Shown: piece after piece, positions 1-64,000 of the stretch
Layout: every line of letters starts with the position of its first letter
Position numbering within the stretch: the stretch's first letter is position 1
Notes under the pieces: model-generated
The model's input: only the letters and a program-made list of their open reading frames with translations
Told to the model about the DNA's origin: nothing
Databases searched by the model: none
DNA from: Vitis vinifera
Taxonomy: Eukaryota > Streptophyta > Magnoliopsida > Vitales > Vitaceae
Direction of reading: 5' to 3'
DNA: 64,000 bases
Assembly (NCBI RefSeq): GCF_030704535.1
Contig: NC_081810.1
Span: 496,501 to 560,500 of the forward strand
Translations under genes and position numbers: made by a program

Positions 1-61
1 TATATAACATTTACCATCTTTAAATATAATTATCAGACAACAACATACAAGGTGAAATCCG
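1..61. repeat. Duplicated non-coding junction upstream of RLP-1
   Basis: The first ~35 bases are AT-rich non-coding sequence that runs abruptly into LRR coding sequence at 'cagacaacaacatac'. Nearly the same ~60 bases occur at about 20198-20258 in front of RLP-3. In the longer paralogue RLP-4 (about 42416) the same LRR sequence is preceded by coding sequence instead. So RLP-1 and RLP-3 share one old breakpoint that removed or displaced the first third of the gene before the two copies were duplicated. The 5' part of RLP-1 would lie left of the window, if it exists. Confidence 0.7.
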
Positions 62-1186
62 TTGGGTTTTGCTAATCTCAGCGATTTGGTTGGTCTATAT
101 ATGACAGGGAATAACTTCATTGGATCCATTCCTTCTCAGCTCTTTCACTTACCACTTCTTCAGGATCTCTCTTTGGATGATAGTTCTCTTAGTGGAAAAG
201 TCCCTGAAGAAATTGGAAACCTCTCCAGGTTGCAGCTGTTGTCCCTCTCAAGTAACAGATTCTCAGATGGCGTGCTTCTTTCAGTTTTGTCTTTGAAGGG
301 GTTAGAATTATTGGACTTGAGTGACAATGATTTATCCACGGAAATACCCACTGAGATTGGGAATTTACCCAACATCTCCACTTTGGCGTTGAGTAACAAC
401 CGGTTGACGGGTGGAATCCCCTCGTCCATGCAAAAACTAAGCAAGTTGGAACAACTTTTCTTGCATAACAATTTGCTAACCGGAGAAATTCCATCTTGGT
501 TATTTGATTTCAAGGGCCTCGAGAGTTTGTATCTTGGAGGAAACCGTCTAATTTGGAATGACAGTGTGAAGATAGCACCAAATTCCAGGCTAGGTCTACT
601 GTCTCTGAAATCTTGTGGTCTTGTTGGAGAGATTCCAAAGTGGATTTCTACCCAAACGAATCTTTTTTTTCTGGATTTGAGTAAGAACAATCTCCAAGGT
701 GCATTTCCACAATGGTTTCTTGAGATGCCACTTGAATTTTTGTTTCTATCAAGTAATGAATTTACAGGTTCTCTTCCACCTGGTCTTTTTTCTGGACCTT
801 CTTTACACGTGCTTGCTCTCTCAAGGAACAATTTCTCCGGGGAGTTGCCCAAAAACATCGAAGACGCAACCTCCCTAGATATTCTTACCTTGAGTGAGAA
901 CAACTTTTCTGGGCCAATTCCTCAATCCCTCATCAAAGTTCCCTACCTAAAATTTTTGGATCTATCCAGAAATAGATTTTTTGGCCCATTCCCAATTTTC
1001 TACCCCGAATCACAACTATCTTATATCGATTTCTCTTCTAATGATTTCTCGGGAGAGGTTCCAACAACCTTTCCTAAACAAACAATATATCTTGCATTGG
1101 GCGGAAATAAGTTTTCAGGGGGCTTGCCTTTGAACTTGACCAACTTGAGCAACCTTGAACGCCTCGAACTTCAGGACAACAATCTT
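62..1186 (+). pseudogene. RLP-1, left half: LRR receptor-like protein cut by a CACTA transposon
   Basis: An open frame of 375 codons made of plant extracellular LRRs of the type LxxLxLxxNxLxGxIP, for example around GNNFIGSIPSQLF and NNRLTGGIPSSM. It matches the middle of the fuller paralogue RLP-4 almost codon for codon. There is no signal peptide and no N-terminal cysteine-pair cap; the frame begins at a junction with non-coding DNA. The frame is open to codon CTT (1184-1186), where the CACTA element begins, and resumes in the same phase after it at 13977. Family knowledge: RLPs are plasma-membrane receptors with an LRR ectodomain, one membrane helix and no kinase, many acting in defence with SOBIR1-type partners. 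Which ligand, if any, this one bound cannot be seen. Confidence 0.88.
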
Positions 1187-1380
1187 CACTACTACAAAAA
1201 TAATTTATGGTGTCACTATTTATGGTGTCACTTTTAAAATAATGACACCATAGGGTTTATAATTAATAAAGGTGACACATCATATTAAAAATCTTCTATT
1301 GAGGTAGTTAGATGATGTTAATTTTATATTAATAGTGTCATTTTTTGGAAAGTGACACCATATAAAATAATTTTTTTTAA
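1187..1380. repeat. CACTA left terminal and subterminal repeats
   Basis: After the terminal CACTAC, the 8-10 base motif TGGTGTCAC and its complement GTGACACCA recur about every 15-70 bases (near 1208, 1221, 1243, 1271 and 1351). CACTA elements carry such motif clusters at both ends as binding sites for their own TNPA-type protein, which brings the ends together for TNP2 cutting. The same motif is dense at the right end, so these sites are probably the binding motif of this family. Confidence 0.8.
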
Positions 1381-1502
1381 GTATTATAACTTAATGAGCC
1401 TATTTGAGCCCACTTTTAGAATTAATAATGAAGGCCAATATATAAAAAGCCCATTGTTTCCACATGACACCCACAATCCAAAAAATCTCAATATACAAAC
1501 CC

Positions 1503-1597
1503 TATATATAATTAAAATCATAATCTTCTTCTACCTTTTCTCTCACCCATAGTCAACACGCTCACAACCGACATTCTTCTCTTTGTGGACTCCTAGG
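1503..1597 (+). promoter_or_regulatory. Possible CACTA promoter and first non-coding exon
   Basis: A TATATA stretch at 1503-1508 is followed by a pyrimidine-rich leader and a consensus 5' splice site, CTAG/GTAAGTC, with the intron starting at 1597. En/Spm-type elements are generally transcribed from one promoter near the left end, with an untranslated first exon. This arrangement fits, but the exon it would be spliced to, upstream of the transposase ATG at 5861, was not fixed. This is inference. Confidence 0.35.
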
Positions 1598-3915
1598 TAA
1601 GTCAAAATCTCTTAGATCTATCATCTTTTTTTTTTTTTTATTAATGTCATTATATTGATTGTTTCAACGTTTTTGTATTATGGTTTTTATGTTTTTTTTT
1701 TTTTTTGAGTTGTAGGGAAGAAAAACTTAGGTTTAAAGTTCTAGCATAAAAGAAAAAACCTGTAGATTAATTGATTTTTTAATCTGAACCAAACACACAA
1801 TCAACTCCATAAAAACAAGTGGAAAACAAGAAAAAAGGAATGATTTTTAATATGTATTTGTGTGAGAACGATAGGTACAGATTTTATTTGAGATATATTA
1901 CCACATAATCTTCATCCCTTCTAAAAAAATGAGAGAGAAAAAAAAAAGGAATGATTTTTCTGTTTGTATCTAAGTGAGAATGAGACACGGAATCTTTAAA
2001 TCCATTCTTTGGATTAATCTGCATGAGGATTTTGAGGAAATTTGTTACTGTTTAGTGACGGAAGCCTTTAGTACCAGAATCAATTGTTTGATTGGGTGGG
2101 TTCCAATCAGACCTTAAGGAATGGGTCCAAAGGACGTCATCCATCAGAGTAATGGTGTTCATTATTGTTCTTGTGCCTTGAGTCAAAGTTAACTGACTCA
2201 TATGCTTCATATCCAACACGTGTAGAGGGGAAAAATAAAAGTAATTGTTCTTTATGAATGGATTTGGTTGTGGGCTGGGGATGTTTTTCAAGAGCTTGGA
2301 ATATTAGGTACAGTAATTGGTTTCGTAGCAGCGTGAATGTATTTGAGTTTTACATTTTTTTTAAATATATGGTCATGTAAAATAAAAGTAAAACATTAAG
2401 TAAATATAGAAAAGCCACAAATACAGCAACTTGCATGTAAAAGCATTTTTGTGTTTTGTCTTTTACAAGTTTTATAAATTGGAAAATTCTGACACCATAC
2501 AAAAACATAGAAAAGCCACAAATACAGCAACTTGCATATTTTTATTTTTATTTTAATTATTTATAGTTGATTAAGTTTATGGTATGCCATGTTGGATGCT
2601 TTCAGATTTTACAGATCTAAGTTATTTTTATTTTGAGAATAAATATTCCATAATTCAACCTTTTCCTTTTCTTGTTGGTAATCATGCTACATAAAATCTA
2701 GGAATGCTAAACACATCTCTTTTAAAATTACTATATTTACAATAGGAAAATGGCTTTTATCAAAAGAGAAATATCCTTAAATTGTGTGTGTTTGTTAATG
2801 TAGAATAATGGGCGTTGCTGAATGTTTGTGTCTCTATTACTTGTCCGGGTGAGAGAATAAATTCCCATTTACCCAGAAAATAGTGGGAAGTTCTATAAAG
2901 TTGTTTTGAGTGAGATTTTCAGATTGGTACATGTGCATGGGGCATTAAGGGATCGTCCTCATTGAGCAAATTCCTCTTGTATGCCAATTCCTTTTAATGA
3001 AATTTGCTATTTTAAATTAAGTTCTTGGTCACTTAATGCCCATTTCAGCCTCATCTGAGCAAATTAATTTCAGCCTCTTGTTACCCATTTTAGACTTTGT
3101 TCAGACATGAAATAATGACTGACATCTTCATGAAATCTTGCTGCTTTAGATTAGATTCTTGGTCACTCATATGGCATGATCTAAGTGGAAAATAAGGTGG
3201 TGCTTGGTTCACATGTGCCTGAGAAAATGGCAAACACCTTCATCCTAGGGGCTGCATATTTAGAATTTTGGTATAAGCTCTCTCCCCTGATCAAAGACTC
3301 AACAGTCTGATGCTTAGAGTCCAAAATATTGATGAAAGTCACAACAAGCTATCCTCATTAATACGTTGAGTTGGTGACTTCCCTTTTCCTTTAATGGTTG
3401 TTCTTTGATATGGAATCCCATAGACTGCAGTACTTCAAATTGAGCCTTTGTTGATTCTATCTGTTGTTTGTACATGCAAGACCAATTCACGAGGATTATC
3501 CTCATTCTCATCAACCGGTCCATGGTAAGGCTCTTCTCCCACATGGCTTCCCACACACCCACCCAATCCTGCCCTCCTCCCCCCCCACATTCCATGAGGT
3601 CCTCTCCATGAAACAAGAAGCCAACAAGGTCAATTCTTGGGGCCACTTGTACATTTACCTAGGTCATGTTCGGTTAAGTGTTGATGAAAGCAAAAACAAA
3701 ATGCTAAGAAAACTGATTTTTCTCAATGAGGTTGAATGAACATCAAACGTAAATACTAACTTATAATAATGACAATTCCAATAACATGTTTCAATCTTAT
3801 AATGGTTGTTATATATTAATCAATCAAGCAGGGATGAATTAATATGTAAGTAACAGAGTCGGTACTTATTCACAAAGGAAGGACCGAAGAACAACAAGAT
3901 TTGATGATGGAAATT
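1598..3915. other. CACTA 5' non-coding region
   Basis: No convincing gene. A ~33-base direct repeat containing 'agaaaagccacaaatacagc' occurs at about 2408 and again at about 2510. A minus-strand stretch near 3314-3646 stays open for 110 codons but has low complexity and no family I recognise. It may be another captured host fragment, since it sits next to the LigB-like piece. Confidence 0.5.
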
Positions 3916-4400
3916 TCAGGTGGCTGTTGTTGTGAACTGGTAAGAGGCATAAGAGAGAGTACCGAGGCTCCAGCTATGGTGGATGAGTTTGGAACCCATG
4001 GCTACATGCAATGGATAGAAGTGTTCCAGCCATGGGTGGGCCTCTCTGGCATGCGGTGCCTTCTCTTCATAGTGATTTATGTCTTCATATCTTAAACACG
4101 AACATGTAAATATAAATGTCAGAAAATGAAACAAAACAAATGACTGCCGCTGCTTCAATGCATAGGAGCAACTCTATTTTATGTTGCTTGATTTTATGGC
4201 AAAGAATAGCGTATATATATAGTAATTGAATGATTACCTTCCATCAAGGAGAGCTTCTTTCAACCAGGTATCAAACTGATCATATGCCCAAGGCACAACC
4301 GATTCACTATTGGGATTGAGCTAGGGCCCTCAGATTGTGAGTGGCACTTCCAGAACCAATGATGAGGACGCCTTTTTTAAAGTCTTCCAGACCTACTTGT
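3916..4400 (-). pseudogene. Captured fragment of a LigB / 4,5-DOPA dioxygenase extradiol-like gene
   Basis: On the minus strand, 4238-4400 encodes GVLIIGSGSATHNLR and, after a small frame break, a stretch ending FDTWLKEALLDGR. It stops at a GT splice donor (intron from 4237 down). Another exon, 3916-4090, begins after an AG acceptor and completes the same codon. It reads [20 protein letters not shown], then FYPLHVAMG and [11 protein letters not shown]. These are hallmark C-terminal stretches of plant extradiol ring-cleavage dioxygenases (LigB/DODA family), including the His-rich metal-site region. The intron is retained, so the piece was taken from genomic DNA, not from a message. The frame break and missing N-terminal part make it non-functional here. 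It lies opposite to the transposon's own genes, as is common for captured sequences. Confidence 0.85.
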
Positions 4401-5860
4401 CCTCCTTATCCATCCCAAAATCTTTTGCTAAAATGCTTGATACGAAATCTATAACCAGCTTAAGCTCCTAGCAACAGAACCTTGCAAGAAACCTTAGGTT
4501 TCAATGACCTCTCCCTCCATCTGAACCACAAAAAAACCCCACTTCTCTGGCTACTGCCACGCTAAAGAAGACCTAAAAATGATCCTTTGAATGACATTTC
4601 CCATGCCTAACATCAAACCAAACTTGGTTCTGAGCCCCTCTTTTGTCGTTTGTGGTACAAGTAAGACAATAAAATACATTCTCTCCATTTCTGATTGGTT
4701 TTGAAATATCCTTTCCCATCAATCCACCCCAACCTTCACCCACCCAAAAAAGGGGAAAAATCTCCACCTCTAGACCCTCCAGATCAGTTCCCTAGCAAAG
4801 CCTTAAGGAAGAGCAAGCTTCGGATTCCAAGATTCCCTCACAAAGCACACAGTCAACCATAAATTCTTCCCACTTCCTCCACTATCATCATGAAAAAGGA
4901 TTCCAAACCCATGCTTATAGATACACATGTAATATATATTTAAACTACTGGGGAGCATATTTAAACTACTTTTACATAATTTAAGTGCTTCTATTTATCA
5001 AGAATTGTTTTAAATAAAAAAAAGGTATATATATGATTCTTGGGGGTCTGATGTATATAGTGGATTAAGGAATACATTGATTAGCATGGGTGACAGAAGA
5101 ATATGCTTATAGATACACATGTAATATATATTTGTAAGTCATATGAATGACTTGAAGCATGTAATATATATAAATACACATATTCATACTTGAAATATTG
5201 CATTTTTTTTAGATTATTAGTTTAATTTAATGGAGATGAATATTTAGTTGAAAAGTTACAATGTATTATTGAAAATATGACTTGATAGTTGATTATGGAT
5301 ATGTGTCATTTCTAGTATATAAAAAAAGAATAATTTAAATCTGTAACATTTTATATTGATAATCTATTATTCTTATAACAGGTTCAAAGAGTAAACAAGT
5401 CAGTATCAAAGAAGTTATTACAAGTGTAAGTGTATGTTTATTTATTGCATACTCTTATATAGTATCAATTGTAAGGAAGATAAAATTACCTCGTAAAGGT
5501 AATTAAATCTTTATATATTTTAAACTTTTTTTCTATATATTATGCTTTTGAAGCTTGTTTAATTAAACATATGTTATTTGACAAACTTTTCACAAATGTT
5601 TTGTATACTTATGTGTTTTATTTTGTTCCAAAGTTTTATTGCATAATACTGATGTATATTATCTCACAAACTTTTGACAACTATGTTGTGTACTAATGCA
5701 TATTAAGTTTTGTTCTTGCCTATTTAAGTTTATACATTTAGTTATTTAAATATATCCAATATTATGTTGAAAAAAGATGTACTTAAATTTTTTTGTTCTT
5801 AATATTAACAAGTTTTGCAATTCTCTTGTATAGGATATATATTCCATTATTTTAATTGAA
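4401..5860. other. CACTA region upstream of the transposase gene
   Basis: About 4400-4900 may be further captured host sequence joined to the LigB-like piece, but it shows no recognisable coding stretch. From about 4900 the DNA is AT-rich. The string 'tgcttatagatacacatg' followed by TAATATATATTT occurs twice, near 4912 and 5104, a direct repeat about 190 bases apart. Nothing else is seen before the transposase start. Confidence 0.45.
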
Positions 5861-8800
5861 ATGGAAAATCGAGATTGGATGTCAAAAGATAGAAGGTCAG
5901 TTGAGTATGATGAAGGAGTTGAAAACTTTATCAATTTCGCATTAGCACATTCAACCAACCATACCTCTATAAAATGCTCATGCTTACGTTGTGGAAATCT
6001 GTTATGTCAAACTCCTCAAGTCATTAGAGAGCATTTGTTCTTTAATGGAATAGATATCAGTTATCGAGTATGGTATTGGCATGGAGAAAAGGGTCCCAGT
6101 GGAGGATTTTCAAATGTCTCACAACAACGTTATGACAAATGCGAGTATAATGATGTTGCTGATACAATAGATATGGTTAATGCTGCACAAGTTAATTGTA
6201 TGAATGATCCCCAAGTGTTTGGAAGGTTACTTGAAGATGCAGAAAAACCTTTATATCCTGGATGCATGAAATACACAAAGTTGTCAGCATTGGTAAAACT
6301 TTACAACTTAAAAGCACGTTATGGTTGGTCTGACAAAGGATTCTCAGAATTGCTTCAGTTGCTTGGAGATATGTTGCCATTGAATAATGAGATGCCGTTG
6401 TCCATGTATGAAGCCAAAAAGACTTTCAGTGCTCTTGGTATGGAATATCAAAAAATTCATGCATGTCCTAATGATTGTATTTTGTATAGAAACCAGTATA
6501 AGGATGCTATTGCATGCCCAACTTGTGGAAAGTCAAGGTGGAAGATAAACAGTGAAGGGGGGAAGATTAAGAAGGGGGTTCCTGCAAAGGTTTTGTGGTA
6601 TTTCCCACCAATCCCTAGATTCAAAAGGATGTTCCAATCTTCAGAAACTGCTAAACATCTTATGTGGCATGCCAAGGATAAAGAATGTGATGGTAAACTA
6701 CGCCACCCATCAGACTCCTCAGCGTGGAAACTAGTTGACCACATGTGGCCTGATTTTGCTTCTGAACCGCGAAACCTTAGACTAGCACTCTCAACAGATG
6801 GTATAAATCCTCATAAGTCTATGAGCAGTAGACATAGTTGTTGGCCTGTTATACTGGTCATATACAACCTTCCTCCTTGGTTGTGCATGAAAAGGAAGTT
6901 TATGATGTTATCATTATTGATCTCAGGACCACGACAACCTGGTAAAAATATAGATGTTTACTTGAGTCCATTGGTAGATGACCTTAAAACTTTGTGGGAA
7001 AAAGGAGTTGAGACTTATGATGCACACTTGCGTGAGGTTTTTACTTTAAAGGCCATCCTTTTATGGACAATCAATGATTTTCCTGCATATGGAAACTTAG
7101 CTGGTTGCACTGTGAAAGGATATTATGCATGTCCAATATGTGGAGAAGGAACATATTCCAAAAGATTAAAGCATGGCAGGAAAAACTCATATATGGGTCA
7201 TCGACAATTTCTTCCACGTAACCATCCCTATCGGAGACAAAAGAAGGCATTCAATGGTGAACAAGATTTTAGGATTCCTCCTAAAATTTTGAGTGGGGAA
7301 GAAATACTTGAAAAAGTTGATCTCATTCCTATTTCTTGGGGAAAAATGAAGATAAAATCTCTTGAATCTGATGTGAACATAAATTGTTGGAAAAAAAAAT
7401 CCATACTTTTTGAGTTAGAATATTGGAAATATCTTCATGTCCGTCACAACTTGGATGTTATGCACATCGAAAAGAATGTCTGTGAGAGTATTATTGGTAC
7501 TTTGTTTAACATCCCTGGGAAAACAAAGGATGGACTTAATGCTCGACTTGACCTAGTTGAAATGGGTTTAAGGTCTGAACTTTTCCCAAGAGTTGACTTG
7601 AAAAAGACCTACCTTCCCCCTGCATGTTTTTCACTATCTAGAAATGAGAAAAAATTAGTTTGTCAAACGTTGTCTAATTTGAAGGTCCCTGAGGGGTATT
7701 GCTCAAATTTTAGAAATCTTGTCTCCTTAGAGGAATTGAAGTTGTTTGGTCTAAAATCTCATGACTACCATGCACTTATGCAACAACTGTTGCCAGTTGC
7801 ATTACGTTCTGTTTTGCCAAAGCATGTGAGATATACTATATCAAGATTGTGTATCTTCTTCAATAAATTATGTACAAAAGTGGTTGATGTGCCAAAATTG
7901 AATGAAGTACATAATGAGTTAGTGGTCACGTTGTGCTTACTTGAAAAGTATTTTCCACCTTCATTTTTTGATATTATGCTTCATCTAACAGTGCATTTGA
8001 TAAGGGAGGTGCGACTATGTGGTCCAGTTTACTTTAGGTGGATGTACCCATTTGAGAGGTATATGAAAGTTCTTAAAGGATATGTTCGCAATCATAATCG
8101 GCCTGAAGGATGCATTGCTGAGTGCTATTTAGCAGAGGAAGCTGTCGAATTTTGTACTGAATATTTATCAGGGACTCATGCAATTGGAATTCCAAAAAGT
8201 AGCAATTATGACAACAAATTTGGTAGACCTATAATTGGTGGTCGTTCAACCAACATTGATCATAAATCGTGGTTACAAGCACATCATTATGTGTTAGAGA
8301 ATACAACTATTGTCCAACCATACATTGAGTAAGAAAAATATGCCTTTATTTTTTTATAATTTCATAACATAATGATGAAATCCTAAGTTTGCATTCCTTG
8401 TCTATAACGTTATAGGGAACATATGAATTGGTTGAAGTCTCAATACCCTCGACAATCTAAGAGACAAATTTGGTTGCAAGAAGAACATATGCGTTGTTTT
8501 ACGTATTGGCTTAAAGGAAAGGTAATCTCTTAGTTTTCAGAAATTATTTTAATATGTTGAAAACATCACAAGTTTCCAATTATGTTTTGACTACACACAG
8601 GTTGAAGAGGCTATCCATAACGGGCAAGATATTTCCAACACGCTTAGGTGGTTAGCACATGGCCCTACTCACCAGGTGGTTAAATATCCTGGATACATCA
8701 TTAATGGGTGTCGTTACCATACTAAGGAACGTGATATGACATGCGTCACCCAAAATAGTGGTGTTAGCATTTTAGCAGGGACTATGCAAATTGCCAGTTC

Positions 8801-9248
8801 TAAGGATAAGAACCCAGTTTTTGGTGAACTTTGCTTTTATGGGGTCATTAATGAGATATGGGATCTTGATTACAACATGTTCAAAATTCCAATTTTCAAG
8901 TGTGATTGGGTTGACAACAAGAATGGTATAAAAGTGGATGAACTTGGGTTCACATTAGTTGACTTCTCCAAAATTGGTCATAAATCGGATCCATTTATTT
9001 TAGCATCACAAGCCAAGCAAGTCTTCTATGTTGAAGACCAACTTGATCCCAAATGGTCAATAGTTCTCTCAATTCCTCCAAAAGATTTCAACAACATGGA
9101 AGGACTGGATGACTTCACCGATAATTGCATGGAACATCACCCCTTTATAAGTTCAATGCCAGAAGTTGAATCATTTGACGTTATGGATGAATCAGATGCA
9201 ATATACATGAGAGAAGACTGTGAGGGCATATGGATTGAAAATAATTAA
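5861..9248 (+). CDS. TNP2-like CACTA transposase, three exons, about 1073 aa
   Basis: Exons: 5861-8328, 8416-8521 and 8601-9248; both introns are GT-AG and the joined frame is uninterrupted. The N-terminus (about residues 1-75) is the transposase-associated domain with Cys pairs (CSCLRCG). The central Transposase_21-type region has STDGINPH near residue 310, likely including a catalytic Asp, and LDVMHIEKNV near 530. A DUF4218-type region follows (DYHALMQQLLP near 632, YPFERYMKVLKGY near 728). Exon 3 holds a DUF4216-type region around residues 935-985. Length and domain order match plant TNP2 proteins. TNP2 cuts the element ends in the nucleus together with the TNPA-type partner. The ATG at 5861 is chosen because the domain starts immediately after it. 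No inactivating change was seen. Confidence 0.93.
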
Positions 9249-9797
9249 ATAATATATTGTACCCTTGACATGAGATATAATAAGGCATTTCACTTATTAG
9301 TTTTCATGAGTTGCACATTAGCTTAGCTTCTATATATTGCTCATAATATATATATATTGATCATCCTAAATTGATTTCATGCATCATAAACATATGTTAT
9401 TCAAAGGTACCACTTCAATCTTCATTTAACTATCTTTTTTGTTGTCCATGGAACTAGATTTATATTATTTTTTATTATCATGTTTTGATTTTATGCTCAC
9501 ATAACTTGAAACTCTCATTCCTAAATTTCTTTTTCATTAAAACTATAAATAATAATTGAAACTATATATGCACTAATTTATTTTATTATTATCCTCACAA
9601 ATAAATTCTTCATTATTGATAAGAAATCAAAAAACAAGACAAACTTTGAAATAAAATTTCAAAAACTATATTTGTGAATGACCAATTTAATTATAGGAAA
9701 TATATGCAAGGATATACTAATCTTGCTTTTGAGTCATTTTACAGGTTTGTTGGTGAAGTACTAGTTTGCACATTTACTTGATATCTTCCACACAAAT
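9249..9797. other. CACTA inter-gene spacer
   Basis: AT-rich spacer between the transposase stop and the second gene. No coding signal. If the two genes share a primary transcript, as in En/Spm, this is intron in the second product. Confidence 0.5.
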
Positions 9798-12700
9798 ATG
9801 GATCCAGAAGAAGAGGAAATGCCAAAAGTAAAGCATAGAGGTAGTACATTGAAACCAGAGATTGCAAAAAATCGAAGTAAAGGGATAAAGCTCAAGATTG
9901 AATACAATAGCCTTGGTAGTCACATTGGGGAAAATTCAGTTGAACTAAGTAGTTATCTTGGTACAATAACTAGAACCCATGTGCCAATAATTGTTGAGAG
10001 TTGGAGGAAAGTCCCTAAAGAGACTAAGGAGAAGTTATGGGATTTGATCATGGTAAGTCTATCTATAGCTTTCATATATAATTATTGTATGCATTCATTA
10101 ACATGAGCTAACATGGGTTGCTATTTTGTAGACAAGCTTTAATGTGAATCAAAATTCCAAGAGGAATTGTTTCCTACTAATGGGCATCAGGTTTCGAACA
10201 TTTAAGTACAAGTTGACAAAGAAATATATATTACCTTTCAAGAATGACCCAGAAAAGCTGAAAAAGCCACCTCCTATCTACCCATTCATACAAGAGGATC
10301 ATTGGAGACAGTTTGTTAAAGATAGACTTTCTGAACACTTTAATGTTAAGCATTATTTTTAATACATCTTCAATTTTTACATTTACATAGTTTCACCATG
10401 TACTAATTTTGTGTCTATATTTTTTAGGAATATCGCAAGGTTCAGAAAGCGAGAAGAGATAAACACATTTACAATCATTATCTTGGAAGAAAAGGATATG
10501 CACGTTTTGAGCAAGATATAGTAAGTAAAAATTTTTGTAAAAAAATGGAGTATATATTTTGTTTATAGGAAAATTATTCCAATTTTTAAATGTCATTTAT
10601 TAACTTGATCATATTGAACTAATGAGTTTTATTGTTAAAATTTTTATAGCTACAAGCAGAAGGGAGTATTGGTAGGGTTGATAGAAGTGTTTTATGGAAG
10701 AAAGCACGTGAGAAGAAAGGAAAGTTTAATAAGATTACAGAGCCAGTGATTAACATGATAGTAAGTTAGCATATTTATGCCTTTTAGAACAAAACATATT
10801 TATGTTATACACCAATTTGTCTATTATCCTTTGTATTAAAACAATTCATTTTCTAGCTACCTTGAATTGGTTGTCTTTGATTGATATGTAAATCATCTTC
10901 ATCAAATTATTACTAATATATGTTTTGTTGTAGGATGAATTACTAGAAAATGCTAAGGAGACTGGACTACCTCCACCTGGTCCAAATGACATATTAGGTC
11001 AAGCATTGGGTAAGCCTGATCATCCAGGACGTGTGGTAGGTCAAGACCGTTTGGTTAGGCCTAGCTCATACTTTCATCAACCATCTGATGACATGAAAAA
11101 AATCAAAGAAGAAATATGGGAAATGGTACGAAAGGAGATGGAAGATGCTGCAACAAGACAAGTTATGTCTCCCCCCACACCCCATTCTGATATGGGTAGT
11201 AATAACATGAGACAACAACTTGTTTTACAACCAGTTGTAGCAGAAAAACCAATGTTTAAAATGATAGAAGAGCCCCAACCACCAGAACCACCACTGAAAC
11301 ACAAGGTATGCATTTACTTACTAATAATACAAGATTAATATAAGTGATATAAAGCCTATGTAAATGATATTATTTGTTGTATTGAAGGTAATTAAATGCA
11401 AATTAGCAGTGGAAAGAAAAGGAAATGTTGTTGCAACTGGTACACTAATAGAAGAAAAAGGATCAAATAGGTTGGTTGTAATAAATGTTGCACACAAGCC
11501 AGATGCTAGACTCCCATTTCCAAATCCATATGAGATTATCAATGTTGGGGATGCTATTGGCTTTGAGCTTGACTGGCCAACAAGCCTTGTCATACTTGAA
11601 ACTGAACATCCCCAGGTATGTCATTTTATGCCTATAGTAAATTTGATTGTAACTTGGTATTTTATTGTTTAAGAGTATATATATCTAACATTCCTTCCTT
11701 TTTCATAGGTGTTGGATAAAGGAAAGAAGAAGATAGTGAAGACACCAATTATTCGAAAATCTAAGCCTCAAAATCATTCGGTCATTAAAAATTTTCAGAA
11801 ATTTGTGGATGGTTGCCTTGGTAATGACAAGACATACCCAATACAGCTCCCCATTTCACTATTCGGTGTCGAATTTCAAACATATATATCTAGAGAGGAT
11901 TGTGAATACATTATTTCATCTTTGGAGGTGTCATCAAACTGCATCTCCTTCTATTTATGGTGTGCACCTTTTATTTTCATTTGTTTTTATTTTTTTAATG
12001 AGTTGCCCATGTTGAACAAGATTGGATATGACTAATGATAATTTTCTTTTGGTGTTTTGATACAATAATAGGCACATGCATGATCAAGTACATATTGCCA
12101 AAAAGGAATCACAATTTATATTTGTTAATCCTTTTACAATATCACGAGCAGGCCTTAGTACTCCTCAAACAGAGAAAAGAGCACAATTGTTGTCAAAACG
12201 CTTAATGGAGTGCCAAGATGCTAAATATGTTTTCATACCCTACAACCCCGAGTAAGTGACAAATATTATACTTTAATTTGAGGTTTTATGATTGATTTAT
12301 ATTTCTAATTATATGCTACTTTTGTTTTTAATGTTTTAGCTTTCATTGGGTCTTGGTAGTGATTGAGCCAAGGAAAATGATAGTCCACTATCTTGACCCT
12401 ATGCATCACAAACCATGTGAGGACTTAAAGGATATCGTAAACATGTAAGTTCTTCCTATATTATTATTATTTTTTTAAAATACATTCATCTCAAACACAT
12501 TTTTTTTATTATCTATATATATGTTAAAACATATAACATTTACCTATTTTAAAAATGTACCCATTGAACTTATTTACATAGGGCTCTTCGAATATCTGCA
12601 AAGAAAACATCTAAGAGGGAGCCATCTTGGCAACTAGTGCAGGTGACATCCAAAAAATTTTCTTTACACATTAGCTTATGCATTTGCACCATTTATATAT

Positions 12701-13017
12701 ATGAGTACTAATGTTATTTTATAATTGATCGATTAGTGTCCAAGGCAAGAAGGAGGGTTCGAATGTGGCTACTTTGTTATGAGATTCATAAAAGAGATAA
12801 TTTTTTATCCTACAATTATTGCTTCAAAGGTATTACAAATTTAATGAATTGTACATAGTTTTAGGCTTCCAAATGTTATGCATTTTAATGTTATTTTCTT
12901 ATTTGATTTCAGTTTGGTGGTAAAAAAACATATTCTCAAGTAGAGTTCGATGAAATTAGAGGAGAATGGGCTACTTTTGTGCTACAACTAATCATGAATC
13001 ATGTTGATGCATCATGA
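9798..13017 (+). CDS. CACTA second protein: En/Spm-type N-terminus with a C-terminal Ulp1 (C48) protease, about 688 aa
   Basis: Twelve exons can be joined: 9798-10052, 10132-10344, 10428-10520, 10650-10760, 10934-11305, 11388-11615, 11709-11959, 12072-12251, 12340-12444, 12582-12642, 12737-12829 and 12913-13017. All introns are GT-AG and codons split by introns are restored correctly. The first half is the plant En/Spm (Transposase_24-like) region rich in basic residues. A conserved beta-rich module follows (GNVVATGTLIEEKG). The last ~200 residues form a Ulp1-like cysteine protease: His570 in FHWVLVVIE, Asp587 in HYLDPM, Gln627 and Cys633 in QEGGFECGYFVM, the complete catalytic set of SUMO proteases. 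Family knowledge: Ulp1 enzymes remove SUMO from proteins. Role here is inferred: it may protect transposase or chromatin partners from SUMO-directed control, or act as the TNPA-like partner. Confidence 0.88.
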
Positions 13018-13679
13018 TCACCATGCATGGTGAGTCCTTTAGCTACTACATGAATTTTTCCATAGGTACTCTTTGAATAATGTTTCTATTTGAAAAAAAA
13101 AAAATAGTTCTTAGATTTGTTCATTTATGATAACATCGATCCATGTTTATTTTCTTCAATACAAATCTATAAAACTCATTAAACTATGTAATGCAGGTAT
13201 ACACTTTTGGGATGGTGGAATGGAGAATAAAAAGAAAGAAGAAGGCAACAAGATTTTGGGTTTTTAAATGCAACTCTTATGTCATACGTTGTAGGACATA
13301 AATGTTACTTTAATTAGTACTGAGAAATTTAGATTTTTAGATGGGACTTTTATGTCATTTTATAGTTAGCCGGTTTTATGCTTATGAAATGGAGGTATAC
13401 ATGAATCTTGGGATCTTTAACATTTGTAAATCATGTTTTGGTATGTATTCACTCTTCTTTTTTTAGTTTTGATGGGTTTGATTTGGTGGATGTACTATCT
13501 TTTTGTGAACATTTGATATACAAATATTATTAGATGATCAATGTATTATGAGTTATTCCAGAAACATTACAGAAAAATGAGTTAAATATAATATGATTGT
13601 TATATTTATGGACAGAATATAAACAGGTTAATCTTACTTATTAATTCATAAGCATTACAAAAATCTATAACTAAAAGCA
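13018..13679. other. CACTA 3' untranslated region
   Basis: AT-rich sequence after the second stop codon; transcript end and polyadenylation lie here, but no single signal can be singled out. No coding stretch. Confidence 0.45.
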
Positions 13680-13976
13680 ATCATATCTTCCACAATAATT
13701 TACAATGATGTGACACCATTACTCAAAGGTGATGCATTTAATATGACATCATAACTCAAAGATGATGCATTTAATGCGACACCCTATCATCACTAGAAAT
13801 ATATGGTGTCACTTCCGAATGGGTCACCATTTATCTACTTTGGTGTCACTTCCAAATACGTCACCAATTGGTACCCTCTATGGTGTCAGTGGAGAAGGTG
13901 ACGCTATGCTGTAATGACACCTTATGTATATGGTGACTCGTTATAAATGACACCATATATCTTTTTCCTTGTAGTG
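13680..13976. repeat. CACTA right terminal and subterminal repeats
   Basis: At least ten copies of the TGGTGTCAC / GTGACACCA motif or close variants (for example near 13712, 13802, 13840, 13880, 13913 and 13948), in both orientations, up to the terminal TTGTAGTG. The last 15 bases, TCTTTTTCCTTGTAG, also read as a good 3' splice site facing the interrupted RLP-1 exon. Confidence 0.82.
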
Positions 13977-14891
13977 CTTACAGGTGAGTTGCCAAACTTT
14001 CTCTCCCAAATCTCCACTCTACAAGTTTTGAACCTCCGGAATAACTCCTTTCAAGGTTTAATCCCTGAAAGTATTTTCAACCTCAGTAACCTCAGAATTC
14101 TTGATGTCTCAAGTAACAACCTCACCGGAGAAATCCCCAAAGAGTCTCGTAACCTTGTTGGAATGATTAGGGCACAAAATTCACCATCATCAATCCTTTC
14201 GATAATCTTTGTGAGTTATATTGACAAATTGTCAACCCAATTGTCAACCCCAGAATTGCCAATCCATGTGGAGATCGAGGACTTGATAGTGAATTGGAAG
14301 AACTCAAAGCAAGGTATCTCTAGCGACCACCTTAACATGTACACTTTGTTAGACTTATCAAATAACCAACTCTCCGGCCAAATTCCAGCCTCGTTGGGCG
14401 CTCTTAAGGCCTTGAAGTTACTCAACATCTCTTGTAACAAACTCTCCGGGAAGATACCAACAAGTTTTGGTGATTTAGAAAATATAGAGACTTTGGACTT
14501 ATCCCACAACAAGCTCTCTGGTTCAATTCCTCAGACCCTAACAAAGCTGCAACAACTTACCATTCTAGACGTAAGTAACAATCAGCTCACAGGTCGGATC
14601 CCAGATGGTGGGCAAATGGGCACAATGGTATTGGATCCAAACTACTATGCCAACAACACTGGACTGTGTGGTATGCAAATTCACGTGTCATGTCCTGAAG
14701 ATGAGCCCCCACGACCGACAAAGCCACCGGAGAATGATAATAAGGAGCCATGGTTTTTATGGGTAGGTGTGTGGATTGGGTACCCAGTCGGTTTGTTGTT
14801 AGCGATCGGAATCATATTTCTTACCGGGTATTTTACCTTACCACCACCTTCAAACCGTCGACATCGCCCACATCGTCCAATCAGGCGATGA
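13977..14891 (+). pseudogene. RLP-1, right half: last LRRs, membrane helix and tail
   Basis: The frame picks up in phase at the duplicated CTT codon and runs 304 codons to a stop. It contains two or three LRRs, the non-LRR island (IEDLIVNWKNSKQG), four more LRRs, and the C-terminal cysteine cap GLCGMQIHVSCPEDE. An acidic-proline juxtamembrane stretch follows, then the membrane helix (IGYPVGLLLAIGIIFLTGYF) and a short basic cytoplasmic tail of about 18 residues with no kinase. This is the standard RLP layout. Without the transposon the coding sequence would be continuous across the site, so the CACTA insertion is the main visible lesion apart from the missing 5' part. Confidence 0.9.
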
Positions 14892-17022
14892 TATTAAACC
14901 AGAATATTCGATCCAGGCCGGTCTTCACAAGTAGGGAATTTCATAGGATGGCGGAGACCTTTGGTTAAGTGAAAGTATTTGTGTCGAGCAGACTTGGTTG
15001 AGTAGTATATTAGCAAGCAACTTTGTCAGTGAAATGTGAAATAAAAAATTCAAACAAAGTGCATTTTCTATATAGTTTCATTTTGTTGATATGCTGGTAT
15101 GCATCATGCAATTATTTACTTATTCATCAATTAAATAATATATATATAATTAAATTTCTAGACTACACAAATTCAATTTTCAACAACTACTAAGGCCAAT
15201 TCAATTTGTAAACCATAAAAGTTGACTTAATTGATTCAATTTTTATTTGATAAAAATCGAACCAAACTAATATTTCAGAATTTATATTTCTTGTGATTAA
15301 TAATTGTTAGAGGATGAAAGAGGTTTTTAAATATTTATGACTATATATATTTTGTAAGCTTTATTGAAATATTTTATTTTTATTAAGTTATAGTCATATA
15401 AATGTCTAAATACATTCATTATATTTTGGGTTAAAGTTTTAAAATTATTTTCAACTTTAGTTTAATATTAACCTCTTTCTAAAGCCACACCCAACCCCAT
15501 TAATTTCTACGACAAAACAACTATTTTTATGTTAAATATTTCTTCTACTTTCAAATATAATTATTTTAATTGCATAAGAAGTTTGATAACCATTTCTCTA
15601 AATAATCATCTCCTATTTGCTAATCATTTAAGATTGTATTTTGTGTTTTCAAAAAATAAATCAAATTATATTTTACAAATGACTTTTTGATTATATGCCA
15701 AAATCTTCTAACAATTCATAAAATACCAAAATTTCATTTTTCACCATTTTTAATTTTATTTTCCAAAACTTAAATTCCATGCTTTCAACAATGCTAATTA
15801 AATAAATTCATTGTTTAATTTTCAATTATTATATCAAACATGTTTTCACTAATTTCTTTTTTAAAAATCATTTTCAAAAAAGGTTATTTTCATATATCAA
15901 GTAGATTTTCAAATCTTGAAAATTGGTAAAAAAAAAAAGTAGTAAATAATTTTTAAATTCACTATCAAATAGAGCCTTAATTTTTTTCAAACTCTTTTTT
16001 AATCAAAAACCAGTTAAAATTTCAATGAATTAATTATTTTGGTTTTCAATAAAAGATGAAAAAAAAAAAAGTTTGAACATCCTAGCTGAGAAATTGGAAC
16101 CATAAAATGTTATGTCAAAAATTGTTCTTAGTAATTATAAAATAAAGAGTGTGGTATCATCATTTTAAGAAAATATGTATATTAAATATTATATAACATG
16201 ATATATTTATTATTTATAATTATCTTCGAGAAAGTCAAAGTCGGATGCTACAAATATCTTTGTCATCTCTTTATCCACAAAACTTTTTCTTCATCTTGAC
16301 TGACAGTCATGAATGATAATGGACATTTCACAGCTTGCAAAAAACTTTCCCATGAAAAAAAAAAAAAAAAAACACAGGTGTTTTAATATCCATATTTCTT
16401 CCTTTTTCACACACAACTCAATTAATTTGTCTAAAAAATTTTAGTAAATATAACAAGAAATTATTTAGTAGCATGAGGTTGGGAGCATAAAAGCGACATA
16501 ATTTGAATATTTATAGTACTAGAAATAAATTGAATCTAAAATTTAGCGAATTAATTATTTTAATTTTACTTTAAAATATCCAAAAAAAAAAAATTATCCT
16601 TCCTAACCTGAAACTTGGAACCATCAAATATTATGCCAAACTAATTGTAACAAAAAAAATGTAGCATACATAAAATTTTCATGAAATGAACATAATAAAA
16701 TATGAGTCCAAAGATGGATACTTGTATGAAATGTTACATTAATTAAAATCTTCTTGTTAATATTATCTTACATTTGGTTATACATTTTAAATATTATTTT
16801 TTATTTCTTTTGTTTTTCTAGAGATTTAATACTTTGGATCACACTTTTGATATTAAATAAATTGAAAACATGACTTAAAAAGCCTAGCATTAGAAGTCAA
16901 CTCAAAAGTCACCTAGCATTCCAAGCCAATGGGCTTTGCCATGTCTTTATATTCATCACCGTCATCAGATGCTTACTGTCACCTCCATTAATTCACCGGC
17001 AAAGAAAGTAAGAAACTCATCC
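14892..17022. other. Intergenic region between RLP-1 and RLP-2
   Basis: AT-rich, with no gene. The part from about 15290 to 16930 resembles the region upstream of RLP-4 (about 40600-42060), including the strings 'ttgttagaggatgaaa' and 'caaatatctttgtcatctct'. The upstream flanks were therefore duplicated with the genes. A W-box core (TTGACT on the minus strand, 16895-16900) lies about 125 bases before the RLP-2 start. It would fit WRKY control of a defence gene, but so short a motif is weak evidence. Confidence 0.6.
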
Positions 17023-17728
17023 ATGGCGAGGCCATGCCCACTGCTTTCCTTCTTAAGCTTTTTCTTCTTCTTCTTGCCTTGTCTATCTTGTCCTGAAGAC
17101 CAAAAGCAAGCTCTGCTCCAGTTTAAGTCCTCCATCCTTGCTGCTACTACTTCATTCAGCAGTTCCAATTTTGAGTTGCAGTCATGGAATTCAAGTTCAA
17201 GTTGCTGTCGATGGTCGTGGGTTGACTGCAATGATTCTCCAAATTCAACTTCAAGGGTTGTCATTTCTCTCAATCTGGACGGCCTTGCTATTTATCCGTC
17301 TCCAGAGCCCCCGCTGCCGTCCACTATCTTGGCACCCATTTTTCACATCAGAAGCTTGGAGAAGCTTGGCATCACATTCACCAACATACAAGGTGAAATC
17401 CCGGCAGTTGGATTTGCTAATCTCAGCAATTTGGTTGACCTAGATTTGTCGTGGAATAACTTCAGTGGATCCATTCCTCCTCAGCTCTTTCACTTACCAC
17501 TTCTTCAGGATCTCTCTTTGGATGGTAATTCTCTTAGTGGAAAAATCCCTGAAGAAATTGGAAACCTCTCAAGGTTGCAGGTGTTATCCCTCTCAGGTAA
17601 CAGATTCTCAGATGGCATGTTTCTTTCAGTTTTGTCTTTGAAGGGGTACTTAGAATTATTGGACTTGAGTCACAATGATTTATCCATGGAAATACCCAAA
17701 GAGATTAGGAATTTACCCAACATCTCCG
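17023..17728 (+). pseudogene. RLP-2: 5' fragment of an RLP46-like gene
   Basis: The ATG at 17023 gives MARPCP followed by a long hydrophobic run (LLSFLSFFFFFLPCLSC), a clear signal peptide. I prefer it over the in-frame upstream ATG at 16936, which would bury the signal peptide. The LRR N-terminal cap follows (CPEDQKQALLQFKSSIL, SCCRWSWVDC), then five or six LRRs. The match to RLP-4 stops at about 17728, inside the repeat NLPNIS, and unrelated sequence runs into a stop at 17760. It lacks most LRRs, the membrane helix and the tail. It cannot simply be the missing front of RLP-3, because their LRRs overlap. It is a truncated separate copy; if expressed it could only give a short secreted LRR protein. 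Confidence 0.88.
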
Positions 17729-20229
17729 GGGTTGAACAAATCATGCATATCAGACCCTAATTTTACACAAATCATAATAGTCAAGAATTTTATAATGATA
17801 TGATTTTCTTAGTTTTATTATTGAGGAAAAAAATAAAATCGATAGGGAATTTTTTAAGAGACCAAAACAATAAGCATAGTAAAAAATAGAAATTATGTTT
17901 CTCTCCCTTAACCCTTTCACTCTTTTTAAGTTTTTTTTTTTATACATATTATTGATGGAGATAGAACACTTATATTGTAAATTGGAGATAGAACTACTTT
18001 TTTTTATAAAATTGGAAGTTCACTTTTCATTAAAGTACCTTCAATTTAAGAAACTAACTTCTCAAAAAGTGACCAATAGGATTTTAACTTTATTATCTAT
18101 TAAATCATAATATTTACTTTGATATTTGAATAAATATTACATAATGATATACATGGCCCATGTGATATACTTTCATGACTTAATAAATAAAACATAATGC
18201 CTAAAACATGAAACTAAAACACTCTTATTTGATCACATCATAAATTATAATTATAATTAACTAATGAGAATCCTGACGATTGTACATCACTATTTCAATA
18301 TAGTCCCTCCCATGTACTACACAATTAGCTCCCATTTAACATGACTTGTAAATGAGAAGTAAAATAATAATCCATAATAATGTCTTTGTCAAAGACTTTC
18401 CTTTTTACATTAATATGTTTGCAATTATGTATACAAAACAAATATGAGGAAATTTCATAAACATATAATAAAGCTCTAGAGTATTTGAAAAATAATCATC
18501 ATCGTGTGATCAATATTGTAATGTGTCTAAGGTGATGTTTATTTTTTGACTAAATAAAAAAAGTCAAAATATTTGGTTTTTTCTATTAAAATAAAAGTAA
18601 TTTATTGACATCGTTCAATATAACTTAATTGAACATTTTGATAACAAGTTCACTTTAGTTATATTGAACGATGTCAACAGGTTGCTTTTAACTTAATAGA
18701 AAAAACTAAATATTTTGGTTTTTTCTATTCAGTTAAAAAACAAACACCACCTAAGACTCATAATTTCCTCATGGTATTCAATATCTTAGTAGCATTTCTT
18801 TCATCATTAGGTCTTCAACCATAACATGCAATCAATTAATTTAACACTCTTGTCTTTTAATTATCTCATCATATAAATAAAACCTTAACCTTATATCCCA
18901 ATGATCATAAAATATTTGTTGTTGAAAGAAAAGTGACAACGTACGAACCTATTATTTTTAGCAACTTGGCAATAAAGTCAACAAATTCAAGTCCCAAAAT
19001 AATATTCCACAACCATAATTCATAATTTGTGACACATTATGCCACAATACATATTTGGATGGAAGACGGTCATGTCTTTTCCATAATATTGTTCATTTGC
19101 ATAATCTTTCATTAATAGGAACAAATAACAAAAGTAGACTTTCAACTATCATTCAACATACTTAAATCTAAAATTAAATAAAAAGGATGCAACATTAAGG
19201 TTCCTCTCTCATAACACTTTCAATCCATCAAATATCTCAAAAACCTTTAAATATATATACTTTGTGAGACAATCTAACAATTCATGTAACTTCACATAGG
19301 ATATGTTATCTCATCACATAATATTGTCTCTTTTATATATTTTACCATTAAATTTTGAGATTTTATTTCACAATCTAATGCAATAAATAGAAATCCAATA
19401 ATAACTAACAAGACATTACCAATATAAAAAATAAGTCTTATCCTATTGATCTTTGGATATATTCACTTAATGATAGTGATTTTCTTAAATCCAAAGAACA
19501 TTATGATATCATAAAGTTTAAGATATTACAAAGGAATATTAAAATTTGTATATCGAAATTGACTTTCAATAGTAGTTTTAATTGATAACTTCAAATTCAT
19601 CTCTTAAATTTAATCATTAAATATGAGCCACTTAACGAAAATATGATATTCTCCCACTTGGCTCACATTTTACTTTGAGAAACAAACTTGAAGTATCAAA
19701 TAAACTAGAAATCAAACATTTCATGCTAAACTTCTAGCTTGAAAGATCTTATTATGTGGTTATAATATCGATACCTGGAATAATATATTTTTCCCCTTGT
19801 AAATATATATAAATTTATGTCATTCCTAATATATAAAAGATCCGACTAACTTCATTAATTTAAGAGTGATTGATCATTTAGTTGTTATTTACTAACTTTA
19901 ACCTTCGTCAATAGTAAGCAACGTCTTTAAAAGTTATAAAGTTAAAAACAATTTTATTATAACTCTTCAGGTAACCATATTTCATGGTACTTATCACTCC
20001 CGTTAATAATATAAACATTCTTAATAAGCCATACATTATTAGTTTTAACAATCACTCATAATACTTCGGTTCGAATTATAAATCTTATACCTTTGGGGTA
20101 ATAAGAAATACTTGACATACTCCAACCAAGTAGCATTGAATTACAATTATACTTGATATAACACAATTACAAAGTGTATAAATAGTTTAATAGTAATTAT
20201 ATATAACATTTACCATCTTAAAATATAAT
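17729..20229. other. Non-coding segment between RLP-2 and RLP-3
   Basis: About 2.5 kb of AT-rich DNA with no coding region; a PIF/Harbinger-type MITE sits inside it. Both ends are abrupt: LRR sequence stops at 17728 and restarts at 20230 with an earlier part of the gene. The right edge is shared with RLP-1 (window bases 1-35). The string TTCTCCCACTTGGCTCACAT near 19652 is reminiscent of plant copia-type LTR elements. The segment may therefore be a worn LTR fossil, but I found no paired LTRs and leave it unassigned. Confidence 0.5.
18531..18751. mobile_element. MITE (PIF/Harbinger-type), 221 bp, TAA target duplication
   Basis: Inverted ends GGTGATGTTTATTTTTTGAC and, on the right, GTTAAAAAACAAACACCACC, flanked by TAA on both sides (18528-18530 and 18752-18754). 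The two halves pair along most of their length. A perfect inner inverted repeat (GACATCGTTCAATATAACT and its complement near the centre) means the whole element can fold into one long hairpin. It has no coding capacity. The 3-bp TWA duplication is typical of PIF/Harbinger elements. Confidence 0.85.
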
Positions 20230-20471
20230 TATCAGATAACAACATACAAGGTGAAATCCGTTGGGTTTGCTAATCTCAGCGATTTGGTTGGTCTATATAT
20301 GACAGGGAATAACTTCAGTGGATCTATTCCTCCTCAGCTCTTTCACTTACCACTTCTTCAGTATCTCTATTTGGATGATAATTCTCTTAGTGGAAAAGTC
20401 CTTGCAGAAATTGGAAACCTCTCAAGTTTGCGGGCGTTATCCCTCTCAGGTAACAGATTTTCAGCTATGCT
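20230..20471 (+). pseudogene. RLP-3, left piece, cut by an LTR retrotransposon
   Basis: About 80 codons of LRR sequence in the same frame as RLP-1 and RLP-4 (VGFANLSDLVGLYMTGNNFS, then NRFSAML), ending at 20471. Compared with RLP-4 it has lost one codon just before the break. The first third of the gene (signal peptide, cap, first LRRs) is absent, replaced by the same non-coding junction as in RLP-1. The rest of the gene continues at 36222 beyond the retrotransposon. The flanking 5-mers are ATGCT (20467-20471) and GTGCT (36222-36226), a target duplication with one difference. Confidence 0.88.
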
Positions 20472-21673
20472 TGTCACGCCCCAAGACCCACTCCAAGGGC
20501 GTGACGGTCATTTCACACCTCAAACCCGAAGGCTTAAAGTATAATCTGACCCAAACAATCATATTGTAACTGGATGTTACCAATTACCAAATACCTGTTC
20601 AGAGTAGCGGAACAAAATCTAAAATCCTCAAAATTCAATTTCCAAATAATTTCCAAATATCAAATGATCCAAATGAACATAACTAACAGTTAAACAAAAT
20701 CTAACATAAAATCCTAAGTCAAATCCTAATGATGACCATTCTTCAGCCTAGCCATCACTCCTCACCCGAACTAAGAGTACCTGAAAATTTTCAACAATTG
20801 GGAATGAGCTCACAGCCCAATAAGGAATATTAATGCAATTCATGGATCAAATATTTTCATTTCAAATAGGAGATATCAAATTTTTTTTTTCTCATCAAAT
20901 ATCAGAGTTCCAAAAATACCAATATATTCAAAATTCAACCAACCAATTTCATATCAAATTCAAACACTTTCACATAAGATTCAATCAAATTCATTCAAGT
21001 TTCATTACTTTGGTTATCAAATATCAAATGCCCTATTAGGTGGGACTTTTCAAATGGGTGACTAGCTTCAAATTGTTCCTGGTGGACGGAACCAAACACT
21101 ACTAGTACTAGTAACCTCTAACCAAACCCCTAGAGGCTGGGGTCCAAATCAAATACATTCCCACCATGAAATGTAAAGGTCAACTATTATATCCCGTTGA
21201 CAGGGCCGAATAGTCAACTATTATATCCCGTTGACAATGGCCAAATAAACCAGAGTGATGTTTTTGTTCAAGTATTCAAATTTACACAACATAATATCTC
21301 CATATTTTGTATCATAAATAAAACAAAATATTCCAACATAATATTTAGTCCAAAACAGTTTGATCCATGCATGGTAACAAAATATCATTTTCTTTTCCAC
21401 AATTCAAAATAACATATAAAATAATTTAATTTTATAAATATTGAATTAACTTCCCTTACCTCAAAAGAAGTCCTTGAAAGCTTGGGAGAAGAATAATTCT
21501 GAAAAAAAAAAAATCTACTATTCACCTAATATAACATAAGAGAAACAATTATTACTATTTATTTATAATTTAACTAATCTATTCCTTATTTAAATAAAAC
21601 TAATAAATTCCCAATTTGTTTCTAATAACACATTACTAATTTAATTAAATTACAATTTTATTTCATTATAAAA

Positions 21674-21723
<50 letters not shown>

Positions 21724-21879
21724 CTAAATCTATTATTACTATTATCTTAATTATAAATCTAAAACTAAATATTATTATTTTAATTAATCAATTCAAAAGC
21801 CACTCAATGTCTCGGGTACACCAAACCAAACCAAAAAAAACAACTTTTTTTTTTTTTTTTCATTTCCATCATCATGCTT

Positions 21880-21921
<42 letters not shown>

Positions 21922-21983
21922 GCTCATGTCTCGGGTACAAAGCAAGTTTAGTTTTTTTTTTCCTTTCATTTGCCATCATCATG

Positions 21984-22039
<56 letters not shown>

Positions 22040-22120
22040 GCTCCTTCCAGCACAGTACACGTCTCCCATTTTTCTTTTTTTTTTCCTTCCTTCCTTCCAG
22101 TGCTGTGCACACGCGTTCTC

Positions 22121-22160
<40 letters not shown>

Positions 22161-22700
22161 TAATCTCTTCAACCACAAATAACAATATATTTATTTATTT
22201 ATTTTTATATAAAATTAACCCTAGCCTAAAATCAAAACCTTCCAAGGAAATTTTTTTTTTTTTCTAATAAAACTTAAGATCTCCCAAATTCCAATACTAA
22301 AATCAAAATCTTATATTTTCACTATTTGATATTAAAACGAATTAAGAAAAATAATCTAACCCTAATCTAGATTTGGGGTTTTCCAAAAAAATATATCTAA
22401 TGTGTTTGAAATTAATCAATAAATCTAAAATATTAAACTAGGGGTTAGAATCTTACCTATAGAGATCTATTCTTCAACCCTGAAATCTGACTCCAACTTT
22501 ACGTTCTCTGGAATTCTGCGAACAGGAACTCTATTCAGAAAAGAAGGGAAAGAATAAAATTTCTAATTTATACCTAGGGTATTTATTCGTAAAATTACAC
22601 TTTTACCCCTCTTCCACTTTATTAAATTAATTAATTAACTAATTAAATTATTAATAACAATTTCCTAAATTACCCTTAAAAGAAATGCCTGGGCGTTACA
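20472..22700 (-). repeat. Left LTR (3' LTR of the minus-strand element)
   Basis: 2229 bp, TG...CA. It contains a ~34-bp tandem duplication around 'gtcaactattatatcccg' (about 21179-21245), long TA runs and poly-T tracts. The other LTR carries the same features with different TA lengths. Confidence 0.95.
21676..22150. repeat. (TA)n and poly-T microsatellites in the left LTR
   Basis: Three long TA runs (about 21676-21722, 21882-21918 and 21988-22036) and a poly-T run near 22127-22150. They are present but shorter in the right LTR (about 35248-35280, 35442-35483 and a short one near 35553). This explains most of the 50-bp length difference between LTRs. Short open frames translating to repeated Tyr-Ile here are artefacts of the TA repeat. 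Confidence 0.9.
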
Positions 22701-22713
22701 TCCTCCCCTCCTT
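22701..22713 (-). other. Polypurine tract
   Basis: On the minus strand this reads AAGGAGGGGAGGA, directly beside the left LTR. It is the expected priming site for plus-strand synthesis and confirms the element's minus orientation. Confidence 0.85.
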
Positions 22714-22722
22714 AACAAAAGT

Positions 22723-25700
22723 TTAGTCCTCTAAACTTGACATACTTGAGTCTTGGAATAACTGAGGATGCTTTTCTCTCATCTCTTCTTCTAACTCCCA
22801 AGTGGCCTCTCGGATACTATGATTGCTCCACTGGACCTTTACCAACTTGACAACAGCATGTCGTAGTACCTTATCCATCACATCCACAATTTGAACGGGT
22901 ACCTCTTCATAGGTCAAGTCCTCAAAAATTTGAATAGGCTCCAACTCCACAACATGAGAAGGATCATAAATATACTTCCTTAGAGTCGAAACATGAAACA
23001 CATTATGAACCTTAGACAGGCTTGGGGGTAAGGCTACTTTATATGCCAAAGTGCCTACTCTTTCTAATATTTCAAACGGACCCACAAAACGAGGACTAAG
23101 TTTTCCTTTTCTCCCAAATCTCATCACAGACTTCATAGGTGAAACTTTCAAGAACACATGATCACCCACCTCAAACTCCAAATCTCGCCTACGCTGATCA
23201 GCATAACTCTTATGTCTACTTTGAGCTGCTTTTAATCTTTCTTTAATCAAAGCAACTTTTTCAACAGTCAACTGCACAAGTTCAGGCCCCAATAGTTTCC
23301 TTTCTCCAACATCATTCCAACAGATAGGAGATCGACATTTCCTACCATACAATGCCTCAAAAGGTGTCATCCCAATGCTAGCTTGAAAACTATTGTTATA
23401 GGCAAACTCTACTAAAGGCAAATGATCATCCCAATTACCTTGCAGGTCCAAAATACAAGCTCTCAACAAGTCTTCCAAAACCTGAATTACCCTTTCTGAT
23501 TGGCCATCAGTTTGAGGATGGAAAGCAGTACTAAAACTCAACTTAGTGCCCAAAGCTTTTTGTAGACTATGCCAGAATCTAGAAGTGAAACGAGGATCTC
23601 TGTCAGACACTATAGAAACTGGTACTCCATGCATTCTCACAATCTCCTTCACATAAAGAGAAGCTAAACGATCTAAAGAAAAGTTGACTTTCATAGGCAA
23701 AAAGTGAGCAGACTTTGTCAACCGATCAACAATCACCCAAATAGCATTATTACCCCCTAAGGTTCTTGGCAATCCTATCACAAAATCCATGGTAATATGC
23801 TCCCACTTCCACTCAGGAATAGCAAGTGGCTGCAAAGACCCTGCTGGTCGCTGATGTTCAGCCTTCACCTGTTGACACATTAAACACTGAGCCACAAATT
23901 GTGCAATATCACGCTTCATACCTGACCACCAATAGTTTTGCCTCAAATCCTTGTACATCTTTGTCCCTCCTGGGTGGATTGCAAACTTGGAACAATGAGC
24001 TTCCTCTAAAAGCTCCCTCCTTAAGTCTTCATCATTTGGGACACAAAGTCTAGTCCCAAATCTCAAGATCTTATCATCTGACAAAACAAAATCAGGCTTA
24101 CTGCCCCTCTTAACTTCCTCCATAACTTGCACTAATCGGGAATCATTCTTTTGTAGGGTCTTAATTCTCCCAACTAAGTCTGGTTGTACTCTGAAATTTG
24201 CTACAAGTGCTCCTAAGCCCATAACTCGAAAGTGGACTTGTAAACTCCTCAACTCTTCAAGTAACTGCCTTTGACAACCTCTAATAGCTGCTAGAGAACC
24301 AACTGACTTCCTACTCAAGGCATCAGCTACAACATTCGCCTTCCCAGGATGATACTGAATAATACAATCATAGTCCTTAAGTAGTTCTATCCATCTTCTC
24401 TGTCTCATGTTCAACTCCTTTTGGGAAAATAGATACTTCAAACTCTTATGATCTGTGAATATCTCACAAGTTTCACCAAAAAGAAAATGTCTCCAAATTT
24501 TAAGTGCAAAAACCACAGCAGCTAACTCCAAATCATGAGTAGGGTAATTCCTTTCATAAGGCTTCAACTGTCTAGAAGCATAAGCTACAACTCTTCCATG
24601 CTGCATAAGAACACAACCCAAACCCTGATGAGAGGCATCACTATACACCACAAATCCTCCTGAACCTGAAGGGATAGTCAAAATAGGAACTGACACTAAT
24701 CTATTCTTCAACTCTTGGAAGCTACATTCACAATCATCAGACCACTCAAACTTAACTCCCTTCTGTGTCAACTTAGTTAAAGGTAGGGCAATCTTAGAGA
24801 ACCCTTCTATAAACCGCCTATAGTAACCAGCAAGTCCCAAGAAACTTCGAATCTCAGTCACAGTACTAGGTCTTCTCCAATTAGCTACAGCATCTACCTT
24901 GCCAGGGTCAACTGAGATGCCATCATTACTTACCACATGCCCAAGGAAAGAAATTCGGTCTAACCAAAACTCACACTTCTTCAGTTTAGCATACAACTGC
25001 TTATCTCTGAGGGTCTGTAATACAATACTCAAATGACCCTCATGCTCCTCTCTACTTCTTGAGTATACCAAGATGTCATCTATAAAAACCACCACAAACT
25101 GATCCAAATAGGGTTTGAATACCCTATTCATCAAGTCCATAAAAGCAGCAGGTGCATTAGTCAAACCAAAAGGCATAACAAGAAACTCATAGTGCCCATA
25201 CCTAGTTCGAAAAGCAGTCTTGGGTACATCTTCCCCTCTAACCCTCAACTGGTGATAACCCGATCGAAGATCTATCTTAGAGAACACACAAGCACCTTGT
25301 AGCTGATCAAACAAATCATCAATCCGAGGAAGGGGATACTTGTTCCTCACTGTCACCTTATTCAACTCCCTATAGTCAATGCAAAGTATCATTGAGCCAT
25401 CCTTCTTTTTCACAAATAGAACAGGAGCTCCCCAAGGCGAAACACTAGGCCTGATAAAACCCTTGTCTAATAACTCTTGAAGCTGAACTTTCAACTCCTT
25501 AAGCTCCACAGGTGCCATCCTGTATGGGGCCTTAGACATAGGACCTGTTCCTGGTACCAGATCAATGGTGAACTCCACCTCTCTCTCTGGTGGCAAGCCA
25601 GGCAAATCCTCTGGAAAGACATCAGGATACTCCCTTACTATGGGTATGTCTTCCAACTTCAAATCACTTTCATTACTCATCACACTCGCCAAAAATCCTT

Positions 25701-27129
25701 GGCAACCCTTCTTGAGCAAGCTACTAGCTCGCAAGGCTGAGATCATACGCAGTGGTCTGTCCACATGCTTCCCTTCAAAGCTAAACTTAGGCTGACCAGG
25801 AATACTAAATGTCACTCTTTTCTCAAAACAGTCAACAGAGGCATGGTAGGAAGCTAACCAATCCATACCCAAAATCACATCAAAATCCTGAAGGTCAAGG
25901 AGTACTAAATCAACTGGCATTTCCCTATAACCAATCATCACAATACAATTTCTAAGCATTCTACTGGCCACAACAGAATCTCCCACAGGAGTAGCAACAA
26001 TCAAATCAAAGTCCATGCTAGCAACAGGCAAACCCAACAAACCAGCAAAAGATACTGAAACAAAAGAGTGTGTTGATCCAGGATCAATCAAGACTCTAGC
26101 AAATAAGGTGTGGATTCGGAGAGTACCTGTCACCACATCAGAAGTGGCCTGAGCATCTCGATGAGTCATAGCAAACACCCGTCCTTGGGCTTTGGGTTTC
26201 TGTTTATCCTCCTTATTTTCCTCTTTAGGCTTCCCAGTGATGAACTTCCTATTCTCTGGACAATCTCTGATCAAATGTCCTTGCTTCCCACAACCAAAGC
26301 AAGCTCCAGTCTCTCTATAGCATGGCCTACCCCCATGCTTCTTACCACAAGTAGGACAAGCCCCATCTAAATTCTGCGTTGTCTTCCCTTTATTCTGATT
26401 TCTTCCTGATGTAGACCTTCGCTGTGCTTGATTACCATGAGCACCATCACTCCTATTTCGTTTCCTTTGTTGTTCTCTATACTGATGAAGCTCCTCATTA
26501 TCTTTCTCTGCTATAAGGGCTCTGTCAACAACCTCTGAATAAACACCAAGCTTCAGAATAGATATCTTGTTCTTCAAATAAGGCTTCAAGCCATCCTGAA
26601 ACTTTAATGTCTTTTCCTCCTCTGTAGCAATCAACTGTGGGGAAAAACGTGATAACTCTGTAAATTTGGCCTCATATTGAGCCACAGTCATATCCCCCTG
26701 TTCCAAACAAATAAACTCTCCCATCTTCTGCCGCCTAACACTGTCAGGGAAATACTTCTTGTAGAAAGCCTCCCTAAATTGTCTCCATGTTATGGGTCCC
26801 TGATCCTCCAAAAGTCTCCTAGTCATACGCCACCAATGATCTGCCTCTTTATCTAACATAAAAGCTGCATAAGAGGCTTTTTGCTCCTCAGAGCAATCTA
26901 TGACACCAAAGAATTTCTCCATCTTAAGGATCCAAGCCTTTGCCTCTGTGGGATCTGTAGCACCAGAAAAGTAAGGAGGACCCAATTTCTTGAAGTCATC
27001 AAAAGAGCTACCCCTAGAAGATGAAGACTGTCCCTGAACATTAGTCCCAACAGCTCGAGCTTGGCGTTCAACTAAACCAGCTAGTGTCCCAAGATACCTA
27101 TAGATCCCTTCTGCACTCACGGGAGGCAA
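22723..27129 (-). CDS. Gag-pol polyprotein of the chromovirus, 1468-codon frame
   Basis: One long frame with, in order: gag (about residues 45-220), a CCHC zinc knuckle (277-290, [14 protein letters not shown]) and an aspartic protease ([11 protein letters not shown]). Reverse transcriptase follows ([20 protein letters not shown]), then RNase H ([15 protein letters not shown]). Integrase comes last, with an HHCC zinc site ([17 protein letters not shown]) and DDE core stretches ([28 protein letters not shown]). A chromodomain-like C-terminus ([20 protein letters not shown]) is typical of chromoviruses of the Tekay/Del group, which target heterochromatin. The first Met in this stretch is not the natural gag start: the nested element splits the gag region, and the start side lies near 33.8 kb. 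Treated as a fossil with one large break in gag. Confidence 0.93.
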
Positions 27130-29039
27130 ACCCTCAACTGGAGGTTGTAGACCCTCAATTTTGTTCCTTTAGCACATGTCTTTAAATTCATTTTCAGTGC
27201 TCCACAGTAGTTCCTTGGTGGCCCATGGCTACTCATACCACTTACCTTTTTTTTGAGTCACCTCAGAAACTTTGGTTGAGGGATTATCTGACCCCTTATT
27301 GTGATCATTGGCAACCCTAATTTAGACTTAGGCTTTTCATTCATTTTTAGGATAGCTTTTAGGGTAGCTCATTTAGGCACCCTAGATCCACTTGGGCACT
27401 CTAGGCCCATTTAGGCACCCTAGGTCACCTTTAGATGTTTCTGCATGGTTTGTATGGTTGCATGACTCGTATTTTCGCATAGTTGCGTGGCTCGTGTTTT
27501 TGCATGGTTGCATGACTCATATTTTTGGTGGTTTCATGGCTCGCATGGCTTGCATGTGGTTGACTTTTATTTTTTGCTTTAATTATTTTTTATTTTTTAT
27601 TTTTTTAGGTGCGTGATTTAAATTTCTCTTGATTTTCAATTTCATGATATTTATTAATTTTAATCTTTATTTTATTTTATTTTTATTTTATTTTTTGCAT
27701 GAGGAAACGGTTGTCATCTATTTGGAGGGAAGATCACCAAAATTTTAGAGAAAGGAAAGTGACAGCTGCATTATTTTATAAAGTTACCTCCACCATGCAT
27801 ATAGGGAAGACACAGCCATGAGGAAAAGGAAGGTTGCTGCCCATAGAAGAATATATGGAAACTTCCATACAAAAAGGATTTTTTAGAGAGATGCAATCTC
27901 CATGGACGGAGATACATGGAAAGCAAGGGGGGATTCTTTGGAGGGTCAGAGGGATAGGTGCACAGGAGGGAGAAAAGGGGGACTGGCAGACGCACTGGAG
28001 GAGGGGGAGGACGACGCATTGGAGGAGATTTTTTTTAGGAGAGGAAGGAAAAAAGAGAGCTTTTCTGGATTGTGAGAGGAGGATTCTTTTTCGATGGCAG
28101 ACGCATTGGAGGATTGGGAGAAATTCTGAGGATTTTTGAGGAGAAAGCACAAAGGAGCAGGAAAGGAGCAAGTGCAATCGAGATCATCCAGGTATTTTTC
28201 TCTCGTTACTTTTGGAATTCTTACCCATATTTGATTTTTCTTCTGTATGTTCGTTTTAATGTTTAATACAATGTTCTTTGGTATGGACGAAGAGGGCCAC
28301 AAAATTGTTTGTTGATATTGGTTATTTGCTAGTTTGCCTCGAATCTGTTCCTGATCATCCTCCCACCGATCCGAGCCTATTGAATGAAATTTGAAATAAG
28401 GCTTTCATGAGTTCCTCAGTTTTATTTATTTATTTTTTCTGTGTGTTGTTTTCGTTCTTTATACTCTGTTTTCTCGGTTGCATCCCTCTGTTCTTTATGA
28501 GGGATTTTGGGTGCATAATCGTAAGTGCTTCACCAAGTGATAATGCCTGCTGAAACTCTGATACCGAAATTTGGAAGCTTTACATTGGTTGAGACATGGG
28601 TTACCAGAAAAGTGGTGAATATGTGGTCTGAATTTCTTCAGCTTTGGGTCCCGCTAACACTCCATAACTGGAGCTTATTTTATGAATCGGGGTCGATCGT
28701 GTGAGAAGCGTGTAGAAACGGGACAGGTAACCAGATGACATGCTGAAGTTTTATGGAGAGAATATCTCATTGCTTGTGAACCCCGCTTGAAGTGGTCCTG
28801 TCAGAGTGATTTAAGATATGCAGCCTCATCGATCCTAGAAAATTGGTAGAAGACCTTCAGTTATGAAGAAGACCACTAAGACATCTAAATAGGAGTCAAT
28901 ATTGTCAGTGAATATTATCCAGTTGATGCAAGACAGAATATCAAATCTAAAGATACAGAGAGCTCTATGAACAACCTGATATTCAGAGTCGCGATGGGTC
29001 AATTGCTGCTACCTGTTATAGAGAAGTAACAATAATTTG

Positions 29040-29269
29040 GCACTGGTGCAACTGAAAGAAGAGTACATGAGGAAATTCCCTTTCTGGAATGATCCATATG
29101 TTCTAGTGAGCTTGCTTTCTGCTAGTCGACTGCGTGGAGATGTTGTAATTGGGGAGTGTTTGGCTAAATGGCTTCTAAAACTTCAGCTTGTGACTACTTC
29201 TCCTTATGTATTATTATCAAACTTGTATGCTTCAGATAGGAAGTGGGCAGATTTAAAGAACCTGTCATC
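29040..29269 (+). pseudogene. Captured fragment: PPR protein E-domain-like stretch
   Basis: About 75 codons containing DPYVLVSLLSASRLRGDV and SPYVLLSNLYASDRKW. This is the pattern of the C-terminal E motif of plant pentatricopeptide-repeat proteins (…LLxACRxHGNVELGE…YVLLSNIYAxxxxW…). Such proteins act in organelle RNA editing and processing. Only this short piece is present, and it is fused directly to an LRR-type stretch. It therefore reflects a captured, rearranged host sequence, not a working gene. Confidence 0.7.
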
Positions 29270-29512
29270 AGCGGACAACAACTTCTCCGACTCAACTTTA
29301 GACTCAATTTCGGGGTTAGAATCAATCAAGTCTTTAGATTTCAGTCGCAACCCCTTTTCTGGTGATATGGCAGCATCATCGACAAAACTGACTAATTTGG
29401 TATCCCTTAATTTATCGTTAAATGAGTTCGAAAGTAAAATTCCAAAAGGTCTCGAGCTGTTTTCAAAACTTGAAATTCTTGACTCGCATGGGAATAAGGC
29501 TCCTAATTGAAA
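29270..29512 (+). pseudogene. Captured fragment: LRR stretch of a receptor-kinase-like protein
   Basis: Three LRR units (DNNFSDSTLDSISGLESIKS, LDFSRNPFSG, LVSLNLSLNEFESKIPKGLE) in frame with the preceding PPR-like piece. The repeat wording differs from the surrounding RLP46-like cluster, so the source is another locus. A few hundred bases on, further protein-like stretches (for example 30799-31028 and 31670-32011) follow that I cannot assign to a family. Confidence 0.65.
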
Positions 29513-32500
29513 TGGATGTGTTTTCCAGTAGACGGCAATGCTTCCCATTCAACAAAAGCAATTTATTCTTTAGAAAATTTACATGGTTCTGAAGAGCATA
29601 CCATTCTGAGTGTTGAGGATGGGTTGGAAGTGACTAGTGGTCAGATTGGCATGCCACTGATGGCAATGAAGCCCCATAGAAACTGGGAGATCAGTCTTCA
29701 CAGCATTGACACCATTATAGAGAGCAGTCTTAAGTCTCATATGGTTTTAGAGGGGAAATATTTGATGCTTTTTTTTGTATGCAGTTGCTAAGGCCTTCAC
29801 AGGATAAAGCTGATATACTTATGTTTCCCTTGAAAGCTGATCTGATAGGAAAATTACATATGATGATGATATAAGGCCTATTTCAGTATCTCTTGAATCT
29901 TTTGGACCAAGGGCACCCTTACTCAACCAGCAATGAGAGTACCTCCCACTCAGCAGATGCCACATGTAGACAGCCAATTCCTCCACAAGTTAGCCATCCT
30001 TCTGAACCTTCATGTGGACAACCCTATGGCTATCCCTCTTCTGGTCAAATTCAAGATTACCTTGCTGTTGGTTCTCTTCTTCACATGTATGACCACCTTG
30101 GTGTTTCTTCATTACTTTATTGAACAAAGTAGATAGATGGGATGAGGTTATGAAGATTATTCAGCGTGTCTAGAAACTCACGAGAAATAAGTGTGGGTTA
30201 GAAGTCAAGTTCAGAAGCAGCAGACGGTAATGCCAAGAGAATAGACCAAGCAAAGAGCCACCTGCCAGGCCAAGATGGAATCTGTCCTTCAATCTGATTC
30301 TGTTCAACACTGAAAGAGATGATTGATTAAGGCAGGATTGCACTAGAAACTCCATCTCAAGAACCTTCAAACAACCACTTCAAAAAGGGCAGTAAAGCAG
30401 ACACTGAAATCCATAGAAGCTTTTATGAGGCCGCACTTCCTATTGATGATTTAGTAGACCGGACTGCTGAGGTCCTCAACTCTTTTAAGACTTGGTGCAG
30501 TGATGTACATGGGGGTGTTGACTGAGCAGCTTGCATTCCATACAGATGCTACAGTTGGGGATTTTCTTAACTCTACCTTCGGCAATGCAACTTGTAAAAA
30601 GCCTGGATCAGACTAACAGCCTTGTACGTAAAAAAGAGATCATCTCTAAAACCATGGATGGGTTTATGGATTAACGACAGCTCTGGTATCAATTCTGGAG
30701 GTCCTGTTACAACTTCTTTACAAAATTCTTCATTTGGTAAGATGAATTCAGAAGTGTTCTAAGAGAATCAGTCAGAATCCAGGCGCAAATAAAGAAGAAT
30801 GAGTTATTCTGCTTTTTCTTTAGAAATTGAATCAAATACTGGGTCGGAGCTTAAGGTGAAACTGCAGAAAGAGCATCTCAGGCAGGAGGTTATCATGAAC
30901 TTGTATGGCTATTCTAAAGGAAGAACTAAGATCAATCTCGCTGAAACTAGTGGTAGTTCCCCAGATCATGCAGGTGATGATAATCTTAATGGGCAGCAAG
31001 CTTTTGGAACATGGGGAAATAGAAGGAGTTGAATCAACTCAAAGCAGAGCTTGTTTCTCTGAAGTTTGACAATGGCTGGTTCCAGTAATTCTGCACTAAA
31101 GCTGGGTCAAAGACTTGCATCCTGTGGTGAATCCGTTTCACTTGCTTCTTAAAGCAAAAAACCACAATTTGAAGACTCTGCAATCTGGTTAGAAAATTAG
31201 ATCCCTTCAGAGTCAACTTGCCATCCAAATTTTAAAGGTTCAGAATTTCTAGTTATTTGAGAATTTAGTGGCCTCTAAAATACCAGAAACCACAGAAGAG
31301 TCTAAACCAACTGCTGGAATGGCACTTCCACACATTTCAGTAAGGCCATTTGCCTACTACTTCATCTCGGAAAACTGCTGGGTGTGGAATTAAGAATTCT
31401 GACCTTCCAGATTTAAAATGCTAGAAGTACAGAAAATACCCAGCTTTGCAAACTGTGCTGTTTCCCACCTACGGCACTTGCTTTAGACACTACCTTAGGC
31501 CTCCACGTGATTCCAGATCTGCATCATAAAAGGACATTGTGGTGGATTTCTCACTTATGCTTCATAGTTCAGCGCAAAGATCTGAAAAGGCCTGACGAAG
31601 ATGAACTTCCCATGAATTACCAAAAAATAGACTTGACTCAAGGATAAGAAGAGAGGTGAAAGAGAAACGGTGGCTAAAGAGGCAGTCCAGATCAGTAATG
31701 GACCAGAAAGTGGGATGCTTCTGATGAGGTTTACCTTGGAGTTGCCAAACCGAGTTCTGCAGCATTTCATTCTGTCACAGTCAATGAGGGACAGTCTGGA
31801 ATTCATGAAACTGTTCCCAATAGCTCAGTCTCAAAACATTCCTCTCATTGAATTTCTAACTCTTCCAATAACTGTCAGTGGTGAGGGTGATGGGTCGACT
31901 ACCGAGGATACAGAGAATGAGCTGAATACTGTCAGGTCTTTCACGGATCATAATTATGAAAATGATACCAAAAATGCAAGATTAGTGCCCGAGCCTGCTG
32001 AGAATCTGATCTAGGAAATTGCAGTTCTGAGGCTGGAAGTGTCCGTCCGGGACAATATCTCCTTTCATTGCAGCTGAGAAGCAGAGATGCTGCAGGAGAA
32101 TTCTACAGGCTTCGAGTTGTGGATGGGGTCATCTTTGAGCCACTCAGGGGTGCACATGCAGATCTGTCTTGAACTCTTTCCAGTGTATTGAAGCATTGTC
32201 TGTTATAGATAATTTTCTGAAGCTGAAATATAAAGACTGTAAAAATTCCAAAGCTCTCAATAAGGCCGCCCCTGTGAATCTTGCATATCATGCCTATGGT
32301 ACACCTTGGTCAATCATTGTACTGTGTTAACAACCAGAATTCGGATTTCCAATGCGCCTGAAGAGAGAAGGATATGGTTCTATGAAGCACAAAAAAATTG
32401 ATTTCTATGTGTCATTTATTCTTTTGAGCAAGAGTTACATCCAAGGAAGATAGAAAAACTACAGATGAAATAGAACCTCTAGATTGCAGAGTGGTTATCA

Positions 32501-34025
32501 AACTCCAGGATTCTGCAGTAGCAGAGCTCTTTGGTCAGTCTCCTCAGCCTTTCATCAACTTCAATTACAGCAACAATTTCCTCATGCACAGAAAAACTTG
32601 TCAGACTAAAATGCTTGGAAAAAGACTTGAAATTTTGATTTGGGCACCAAAGAGAGCAAAGCGTAGTTAAGGATCCAGCATCAGCAATGCAATTCCAGTC
32701 TCAAGTGCACTCGCAAGCTCTTCTCCGTGGGGTCACCTCGGTGCACACCTCCTCCTCTGTTTGCTTCTTTGATTGGGAATTCGTTGTTTTAAATTGAATT
32801 TTCAAATCCTTTTTCAACTAAACATTTCTAGCTTTGAAAAATCCATCTTTAAATCCCTTCTAGATAATAAAACCCAGATTTTAGTAAATTTGCTGTCATT
32901 TTCCTTTTGACATGCATTTTCACTATTTTTTTTAATTTTCAACTATTTTCTTGATTTTCTCGATTTTCAACAAGCATGACTAAAATTCATGATTCCAAAC
33001 AATGGAATTCATAGAACAAACTCATGCGAAATTAATTAGGGCTTTGGTGGGGACCCCACATGCATAACACTCACTTCAATATTGTTTGCTTGATATGTTG
33101 ATTTTTTATTCTTCTTGATGATATACATGAATTTGTTTCGTATTTATTGTTGAGATGCTCTTGATTCCCATAGAGGAGTACTAGCTTGCTATCCAGGTAC
33201 GCTCTCTTCTCATCTATTTTTTAGAACTCTATGGACTTGTATGCCATTGATGACTATATCTATATTTGATGTGATTCTTGGATATCTTGATATATGCCTG
33301 ATTTGCTTGAATAAAACAAATGTCGTGTGCTACAATTCTACACTAACTTTTATGTTTTATGATAGCGCTTGAAGAGCGGTTCAGGTACGCACCCTAACTC
33401 ACCTTTATTGCAATTTGATTGTGTTTGGCATGCCACTCTTTAAAATCACCCAGCCTATTTAGGTATCTATGATTGACTGATTAATTGCCACACTTCCCTT
33501 AACTTTGTTAGTAGAGACCTCTTTAGGGCTTAGAGGGGTGCTACCTCCTAGAGGTACCTTCCCAATAAGTAACCTGATCCCCGGACTTAGACTCGGGTTT
33601 TTCAAAGACATGCTTTTTCCGAAAATTATGGAGTCACATTTTAGGGTTTTTCTTTCTTGTTTTATTTTCCCTTTAAAATAAAAATAAAATAAGTGGCGAC
33701 TCCAACTTTTTTTAAAAAAAATCAATTTTTCACAAATAAAAAGCGAGTCTCGCCGATCGAGTGGGGACGCATGTGAAAAATGCGGGTCCACAGAGGTACA
33801 TCGTCATTAGCCTGACTGTTTTGGGAAGATGCAGGTCTCCTTGGTGGCATGGTGTCCTATAAAGCAATAGGTGTAACTAAATTAGTCACTAAGAAGTCAA
33901 ATAAGCAAATCAGAATTGTAAGGAATAAAAGGAATCAGACTAGATGAAGTTGAAACTTAAACTAATACGTCACTCATCTATTCCCAAAGGTACACTAAAC
34001 AAGTTCCCATCAAGATCACAACCTA

Positions 34026-34039
34026 GTGCTTTGATACCA
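34026..34039 (-). other. Primer-binding site, initiator tRNA-Met type
   Basis: On the minus strand this reads TGGTATCAAAGCAC, three bases from the right LTR. It matches the usual plant tRNA-iMet site (TGGTATCAGAGC) with one change in the first twelve bases. Confidence 0.85.
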
Positions 34040-34042
34040 CTC

Positions 34043-35243
34043 TGTCACGCCCCAAGACCCACTCCAAGGGCGTGATGGTCATTTCACACCTCAAACCCGA
34101 AGGCTTAAAGTATAATCTGACCCAAACAATCATATTGTAACTGGATGTTACCAATTACCAAATACCTGTTCAGAGTAGCGGAACAAAATCTAAAATCCTC
34201 AAAATTCAATTTCCAAATAATTTCCAAATATCAAATGATCCAAATGAACATAACTAACAGTTAAGCAAAATCCAACATAAAATCCTAAGTCAAATCCTAA
34301 TGATGACCATTCTTCAGCCTAGCCATCACTCCTCACCTGAACTAAGAGTACTTGAAAATTTTCAACAATTGGGAATGAGCTCACAGCCCAATAAGGAATA
34401 TTAATGCAATTCATGGATCAAATATTTTCATTTCAAATAGGAGATATCAATTTTTTTTTTCTCATCAAATATCAGAGTTCCAAAAATACCAATATATTCA
34501 AAATTCAACCAACCAATTTCATATCAAATTCAAACACTTTCACATAAGATTCAATCAAATTCATTCAAGTTTCATTACTCTGGTTATCAAATATCAAATG
34601 CACAGTTAGGTGGGACTTTTCAAATGGGTGGCTAGCCTCAAATTGTTCCTGGTGGACGGAACCAAACACTACTAGTACTAGTAACCTCTAACCAAACCCC
34701 TAGAGGCTGGGGTCCAAATCAAATACATTCCCACCATGAAATGTAAAGGTCAACTATTATATCCCGTTGACAGGGCCGAATAGTCAACTATTATATCCCG
34801 TTGACAAGGGCCAAATAAACCAGAGTGATGTTTTTGTTCAAGTATTCAAATTTACACAACATAATATCTCCATATTTTGTATCATAAATAAAACAAAATA
34901 TTCCAACATAATATTTAGTCCAAAACAGTTTGATCCATGCATGGTAACAAAATATCATTTTCTTTTCCACAATTCAAAATAACATATAAAATAATTTAAT
35001 TTTATAAATATTGAATTAACTTCCCTTACCTCAAAAGAAGTCCTTGAAAGCTTGGGAGAAGAATAATTCTGAAAAAAAAAAAATCTACTCTTCACCTAAT
35101 ATAACATAAGAGAAACAATTATTACTATTTATTTATAATTTAACTAATATATTCCTTATTTAAATAAAACTAATAAATTCCCAATTTGTTTCTAATAACA
35201 CATTACTAATTTAATTAAATTACAATTTTATTTCATTATAAAA

Positions 35244-35284
<41 letters not shown>

Positions 35285-35438
35285 TAAATCTATTATTACT
35301 ATTATCTTAATTATAAATCTAAAACTAAATATTATTATTTTAATTAATCAATTCAAAAGCCATTCAATGTCTTGGGTACACCAAACCAAACCAAAAAAAA
35401 CAACTTTTTTTTTTTTTTTCATTTCCATCATCATGCTT

Positions 35439-35486
<48 letters not shown>

Positions 35487-36221
35487 GCTCATGTCTCGGG
35501 TACAAAGCAAGTTTAGTTTTTTTTTTCCTTTCATTTGCCATCATCATGCTTTATATATATATATAAAGGCTCCTTCCAGCACAGTACACGTCCCCCTTTT
35601 TTTTTTTTTTTTTTTCCTTCCTTCCTTCCAGTGCCGTGCACACGCGTTCTCCTTTTTTTTTCTTTTTTTTCTTTTTAACATTTTCTAATCTCTTCAACCA
35701 CAAATAACAATATATTTATTTATTTATTTTTATATAAAATTAACCCTAGCCTAAAATCAAAACCTTCCAAGGAAATTTTTTTTTTTTTTCTAATAAAACT
35801 TAAGATCTCCCAAATTCCAATACTAAAATCAAAATCTTATATTTTCACTATTTGATATTAAAACGAATTAAGAAAAATAATCTAACCCTAATCTAGATTT
35901 GGGGTTTTCCAAAAAAATATATCTAATGTGTTTGAAATTAATCAATAAATCTAAAATATTAAACTAGGGGTTAGAATCTTACCTATAGAGATCTGTTCTT
36001 CAACCCTGAAATCTGACTCCAACTTTACGTTCTCTGGAATTCTGCGAACAGGAACTCTATTCAGAAAAGAAGGGAAAGAATAAAATTTCTAATTTATACC
36101 TAGGGTATTTATTCGTAAAATTACACTTTTACCCCTCTTCCACTTTATTAAATTAATTAATTAACTAATTAAATTATTAATAACAATTTCCTAAATTACC
36201 CTTAAATGCCTGGGGGTTACA
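34043..36221 (-). repeat. Right LTR (5' LTR of the minus-strand element)
   Basis: 2179 bp, TG...CA, about 99% like the left LTR apart from TA-run lengths and a 5-base indel close to the end. The same ~34-bp internal tandem duplication occurs near 34749-34813. Confidence 0.95.
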
Positions 36222-38041
36222 GTGCTTCTTTCAGTTTCGTCGAAGGGGGGGTTAGAATTCTTGGACTTGAGTGACAATGATTTATCCACGGAAATACCCA
36301 CTGAGATTGGGAATTTACCCAACATCTCCACTTTGGCGTTGAGTAACAACCGGTTGACGGGTGGAATCCCCTCGTCCATGCAAAAACTAAGCAAGTTGGA
36401 AAAGCTTTACTTGCAGAACAACTTGCTAACCGGAGAAATTCCATCTTGGTTGTTCCATTTCAAGGGCCTCCGGGATTTGTATCTTGGAGGAAACCGTCTA
36501 ACTTGGAATGACAGTGTGAAGATAGCACCAAATCCCAGGCCATTTCGCTTGTCTCTGAAATCTTGTGGTCTTGTTGGAGAGTTTCCAAAGTGGATTTCTA
36601 CCCAAACGGGTCTTGATTTCCTGGATTTGAGTAAGAACAAACTCCAAGGAGCACTTCCACAATGGTTTCTTGAAATGAGACTTAAAGGTTTAATTCTATC
36701 AGATAATGAATTTACAGGCTCTCTTCCTCGTCCTTTCTTCTCGTCTTATCTATGCATGCTTGCTCTCTCAAGGAACAATTTCTCTGGGGAGTTGCCTAAA
36801 AACATCAAAGATGATGCAATCTTCCTAAGGATTCTTACCTTGAGTGAGAACAACTTTTCCGGGCCTATTCCTCAATCCCTCATCAAAGGTCCCTACCTAC
36901 AATTATTGGATCTATCTAGAAATAGATTTTCTGGCCCATTCCCAGTTTTCTACCCTGAAGTACAACTAGCTTATATTGATTTCTCTTCCAACGATTTCTC
37001 GGGAGAGGTTCCAACGACCTTTCCTAAAGAAACAAGATTTCTTGCATTGGGCGGAAACAAGTTTTCAGGGGGCTTACCTTTGAACTTGACCAACTTGAGC
37101 AAGCTTGAACGCCTTGAACTTCAGGACAACAATCTTACAGGTGAGTTGCCAAACTTTCTCTCCCAAATCTCCACTCTACAAGTTTTGAACCTCCGGAATA
37201 ACTCCTTTCAAGGTTTAATCCCTGAAAGTATTTTCAACCTCAGTAACCTCAGAATTCTTGATGTCTCAAGTAACAACCTCACCGGAGAAATCCCCAAAGA
37301 GTCTCGTAACCTTGTTGGAATGATTGAAGCATCAAATTTGCCATCGTCAATCCTTGGGAAAATCACTTTAACTTTTACTGAAAGATGGTCGAGCCAAGAA
37401 GTGGAAGTCTCTCTGGAGTTCAGGGACTTGATAGTGAATTGGAAGAACTCAAAGCAAGGTATCTCCAGCGACAACCTTAACATCTACACCTTGTTAGACT
37501 TGTCAAATAACCAACTCTCCGGCCAAATTCCAGCCTCGTTGGGCGCTCTTAAGGCCTTGAAGCTACTCAACATCTCTCACAACAAACTTTCCGGGAAGAT
37601 ACCAACAAGTTTTGGTGATTTAGAGAATATAGAGAGTTTGGACATGTCCCACAACAAGCTCTCTGGTTCAATTCCTCAAACCCTTACAAAGCTGCAACAA
37701 CTCACCATTCTAGACGTGAGTAACAATCAGCTCACAGGTCGAATCCCAGATGGTGGGCAAATGGGCACAATGGTATTGGATCCAAACTACTATGCCAACA
37801 ACAGTGGATTGTGTGGTATGCAAATTCATGTGTCATGTCCTGAAGATGAGCCCCCACCACCGACAAAGCCACAGGAGCATGATCAGAAGGAGCCATGGTT
37901 TTTATGGGAAGGTGCATGGATTGGGTACCAGTTGGCTGCTTGTTAGCAATCGGAATCATATTTCTAACCGGGTATTTTACCTTACCACCACCTTCAAACC
38001 GTCGGCATCGCCCACAACGTCCAATCAGGCGATGGAATTAA
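36222..38041 (+). pseudogene. RLP-3, right piece: LRRs to C-terminus, with a late frameshift
   Basis: It resumes in phase with the left piece and stays open for 574 codons. It holds about 17 LRRs, the island (FRDLIVNWKNSKQG), four final LRRs, the cap GLCGMQIHVSCPEDE and the juxtamembrane stretch EPWFLWEGAWIGY. There a single C has been lost near 37929 ('gggtaccagttgg' against 'gggtacccagtcgg' in RLP-1), giving a stop at 37946. The membrane helix and basic tail are still readable in another frame up to the ancestral stop at 38039-38041. So besides the retrotransposon, this copy has an independent lesion that deletes its membrane anchor. Even before the insertion it would have been a secreted ectodomain. 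Confidence 0.9.
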
Positions 38042-39731
38042 ACCAGAATATTCGATCCAGGGGCGGTCTCCACAAGCAGTGAATTTCATGGGATGGCGAA
38101 GGCCTTTGGTTAAGTAAAAGTATTTGTGTCAAGCAGACTCGGTTGAATAGTATTAGCAAGTAACTTTGTGAGTGAAATGTAAAATAAAAAAGTGAAATAA
38201 AGTGGATTTTCTATGTAGTTTGATTTTGTTTGATAAGCTAGCATGCATGTCATTTCATGTATAATGTATATATTTACTTAGGTGGTGTTTTTTTTTTTTT
38301 TTACTTTTTGCTGAAAACAATTGTTTTCAAAATTTAGGTCGTTTGTTTTTCTATTTTTTCATAATTTATTATAAACTTTTTACTAAATAGCAAAAGTCAA
38401 AATATGTAACTTTTTCTAAATAGTAAAAATAACATATTGGTTTTTCTTTATTTTTTAATACTTGATAGAAATAAAATACTACAAAAATAAACAACCTAAT
38501 ATTTAACACTATTAAGTAAGGTTCTATTTATAATTAAGTAAAAAAACAAACATCACCTTAGTCTTCTATTAAATAATTTATTATTTATGATTATATATAT
38601 TATACTTGATCTTGGGTAAATTTGTCAAAAGCATAATTGAAGTTCCAAAATTTTATATGAATTCTTCTACCATATAAAAGTTGATGTACATTCCACATAC
38701 ATCATATATCTCATCATCATTAATTATATATCTCAATTCCTATTCATTTTTTCAAGCTATTTTTGAATATTAATAGTTAAGATTAGAAGAGTTTTATTTA
38801 TTCAAATTTTTTATTTACTATAAATGAGTGAAGTGTGTTTAAAGTAATATATAAAAATAATTTATTTATAATTTAAAAATTATATTTATAGTCATCAAAT
38901 TTCTTTTCACATCCATCTTAAAATATTAATCTTATTAACATATCCATTTACAAATTTTCAATATATCTAAAACATCATTATTATTATGCTCCTTTACATT
39001 CATCTTCTTCTCCTTTTTTTCTCTCAATTTTTTCCTTCTCAAGAATAAACTCCAAGAGAAAACATCTTTTAAGGCTCATTTGTTATGTAAATTTTATAAT
39101 AATAATAATAAACTTATTATAATAATAGTTGAAAAAGAATTAGGAGGAATTTAGAAATAATTTTAAAATGAGAAATCCTAAAAAAATACAAGATAAATAA
39201 AAGGAAAAAAGAACTCATTTCATAGTATCCAGACTTGAAAGGTTGAACACTATGTAAATGTTCAACCTTAATGTGTTGGACACCAAGAAGAGAGATGTAG
39301 ATTGATGCAAATATAATTTATCTTACTTTAAATCTATTTTTTATTTTTTCTACCATTTCTTCTTTTGTAGTTTTTCTCTCTATTTTCTTTTCTTCTTATC
39401 TTTCTTCAAATTTTCTAGGAAATCTAACATAACCCTTAATAGAAGAAAATGAAAATCTGAGAAATTTTGTTTTTCTTGCTCATGAAGCCCAAGTCTTGGT
39501 ATGAATGGGCCTTCCTTTAAAGGCCCCATTTGTAAATAATAAGGTACTCTTGTGCAACTCTCCCTCAACAATCCTCCTCTTCTGATTTGTTCATGTGAGA
39601 TGACTTCTTTCAACAATACCATACTTTTTACAATTTTTATGATAATATTAAAAACTTCATAATCATAGGTTTCTTTGCTTGTTAATTAAATAGTTCACAT
39701 TTATATCCAAGGCAAAAAAAAAATTAATATT
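38042..39731. other. 3' flank of RLP-3 and intergenic DNA
   Basis: AT-rich, no gene apart from a MITE. The stretch from about 38570 to 39560 is similar to about 44690-45610 downstream of RLP-4. Both contain 'catgaagcccaagtcttgg' followed by 'tatgaatgggccttcc'. So gene and 3' flank were duplicated together. Confidence 0.65.
38281..38557. mobile_element. MITE (PIF/Harbinger-type), 277 bp, TTA target duplication
   Basis: Ends GGTGGTGTTTTTTTTTT and AAAAAAACAAACATCACC, flanked by TTA (38278-38280 and 38558-38560). The termini match the MITE at 18531-18751, so they are the same family. Absent from the equivalent position after RLP-4, so it inserted after that duplication. Confidence 0.8.
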
Positions 39732-39736
39732 AAAAG

Positions 39737-40586
39737 TGTGGGGGGTTCTCCTCCACGTGTCCATTTCAAATTCAAGACCCCTTGGCCGTCTAGGACAAGT
39801 ATGTAACCCGTATGAGATCATTTCATCCACACCAAGAGAAGTTTCGTCTGGTACCAGAAGTAAAAAGACCTCTTGGTCGTCTATGACAAGTATGTAGTTC
39901 GTCTGGGATTATTCCGTCTAGGTCAAGAGAAGTTTCGTCTGGCACCAGAAGTGAGAGGATTCCCTTCTCCCACAAGGCCAGACGAAATTGGCAACCTATA
40001 CTCTCGGACAGAAAAATCTGCCCAATCAAACCTTTAAGACTTCTGGCATGTATGATCAATCACGCTTGACATATGAGCAGCCGACGGGACTCCATTTACA
40101 CCCACAAGTTAATGTCAATTAATTGTTGTACATAATCCTAAACATTGACAGGCTAAATGGACGGTCAACTGCACGGTTCGAAATTTTGGCATGTCAACAT
40201 ATGGCACTTGCCAGTCGCCCTAATCTGTGATGATTGTCCAACCGCCTTAAGAACAATCATCATTATAAAAAAAGTTAAAGTACATAGTCAACACTACAGT
40301 GGCAGTATCATCAGCTCTATATAAACCCCTTCAAAAAACACGAACAAAGTACGCACGCATATATATTCATTCTCTCTTACAAAATAATTATAACTACTTT
40401 GTCTGATTTTAACTTCGAAATGGCGTGTCCGGACTATCCGTCCGGACATCTTTTTTGTGCAGGAAAGAAGTTCGTATGGCTCTTGTACAATTGAACAGAA
40501 TCCTCAAGAAACACAAAGTAAGGAAGAAGTCCGTCTGACTTCAACGAAACTAGATGAACCTGTTTCCAGTTGGTTTGCCACCAACA
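39737..40586. mobile_element. Solo LTR, 850 bp
   Basis: It begins TGTGGGGGGTTCTCC and ends TTTGCCACCAACA (TG...CA), with the perfect 5-bp direct repeat AAAAG on both sides (39732-39736 and 40587-40591). Inside is a good TATA box (CTATATAAACC near 40316) and repeated TTCGTCTGG(T/C)ACCAGAAGT units near 39842 and 39932, likely promoter sub-repeats. No internal domain remains, so it was left by recombination between two LTRs. Family not assigned. The TATA box orientation suggests the + strand. Confidence 0.85.
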
Positions 40587-40591
40587 AAAAG

Positions 40592-42069
40592 CTTAAAAAT
40601 TGTTAGATGATGGAAAAGGATTTTAAATATTTATTACTAAGCTTTATTGAATTATTTCATTTTTATTAGGTTATAGTCAAATAAATTTTTATAATTTAGG
40701 TTAAAGTTTTATATTGCATTTTCAACCTTAAACTCAAGTTGGTTTTAAATATGTTATGTCCCAAAATAATTCTTACTAATGATAGTAAAAGTGTGTGATA
40801 TCATCGTTTTAAGAATGAATACATAGAGAGAGAAAGACGTGTCACCTAATGTGTACAATAATTATTATATTTGAAGAAGTCAAAGTCAAAAGGTCTCGTC
40901 ACATGCTACGAATGCAAATATCTTTGTCATCTCTTTAATTTCCACCCAACTTTTTCTTCATCCAGCTTGCAAGGAAGCAGCAAACCTTCCCATGAAAAAA
41001 ACAAAAAAAAAAAACAGATGTTTTAATGTGCATGCTTCTTCCTTTTTCACGTACAAAGTGAAATCAAGATTTTGTTTGACTATTTTTAATTTTTTTTTTA
41101 GTTATTTTCATTTATTTTTTAAGAGTTATATAAAAATAATAATTATATAAATTAAAAAGAAAATTGATTAAAAATAAAATCCTATACATCAAAATTATTT
41201 TTAAAACATATTTAATAATAAAAAAATAAATTAAAAAATATTTTTAAAAACACTTTTTAAATAAAACTCAAATGTCTTAAAATGATATATTTCTCTAACT
41301 GGTTGTTGTCATGCTGAGGTTGTGATACCTCTTTAAATTGATCAAAGACCACGGATATAAAATTCATTGACCATTCATATAGTGAAGCTATATGCATGTG
41401 GTTTTGTCTAGCTCAACACAAGCAATTTGACCAAATACCAAAGTCATTCATTTTAAGCCTTATTGAAATCACTTCATAGATGGAGAGAAAATATATGAAA
41501 ATTATTTTATTTTTGTCAACCAAAGGAATTTGAACCAATAACAAAGTCATTTTATGTTGATTTTTCTTATTATTTTTTAAGCATTTACCCAATAATTTGA
41601 TCTTTCTTAAGTTATGTTTTAAAGAGCTTCTTAAACTTGAATATTAAATACAACTTTTAAGAGTGTTTAAATAATTAAATTTTTAAATCATGGTCTTACA
41701 CTTCTCAATGGATTACATTTATGATAAAATTTTAAATTATTCTCTTCCACTTATATTGAAAATCTTCTTGTTAATATTATCTTTACATTTGGTTATATAT
41801 TTAAATATTATTTTTATTTATTTTGTTTGACTAGATTTAATATTTTTTAAATAGCACTCTTTTTTATATTATATAAATTAAATAACATCACTTTAAATAA
41901 ATATAAAATAAAAAACCAACCTTATTATTACATTTTCCATTGGAATAAGCTACCTCAAAGGTCACCTAACATCCCAAGCCAATGGGCCATGTCTTTATGT
42001 TCTTCACCATCATGGTGCACGCAGTCCACCTCCATTAATTCGCCAGCAAAGAACGCAAGAAACTCATCT
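40592..42069. other. Upstream region of RLP-4
   Basis: AT-rich, with no gene. It is similar over long stretches to the region before RLP-2 (about 15290-17020), including 'caaatatctttgtcatctct' and the sequence just before the start codon. It presumably contains the RLP-4 promoter. No TATA box could be picked with confidence in such AT-rich DNA. Confidence 0.55.
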
Positions 42070-44495
42070 ATGGCGAAGCCATGCCTGCTGCTTGCCTTCT
42101 GCAGCTTTTTCTTTTTCTTCTTCTTGCCTTGTCTAACTTGCCCTGCACACCAGAAGCAGGCTCTTCTCCAGTTTAAGTCCTCCATCCTTGCTATTACTTC
42201 TTCATTGAACAGTTCCGACTCTCAGTTGCAGTCATGGAATTCAAGTTCAAGTTGTTGTCGATGGGAGGAGGTTGAATGCAATGATTCAACTACAAGTGTT
42301 GTGATTAGTCTCGATCTAATAGGCCTTTTCACCGATCTGTCTCCACAGCCCCGGGTGCAGTCCACTATCTTGGCACCCATTTTTCACATCAGAAGCTTGG
42401 AGTGGCTTCACATCTCAGACAACAACATACAAGGTGAAATCCCGGCAGTTGGGTTTGCAAACCTTAGCAATTTGGTTGGTCTATATATGTTGGGGAATAA
42501 CTTCAGTGGATCCATTCCTCCTCAGCTCTTTCACTTACCATTTCTTCAGTATCTCTCTTTGGATGGTAATTCTCTTAGTGGAGAAGTCCCTGAAGAATTC
42601 GGAAACCTCACAAGTTTGCAGGTGTTGTCCCTCTCGGGTAACAAATTTTCAGATGGTATGCTTCTTTCAGTTTTGTCTTTGAAGGGATTACAAGAATTGG
42701 ACTTGAGTGACAATGATTTATCCATGAAAATACCCAGAGAGATTGGAAATTTACTCAACATCTCCACTTTGGCATTGAGTAACAATCGGTTAACCGGTGG
42801 AATCCCCTCTTCGATGCAAAAACTAAGCAAGTTGAAAAAGCTTTACTTGCAAAACAACTTGCTAACCGGAGAAATTCCATCTTGGTTGTTGGATTTCCAG
42901 GGCCTCCAGGATTTTTATCTTGGAGGAAACCGTCTAATTTGGAATAACAGTGTGACGATAGCACCAAACCCCAGGCCATTTCGCTTGTCTCTGAAATCTT
43001 GTGCTCTTTTTGGAGAGATTCCAAAGTGGATTTCTACCCAAGCGGGTCTTTATTTTCTGGATTTGAGTGAGAACAACCTCCACGGAATATTTCCACAATG
43101 GCTTCTTGAAATGAAATTACTTCAGGGTTTGATTCTATCAGATAATGAATTTACGGGTTCTCTTCCACCTAGTCTTTTTTCTGGAGCTTCTCTAGGCGTG
43201 CTTGCTCTCTCAAGGAACAATTTCTCCGGGGAGTTGCCCATAAACATTGGAGATGCAGCCTTCCTTAGGATTCTTATGTTGAGCGGGAACAATTTTTCTG
43301 GGCCAATTCCTCAATCCCTCATCCATGTTCCCTACCTGCGACTGTTGGATCTATCTAGAAATAGATTTTCTGGTAACACTTTCCCAGTTTTCTACTCTGA
43401 AGGAGCACTAGCTTACATCGATTTCTCTTCCAACGAACTCTCAGGAGAGGTTCCAACGACCTTTCCTAAAGAAACTAAATTTCTTGCACTGGGCGGAAAT
43501 AAGTTTTCAGGGGGCTTGCCATGGAATCTGACTAACTTGAGCAAGCTTGAACGCCTTGAACTTCAGGACAACAAACTTACAGGTGAGTTGCCGAACTTCC
43601 TCTCCCAAATCTCCACTCTACAAGTTTTGAACCTCCGGAATAACTCCTTTCAAGGTTTAATCCCTGAAAGTATTGTCAACCTCAGTAACCTCAGAATTCT
43701 TGATGTTTCCAACAACAACCTAACTGGAGAAATCCCCAGAGAGTCTCGTAACCTTGTTGGAATGATTGAAGCACCAAATTTGCCATCATCAATCCTTCAG
43801 AAAATCGCTTTAGATTTTACTGAAAGATGGTCGAGCCAAGAAGTGCAGGTCTCTCTGGAGTTCAGGGACTTGATAGTGAATTGGAAGAACTCAAAGCAAG
43901 TATCTCTAGCGACAACCTTAACATGTACACTTTGTTAGACTTATCAAATAACCAACTCTCCGGCCAAATTCCAGCCTCGTTGGGCACTCTTAGAGCCTTG
44001 AAGCTACTCAACATCTCTCACAACAAACTCTCCGGGAAGATACCAACAAGTTTTGGTGATTTAGAGAATATAGAGACTTTGGACTTGTCCCACAACAAGC
44101 TCTCTGGTTCAATTCCTCCGACCCTCACAAAGCTGCAACAACTCACCATTCTAGACGTGAGTAACAATCAGCTCACAGGTCGGATCCCAGATGGTGGGCA
44201 AATGGGCACAATGGTATTGGATCCAAACTATTATGCCAACAACAGTGGATTGTGTGGTATGCAAATTCATGTGTCATGTCCTGAAAATGAGCCCCCACCA
44301 CCGACGAAGCCACAGGAGCATGATTATAAGGAGCCATGGTTTTTATGGGAAGGTGTGTGTATTGGGTACCCAGTTGGATTGTTGTTGGCAATTGGAATCA
44401 TATTTCTTACCGGGTATTTTACCTCACCACCACCTTCAAACGCCCGCCGGCATCGCCCATATCGTCCAAATCGTCCAATCAGGCGATGGAATTAA
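42070..44495 (+). pseudogene. RLP-4: full-length RLP46-like gene with one 1-nt deletion
   Basis: The ATG at 42070 (MAKPCLLLAF then a hydrophobic run to LPCLTC) gives a signal peptide. It is preferred over an in-frame ATG at 41989. Then: cap (CPAHQKQALLQF, SCCRWEEVEC), about 20 LRRs, island (FRDLIVNWKNSKQ), four LRRs, cap GLCGMQIHVSCPEN, membrane helix (IGYPVGLLLAIGIIFLTGYF) and a basic tail. At about 43899 'caaagcaagtatctc' replaces 'caaagcaaggtatctc' of RLP-1 and RLP-3. One G is lost and the frame stops at 43938, while the correct continuation is open to 44495. Apart from that base the gene would be about 808 aa with no intron. It is the youngest-looking wreck in the cluster, and the deletion could be allelic or an assembly error. 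Confidence 0.92.
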
Positions 44496-45975
44496 ACCAG
44501 AATATTGGATCGAGGGCGGTCTCCACAAGCAGTGAATTTCATGGGATGGCGGAAGACCTTTGGTTAAGTAAAAGGTATTTGCATCGAGTGAAATGTAAAA
44601 TAAAAAATTGAAATAAAAGTGCATTTTCTCTATAGTTTCATTATGTTGATAAGCCGGTATGCGTGTCATTTCATGCATAATGTATTTATTTACTTATTCT
44701 TCTGTTGAATAATATATATATATATATACTTGATCTAAGGGTAAATTAGTCAAAAGTATAATTAAGTTCCAAAATTTTAAATGAATTCTTCCACTACATA
44801 AAAGCTTATGTACATTGGGCATCAATCATATATCTCATCATTATTCCTATTCATTTTTTCAAACTATTTTCCAATATTTAGTTAAGAACTTAAGATTAAT
44901 GCAGTTTTATTTGTGCAAATTTTTATTTATTTTAGATAAGTGAAATAAATATAAAGTAATATGTAAAAATAATTTATTTAAATTTTATTTACATTTATAG
45001 AATTTCCTTTTACATGCACCTTATTTATACATCTATTTTGAAATATTAACCATATTAATGGCATTTAACTGCAAATTTCCAATAAATTTAAAATATTATT
45101 TTCACCCTTCTTTTCCATATTCATCTTCTTTCTTTTTCTTTCAAATTTTTTCTTCTTAACAACCATAATAGGAAAATATCTTGTAGGGTTTACTTGTTAT
45201 GTAAATTTTAATTTAAAAAAATCATTATAAAAATAGTTTTAAAACAATTAGGAGGAATTTAGAAATGATTTTAAAGTAAAAATTTATGAAAAATACAAAA
45301 GAAAAGAAGGTCGGTTCAAATATTCAATTTTAGTGTTGGGGAAAAATATGAATGTGTATTTCTTCTTAAGGCAAAAAAATTATTATTTAGATGGATGTAA
45401 GAAAAATTTATGTTAATGCAAATATAATTTATCTTATTTTAAATCTATTTTTTATTTTTTCTCTCTATTATGTTTTCTTCCCTTGAATTTTATAAAAATC
45501 TAACATAGGCCTATGAGAGGAAAAGAAAATCCGAGAGCTTTTGTTTTTCTTGCTCATGAAGCCCAAGTCTTGGTATGAATGGGCCTTCCTTAGAGGCCCA
45601 AGTTGAATAATAAATTTTTAAGTCAATAATAAAAACATATGGAGTAATATTTTGGCTTTGCGTTGATGAAATTAATCGTTAAATATAATCTTGACGTTTT
45701 TTTATCATATAAAAGTATTAAAAAAAATATGAAAATTGTTTTTAAAGGAAATGTAAACCAAAAGTGAGAGTTAGTTATAATAAAAATTGACAAAAATATT
45801 TAAAGAAAATTTTGAAAAGAATTAGATAAATAATTAAAAAAAATTTAAATTTTTTTAATACTTTTAGTAATTTTATCTCAAATAAGCTTAAATTTTTTAA
45901 GAATTTTTAAACAATTCAATATAAAATAACTGAAAATAAATTCCTTTATTTAAAAATTATAAATTTATAAATTCC
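44496..45975. other. Intergenic region between RLP-4 and the ribosomal protein gene
   Basis: AT-rich, no gene. It contains the RLP 3' flank duplicated with RLP-3. A TGGGCC ... GGCCCA pair near 45581-45600 resembles plant site II elements, but it lies about 450 bases from the L4 start and also exists at the RLP-3 copy, so a role in L4 expression is doubtful. Confidence 0.55.
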
Positions 45976-46010
45976 AAACCCTATTTTAACCCTCACACGC
46001 CAAAACCCTA
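45976..46010 (+). promoter_or_regulatory. Two telo-boxes before the ribosomal protein L4 gene
   Basis: AAACCCTA occurs at 45976-45983 and 46003-46010, 63 and 36 bases before the ATG, in a pyrimidine-rich leader. Telo-boxes in this position are characteristic of plant ribosomal-protein genes and support coordinated expression in dividing tissue. Confidence 0.7.
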
Positions 46011-46045
46011 CTTCCTCTCTTCTCCAACTCCACACACCCCCAGCA

Positions 46046-48145
46046 ATGGCTGCCGCCGCTCGCCCTCTCGTCACCGTTCAGGTGCTCAAGTCGGATATGG
46101 CCACAGACGGCGGCAACGCAGTCCCTCTCCCGGATGTCATGAAGGCCTCCATCCGGCCAGACATCGTCAACTTCGTCCACTCCAACATCTCCAAAAATAG
46201 CCGCCAACCCTACGCCGTTAGCCGTCGCGCTGGTCATCAGACCTCCGCCGAGTCCTGGGGTACTGGCCGCGCCGTCTCCCGTATCCCTCGTGTTCCGGGT
46301 GGTGGTACTCACCGCGCTGGCCAGGGTGCCTTCGGAAACATGTGCCGTGGCGGTAGGATGTTCGCCCCCACCAAGATCTGGCGCCGCTGGCACCGCAAGA
46401 TCAACGTCAACCAGAAGCGGTACGCAGTGGTTTCCGCCATCGCCGCCTCAGCCGTCCCCTCACTCGTGATGGCTCGTGGGCACAGGATTGAATCCGTCCC
46501 GGAGCTTCCTCTGGTGATCGGAGATTCGGCCGAGAGCGTCGAGAAAACATCGGCGGCGATTGATATTCTGAAGCAAGTTGGCGCTTATCCTGATGCAGAG
46601 AAGGCGAAAGACAGCCATGGTATTCGTCCCGGAAAGGGTAAGATGAGGAACCGCCGCTACATTTCAAGGAAGGGTCCGTTGATCGTCTACGGCACGGAGG
46701 GTGCGAAGCTTGTAAAGGCTTTCCGGAACATTCCTGGGGTTGAGGTTGCTAACGTCGAGCGGCTCAATCTTCTGAAACTCGCTCCCGGTGGCCATCTTGG
46801 AAGGTTCATTATCTGGACCAAATCGGCAATTGAGAAGGTGGATTCAATCTATGGATCCTTTGATAAGACATCGGAGAAGAAGAAGGGATACCTCCTGCCA
46901 CGCGCAAAGATGGTAAATGCTGATTTGGCTAGGATCATCAACTCGGACGAGGTTCAGTCTGTGGTGAGGCCAATCAAGAAGGAGGTGAAGAGGGCACCAA
47001 TGAAGAAGAACCCGCTCAAGAACTTGAATACAATGTTGAAGCTGAATCCATATGCCAAGACTGCAAGGAGGATGGCTCTTCTGGCCGAGGCACAACGGGT
47101 CAAGGCCAAGAAGGAGAAGCTTGACAAGAAAAGGGCACAAATTCCTAAGGTAATTTCTATAACCTGTTTGGTTTCTGGCTGGCATTAATTTCTAGTATGA
47201 AAATCTTTTGTGGGTATTTATGCTTTGTGTTTGTACGAATCAAAATTTTGGCTGGCTCATACCAAAAAACCTTTTGATACTGGACTTTTATCAATGAACT
47301 ATGCTCTAGATACATCTTGAGCAAAATTTAAGCTATAAGTACACGTACACCATTGATGTGTGTGGCAGAGGAAAATTGATAGCAAACAGCCTATTAGACC
47401 AGTACAAAGCACTAAAGGGACTTTGTGCTATGAATGTGATGTTATTAAATCGGTAGAAAACAACCCATTAGACCATAACTAAGGTCTGATGATCCTATAG
47501 TGTTTTTTTGTCTAGTTAGATCTCTGGCACTTGAGTATGAGCTCCTAAAGGGAGAGAGCCTGAAGTACAATTCCCATAGTCTTTTGAGTTATTAGCCTAT
47601 ATGTGCTGGTTTCCTAGATATTGTAAATGAAGTGATGAATATAGCAATGGCTTCTAGGAGTGTTATTTATTCAATTTCAATTGTTGGAAAAACTAAAATA
47701 GCATAAGCTCTGGTTTCTGTCTATTTCAGGTTTATGCTTCTTTCTGGAATTAATTTCTACTATGAAAATCTTTTGTGGGTGCTTATATGTGTGTATCCAG
47801 AATCAATAGAAGGGTTTGCTATTTTAATTCACATCATAATGTCCCTTTTTTTTTAGTTGGTAAAGATTAATTCTAAATGATAATATGTGGTGTATGTTCA
47901 CAACTCAGTTTTCATGCTGATGCTAATTAATGATTTATCTGTTACATGAAAATCCATTGTTGTTACATGATGTATAAACTTATGATAGTTTGATTGATTT
48001 TTTTTTTCTCCTTTTATATTTGATTCCTCAGGAAGAGGCAGCGGCTATCAAAGCTGCAGGCAAGGCCTGGTACCAGACAATGATCTCAGATAGCGACTAC
48101 ACGGAATTTGACAACTTCTCAAAGTGGCTTGGTGTCTCACAGTAA
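46046..48145 (+). CDS. RPL4: 60S ribosomal protein L4 (uL4), two exons, 405 aa
   Basis: Exon 1 is 46046-47149 and exon 2 is 48032-48145, with an 882-base GT-AG intron in phase 0. Exon 1 begins [17 protein letters not shown] and contains the conserved uL4 loop that lines the peptide exit tunnel ([60 protein letters not shown]). Exon 2 ends in the plant-type tail [17 protein letters not shown]. Length and both ends agree with plant L4 proteins (about 405-407 aa). It is a structural protein of the large cytosolic ribosomal subunit, binding 25S rRNA. The GC-rich first exon stands out from its AT-rich surroundings. The frame is intact, so this is very likely a working gene, unlike its LRR neighbours. 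Confidence 0.97.
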
Positions 48146-51100
48146 TTTTGCCTTATGCCTTGCATGATTTCAGACCTCTATTTTGTTAATTTTTTTGGTT
48201 TTGGTGTACTCTATTATGGCAATTTTGATTTTGTGGGTGAGATTAGGTGGGAGGGGAATGGTTGGAATAATTGACAGACCCTTGGCCTTTCACTTCCCTT
48301 TTTATTCACTTTCCTGGCTTAGGTGGGTAAAGGTTTTAGTTGAAACAGAACTGAAGTTACAAGTAGCTTGTTTATGCTTTATGGTTTGGACATCAGGCTT
48401 ATGTTACAATCCTGCAACATCATGTTTTCAAATTTTTATGTTTTAATCTTTTTGTGCTTGCATGTGGTTGATGGGCAATATTTTGTTGAAATCCATTGTG
48501 TTTGAAATCTTTACTGCTTTAGCATTCTCTGTGTGATGTTTGTGTTAAAGCCTTATGGGTTGAATGCTTGTGCCTGGATACAAAGTATAGAATTGAACCA
48601 TTGCTTAAGATTATTCTATGAAGAAGAATTGATATTTTATTGAGGATGCTGGTCTTCAATTCCTATTTGTTTACAGTATGTAACATAACATGCTCTTCCT
48701 TTATCTATTCATAATGAACTAAATGGAGCAAGCTGAGTGGGGTGAAATTGTACAATACTGCCTGAGAGTTAGTAGAAGGTATAGATATAAATAACAGATA
48801 ATGACAAAAAAGATTTATTGAAACTAGTCCTAGAAGTGAGGATAAAGCTTCATTCAGCTGAGAGACTCCTATTAATAGAGGTCTTAAACCAACTACACAA
48901 TACAGATACAAGGCCTAGGGGTCTTAATTACATTCAACAGTACCGACTGATGAAGCCTCTTTCTTGTGGTTGACACAAAATGATGATGCAGACCTGCTAT
49001 ATGGAGCATTGAACCCCTAACCAGTCTGCATTAAGTATTATTCTCATACAATCAACTCTAATAATTAATAATTTTGGGATTCAAATTCTCTGTTAATGGA
49101 ATTATTAAATATTAAATTTTAGTATTGTATTAACAATAACACATCCTTGCAAGTGTATGACTTTCAGCCCAGAAAGATGATCTTGTCTACGGCTTTCCAA
49201 GTACATTCATGTATGTTCAAAAGAAATAAATTTTGTATCCTTGAGGCACAAAACAAACTCCAAATGATGGCCCCGGGGCGAGGGGAAAAAAAAAACCTCA
49301 GCAGATGATACGGGATAGGATGAGAGGGACAAGAAAGAAGGTTCTTTCAATCCTATGGATCAGCCCATGGATAGGGCTATAGCTTGTCATCATGAACTCA
49401 ATGTCATCATCTTCACTCAAAAGAGAAAAGAATGAGAGAAGTTGGTGGGTCGTCTGTTGGCTAATTTTAATCAAGTCACTCTTGGCTCAAGCATTGGAGA
49501 GATAGTTAGCTCACCCACTGTGGCTTTTCAAGGAGATCTTGGAATTTATTAATAATTTGGGCAGAAGTTGATAGTCTTCTGTGAGGTGGTGTCTCATTTT
49601 GCTTTTCTTTTCCCCAACTTGGGTTGCATCCCTCTTTGCACCTTTTTGATTTATTATCTTCCTTACCAAAAAAACTAATTCTCTATCAAAGAACCAAGTT
49701 GGCTTCAGAAGCAGTTTATAGTTATTAGAGATTTAGGTCCTATTTGGCAACTGTTTTCAAGAACAGTTTTCTGTTTTTTAGAACAGAAAAATTAAAAAAC
49801 ACGTTTGGTAATTAGAAACTGCTTTCTGTTTTATTTTTCTGCTTTCTATTATCAGAAAACAGTAAACAGGGTGTTTTCAGATATCTTCTTTTAATTGTTT
49901 TTAGTTGTTTTTTGAAAGTTGCTTTAAAAATTAATTATACAAACATATATAATGATTAAAAATAAAGCTATGGACATAAAATTTATTTTTATAACATATT
50001 TAAAAATATTAAAAACAGGTTAAAAACAATTTTAGGTTCTCAATCAGATTTTTATTTTACAAAACATTAAAGAACAGTTTTTGAAAACTGTTTTTAAAAA
50101 CTATTTTTTTATAACTGTTTTCAAAAATAGTTACCAAACAAGGCCTTAACTTCTCAAATTATGTGTCCACTGTGTGCATGAAGTTATACACTAGCAGCTT
50201 CCCTCCCCACTCTTTCTTCTAAATAAGCATAACAAAGATCGAGGTTGGAGGTAGACTCCAACATCAGTGGAGACAGGTTCCTATGATATTCTTAGAGTCA
50301 GACTTGATCACTAGCTTCCTCTGATCTTACTAATTTATGCAAATCTGCACAGAAATTTTTCTAGGCTGGCTTATCCAAGAATCAGTTAAGATGCCTCTTA
50401 TGGTGTGATCTAGAGAACTGAAGGTAAATTGTTAATCTAGAGAGATCAGTGATATCTTCCTGTAGCTAGACATCCACATGTTTCAGTGTAGGGCAGAACT
50501 AAGAATGGAGAATATGATTGTCTCTAATAAATTTGGAGATGGAATTGTGCTCAGACAGAAGCTATTAGTATAAGGTTACAGAAAGAAAAGAAAAGGTTCA
50601 AAGGTGGATGGAATGTGGTTATAGGTTTGTGTGCCTTTGTGCCTTTTTTTTTCCTTTTTTTTTTTTCTATGTTTGGCCGTTTGGCCTTTAGGCTTCATTG
50701 TATACACTGTGCATACCTTCTTGACAATCTTTTCTTACTTACCTATGAAAAAAGGGTGTTAAAGCTAATAAATCACTAGAACTAAGAGTTTAAGAGTTAG
50801 AAGGAATAGGTTAATGCAACTTAAGGGCAGAATGGAAAAACTTGGCTACAAATCCTACTTTCCAATTATTTTACAAATTCAGCCTACAATAGGGAAAGAA
50901 ACCAGGCAGAATTTCTGGCATTAAACATGACTCTTGAACTACCATTATAACAAGGTCTATGTCTAAAGTGAATCATGAACCAAGAATTCAACATGCAAAT
51001 ACTGAATTTAGTATCAGAGATCTGAAAAACAAGTGTGATTGATCAATCAATTTAGAAACTTGAAGGATATGTCGTAGAGAAAAACAGTCAGAAATATCAG

Positions 51101-51219
51101 CTGCCTGGGAGAAACCCTCACAACGGAGCTGTATGCTATAAAGTTCCTTGTTAATATCACGATAGGGGTGGAGATAGGGTGGTATGGATAGTTTCAAAGA
51201 GTGGTAACTTATCAGTTAA
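48146..51219. other. 3' region of RPL4 and intergenic DNA
   Basis: The RPL4 3' UTR presumably ends within the first few hundred bases. The rest shows no coding region; a MITE lies at 49736-50145. Short open frames here have no recognisable family and no codon bias. Confidence 0.6.
49736..50145. mobile_element. MITE with TTA target duplication, 410 bp
   Basis: Ends GGTCCTATTTGGCAACTG and, on the right, AGTTACCAAACAAGGCC form imperfect inverted repeats of about 30 bases. TTA flanks both sides (49733-49735 and 50146-50148). It has no coding capacity and belongs to a different family from the GGTGGTGTTT elements, though the TTA duplication again fits PIF/Harbinger. Confidence 0.75.
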
Positions 51220-52799
51220 ATGCCATTACTCCAAACGGTGCATGGGAGATCAGTGGCCTTTGGAATCCAGGGTTCGAACAAAAGTTGGGTTTTTTTTTTC
51301 ATAGGAAGCAGTTTGAAAAGAATTTTTACTATGGACCAATTAAAAAGGAGATGATACACTTTGATGAATAGGCATTTTATGTGCAAAGGTGAGGAAGAAT
51401 CTGTTGAGAACACTAGAGTGTCAAACTATGAATTGATGAGTTTATCATGAATGGCATCTTGGTTTGAACTCTAGAAGTCCAATTCTTTGAAATAAAAAAA
51501 CCTATGATAACTTCAAAATCTTCAGGATCACCAAAATATTATTGAAAGCATCAATCTAAACTTCAGCCTCAATCTAAAGCTTTCTCTATTTATTATTGAG
51601 AAAGCTTCCTCATGGAAGAGGCCGCACCATAACAGATTTATAGGTCAGAGAGAATAGGAGAAAAGGATTGCCAGAGTCAGGAAGACATGTCTTTTGAGCC
51701 CTCATGAAGCAAATTACTTCTAAGGCTCAAAAAGGATTCACCAAATTAGCATATCTCACTGTTTTCCTCACCCCTGTTACTGTGGAAAAATTTTGAAATG
51801 ATAAAAAGATTGGTTAGGTTACAACCATCCTGTGCTTCAGCATGAAAATGAAGCTATATTTCTGTACTTGCTACCAGTGATTCTAATTTCAATACTATCC
51901 TGTTGCCCTACTTTAAGAAAATGCCTGATTTTTTGCAACAAGTGTTTTAGAATGTCCAGGCAAGTTTTCAATTATCTGGGCACCTCTAGGAGAACAAATT
52001 GGTAGGTCATATATATAAGCCCTGCATTCCTATAAGCATTGCTGTAAGTGGAAGCCATACTTTGAAGGTTCACATTACAACACAAATAAGGGGACCATTG
52101 ACTGTTTGTTGGGCACTTGGTGATGTGTCTTATCATTCATCAGAGGATTAAGGCAATTTTCTTTTGTATTTTCTATAATGAAATCAAATATGAAAAACTC
52201 ATTCTTCTTAAAAAAATTTCTTTCCATAACTTTTCAGAAACCAAACATAACTTAAGATGATTTTTCGCCTTCATGAAGTGCAATAATAGAGGTTTTAGTA
52301 ACTTAGTTTGCATTTTGATATTGACCTGAATAAAGAAGCCTTTCAAGCATGTACTAAGCCGAAAGAGAAAGCTGATGATGTTGCATTGGTCCAGCGGAAA
52401 ATCTGGCTGGGAGCTAGCGAACATTGTTGAATGATATTTTGGTTGTTCACACTGAGTTGGTACGTTTAACAGAAATAAGGGACCTTTCTGTGGAAAATAT
52501 TTAACAACCAAGTCTATAGAAAAAGCAATAATTGAAGACTTTGAACAAAAACAGAAATGGACCGGCACTACGAAGCCATTTACACCACAATCATAGGAAT
52601 GAAGACTTTATGTAACCAGAACCAGTGAGAAAGCAAGGAAATTGTGTCAGCCAATAAAACCCAGTTAAAGATCTCTTGGAACACAGCCCAATGTGCCTTC
52701 TACCCCATCTTTTTCCCTCACCTTGATGATGAGTGCAGCCTCTATGTATTCATCAATCGTATCCATCCATTCACCCACAAAGAAGCCACAAACCCAACA
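51220..52799. repeat. Duplicated flank of the CaaX-protein gene, upstream of RLP-5
   Basis: Three parts can be matched. 51400-51760 resembles the intron of the minus-strand CaaX gene (about 61970-62755). 51764-51782 resembles the edge of its exon 2. 51800-52640 matches the region upstream of RLP-6 (about 56450-57660). It is the left end of a tandem duplication that created RLP-5 and RLP-6. It has no gene; it presumably contains the RLP-5 promoter. Confidence 0.65.
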
Positions 52800-55289
52800 A
52801 TGGCCAAGCCAAGTCTACTGCTCCACTTCTTTATCTTATTCTTCTTTTTCATGATCCTGCCTTGTCTCTCTTGTCCTGGATACCAAAAGCAAGCCCTTCT
52901 TCAATTCAAGTCCTCCACCCTTTCTATTTATTCTACATTGCATGCCTTGGACTCATGGGAGTTCAGTTCAAGTTGTTGTCTATGGGATGGAGTCATATGC
53001 AGTTCTCCTCCAAATTCAACTTCAAGGGCAGTGATTGCTCTCCATCTCTCTGACCTTTTTGTAGGGTCACTTCTAGAGAACTTGGAGCTCTTTCCTTCTT
53101 CTATCTTGGCACCACTCTTTTTTATTAGAAGCTTGGTTGTGCTTGACATTTCCACCAGCTCCATATATGGTCAAATTCCAGAACTCGGGTTTGGTAATCT
53201 CAGCAAGTTGGTTTACCTTGATATGCGCTGGAATAGATTCAATGGACCCAATGGACCCATCCTCAGCTTTTTCACTTACCAAATCTCCGGTATCTCGATT
53301 TCAGTGATAATTCACTCCATGGTAGCCTAAGTCCTAAAGTGGGCTCTCTTCAAAACTTGAGGATATTGAATTTGGCTCACAATTTTCTTAGCGGAGTTCT
53401 ACCTGAGGAGATTGGAAACCTCACAAAGCTGTAGCAATTGTCACTTGGAAGCAATGAATTTCCAAATGCCATTCCTTCTTCAATTTCGCATTTGAAAGAG
53501 TTGGAAAAATTAGACTTGGGTGACAATGTTTTGTCCATGGAAATTCCCACTGACATTGGAAATTTATCAAACATCTCCACTTTGATATTGGGGAATAACA
53601 ATTTGACTGGTGGAATCCCTGTTTCGATGCGAAAACTGAGCAAGTTGAATACACTTAAATTGGAAAACAACTTGCTGACAGGAGAAATTCCATCATGGTT
53701 GTTCAATTTCAAAGGCCTGAATCACTCGTATCTTGGAGGAAATCACCTGACTTGGGAATAACGGTTTTAAGATGGTACCGAGGTGTATGCTGGTAACATC
53801 ATCTCTGAGATCTTGTGCTCTCACGGGAGAAGTCCCAGACTGGATTTCCACGCAGACGAGACTGAATTTTCTGGATTTAAGTGAGAACGAGCTCCAAGGA
53901 ACATTTCCACAATGGCTTGCAGAAATGAAGGTCGCATATATAATTCTACCAGATAACAGACTTACAGGTTCTCTTCCACCTGCCCTCTTTCATTCTCACA
54001 GTTTATGGCTCCTTGCTCTCTCCAAGAACAATTTCTCTGGAGAGCTGCCCAAAAACATTGGAGATGCCAACTCCCTCAGTATTCTTATGTTGGCTGGGAA
54101 CAACTTTTCTGGACCTATTCCTCCATCAACCTCCCAAATTCCCAACCTACAAGTGTTGGACTTGTCAAGAAACAGATTTTCTGGCAACACTTTCCCAGTT
54201 TTTGACCCTCAGGGACTGTTGAGCTACGTTGATTTCTCTTCCAACCAACTCTCAGGAGAGGTTCCAACCGCGTTTTCTCAATACACTGAAATTCTTGCAC
54301 TAGGAGGAAATAAGTTTTCTGGGGGCTTACCTTCGAACCTGACTAAGTTGAGCAATCTTAAACGCCTCGAACTCCAAGACAATTATATTTCAGGTGAATT
54401 CCCAAACTTCCTCTCCCAAATCTTCACTCTGCAAGTTTTGAACCTGCGGAACAACTTCCTTGAAGGTTTAATCCCTGAAACTGTTTCCAATCTCAGTAAT
54501 CTCCAAATTCTTGACCTCTCAAACAACAATCTCACTGGAAAAATCCCCTTAGGATTTTTTCGTCTAATGGGAATGATTGAGGCACCAAATTTGCCATCAT
54601 CATATACTTCTATATCCATGATCGACATACTGTACTCTGAAGACATCCGGTCCAACATTGTGCTCAATGACTTGATAGTGAATTGGAAGAAGTCAAAGCA
54701 AGGTCTCTCAAGTCACGACCTTGATATGTATTTTTTGTTAGACCTGTCGAGTAACCAACTGTCTGGTGAAATTCCAGCCTCGCTAGGTGCTCTCAAGGCT
54801 CTGAAGCTACTTAACATCTCCCATAACAAACTCTCTGGGAAAATACCAGCAAGTTTAAGTGATTTAGAGAATCTAGAGAGCTTGGACTTATCCCACAACC
54901 AACTCTCTGGTTCAATTCCTCCAACCCTAACAAAGCTTCAACAACTTACTATATTTGATGTGAGCAACAATCAACTGACTGGTCAGATTCCGATTGGTGG
55001 CCAAATGGACACAATGCTGGATCCCAACTACTATGCCAAAAACAGTGGGCTGTGTGGTGCGCAAATTCAAGTGACATGTCCTGAAGAACAGTCACCACCA
55101 TCAAAGCCACAAGAGCATAATAACAAGGAGCCATGGTTTTCATGGGGAGGCGTGGGGATTGGATACCCAGTTGGCTTTGTGTTACAAATAGTAATCATCT
55201 TCCTTACTGGATATTTTAGCCCATCACGACCTTCAAACAACCGCCTTCGCTGCAGTTGCCCACACCAATCAAGCAGGCAACGGATGTGA
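52800..55289 (+). pseudogene. RLP-5: RLP46-like pseudogene with three lesions
   Basis: The ATG at 52800 gives MAKPSLLLHF and a hydrophobic signal peptide ending LPCLSC, then the LRR cap (CPGYQKQALLQF, SCCLWDGVIC). Against RLP-6 it has a complex indel near 53250-53262 that shifts frame, a nonsense change CAG to TAG at 53432-53434, and an extra G near 53755. From 53772 the frame is open for 505 codons. It has about 12 LRRs, the island (LNDLIVNWKKSKQG), four LRRs, cap GLCGAQIQVTCPEE, membrane helix (IGYPVGFVLQIVIIFLTGYF) and a basic tail. With RLP-6 it forms a second subgroup distinct from RLP-1 to -4. The damage lies early in the ectodomain, so no membrane receptor can be made. Confidence 0.92.
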
Positions 55290-57824
55290 ACTAGAATAGA
55301 ATAGTCCAGGTCATCACAAGCTTCTCTATCCATGGTGAAAGCTGTGGATTTCCTAAGTGGTGAAGGCCAAGTATCAAGTAGACTTAGGTGACTAGTCTCA
55401 GTACTCAACTTTCTTAGTGAAATGTATCAAATTTCCTGTTTTAACTCGTTTTGTGATGTGATTGAAGTGAACTATTTTTCATGTTAGTGAACTTCATGAG
55501 AGTGTCATCGCAGCTGTTAGTAGAACCATTTGTCTGAAGGAATGAATAATAAGCACATCAAAATGATGAAGCCAGGCCATCTTTTAAATGTAGTGAAAAA
55601 ATTAGAAATGGTAAAGGAATAATTAGATTAATATTACCAAATTCATGCTTCAGCATGAGTTTCAGGCCATGCAGGACCTGATTATAGATCACCTTTAGTT
55701 ATACAAACATATCTCAAATAGGAAGGTCTTGTATGTTCTAAAGCCCTCCCTTACATGCCCACAAGCATAATTATACACAAAGGTAGCATATAGTTGAGGA
55801 AATATATCAGAGAAAGCTGCATATAACTTTGGGGAGCCTCAACTTTTTCCTACTTCAGCTGCATTTGCTCCATCCTTGGTGTTTACAAAGTCTTATTACC
55901 TCTTATTATGGTGCAGTTTTTCAGATTCAGCACATTTTGGAGTTTTAGTGTTACCCTTCATGTTCTAATTCTTCTCATAGCCTGTTTTTAAGAAGAGAGG
56001 AAAATATCAAGTCATGACTGTACTGCTAAACATTGCTTCAAAGCATAAATAGGATGAAATTTCATAAATGGATGGACAGGGGTAGACAGTATATTTTTCA
56101 AATCTAGAAGCCATTTTTCCTATAGAGTGAACCAGCAGGAAATTTACAATTGTCTCATTCATAGGGGCACCAACCTACTGGGTACTGGCAGGGTTCGATT
56201 GAATTTTACTGAACTGAACATCCCATTCTTAGATTCTGGCTTGTTACAAGGAGAACATACATTTAGATCCCCTTAAATTTCTACTGCAATTTGGGAGGCT
56301 GCTCATGAATATCTGATAGATAGGATCATGGCATCAGACTGACTTGGTGAATCTCTCTGTTCTCAGTATCAAGAAATTGTTGTCTTCAACCTTGGTGTCA
56401 GTTTCCCCTTTTTCGCTTAGGAAAAAAAAATTCAAAATGATAAAAGAATAGTTAGGAACTTAGGATATAACCAACCTGTGCTTCAGCATGAGAATGAAGC
56501 TAAACTTCTGCACTTGCTGCCAGTAATTTCAATACTATTCTGCCACCCTATTGTAAGAAAATGCCTGATTTTGGTATCAAATGTCTCAGAATATCTATTC
56601 ATGATTTTCAATCGTCTAAGCCCTGCATTCCTATATCCATACTGTAAGTGAAAGCCATACTTTGAAAGCCCTACCATCCATTATTGTGGAGCAGATACAG
56701 CACAAGTTGGAGTATTTAGGGCCGCCCTACATGTCCAAATCCTAATCATACTCTGCTTCTAAGCAGAGAGGAAAATACCAAGTCATGACAGCACTGCTAA
56801 GCATTAATTCAAAGCAGAAACAGGATGAAATTTCATAAATAGCTAGATAGATGGGCAGGATAATTCTGTTCTAGTAAGCCATGTTTCCTGTAGAATGAGC
56901 CCAGGAAGCAGATAATTCTGATACACAACAACTTGTATGACCATGTGCTTGGAAGTTACCCTTTTTCCACCAAGAGCACAAAAAATTTTCATCTTTTACT
57001 CCGAACTACATTTTCTAAATCTTCCAAACTGAACATTAATAAGAATTCCCCAAGGGTCTAAAATTGGATATAGCTTCTGCCCCTGAACAGCTGCACTAGA
57101 AAATAAATAAGGGAACCATTGATTGGATTGTTTGTTGGGCACTTGGTAATGGGTCTTATCACATGTCAGATAGAGTATATTTGGTTTTTATATACTTCGA
57201 GTTCATTTCACTTATTTTTTTCTATATAAAGATTTAATAATTTGAAAATATATATATATTTTAATTAATTTTATTTATATTTGATATTTTTTTTAATGAA
57301 ATCAAATATGAGAAAATTACTTTTTACAACACTTTTTTTCTTTTTTTTGAGGTATTTGCAAAACAATATAGCCTAAGGTAATCTGTCTCCTTCATGAAAG
57401 AGGGTTGAGTAACGCAGCTCCGTGTTTCACACAGAGCTGGTATGTTGTAACAGAAATAAGGACTTTCCTGTGGAAGCATAAGACCAAAAAATCTATGGCA
57501 AAAAGCAGTAACTGAGGAATCGGTTTTCCATTGATAAAACTCGGAACAAATAAATTGGAGTGGCAGTACCATACCATTTACAGTAGAAGCCTTCCTTGTC
57601 CCAATCTCAGAAATGAAGACTTGGTGTAAAGCAAAAGCAGTTTGAAAGCTATGAAGATTGTCTCAGCCGCCTTCACTCGGTCAAACCTCTCACAGAACAT
57701 GCCAACCCAATGTGATTTCCCATCTTGAAATATTGTCTCGATGTTATGAATCTTGTGATAACGGACAGTTGCAATCTCTTTATATGTTCATCCATTCACT
57801 CCCATGGAAGCAACAAACCCAACA
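55290..57824. other. Region between RLP-5 and RLP-6
   Basis: No intact gene. 55490-56340 resembles the 3' flank of RLP-6 and the CaaX-gene intron (about 60420-61790). 56376-56417 is a worn copy of that gene's last exon. 56450-56850 again resembles the intron's beginning, and 57100-57660 resembles the RLP-5 upstream region. So the spacer is itself a patchwork of tandem duplicates. Confidence 0.65.
56376..56417 (-). pseudogene. Remnant of the last exon of the CaaX-protein gene
   Basis: The minus strand matches the 60842-60905 exon along 'tgtcttca..c..gtgtcagt' on the + strand, up to and including the intron border. The Cys-rich end is lost, so this copy could not encode the CaaX box. It marks how far the tandem duplication reached into the neighbouring gene. 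Confidence 0.6.
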
Positions 57825-60243
57825 ATGGCCAACCCAAGCCTGCTGCTTGAATCCATCTTCATCCTCTTCTTCTTGCCGCCATGTCTGTCTTGTCCTGAGT
57901 ACCAAAAGCAAGCCCTCCTTCAGTTCAAGTCCTCCATCCTTGCCATTAATTCTTCATTGCACACCTTGGATTCATGGAACTCCAGTTCAAGTTGTTGTCA
58001 ATGGGATAATGTCACATGCACTTCTCCTTCAAATTCAACTTCAACTTCAACTTCAAGGGTTGTGATTGCTCTCCATCTCTCTAACCTTTTTGCACAGCTA
58101 TATCCAGAGTTCTCGGAGCGCATGCCTTCTATTTTGTTGGCACCGCTCTTTTTTATCAGAAGTTTGATGGTGCTTGACATCTCTGACAACTCCATATATG
58201 GTCAAATTCCAGCTCTCGGGTTTGGTAACCTCAGCAACTTGGTTCACCTCGACATTAGTCAGAATAAGTTCAATGGATCCATTCCTCCTCAACTCTTTCA
58301 GCTGAGACATCTTCGGTATCTTGATTTGAGTCATAATTCGCTCCATGGTAGCCTAAGTCCTAAGGTGGGCTCTCTTCAAAACTTGAGGATGTTGAATTTG
58401 ACTTCCAATTTTCTTAGCGGAGTACTCCCTCAAGAAATTGGAAACCTCACAAAGTTGCAGCAACTGTCACTTCGATTTAACAAATTTTCGAATGGCATCC
58501 CCTCTTCAATTTCGTATTTGAAGGAGTTGGAAGAATTAAAATTGAGTCACAATGCTTTGTCCAAAGAAATTCCCATGAACATTGGAAATTTATCCAACCT
58601 CTCCATTTTGATATTGAGGAATAACAGTTTGACCGGTGGAATCCCCTCTTCAATGCAGAAACTAAGTTGAATACACTTCGCTTGGAAAGCAACTTGCTCA
58701 CCGGAGAAATTCCATCTTGGTTGTTCAATTTCAAAGGCCTGAAGACCTTACATCTTGGAGGAAACAATCTTACTTGGAATAACAGAGTGAAGATAGTACC
58801 GAAGTGCATGCTGTCGGAATTATCTCTGACATCATGTAGTCTTGAAGGAGAAATTCCAGAATGGATTTCTACGCAAAAGACTGTTAACTTTCTGGATTTA
58901 AGCAAGAATGAGCTCCAAGGATCATTTCCACAATGGCTTGCTGAAATTAAAGTTGAGTCTATGATTCTATCGGATAACAAACTCTCAGGTTCTCTTCCAC
59001 CTGCTCTCTTTCAATCTTCGAGATTATTTGTCCTTGCTCTCTCCCGGAACAATTTTTCTGGGGAGTTGCCCTACAACATTGGAGATGCGAAGACTCTCTA
59101 CATTCTTATGTTGGATCGAAACAACTTTTCTGGACCTATTCCTCAATCCATCTCCCAAAATTCCAACCTTTTGACCCTCAAGTACTGTTGTCGTGCCTCG
59201 ATTTCTCTTCTAACCGATTCTCAGGAGAGGTTCCAACCGCCTTTCCTCAATACATTGAAATTCTTGCACTGGGAGGAAACAAGTTTTCTGGGGCCTTGCC
59301 TTTGAACCTGACTAAGTTGAGAAATCTTCAACGTCTCGAACTCCAGGACAACTACATTTCAGGTGAATTACCAAACTTCCTCTTCCATATCTCCCATCTA
59401 CAAGTTCTGATCCTGAGGAACAACTCCCTTCAAGGTTTAATCCCTAAAACTATTTCCAACCTCAAATATCTCCAAATTCTTGACCTCTCAAGCAACAATC
59501 TCACTGGAGAAATCCCCATAGGGTTTGTTAATCTTGCTGGAATGATTGAGGCACCACATCTGACATCAATTTCTAATGATGTTATATTGGTCTTCCACGA
59601 ATTGATCAGCTCCAACATTATGGTAAATGTGTTGATAGTGAATTGGAAGAAGTCGAAGCAAGGTCTCCCAAGTCACAATATTGATATGTACTTTTTGTTA
59701 GACTTGTCGAATAACCAACTATCCGGTGAAATTCCGGCCTCACTAGGTGGTCTTAAGGCTCTGAAGATGCTCAACCTCTCCTATAACAAACTCTCTGGCA
59801 AAATACCAGCAAGCTTAAGTGATTTACAAAATCTAGAGAGTTTGGACTTATCCCACAACAAACTCTCTGGTTCCCTTCCTACCACCCTCTCAAAGCTTCA
59901 ACAACTTACTACCTTTGATGTGAGCAACAATCAACTGATAGGTCGGATTCCGGTTGGTGGCCAAATGGACACAATGGCGGATCCAAACTACTATGCCAAC
60001 AACAGTGGGTTGTGTGGTATGCAAATTCGTGTGCCATGTCCTGAAGATCAGTCACCAGCACCAAAGCCACAGGATTATGATAACAAGGAGCCATGGTTTT
60101 TGTGGGAAGGTATGGGGATTGGATACCCAGTTGGCTTCTTGTTAACTATAGGAATTATCTTCCTTGCTGGCTATTTTAACCCATCGCCACCTTCAAACAA
60201 CCACCACCGCCGCCCACACCACTCAATCAGGCAACGGGTTTGA
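57825..60243 (+). pseudogene. RLP-6: RLP46-like pseudogene with two deletions
   Basis: The ATG at 57825 (MANPSLLLES, signal peptide to LPPCLSC) is preferred to 57804. Cap (CPEYQKQALLQF, SCCQWDNVTC), then LRRs open to 58670. Near 58665 four bases are missing relative to RLP-5 ('aaactaagttg' against 'aaactgagcaagttg'). Near 59172 about 52 bases are missing, removing most of one LRR. Each shifts the frame by one, and together they do not restore it. The last part, 59188-60243, is open: LRRs, island (VNVLIVNWKKSKQG), four LRRs, cap GLCGMQIRVPCPED, membrane helix (IGYPVGFLLTIGIIFLAGYF) and tail. Sites of damage differ from those in RLP-5, so the two copies decayed independently after duplication. 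Confidence 0.92.
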
Positions 60244-60841
60244 ACCAAAACAGTCCAGGTAGGCTTTTCTGTCATGGTGAAAGTTTTGGATTTCCTAAGA
60301 TGGTGAAGAACTTTGGTTAAAGCATAAGCCTTATATCAAGTAGAGTTTGGTGGCCCTGTATTACAAAGCACCTTTCTTAATGAAATTCCTGTTGTAGTTC
60401 CTTTTGTGATGTGATGGGAGCGAAGTGTTTTTCATGTTAATGAATTTCATGAGAGTGTCATGGAAGATTAATGATAAGCATACAAAATGATGAAGCAGGC
60501 CATTTATTAGAAAAAGTTCAAGAACTTGTGTGAAATTTCATGATGGGTGAAAAATCAAACATTGTTGTGTCAAAGAAAAGAAGAATAGCTTCACATTCTT
60601 ACTAAGGAAACTTGACTGTCTGCTAAATTCAATTCCCAAAGAGCAGTCTGGTTTCGGGTGCTGAAGAGCCAGCAATAATGAAAAAGAATACCCATGAGTG
60701 AATATGATGGACATGGAGCTCTTTTCTAAACCCATTGGATAAATAGAATGAAGTTGGAATCAAAAGATTGGTTTTGCGTCTTCATCTTCTCATGGTCATA
60801 GCCACAGTTGGAATTTGCAAACTGAAGCTAGTTGAGCAGGT
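60244..60841. other. 3' flanks between convergent RLP-6 and the CaaX-protein gene
   Basis: Non-coding. The first ~280 bases match the 3' flank of RLP-5. The two genes converge here, so this holds both 3' untranslated regions. Confidence 0.55.
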
Positions 60842-63745
60842 TCAAAGAATGATACATACACAACCTCTGTTGTCTTCAGCCTCAGTGTCAGTATCCCCTG
60901 TTTCACTGTAGCAGGAAAAAAATAAACGAAATGGTTAAGGGAGAATCAGATTATAACCAAAACCATGGTTCAGCACAAGAATGAAGGTAAACCATTGTAC
61001 AACTAATATAATACTTTGCTGTCTATTTGCAAGAAAATATCTTATTTTTGCAGCAAATATTTCAGAACATGTAGAGCCTGATTATGAATCATCTGGGCAA
61101 CTTAAGGAACAAATAATTAATATGAACATGTCAAATAGAAAGGTCTTATATGATCCAAAGCCCTCATATGCCCATAAGCATAATTATACACACGAGACAT
61201 GCTTCAAAGGTTGTAGTCAAGAAAATACATCAGAGCAAGCTGCATAGAAATTTGGGTAAGCCATAGCCTGTTCCAATGTTTTTGCTGCATCTGCTCCATC
61301 CTTAGTGTTTTTAAAGTTCAATTATCTCATAATATGGCACAGATGCAGCACAAATTGGAGCATTTAAAGCAACCCTACATATCCCAAGTCTTCTCATGGA
61401 CTGTTTTTAAGCAGAGACGAAAATATCAATAAATATTTCTTCAAAGCAGAAACAGTATGAAATTTCATAAAATAGATGGGCAGGGAGAGATGGTCCATTT
61501 TTTAGCTCCAGAAGCCATTTTTCCTTGTAGAGTGAACCAGAAAAATCAAATAAACACATTCGTATCTTCAAGTCACACCAGGAAAACTGTAACATCAATA
61601 AATATACTATTGTCACAATCATAAGGGCACCAATCAGTAGGTCCTGGGAATCCCATTCTTAGATTTTGGCTTGTTACAAGCAGGATACAAGGGGGATTCA
61701 GCACCCTTAAATTTCCATGGCAACTTGGGAGGCCGCTTATGAATATCTGACGAATAGGATTGTGGCACTAGACATTAGTGAGATATTTATCTCAGTAAAT
61801 CTCAATTTTCCAGTATGAGGAAAGAATACTCAATTTGATAAGATCATCTGCCCATACTTATCCCAGCTACATAAAGTTAGCACATAAAACCCAACTCAAT
61901 CATTTGGGAACTTATAAGAATAAGGGACCGTTTATCAGAGGCATCTTCCATCATCAGCCTTGTCCATTCTTCCACTGTGAGTTATCATCTATGATGTGTT
62001 TGAACGCTAGAAGTCAATTCATTATAAGGGAGTGAAGAGGTATGGACAAATGTAATCTAAACAAAATGTATTATAACTGGAAACCCCTTATCTCCCTGCC
62101 TCTAGTTCTCATACAGTAGACTCCTGTGCATGTACTTCAAAATCTCCAGGGTACAATATTTCCCCCATCACAAAATATTATTGAAAGCATCAATCAGAAT
62201 CAGGTCTTTCACATGAATATCGAAAATTAAAATTCAGTGTCGACCTACAGCTCTCTTTACTATTGAGAAAGCCCCTTCATGGAAGAGGCAAGGCCATAAC
62301 AACCATAACAGGAGAAAAGATTACCAAAGTATCGTAGCACCCTAAAAAATTCATTTTCTTACCATTTATGACAATGAATCTCTATCCAAATAGCAAAATG
62401 GAAAAGAAATATTGAGCATTTGGGACATTACTGAGAATACTGCAACAAGTGCCTCAGATTCTTTTCACTCCGAAAAAATTCTCTTGCTCAGATAAAAGAA
62501 AGTGCTGAGAAAGCACCATTAAGCTGAAACTCATTTGAGGTTAACATGCCTTCAAAGAGTATTAGGCCATTAGCAACAGATGGTATTTCACAAACAAATT
62601 AAATATTATGACCCTCAAATCCTAAGAGTCCAATTTTAACCAAAAACTTATATTATATGCACCAAAGTCGGGAAGATATGACTTTTCAAGCTTCAACCAT
62701 CATGGAAAAAATAATTTTAGCCCCAAAAAGGATTCACCAAAATAGCAGATCTCACTTCCATGGTCCAAACCTCACTTTGTCGAAGCTCCCTTTCACCCAT
62801 CAAAAACTTGGCCTTCAATCTCGCTGCATTTAGAGGTGTGAATAACGTCACAAACCCCCATTCCTTCTTATAATCATAAAGTTCCCATCTAAGCCAAGCA
62901 CATTTTCACATTTTTTGACTGCATAATTTCCACAACAACCACTTCCTTCCCAATTCTTCCTATCAATATAATCTCTAATACTCCAACCTGATTCAACTTC
63001 TCCTCTAGGGAAGCAAAAATCTTAGTTTAACCATCAAACTTTCCCCTGAAGTTTGATAATGACAAGAAGCTAGGCAGGATTTCAGTTTCCGAGCCCCCTT
63101 TCCATGGATAACCAATACATTTTCACTTTTAAATTAAATGCCAAGCAAATCATTATTCAAATTTGATCCAAAAAACCCAGTTATCCTAAGCTGATTCATC
63201 TGCCAATATTCTCAACCTCCTAAAGTAGATTACAGTGCTAACAACAAAATGAAGCCAAATCAGTTCAATTATCTTGTTGTCAATTTCAAGCACCATTACA
63301 AAATTCATGCAGAACAATTTGAAAAACACATCAGAAGGTAAATCAAACAAAAGAATTGGAAGCAAAAATTATTCTAGATATAGAGATAGGGAGGGAATAT
63401 CCACCTGGATTCAAATTCCTTGATCTCAACAAGTTCTTTCCCCAAGAAATCCATCCATTGTACTCTCTTCTTTCCAACCTCTTTGGGAGTACCAGGTTCT
63501 GAAGGTGCCTTCTTGAGACTGGTTTTCAGAAGATTCTCATCTGGTTGCTTCCCATCTGAGCTCCCATCCTTGACCTCAATGGTATCACCAGATAAATGAT
63601 TCTCACCATCAGGAATTGACACAATTGATGGAGGAACATGTGGGTTGTTCTCCAATTTCAATGGTCCAGGAGTGTAAATATGAGGGGAGGGTTTGCAGAA
63701 GCAGATGAAAGAAGGACAGTGAATCTTGCAGAACAAAACCCTCAT
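60842..63745 (-). CDS. Small plant protein of unknown function with C-terminal CaaX box, two exons, 134 aa
   Basis: Exon 1 is 63405-63745 and exon 2 is 60842-60905, with a 2.5-kb GT-AG intron (phase 2). The protein begins MRVLFCKIHCPSFICFCKPS, continues with HIYTPGPLKLENNPHVPP, a charged middle, and KKRVQWMDFLGKELVEIKEF. Exon 2 completes the codon for Ser and adds SETGDTDTEAEDNRGCVCIIL. The W-(M/V)-D-x-L-G-K-E-L pattern with a Cys-rich end is a conserved plant family as far as I recall, with no assigned function. The ending CIIL is a CaaX box of the geranylgeranyl type (final Leu), with a second Cys two residues before that could be palmitoylated. A membrane-attached protein is therefore inferred. 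Exon 2 is easily missed because it codes for only 20 residues. Frame intact. Confidence 0.82.
60906..63404 (-). other. Long intron of the CaaX-protein gene
   Basis: About 2.5 kb, no coding region inside. Parts of it are repeated at 51400-51760, 55650-56340 and 56450-56850. It is therefore the source, or a sister copy, of the sequence scattered through the RLP-5/RLP-6 tandem duplication. Confidence 0.65.
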
Positions 63746-64000
63746 GAAAAAATTATGAGAAAAACTTATTACAACTATAAGTAGTCCATTTCACAACTCC
63801 AAATAAGAACATTAACTTAATCAGAACTTAAACTTCTTGATTCTTTTCTTCTGAGTGTAATGACACAGAATCAAAAATCACCAAGCAAAGGATTTTCTAA
63901 AGAAGAAAAAATCCCAGCCAGGTTGACCCTCATAACAACAGCAAACACCCCATTAAAAAGCATACCAGATAACAACAACCCAGATCCCAAATCTTCACAA
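63746..64000 (-). promoter_or_regulatory. 5' flank of the CaaX-protein gene
   Basis: Non-coding sequence upstream (to the right) of the start codon. The 5' untranslated region and core promoter should be here or beyond the window. No specific element can be supported. Confidence 0.4.

Follow-up and report, generated by a model that had tools for sequence, protein, structure and literature searches.

What is a unit that ends like a long terminal repeat (LTR), is flanked by a target-site duplication, and carries pieces of host genes and no transposon genes? We examined such a unit, 6647 b long, at 27146-33792 of a window of 64,000 nucleotides of Vitis vinifera DNA (C6:496501-560500). The genome searched with it comprised 495.6 Mb in 21 contigs. 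A preliminary description had left two readings side by side: one extraordinarily long LTR that had captured genes, or a non-autonomous element whose LTRs had become unrecognisable. Our data confirm what was observed there and support its interpretation in part. With a probability of roughly 0.72, the unit is a solo LTR of a Tat-type family whose interior has been replaced repeatedly, including by spliced host mRNA, via template switching in U3.

The unit is a solo LTR

The unit opens with TGTAGACCC at 27146 and closes with GGGTCCACA at 33792, an exact TG...CA pair, and perfect copies of GAGGT flank it at 27141-27145 and 33793-33797. Both features had been described before, and both were exact on reading. 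The absence of a visible LTR pair was also borne out: in a self-comparison of 26800-34200, all direct repeats were 39 b or shorter, and no long pair lay within the unit.

The genome search with both ends, which had been proposed as a way to find siblings, was productive. There were 1783 candidates for the first 301 b, of which 40 were scored, and these 40 places match at 87-100% identity. For the last 300 b, 40 out of 3827 candidates were scored, and all 40 match at 94-100%. Since only 40 candidates were scored for each end, the true number of family matches is above 40 per end. Twenty relatives were fetched from the best 5'-end matches and are not a random sample. Both ends, covering at least the first ~270 b and the last ~440 b, were present in 18 of these 20. 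Together with the many genome matches, this indicates that the unit did not arise by chance.

The 18 complete relatives are 2,332-7,001 b long. The longest LTR sampled, L011, measures at least 8,996 b and extends beyond the fetched end, and the 3' end of L013 was not found in the fetched sequence. Perfect 5-bp duplications flank 12 of the 18 complete relatives, of which L015, L016 and L023 share flanks and are not independent. Two others (L021 and L025) agree at 4/5 positions, and L030 has no match. The primer-site-like sequence AATTGGCGACTCCACT follows 3/18 LTRs (L014, L022 and L024).

Two modules on the forward strand recur across the sampled relatives. The 5' LTR module (27146-27413) is matched in 18/18 complete relatives (in L020 from 27148), and some matches continue to at least 27426. 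The 3' LTR module (33352-33792) is likewise matched in all 18, with match starts ranging from 32744 to 33352. It may hold the promoter, R and U5.

Paired LTRs were found in two full-length siblings of ~15 kb and ~22 kb. The C8 sibling has LTRs of 4762 b each (10301016-10305777 and 10311642-10316403), and the ~22-kb C19 sibling has LTRs of 5304 and 5305 b (15147273-15152576 and 15164301-15169605). Because both ends of the window unit are common to relatives, and because paired LTRs exist in C8 and C19, we conclude that the unit at 27146-33792 is a solo LTR, in forward orientation, of a family with full-length two-LTR siblings. This supports the first of the two earlier readings; the non-autonomous element is not supported. 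The unit indeed contains no transposon genes, as a solo LTR has none.

The family is Tat-like and resembles Ogre

Inside the C19 sibling, Pfam identified Retrotrans_gag (5.4e-15), RVT_1 (5.8e-28), RNase H models (5.9e-24 and 2.7e-23) and RVT_3 (4.1e-17). The fetched part of the C8 interior (about 4.2 of 5.9 kb) had no open stretch longer than 128 codons. A second RNase H-like (RVT_3) domain is a marker of the Tat group. Gag, reverse transcriptase (RT), RNase H and this second domain occur together in one sibling, C19; judged by these domains, the family is Ty3/gypsy and Tat-type.

Ogre elements, a lineage with a tRNA-Arg primer site, offer the closest comparison in structure: very long LTRs, large elements, 5-bp duplications and two RNase H-type regions are common to both. 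Part of one source gives Ogre LTRs of 1.9-6.5 kb (PMC6431247), and the 18 complete grape LTRs span 2.3-7.0 kb. According to an excerpt of another, Ogre elements account for about 4% of the genome in Vitis vinifera (PMC10845522). The differences are threefold. The LTR of the grape family reaches at least 8,996 b (L011), and several members have had their LTR interior replaced by host-gene pieces. Ogre is also described, in the portion consulted, as having two ORFs with a region between them that pea and Medicago splice out as an intron (PMC6317226). In the one grape sibling with such a region, C19, gag and RT/RNase H lie in abutting stretches (L022 7121-9997 and L046 3-3029), each open and in the same register up to the border codon; intron-separated frames were not seen.

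The window LTR carries a PPR piece fused to an LRR piece

The preliminary description had named a PPR E-domain stretch fused to LRRs, and this identification held. A 162-aa open stretch (stop to stop) at 29022-29507 on the forward strand matches E_motif (5.2e-5) and LRR_8 (1.1e-4) in Pfam, both under the curated cut-offs. In the PDB it matches receptor-kinase LRRs (to 3.3e-37) and a PPR protein (1.1e-7). The captured PPR piece (29057-29247, forward) is 95.3% identical in DNA over 191 b to C11:16899567-16899757, which lies within a 592-aa open frame. The captured LRR piece (29268-29498, forward) is 82% identical in amino acids to C10:14047813-14048043, within a 383-aa open frame. The two homologies end ~20 b apart inside the single open stretch, and the PPR part is stop-free in 6/6 near-identical copies (99-100% aa). 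Judged from these matches, the fusion of a PPR piece to an LRR piece is real.

A simpler reading would be a plain solo LTR with an interior that only seems to be coding, its host matches being chance or old repeats. The Pfam result for the window fits this reading: at E <= 0.05, nine of the ten stretches matched no family, and none of the ten reached a curated cut-off. The 95.3% DNA match to a gene refutes it for the PPR/LRR part, and pieces of sucrose synthase, Tho2, myosin and CSN4 in sibling LTRs (below) also speak against it. We regard it as very improbable overall, although it may apply to parts of 29.5-32.7 kb.

The fused piece recurs as a unit. Same-strand couples of this putative mobile cassette (28956-29496, forward) are present on C9 at 8070978 and 8090404, with 19.4 kb between them and 539/541 bases shared, and on C12 at 18028629 and 18043466, with 14.8 kb between them and 535/541 shared; a further copy is in C13. 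Judged by distance and identity rather than by borders, both couples would fit recent LTR pairs. An overlapping segment at 28500-29041 (forward) recurs at other loci on C11, C3, C7, C2 and C12, with DNA matches of 90-96%.

The rest of the window LTR is a mosaic of family members

The left segment of the unit (27146-28008, forward) is closest to a C4 copy (97.7%; L002/L011) and departs from the C13 and C18 copies to which the right part is related. Copies of 30.3-33.8 kb are present at C13 (L031) and C18 (L032, L033 and L034), at 87-99%. Since the left 0.86 kb and the right part have different closest relatives, the window LTR is also a mosaic of family members.

Between the cassette and the 3' module lies a coding-like mosaic (29507-32760, forward), with pieces common to the same C13 and C18 copies at 87-99%. 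For 29.5-32.7 kb, Pfam and genome matches mostly revealed no parent gene. The best candidate is a weak parent for 30331-30420 at C18:755978-756067, 73% identical in amino acids over 30 residues. Parent searches with 30331-30522 and 31637-32011 returned only family copies, stop-bearing copies and weak pieces. Two loci considered as parent genes, C19:19728447 and C2:18542502, carry the family 3' LTR module and were taken as sibling LTRs. Weak Pfam matches of window stretches to Ldl_recept_b (0.23) and ACCA (0.059) were taken as chance. A host coding origin is plausible for most of this region. The earlier statement that the unit is packed with host protein fragments therefore stands for the PPR and LRR pieces only. 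Beyond them it is plausible but unproven, and the pieces that could not be recognised at the time mostly matched no parent gene.

One length difference within the mosaic resembles the loss of an intron. At 31261/31262 (forward), ~160 b present in L031, L032 and L033 are absent from the window and L034. This piece starts with GTGAAATT and has a T-rich end, ...GAACAG in L032 and L033 and ...GAACAA in L031. It looks like a spliced intron, apparently mutated in L031. The intron-like loss is one of three length differences examined, and in L031 the piece ends in AA where an intron would end in AG, which leaves some room for chance. The other two were rejected as introns: a ~70-b difference near 30309-30329 is without GT-AG, as is a ~448-b difference near 31911, which has CAGAGAA at both edges.

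LTR interiors of the family are hypervariable and hold pieces of several host genes

When 22 LTRs or partial LTRs were compared, their ends were common to many and their middles to few or none. A sub-group of six (L018, L019, L020, L022, L024 and L028) apparently has one common middle. Some interiors contain host protein domains. Pfam found sucrose synthase in L018 (2.6e-83 and 5.8e-30), Tho2 in L012 (5.2e-56 and 6.1e-37) and, also in L012, a PPR piece (3.4e-12), myosin in L014 (1.8e-40) and CSN4 in L021 (8.9e-22). Curated cut-offs were passed by 7/18 LTR stretches, from four LTRs; these 18 were sense-strand stretches chosen partly by eye, excluding the C19 gag and L038, and the fraction is not a rate. 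The preliminary description had considered its reading untenable if siblings proved to be standard LTR elements and the fragments lacked protein matches. Standard elements do occur among the siblings, but the fragments have protein or gene matches.

Long open stretches in 19 LTRs lean to the element's sense strand. Sense and antisense counts were 189 vs 169 at >=60 aa, 99 vs 70 at >=80, 47 vs 28 at >=100, 28 vs 11 at >=120 and 15 vs 3 at >=150, with related copies counted separately. The lean is present in long stretches and weak for shorter ones. Antisense stretches matched no Pfam family at 0.01 (0/10 tested, from the 12 longest).

Three further observations concern individual LTRs. L013 contains a MULE-like open stretch of 528 aa, recognised by eye only. 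L034 carries a nested insert of 1.77 kb. A Cullin match in L015 (0.002) was under its Pfam cut-off and was not counted.

At least some captured pieces derive from spliced transcripts

A 154-aa sucrose synthase piece gave unbroken matches (133-154 residues) at eight places, with a single stop in two of these. Located LTRs account for four of the eight (L018 and L028 on C12; C19:15150472 and C19:15167501), and the remaining four were not assigned to LTRs. Both LTRs of the C19 sibling thus contain the piece, uninterrupted. At the sucrose synthase gene (C5:410748-413407) the match is split over four exons. Compared base by base with this gene, L018 has exactly lost 3/3 introns (GT...AG), and the four aligned pieces are 94.9, 96.0, 98.2 and 93.1% identical. 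On this alignment, the exact loss of all three parental introns proves that the sucrose synthase piece in L018 derives from spliced mRNA.

All four host pieces tested (sucrose synthase, Tho2, CSN4 and myosin) are uninterrupted in the LTR and split at a gene locus. For the last three, this is known from match coordinates only: separate pieces match at C18:10398003-10401236 for CSN4, at e.g. C7:8401955-8402494 for myosin and at C1:5818458-5819300 for Tho2. The Tho2 piece also has an unbroken 95% match at C13:1490541-1491299, and its parent may therefore have been intronless.

Exact intron removal makes DNA-level capture by a Pack-MULE or Helitron nested in the LTR unlikely. Both kinds are known carriers of gene pieces, as part of one source relates (PMC6431247), and the MULE-like stretch in L013 would suit this explanation. 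So would the longest inverted pair in 26800-34200 (27688-27713 and 32571-32596), which brackets most of the interior. However, this pair, examined in the window only, is short and weak (26 nt, 81%), and in 18/18 complete LTRs the interior lies between one constant pair of end modules. We found neither longer terminal inverted repeats (in 26800-34200) nor intron-keeping capture (in the sucrose synthase piece), and we give this explanation very little credence.

Lack of introns is also a property of processed pseudogenes. LINE-made pseudogenes or other insertions could have nested in integrated LTRs and spread by retrotransposition and LTR recombination, and L034 demonstrates that nested insertion occurs. 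Against this, the PPR piece and the LRR piece both come from inside their genes, with homologies that nearly abut, no poly(A) tract was seen by eye at their junction (the one junction inspected), and the long open stretches lean to the element's sense. This route is improbable, though less so than DNA-level capture.

A model for capture during reverse transcription

Exact splicing, the sense lean and the presence of a host piece in both LTRs indicate that capture takes an RNA route, at the stage of reverse transcription. In the standard retroviral cycle, the U3 of a new copy comes from the RNA 3' end and is duplicated to both LTRs. Since U3 is copied into both LTRs, a single switch there would suffice to fill both. 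In the model we propose, host mRNAs would be packaged together with element RNA. While making the minus strand through U3, at the RNA 3' end, reverse transcriptase would jump to a host mRNA or a sibling RNA and then back, and a single jump of this kind would put a host piece into both LTRs of the resulting copy. Over several rounds, multi-gene mosaics in the element's sense could build up. The LTR ends would stay fixed while the interior is repeatedly replaced by outside sequence, including pieces of spliced host mRNA. When the two LTRs of such a Tat-type Ty3/gypsy element recombine with each other, a solo LTR like the one in the window would be left. Both the site in U3 and the template-switching step are what we infer from this pattern.

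More tentatively, at slightly less than even odds, the LTR interior (probably U3) may be a standing capture slot, with RT routinely switching onto packaged and spliced host mRNAs while the element stays mobile. If so, many lineages would differ in the mosaics that fill both their LTRs, some mosaics combining several genes and some being in-frame fusions such as PPR-LRR, and the family would be an RNA-level engine of exon shuffling. A changing U3 might also aid escape from homology-based silencing.

Capture of genes by an LTR retrotransposon is known from Bs1. LTR retrotransposons of maize, rice and sorghum likewise carry and multiply host-gene fragments, according to parts of two reports (PMC2774510, PMC3726574). 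In maize, 425 intact LTR elements contain gene fragments and none has more than one standard nuclear gene, as stated in the consulted section of PMC2774510. The grape family differs in that its pieces sit inside the LTR, and in that two or more genes are represented in a single LTR (PPR and LRR in the window, Tho2 and PPR in L012). The consulted part of PMC3726574 makes no statement on capture inside the LTR. That template switching between elements can alter an LTR has been published for BARE-2: an excerpt describes new sequence entering its LTR region by abnormal template switching, but the donor was the Wis-2 retrotransposon and not host mRNA (PMC13317346). The LTR of Cassandra TRIMs includes sequence that came from a host 5S rRNA gene (PMC10853983); this is a single conserved RNA gene that acts as a promoter, in contrast to changing pieces of protein genes. 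Turmoil-1 of C. elegans has protein-coding sequences in its terminal repeats, but these are inverted, and the part consulted does not describe it as an LTR retrotransposon (PMC2572040). Titles and abstracts of open-licence PMC papers, in part the best-ranked only, contained no report of host pieces from several genes in plant LTRs or of hypervariable multi-gene LTRs. Gene capture by LTR elements is known; multi-gene capture inside the LTR may be new.

If a family keeps pieces of several host genes in its LTRs, at least one of them proven to come from spliced mRNA, duplicates them with every copy and deposits them as solo LTRs, it would directly supply chimeric reading frames, and the LTR itself may act as a gene-shuffling vehicle. 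The captured pieces are perhaps also a source of small RNAs against the parental genes. Capture junctions would allow the template-switching model of gene capture to be tested. For annotation, these solo LTRs are a trap, as they resemble host gene fragments.

The insertion lies in an older retrotransposon

The solo LTR is inserted into an older LTR retrotransposon at 20472-36221, on the reverse strand as judged from its open frame. Its LTRs (20472-22700 and 34043-36221) are 95.8% identical. An open stretch on the same strand, at 22726-27150, spans 1475 codons in the part read (22701-27150) and reaches the insertion.

Surroundings of the solo LTR

The solo LTR of the Tat-type Ty3/gypsy family (window 27146-33792, 6647 b) lies inside an older LTR retrotransposon that occupies window 20472-36221. 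The LTRs of this host element are 95.8% identical to each other, and its minus strand carries a 1475-codon open stretch that is broken by the solo LTR.

The window also holds five related long repeats, at 33-1186, 36223-38280, 42659-44696, 52764-55508 and 57789-60461, which resemble each other at ~72-90%. Within the first of these, window 248-472 gave a 36% amino acid match to the captured LRR piece of the solo LTR (window 29268-29498). On the strength of this match, the five repeats may represent an LRR gene cluster. An imperfect self-complementary stretch of 241 b (82%) was observed at window 18521-18761.

Features of the LTR and its relatives

About 100 b upstream of its 3' end, the solo LTR contains a primer-binding-site-like sequence, GTGGCGACTCCAA (window 33693-33705). 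It is similar to TTGGCGACTCCACT, which is found after the LTRs of full-length siblings, and may have arisen when the primer site was duplicated long ago.

Elsewhere in the genome, three family LTRs on contig C18 (L015, L016 and L023; 27.45-27.59 Mb) lie ~60 kb apart and have identical flanks; they probably reflect a segmental duplication that carried the LTR along. At L031, a family LTR end is followed immediately by an inverted LTR end (8530-9457; 82% to window 32857-33757) in a tail-to-tail arrangement. A sibling solo LTR (L034) contains an insertion of ~1.77 kb at 3236-5004, with AGTGAT present at both edges. At L013, a 528-aa open stretch (7530-9113) lies downstream of the 5' end of a family LTR and by eye looks like a putative MULE transposase.
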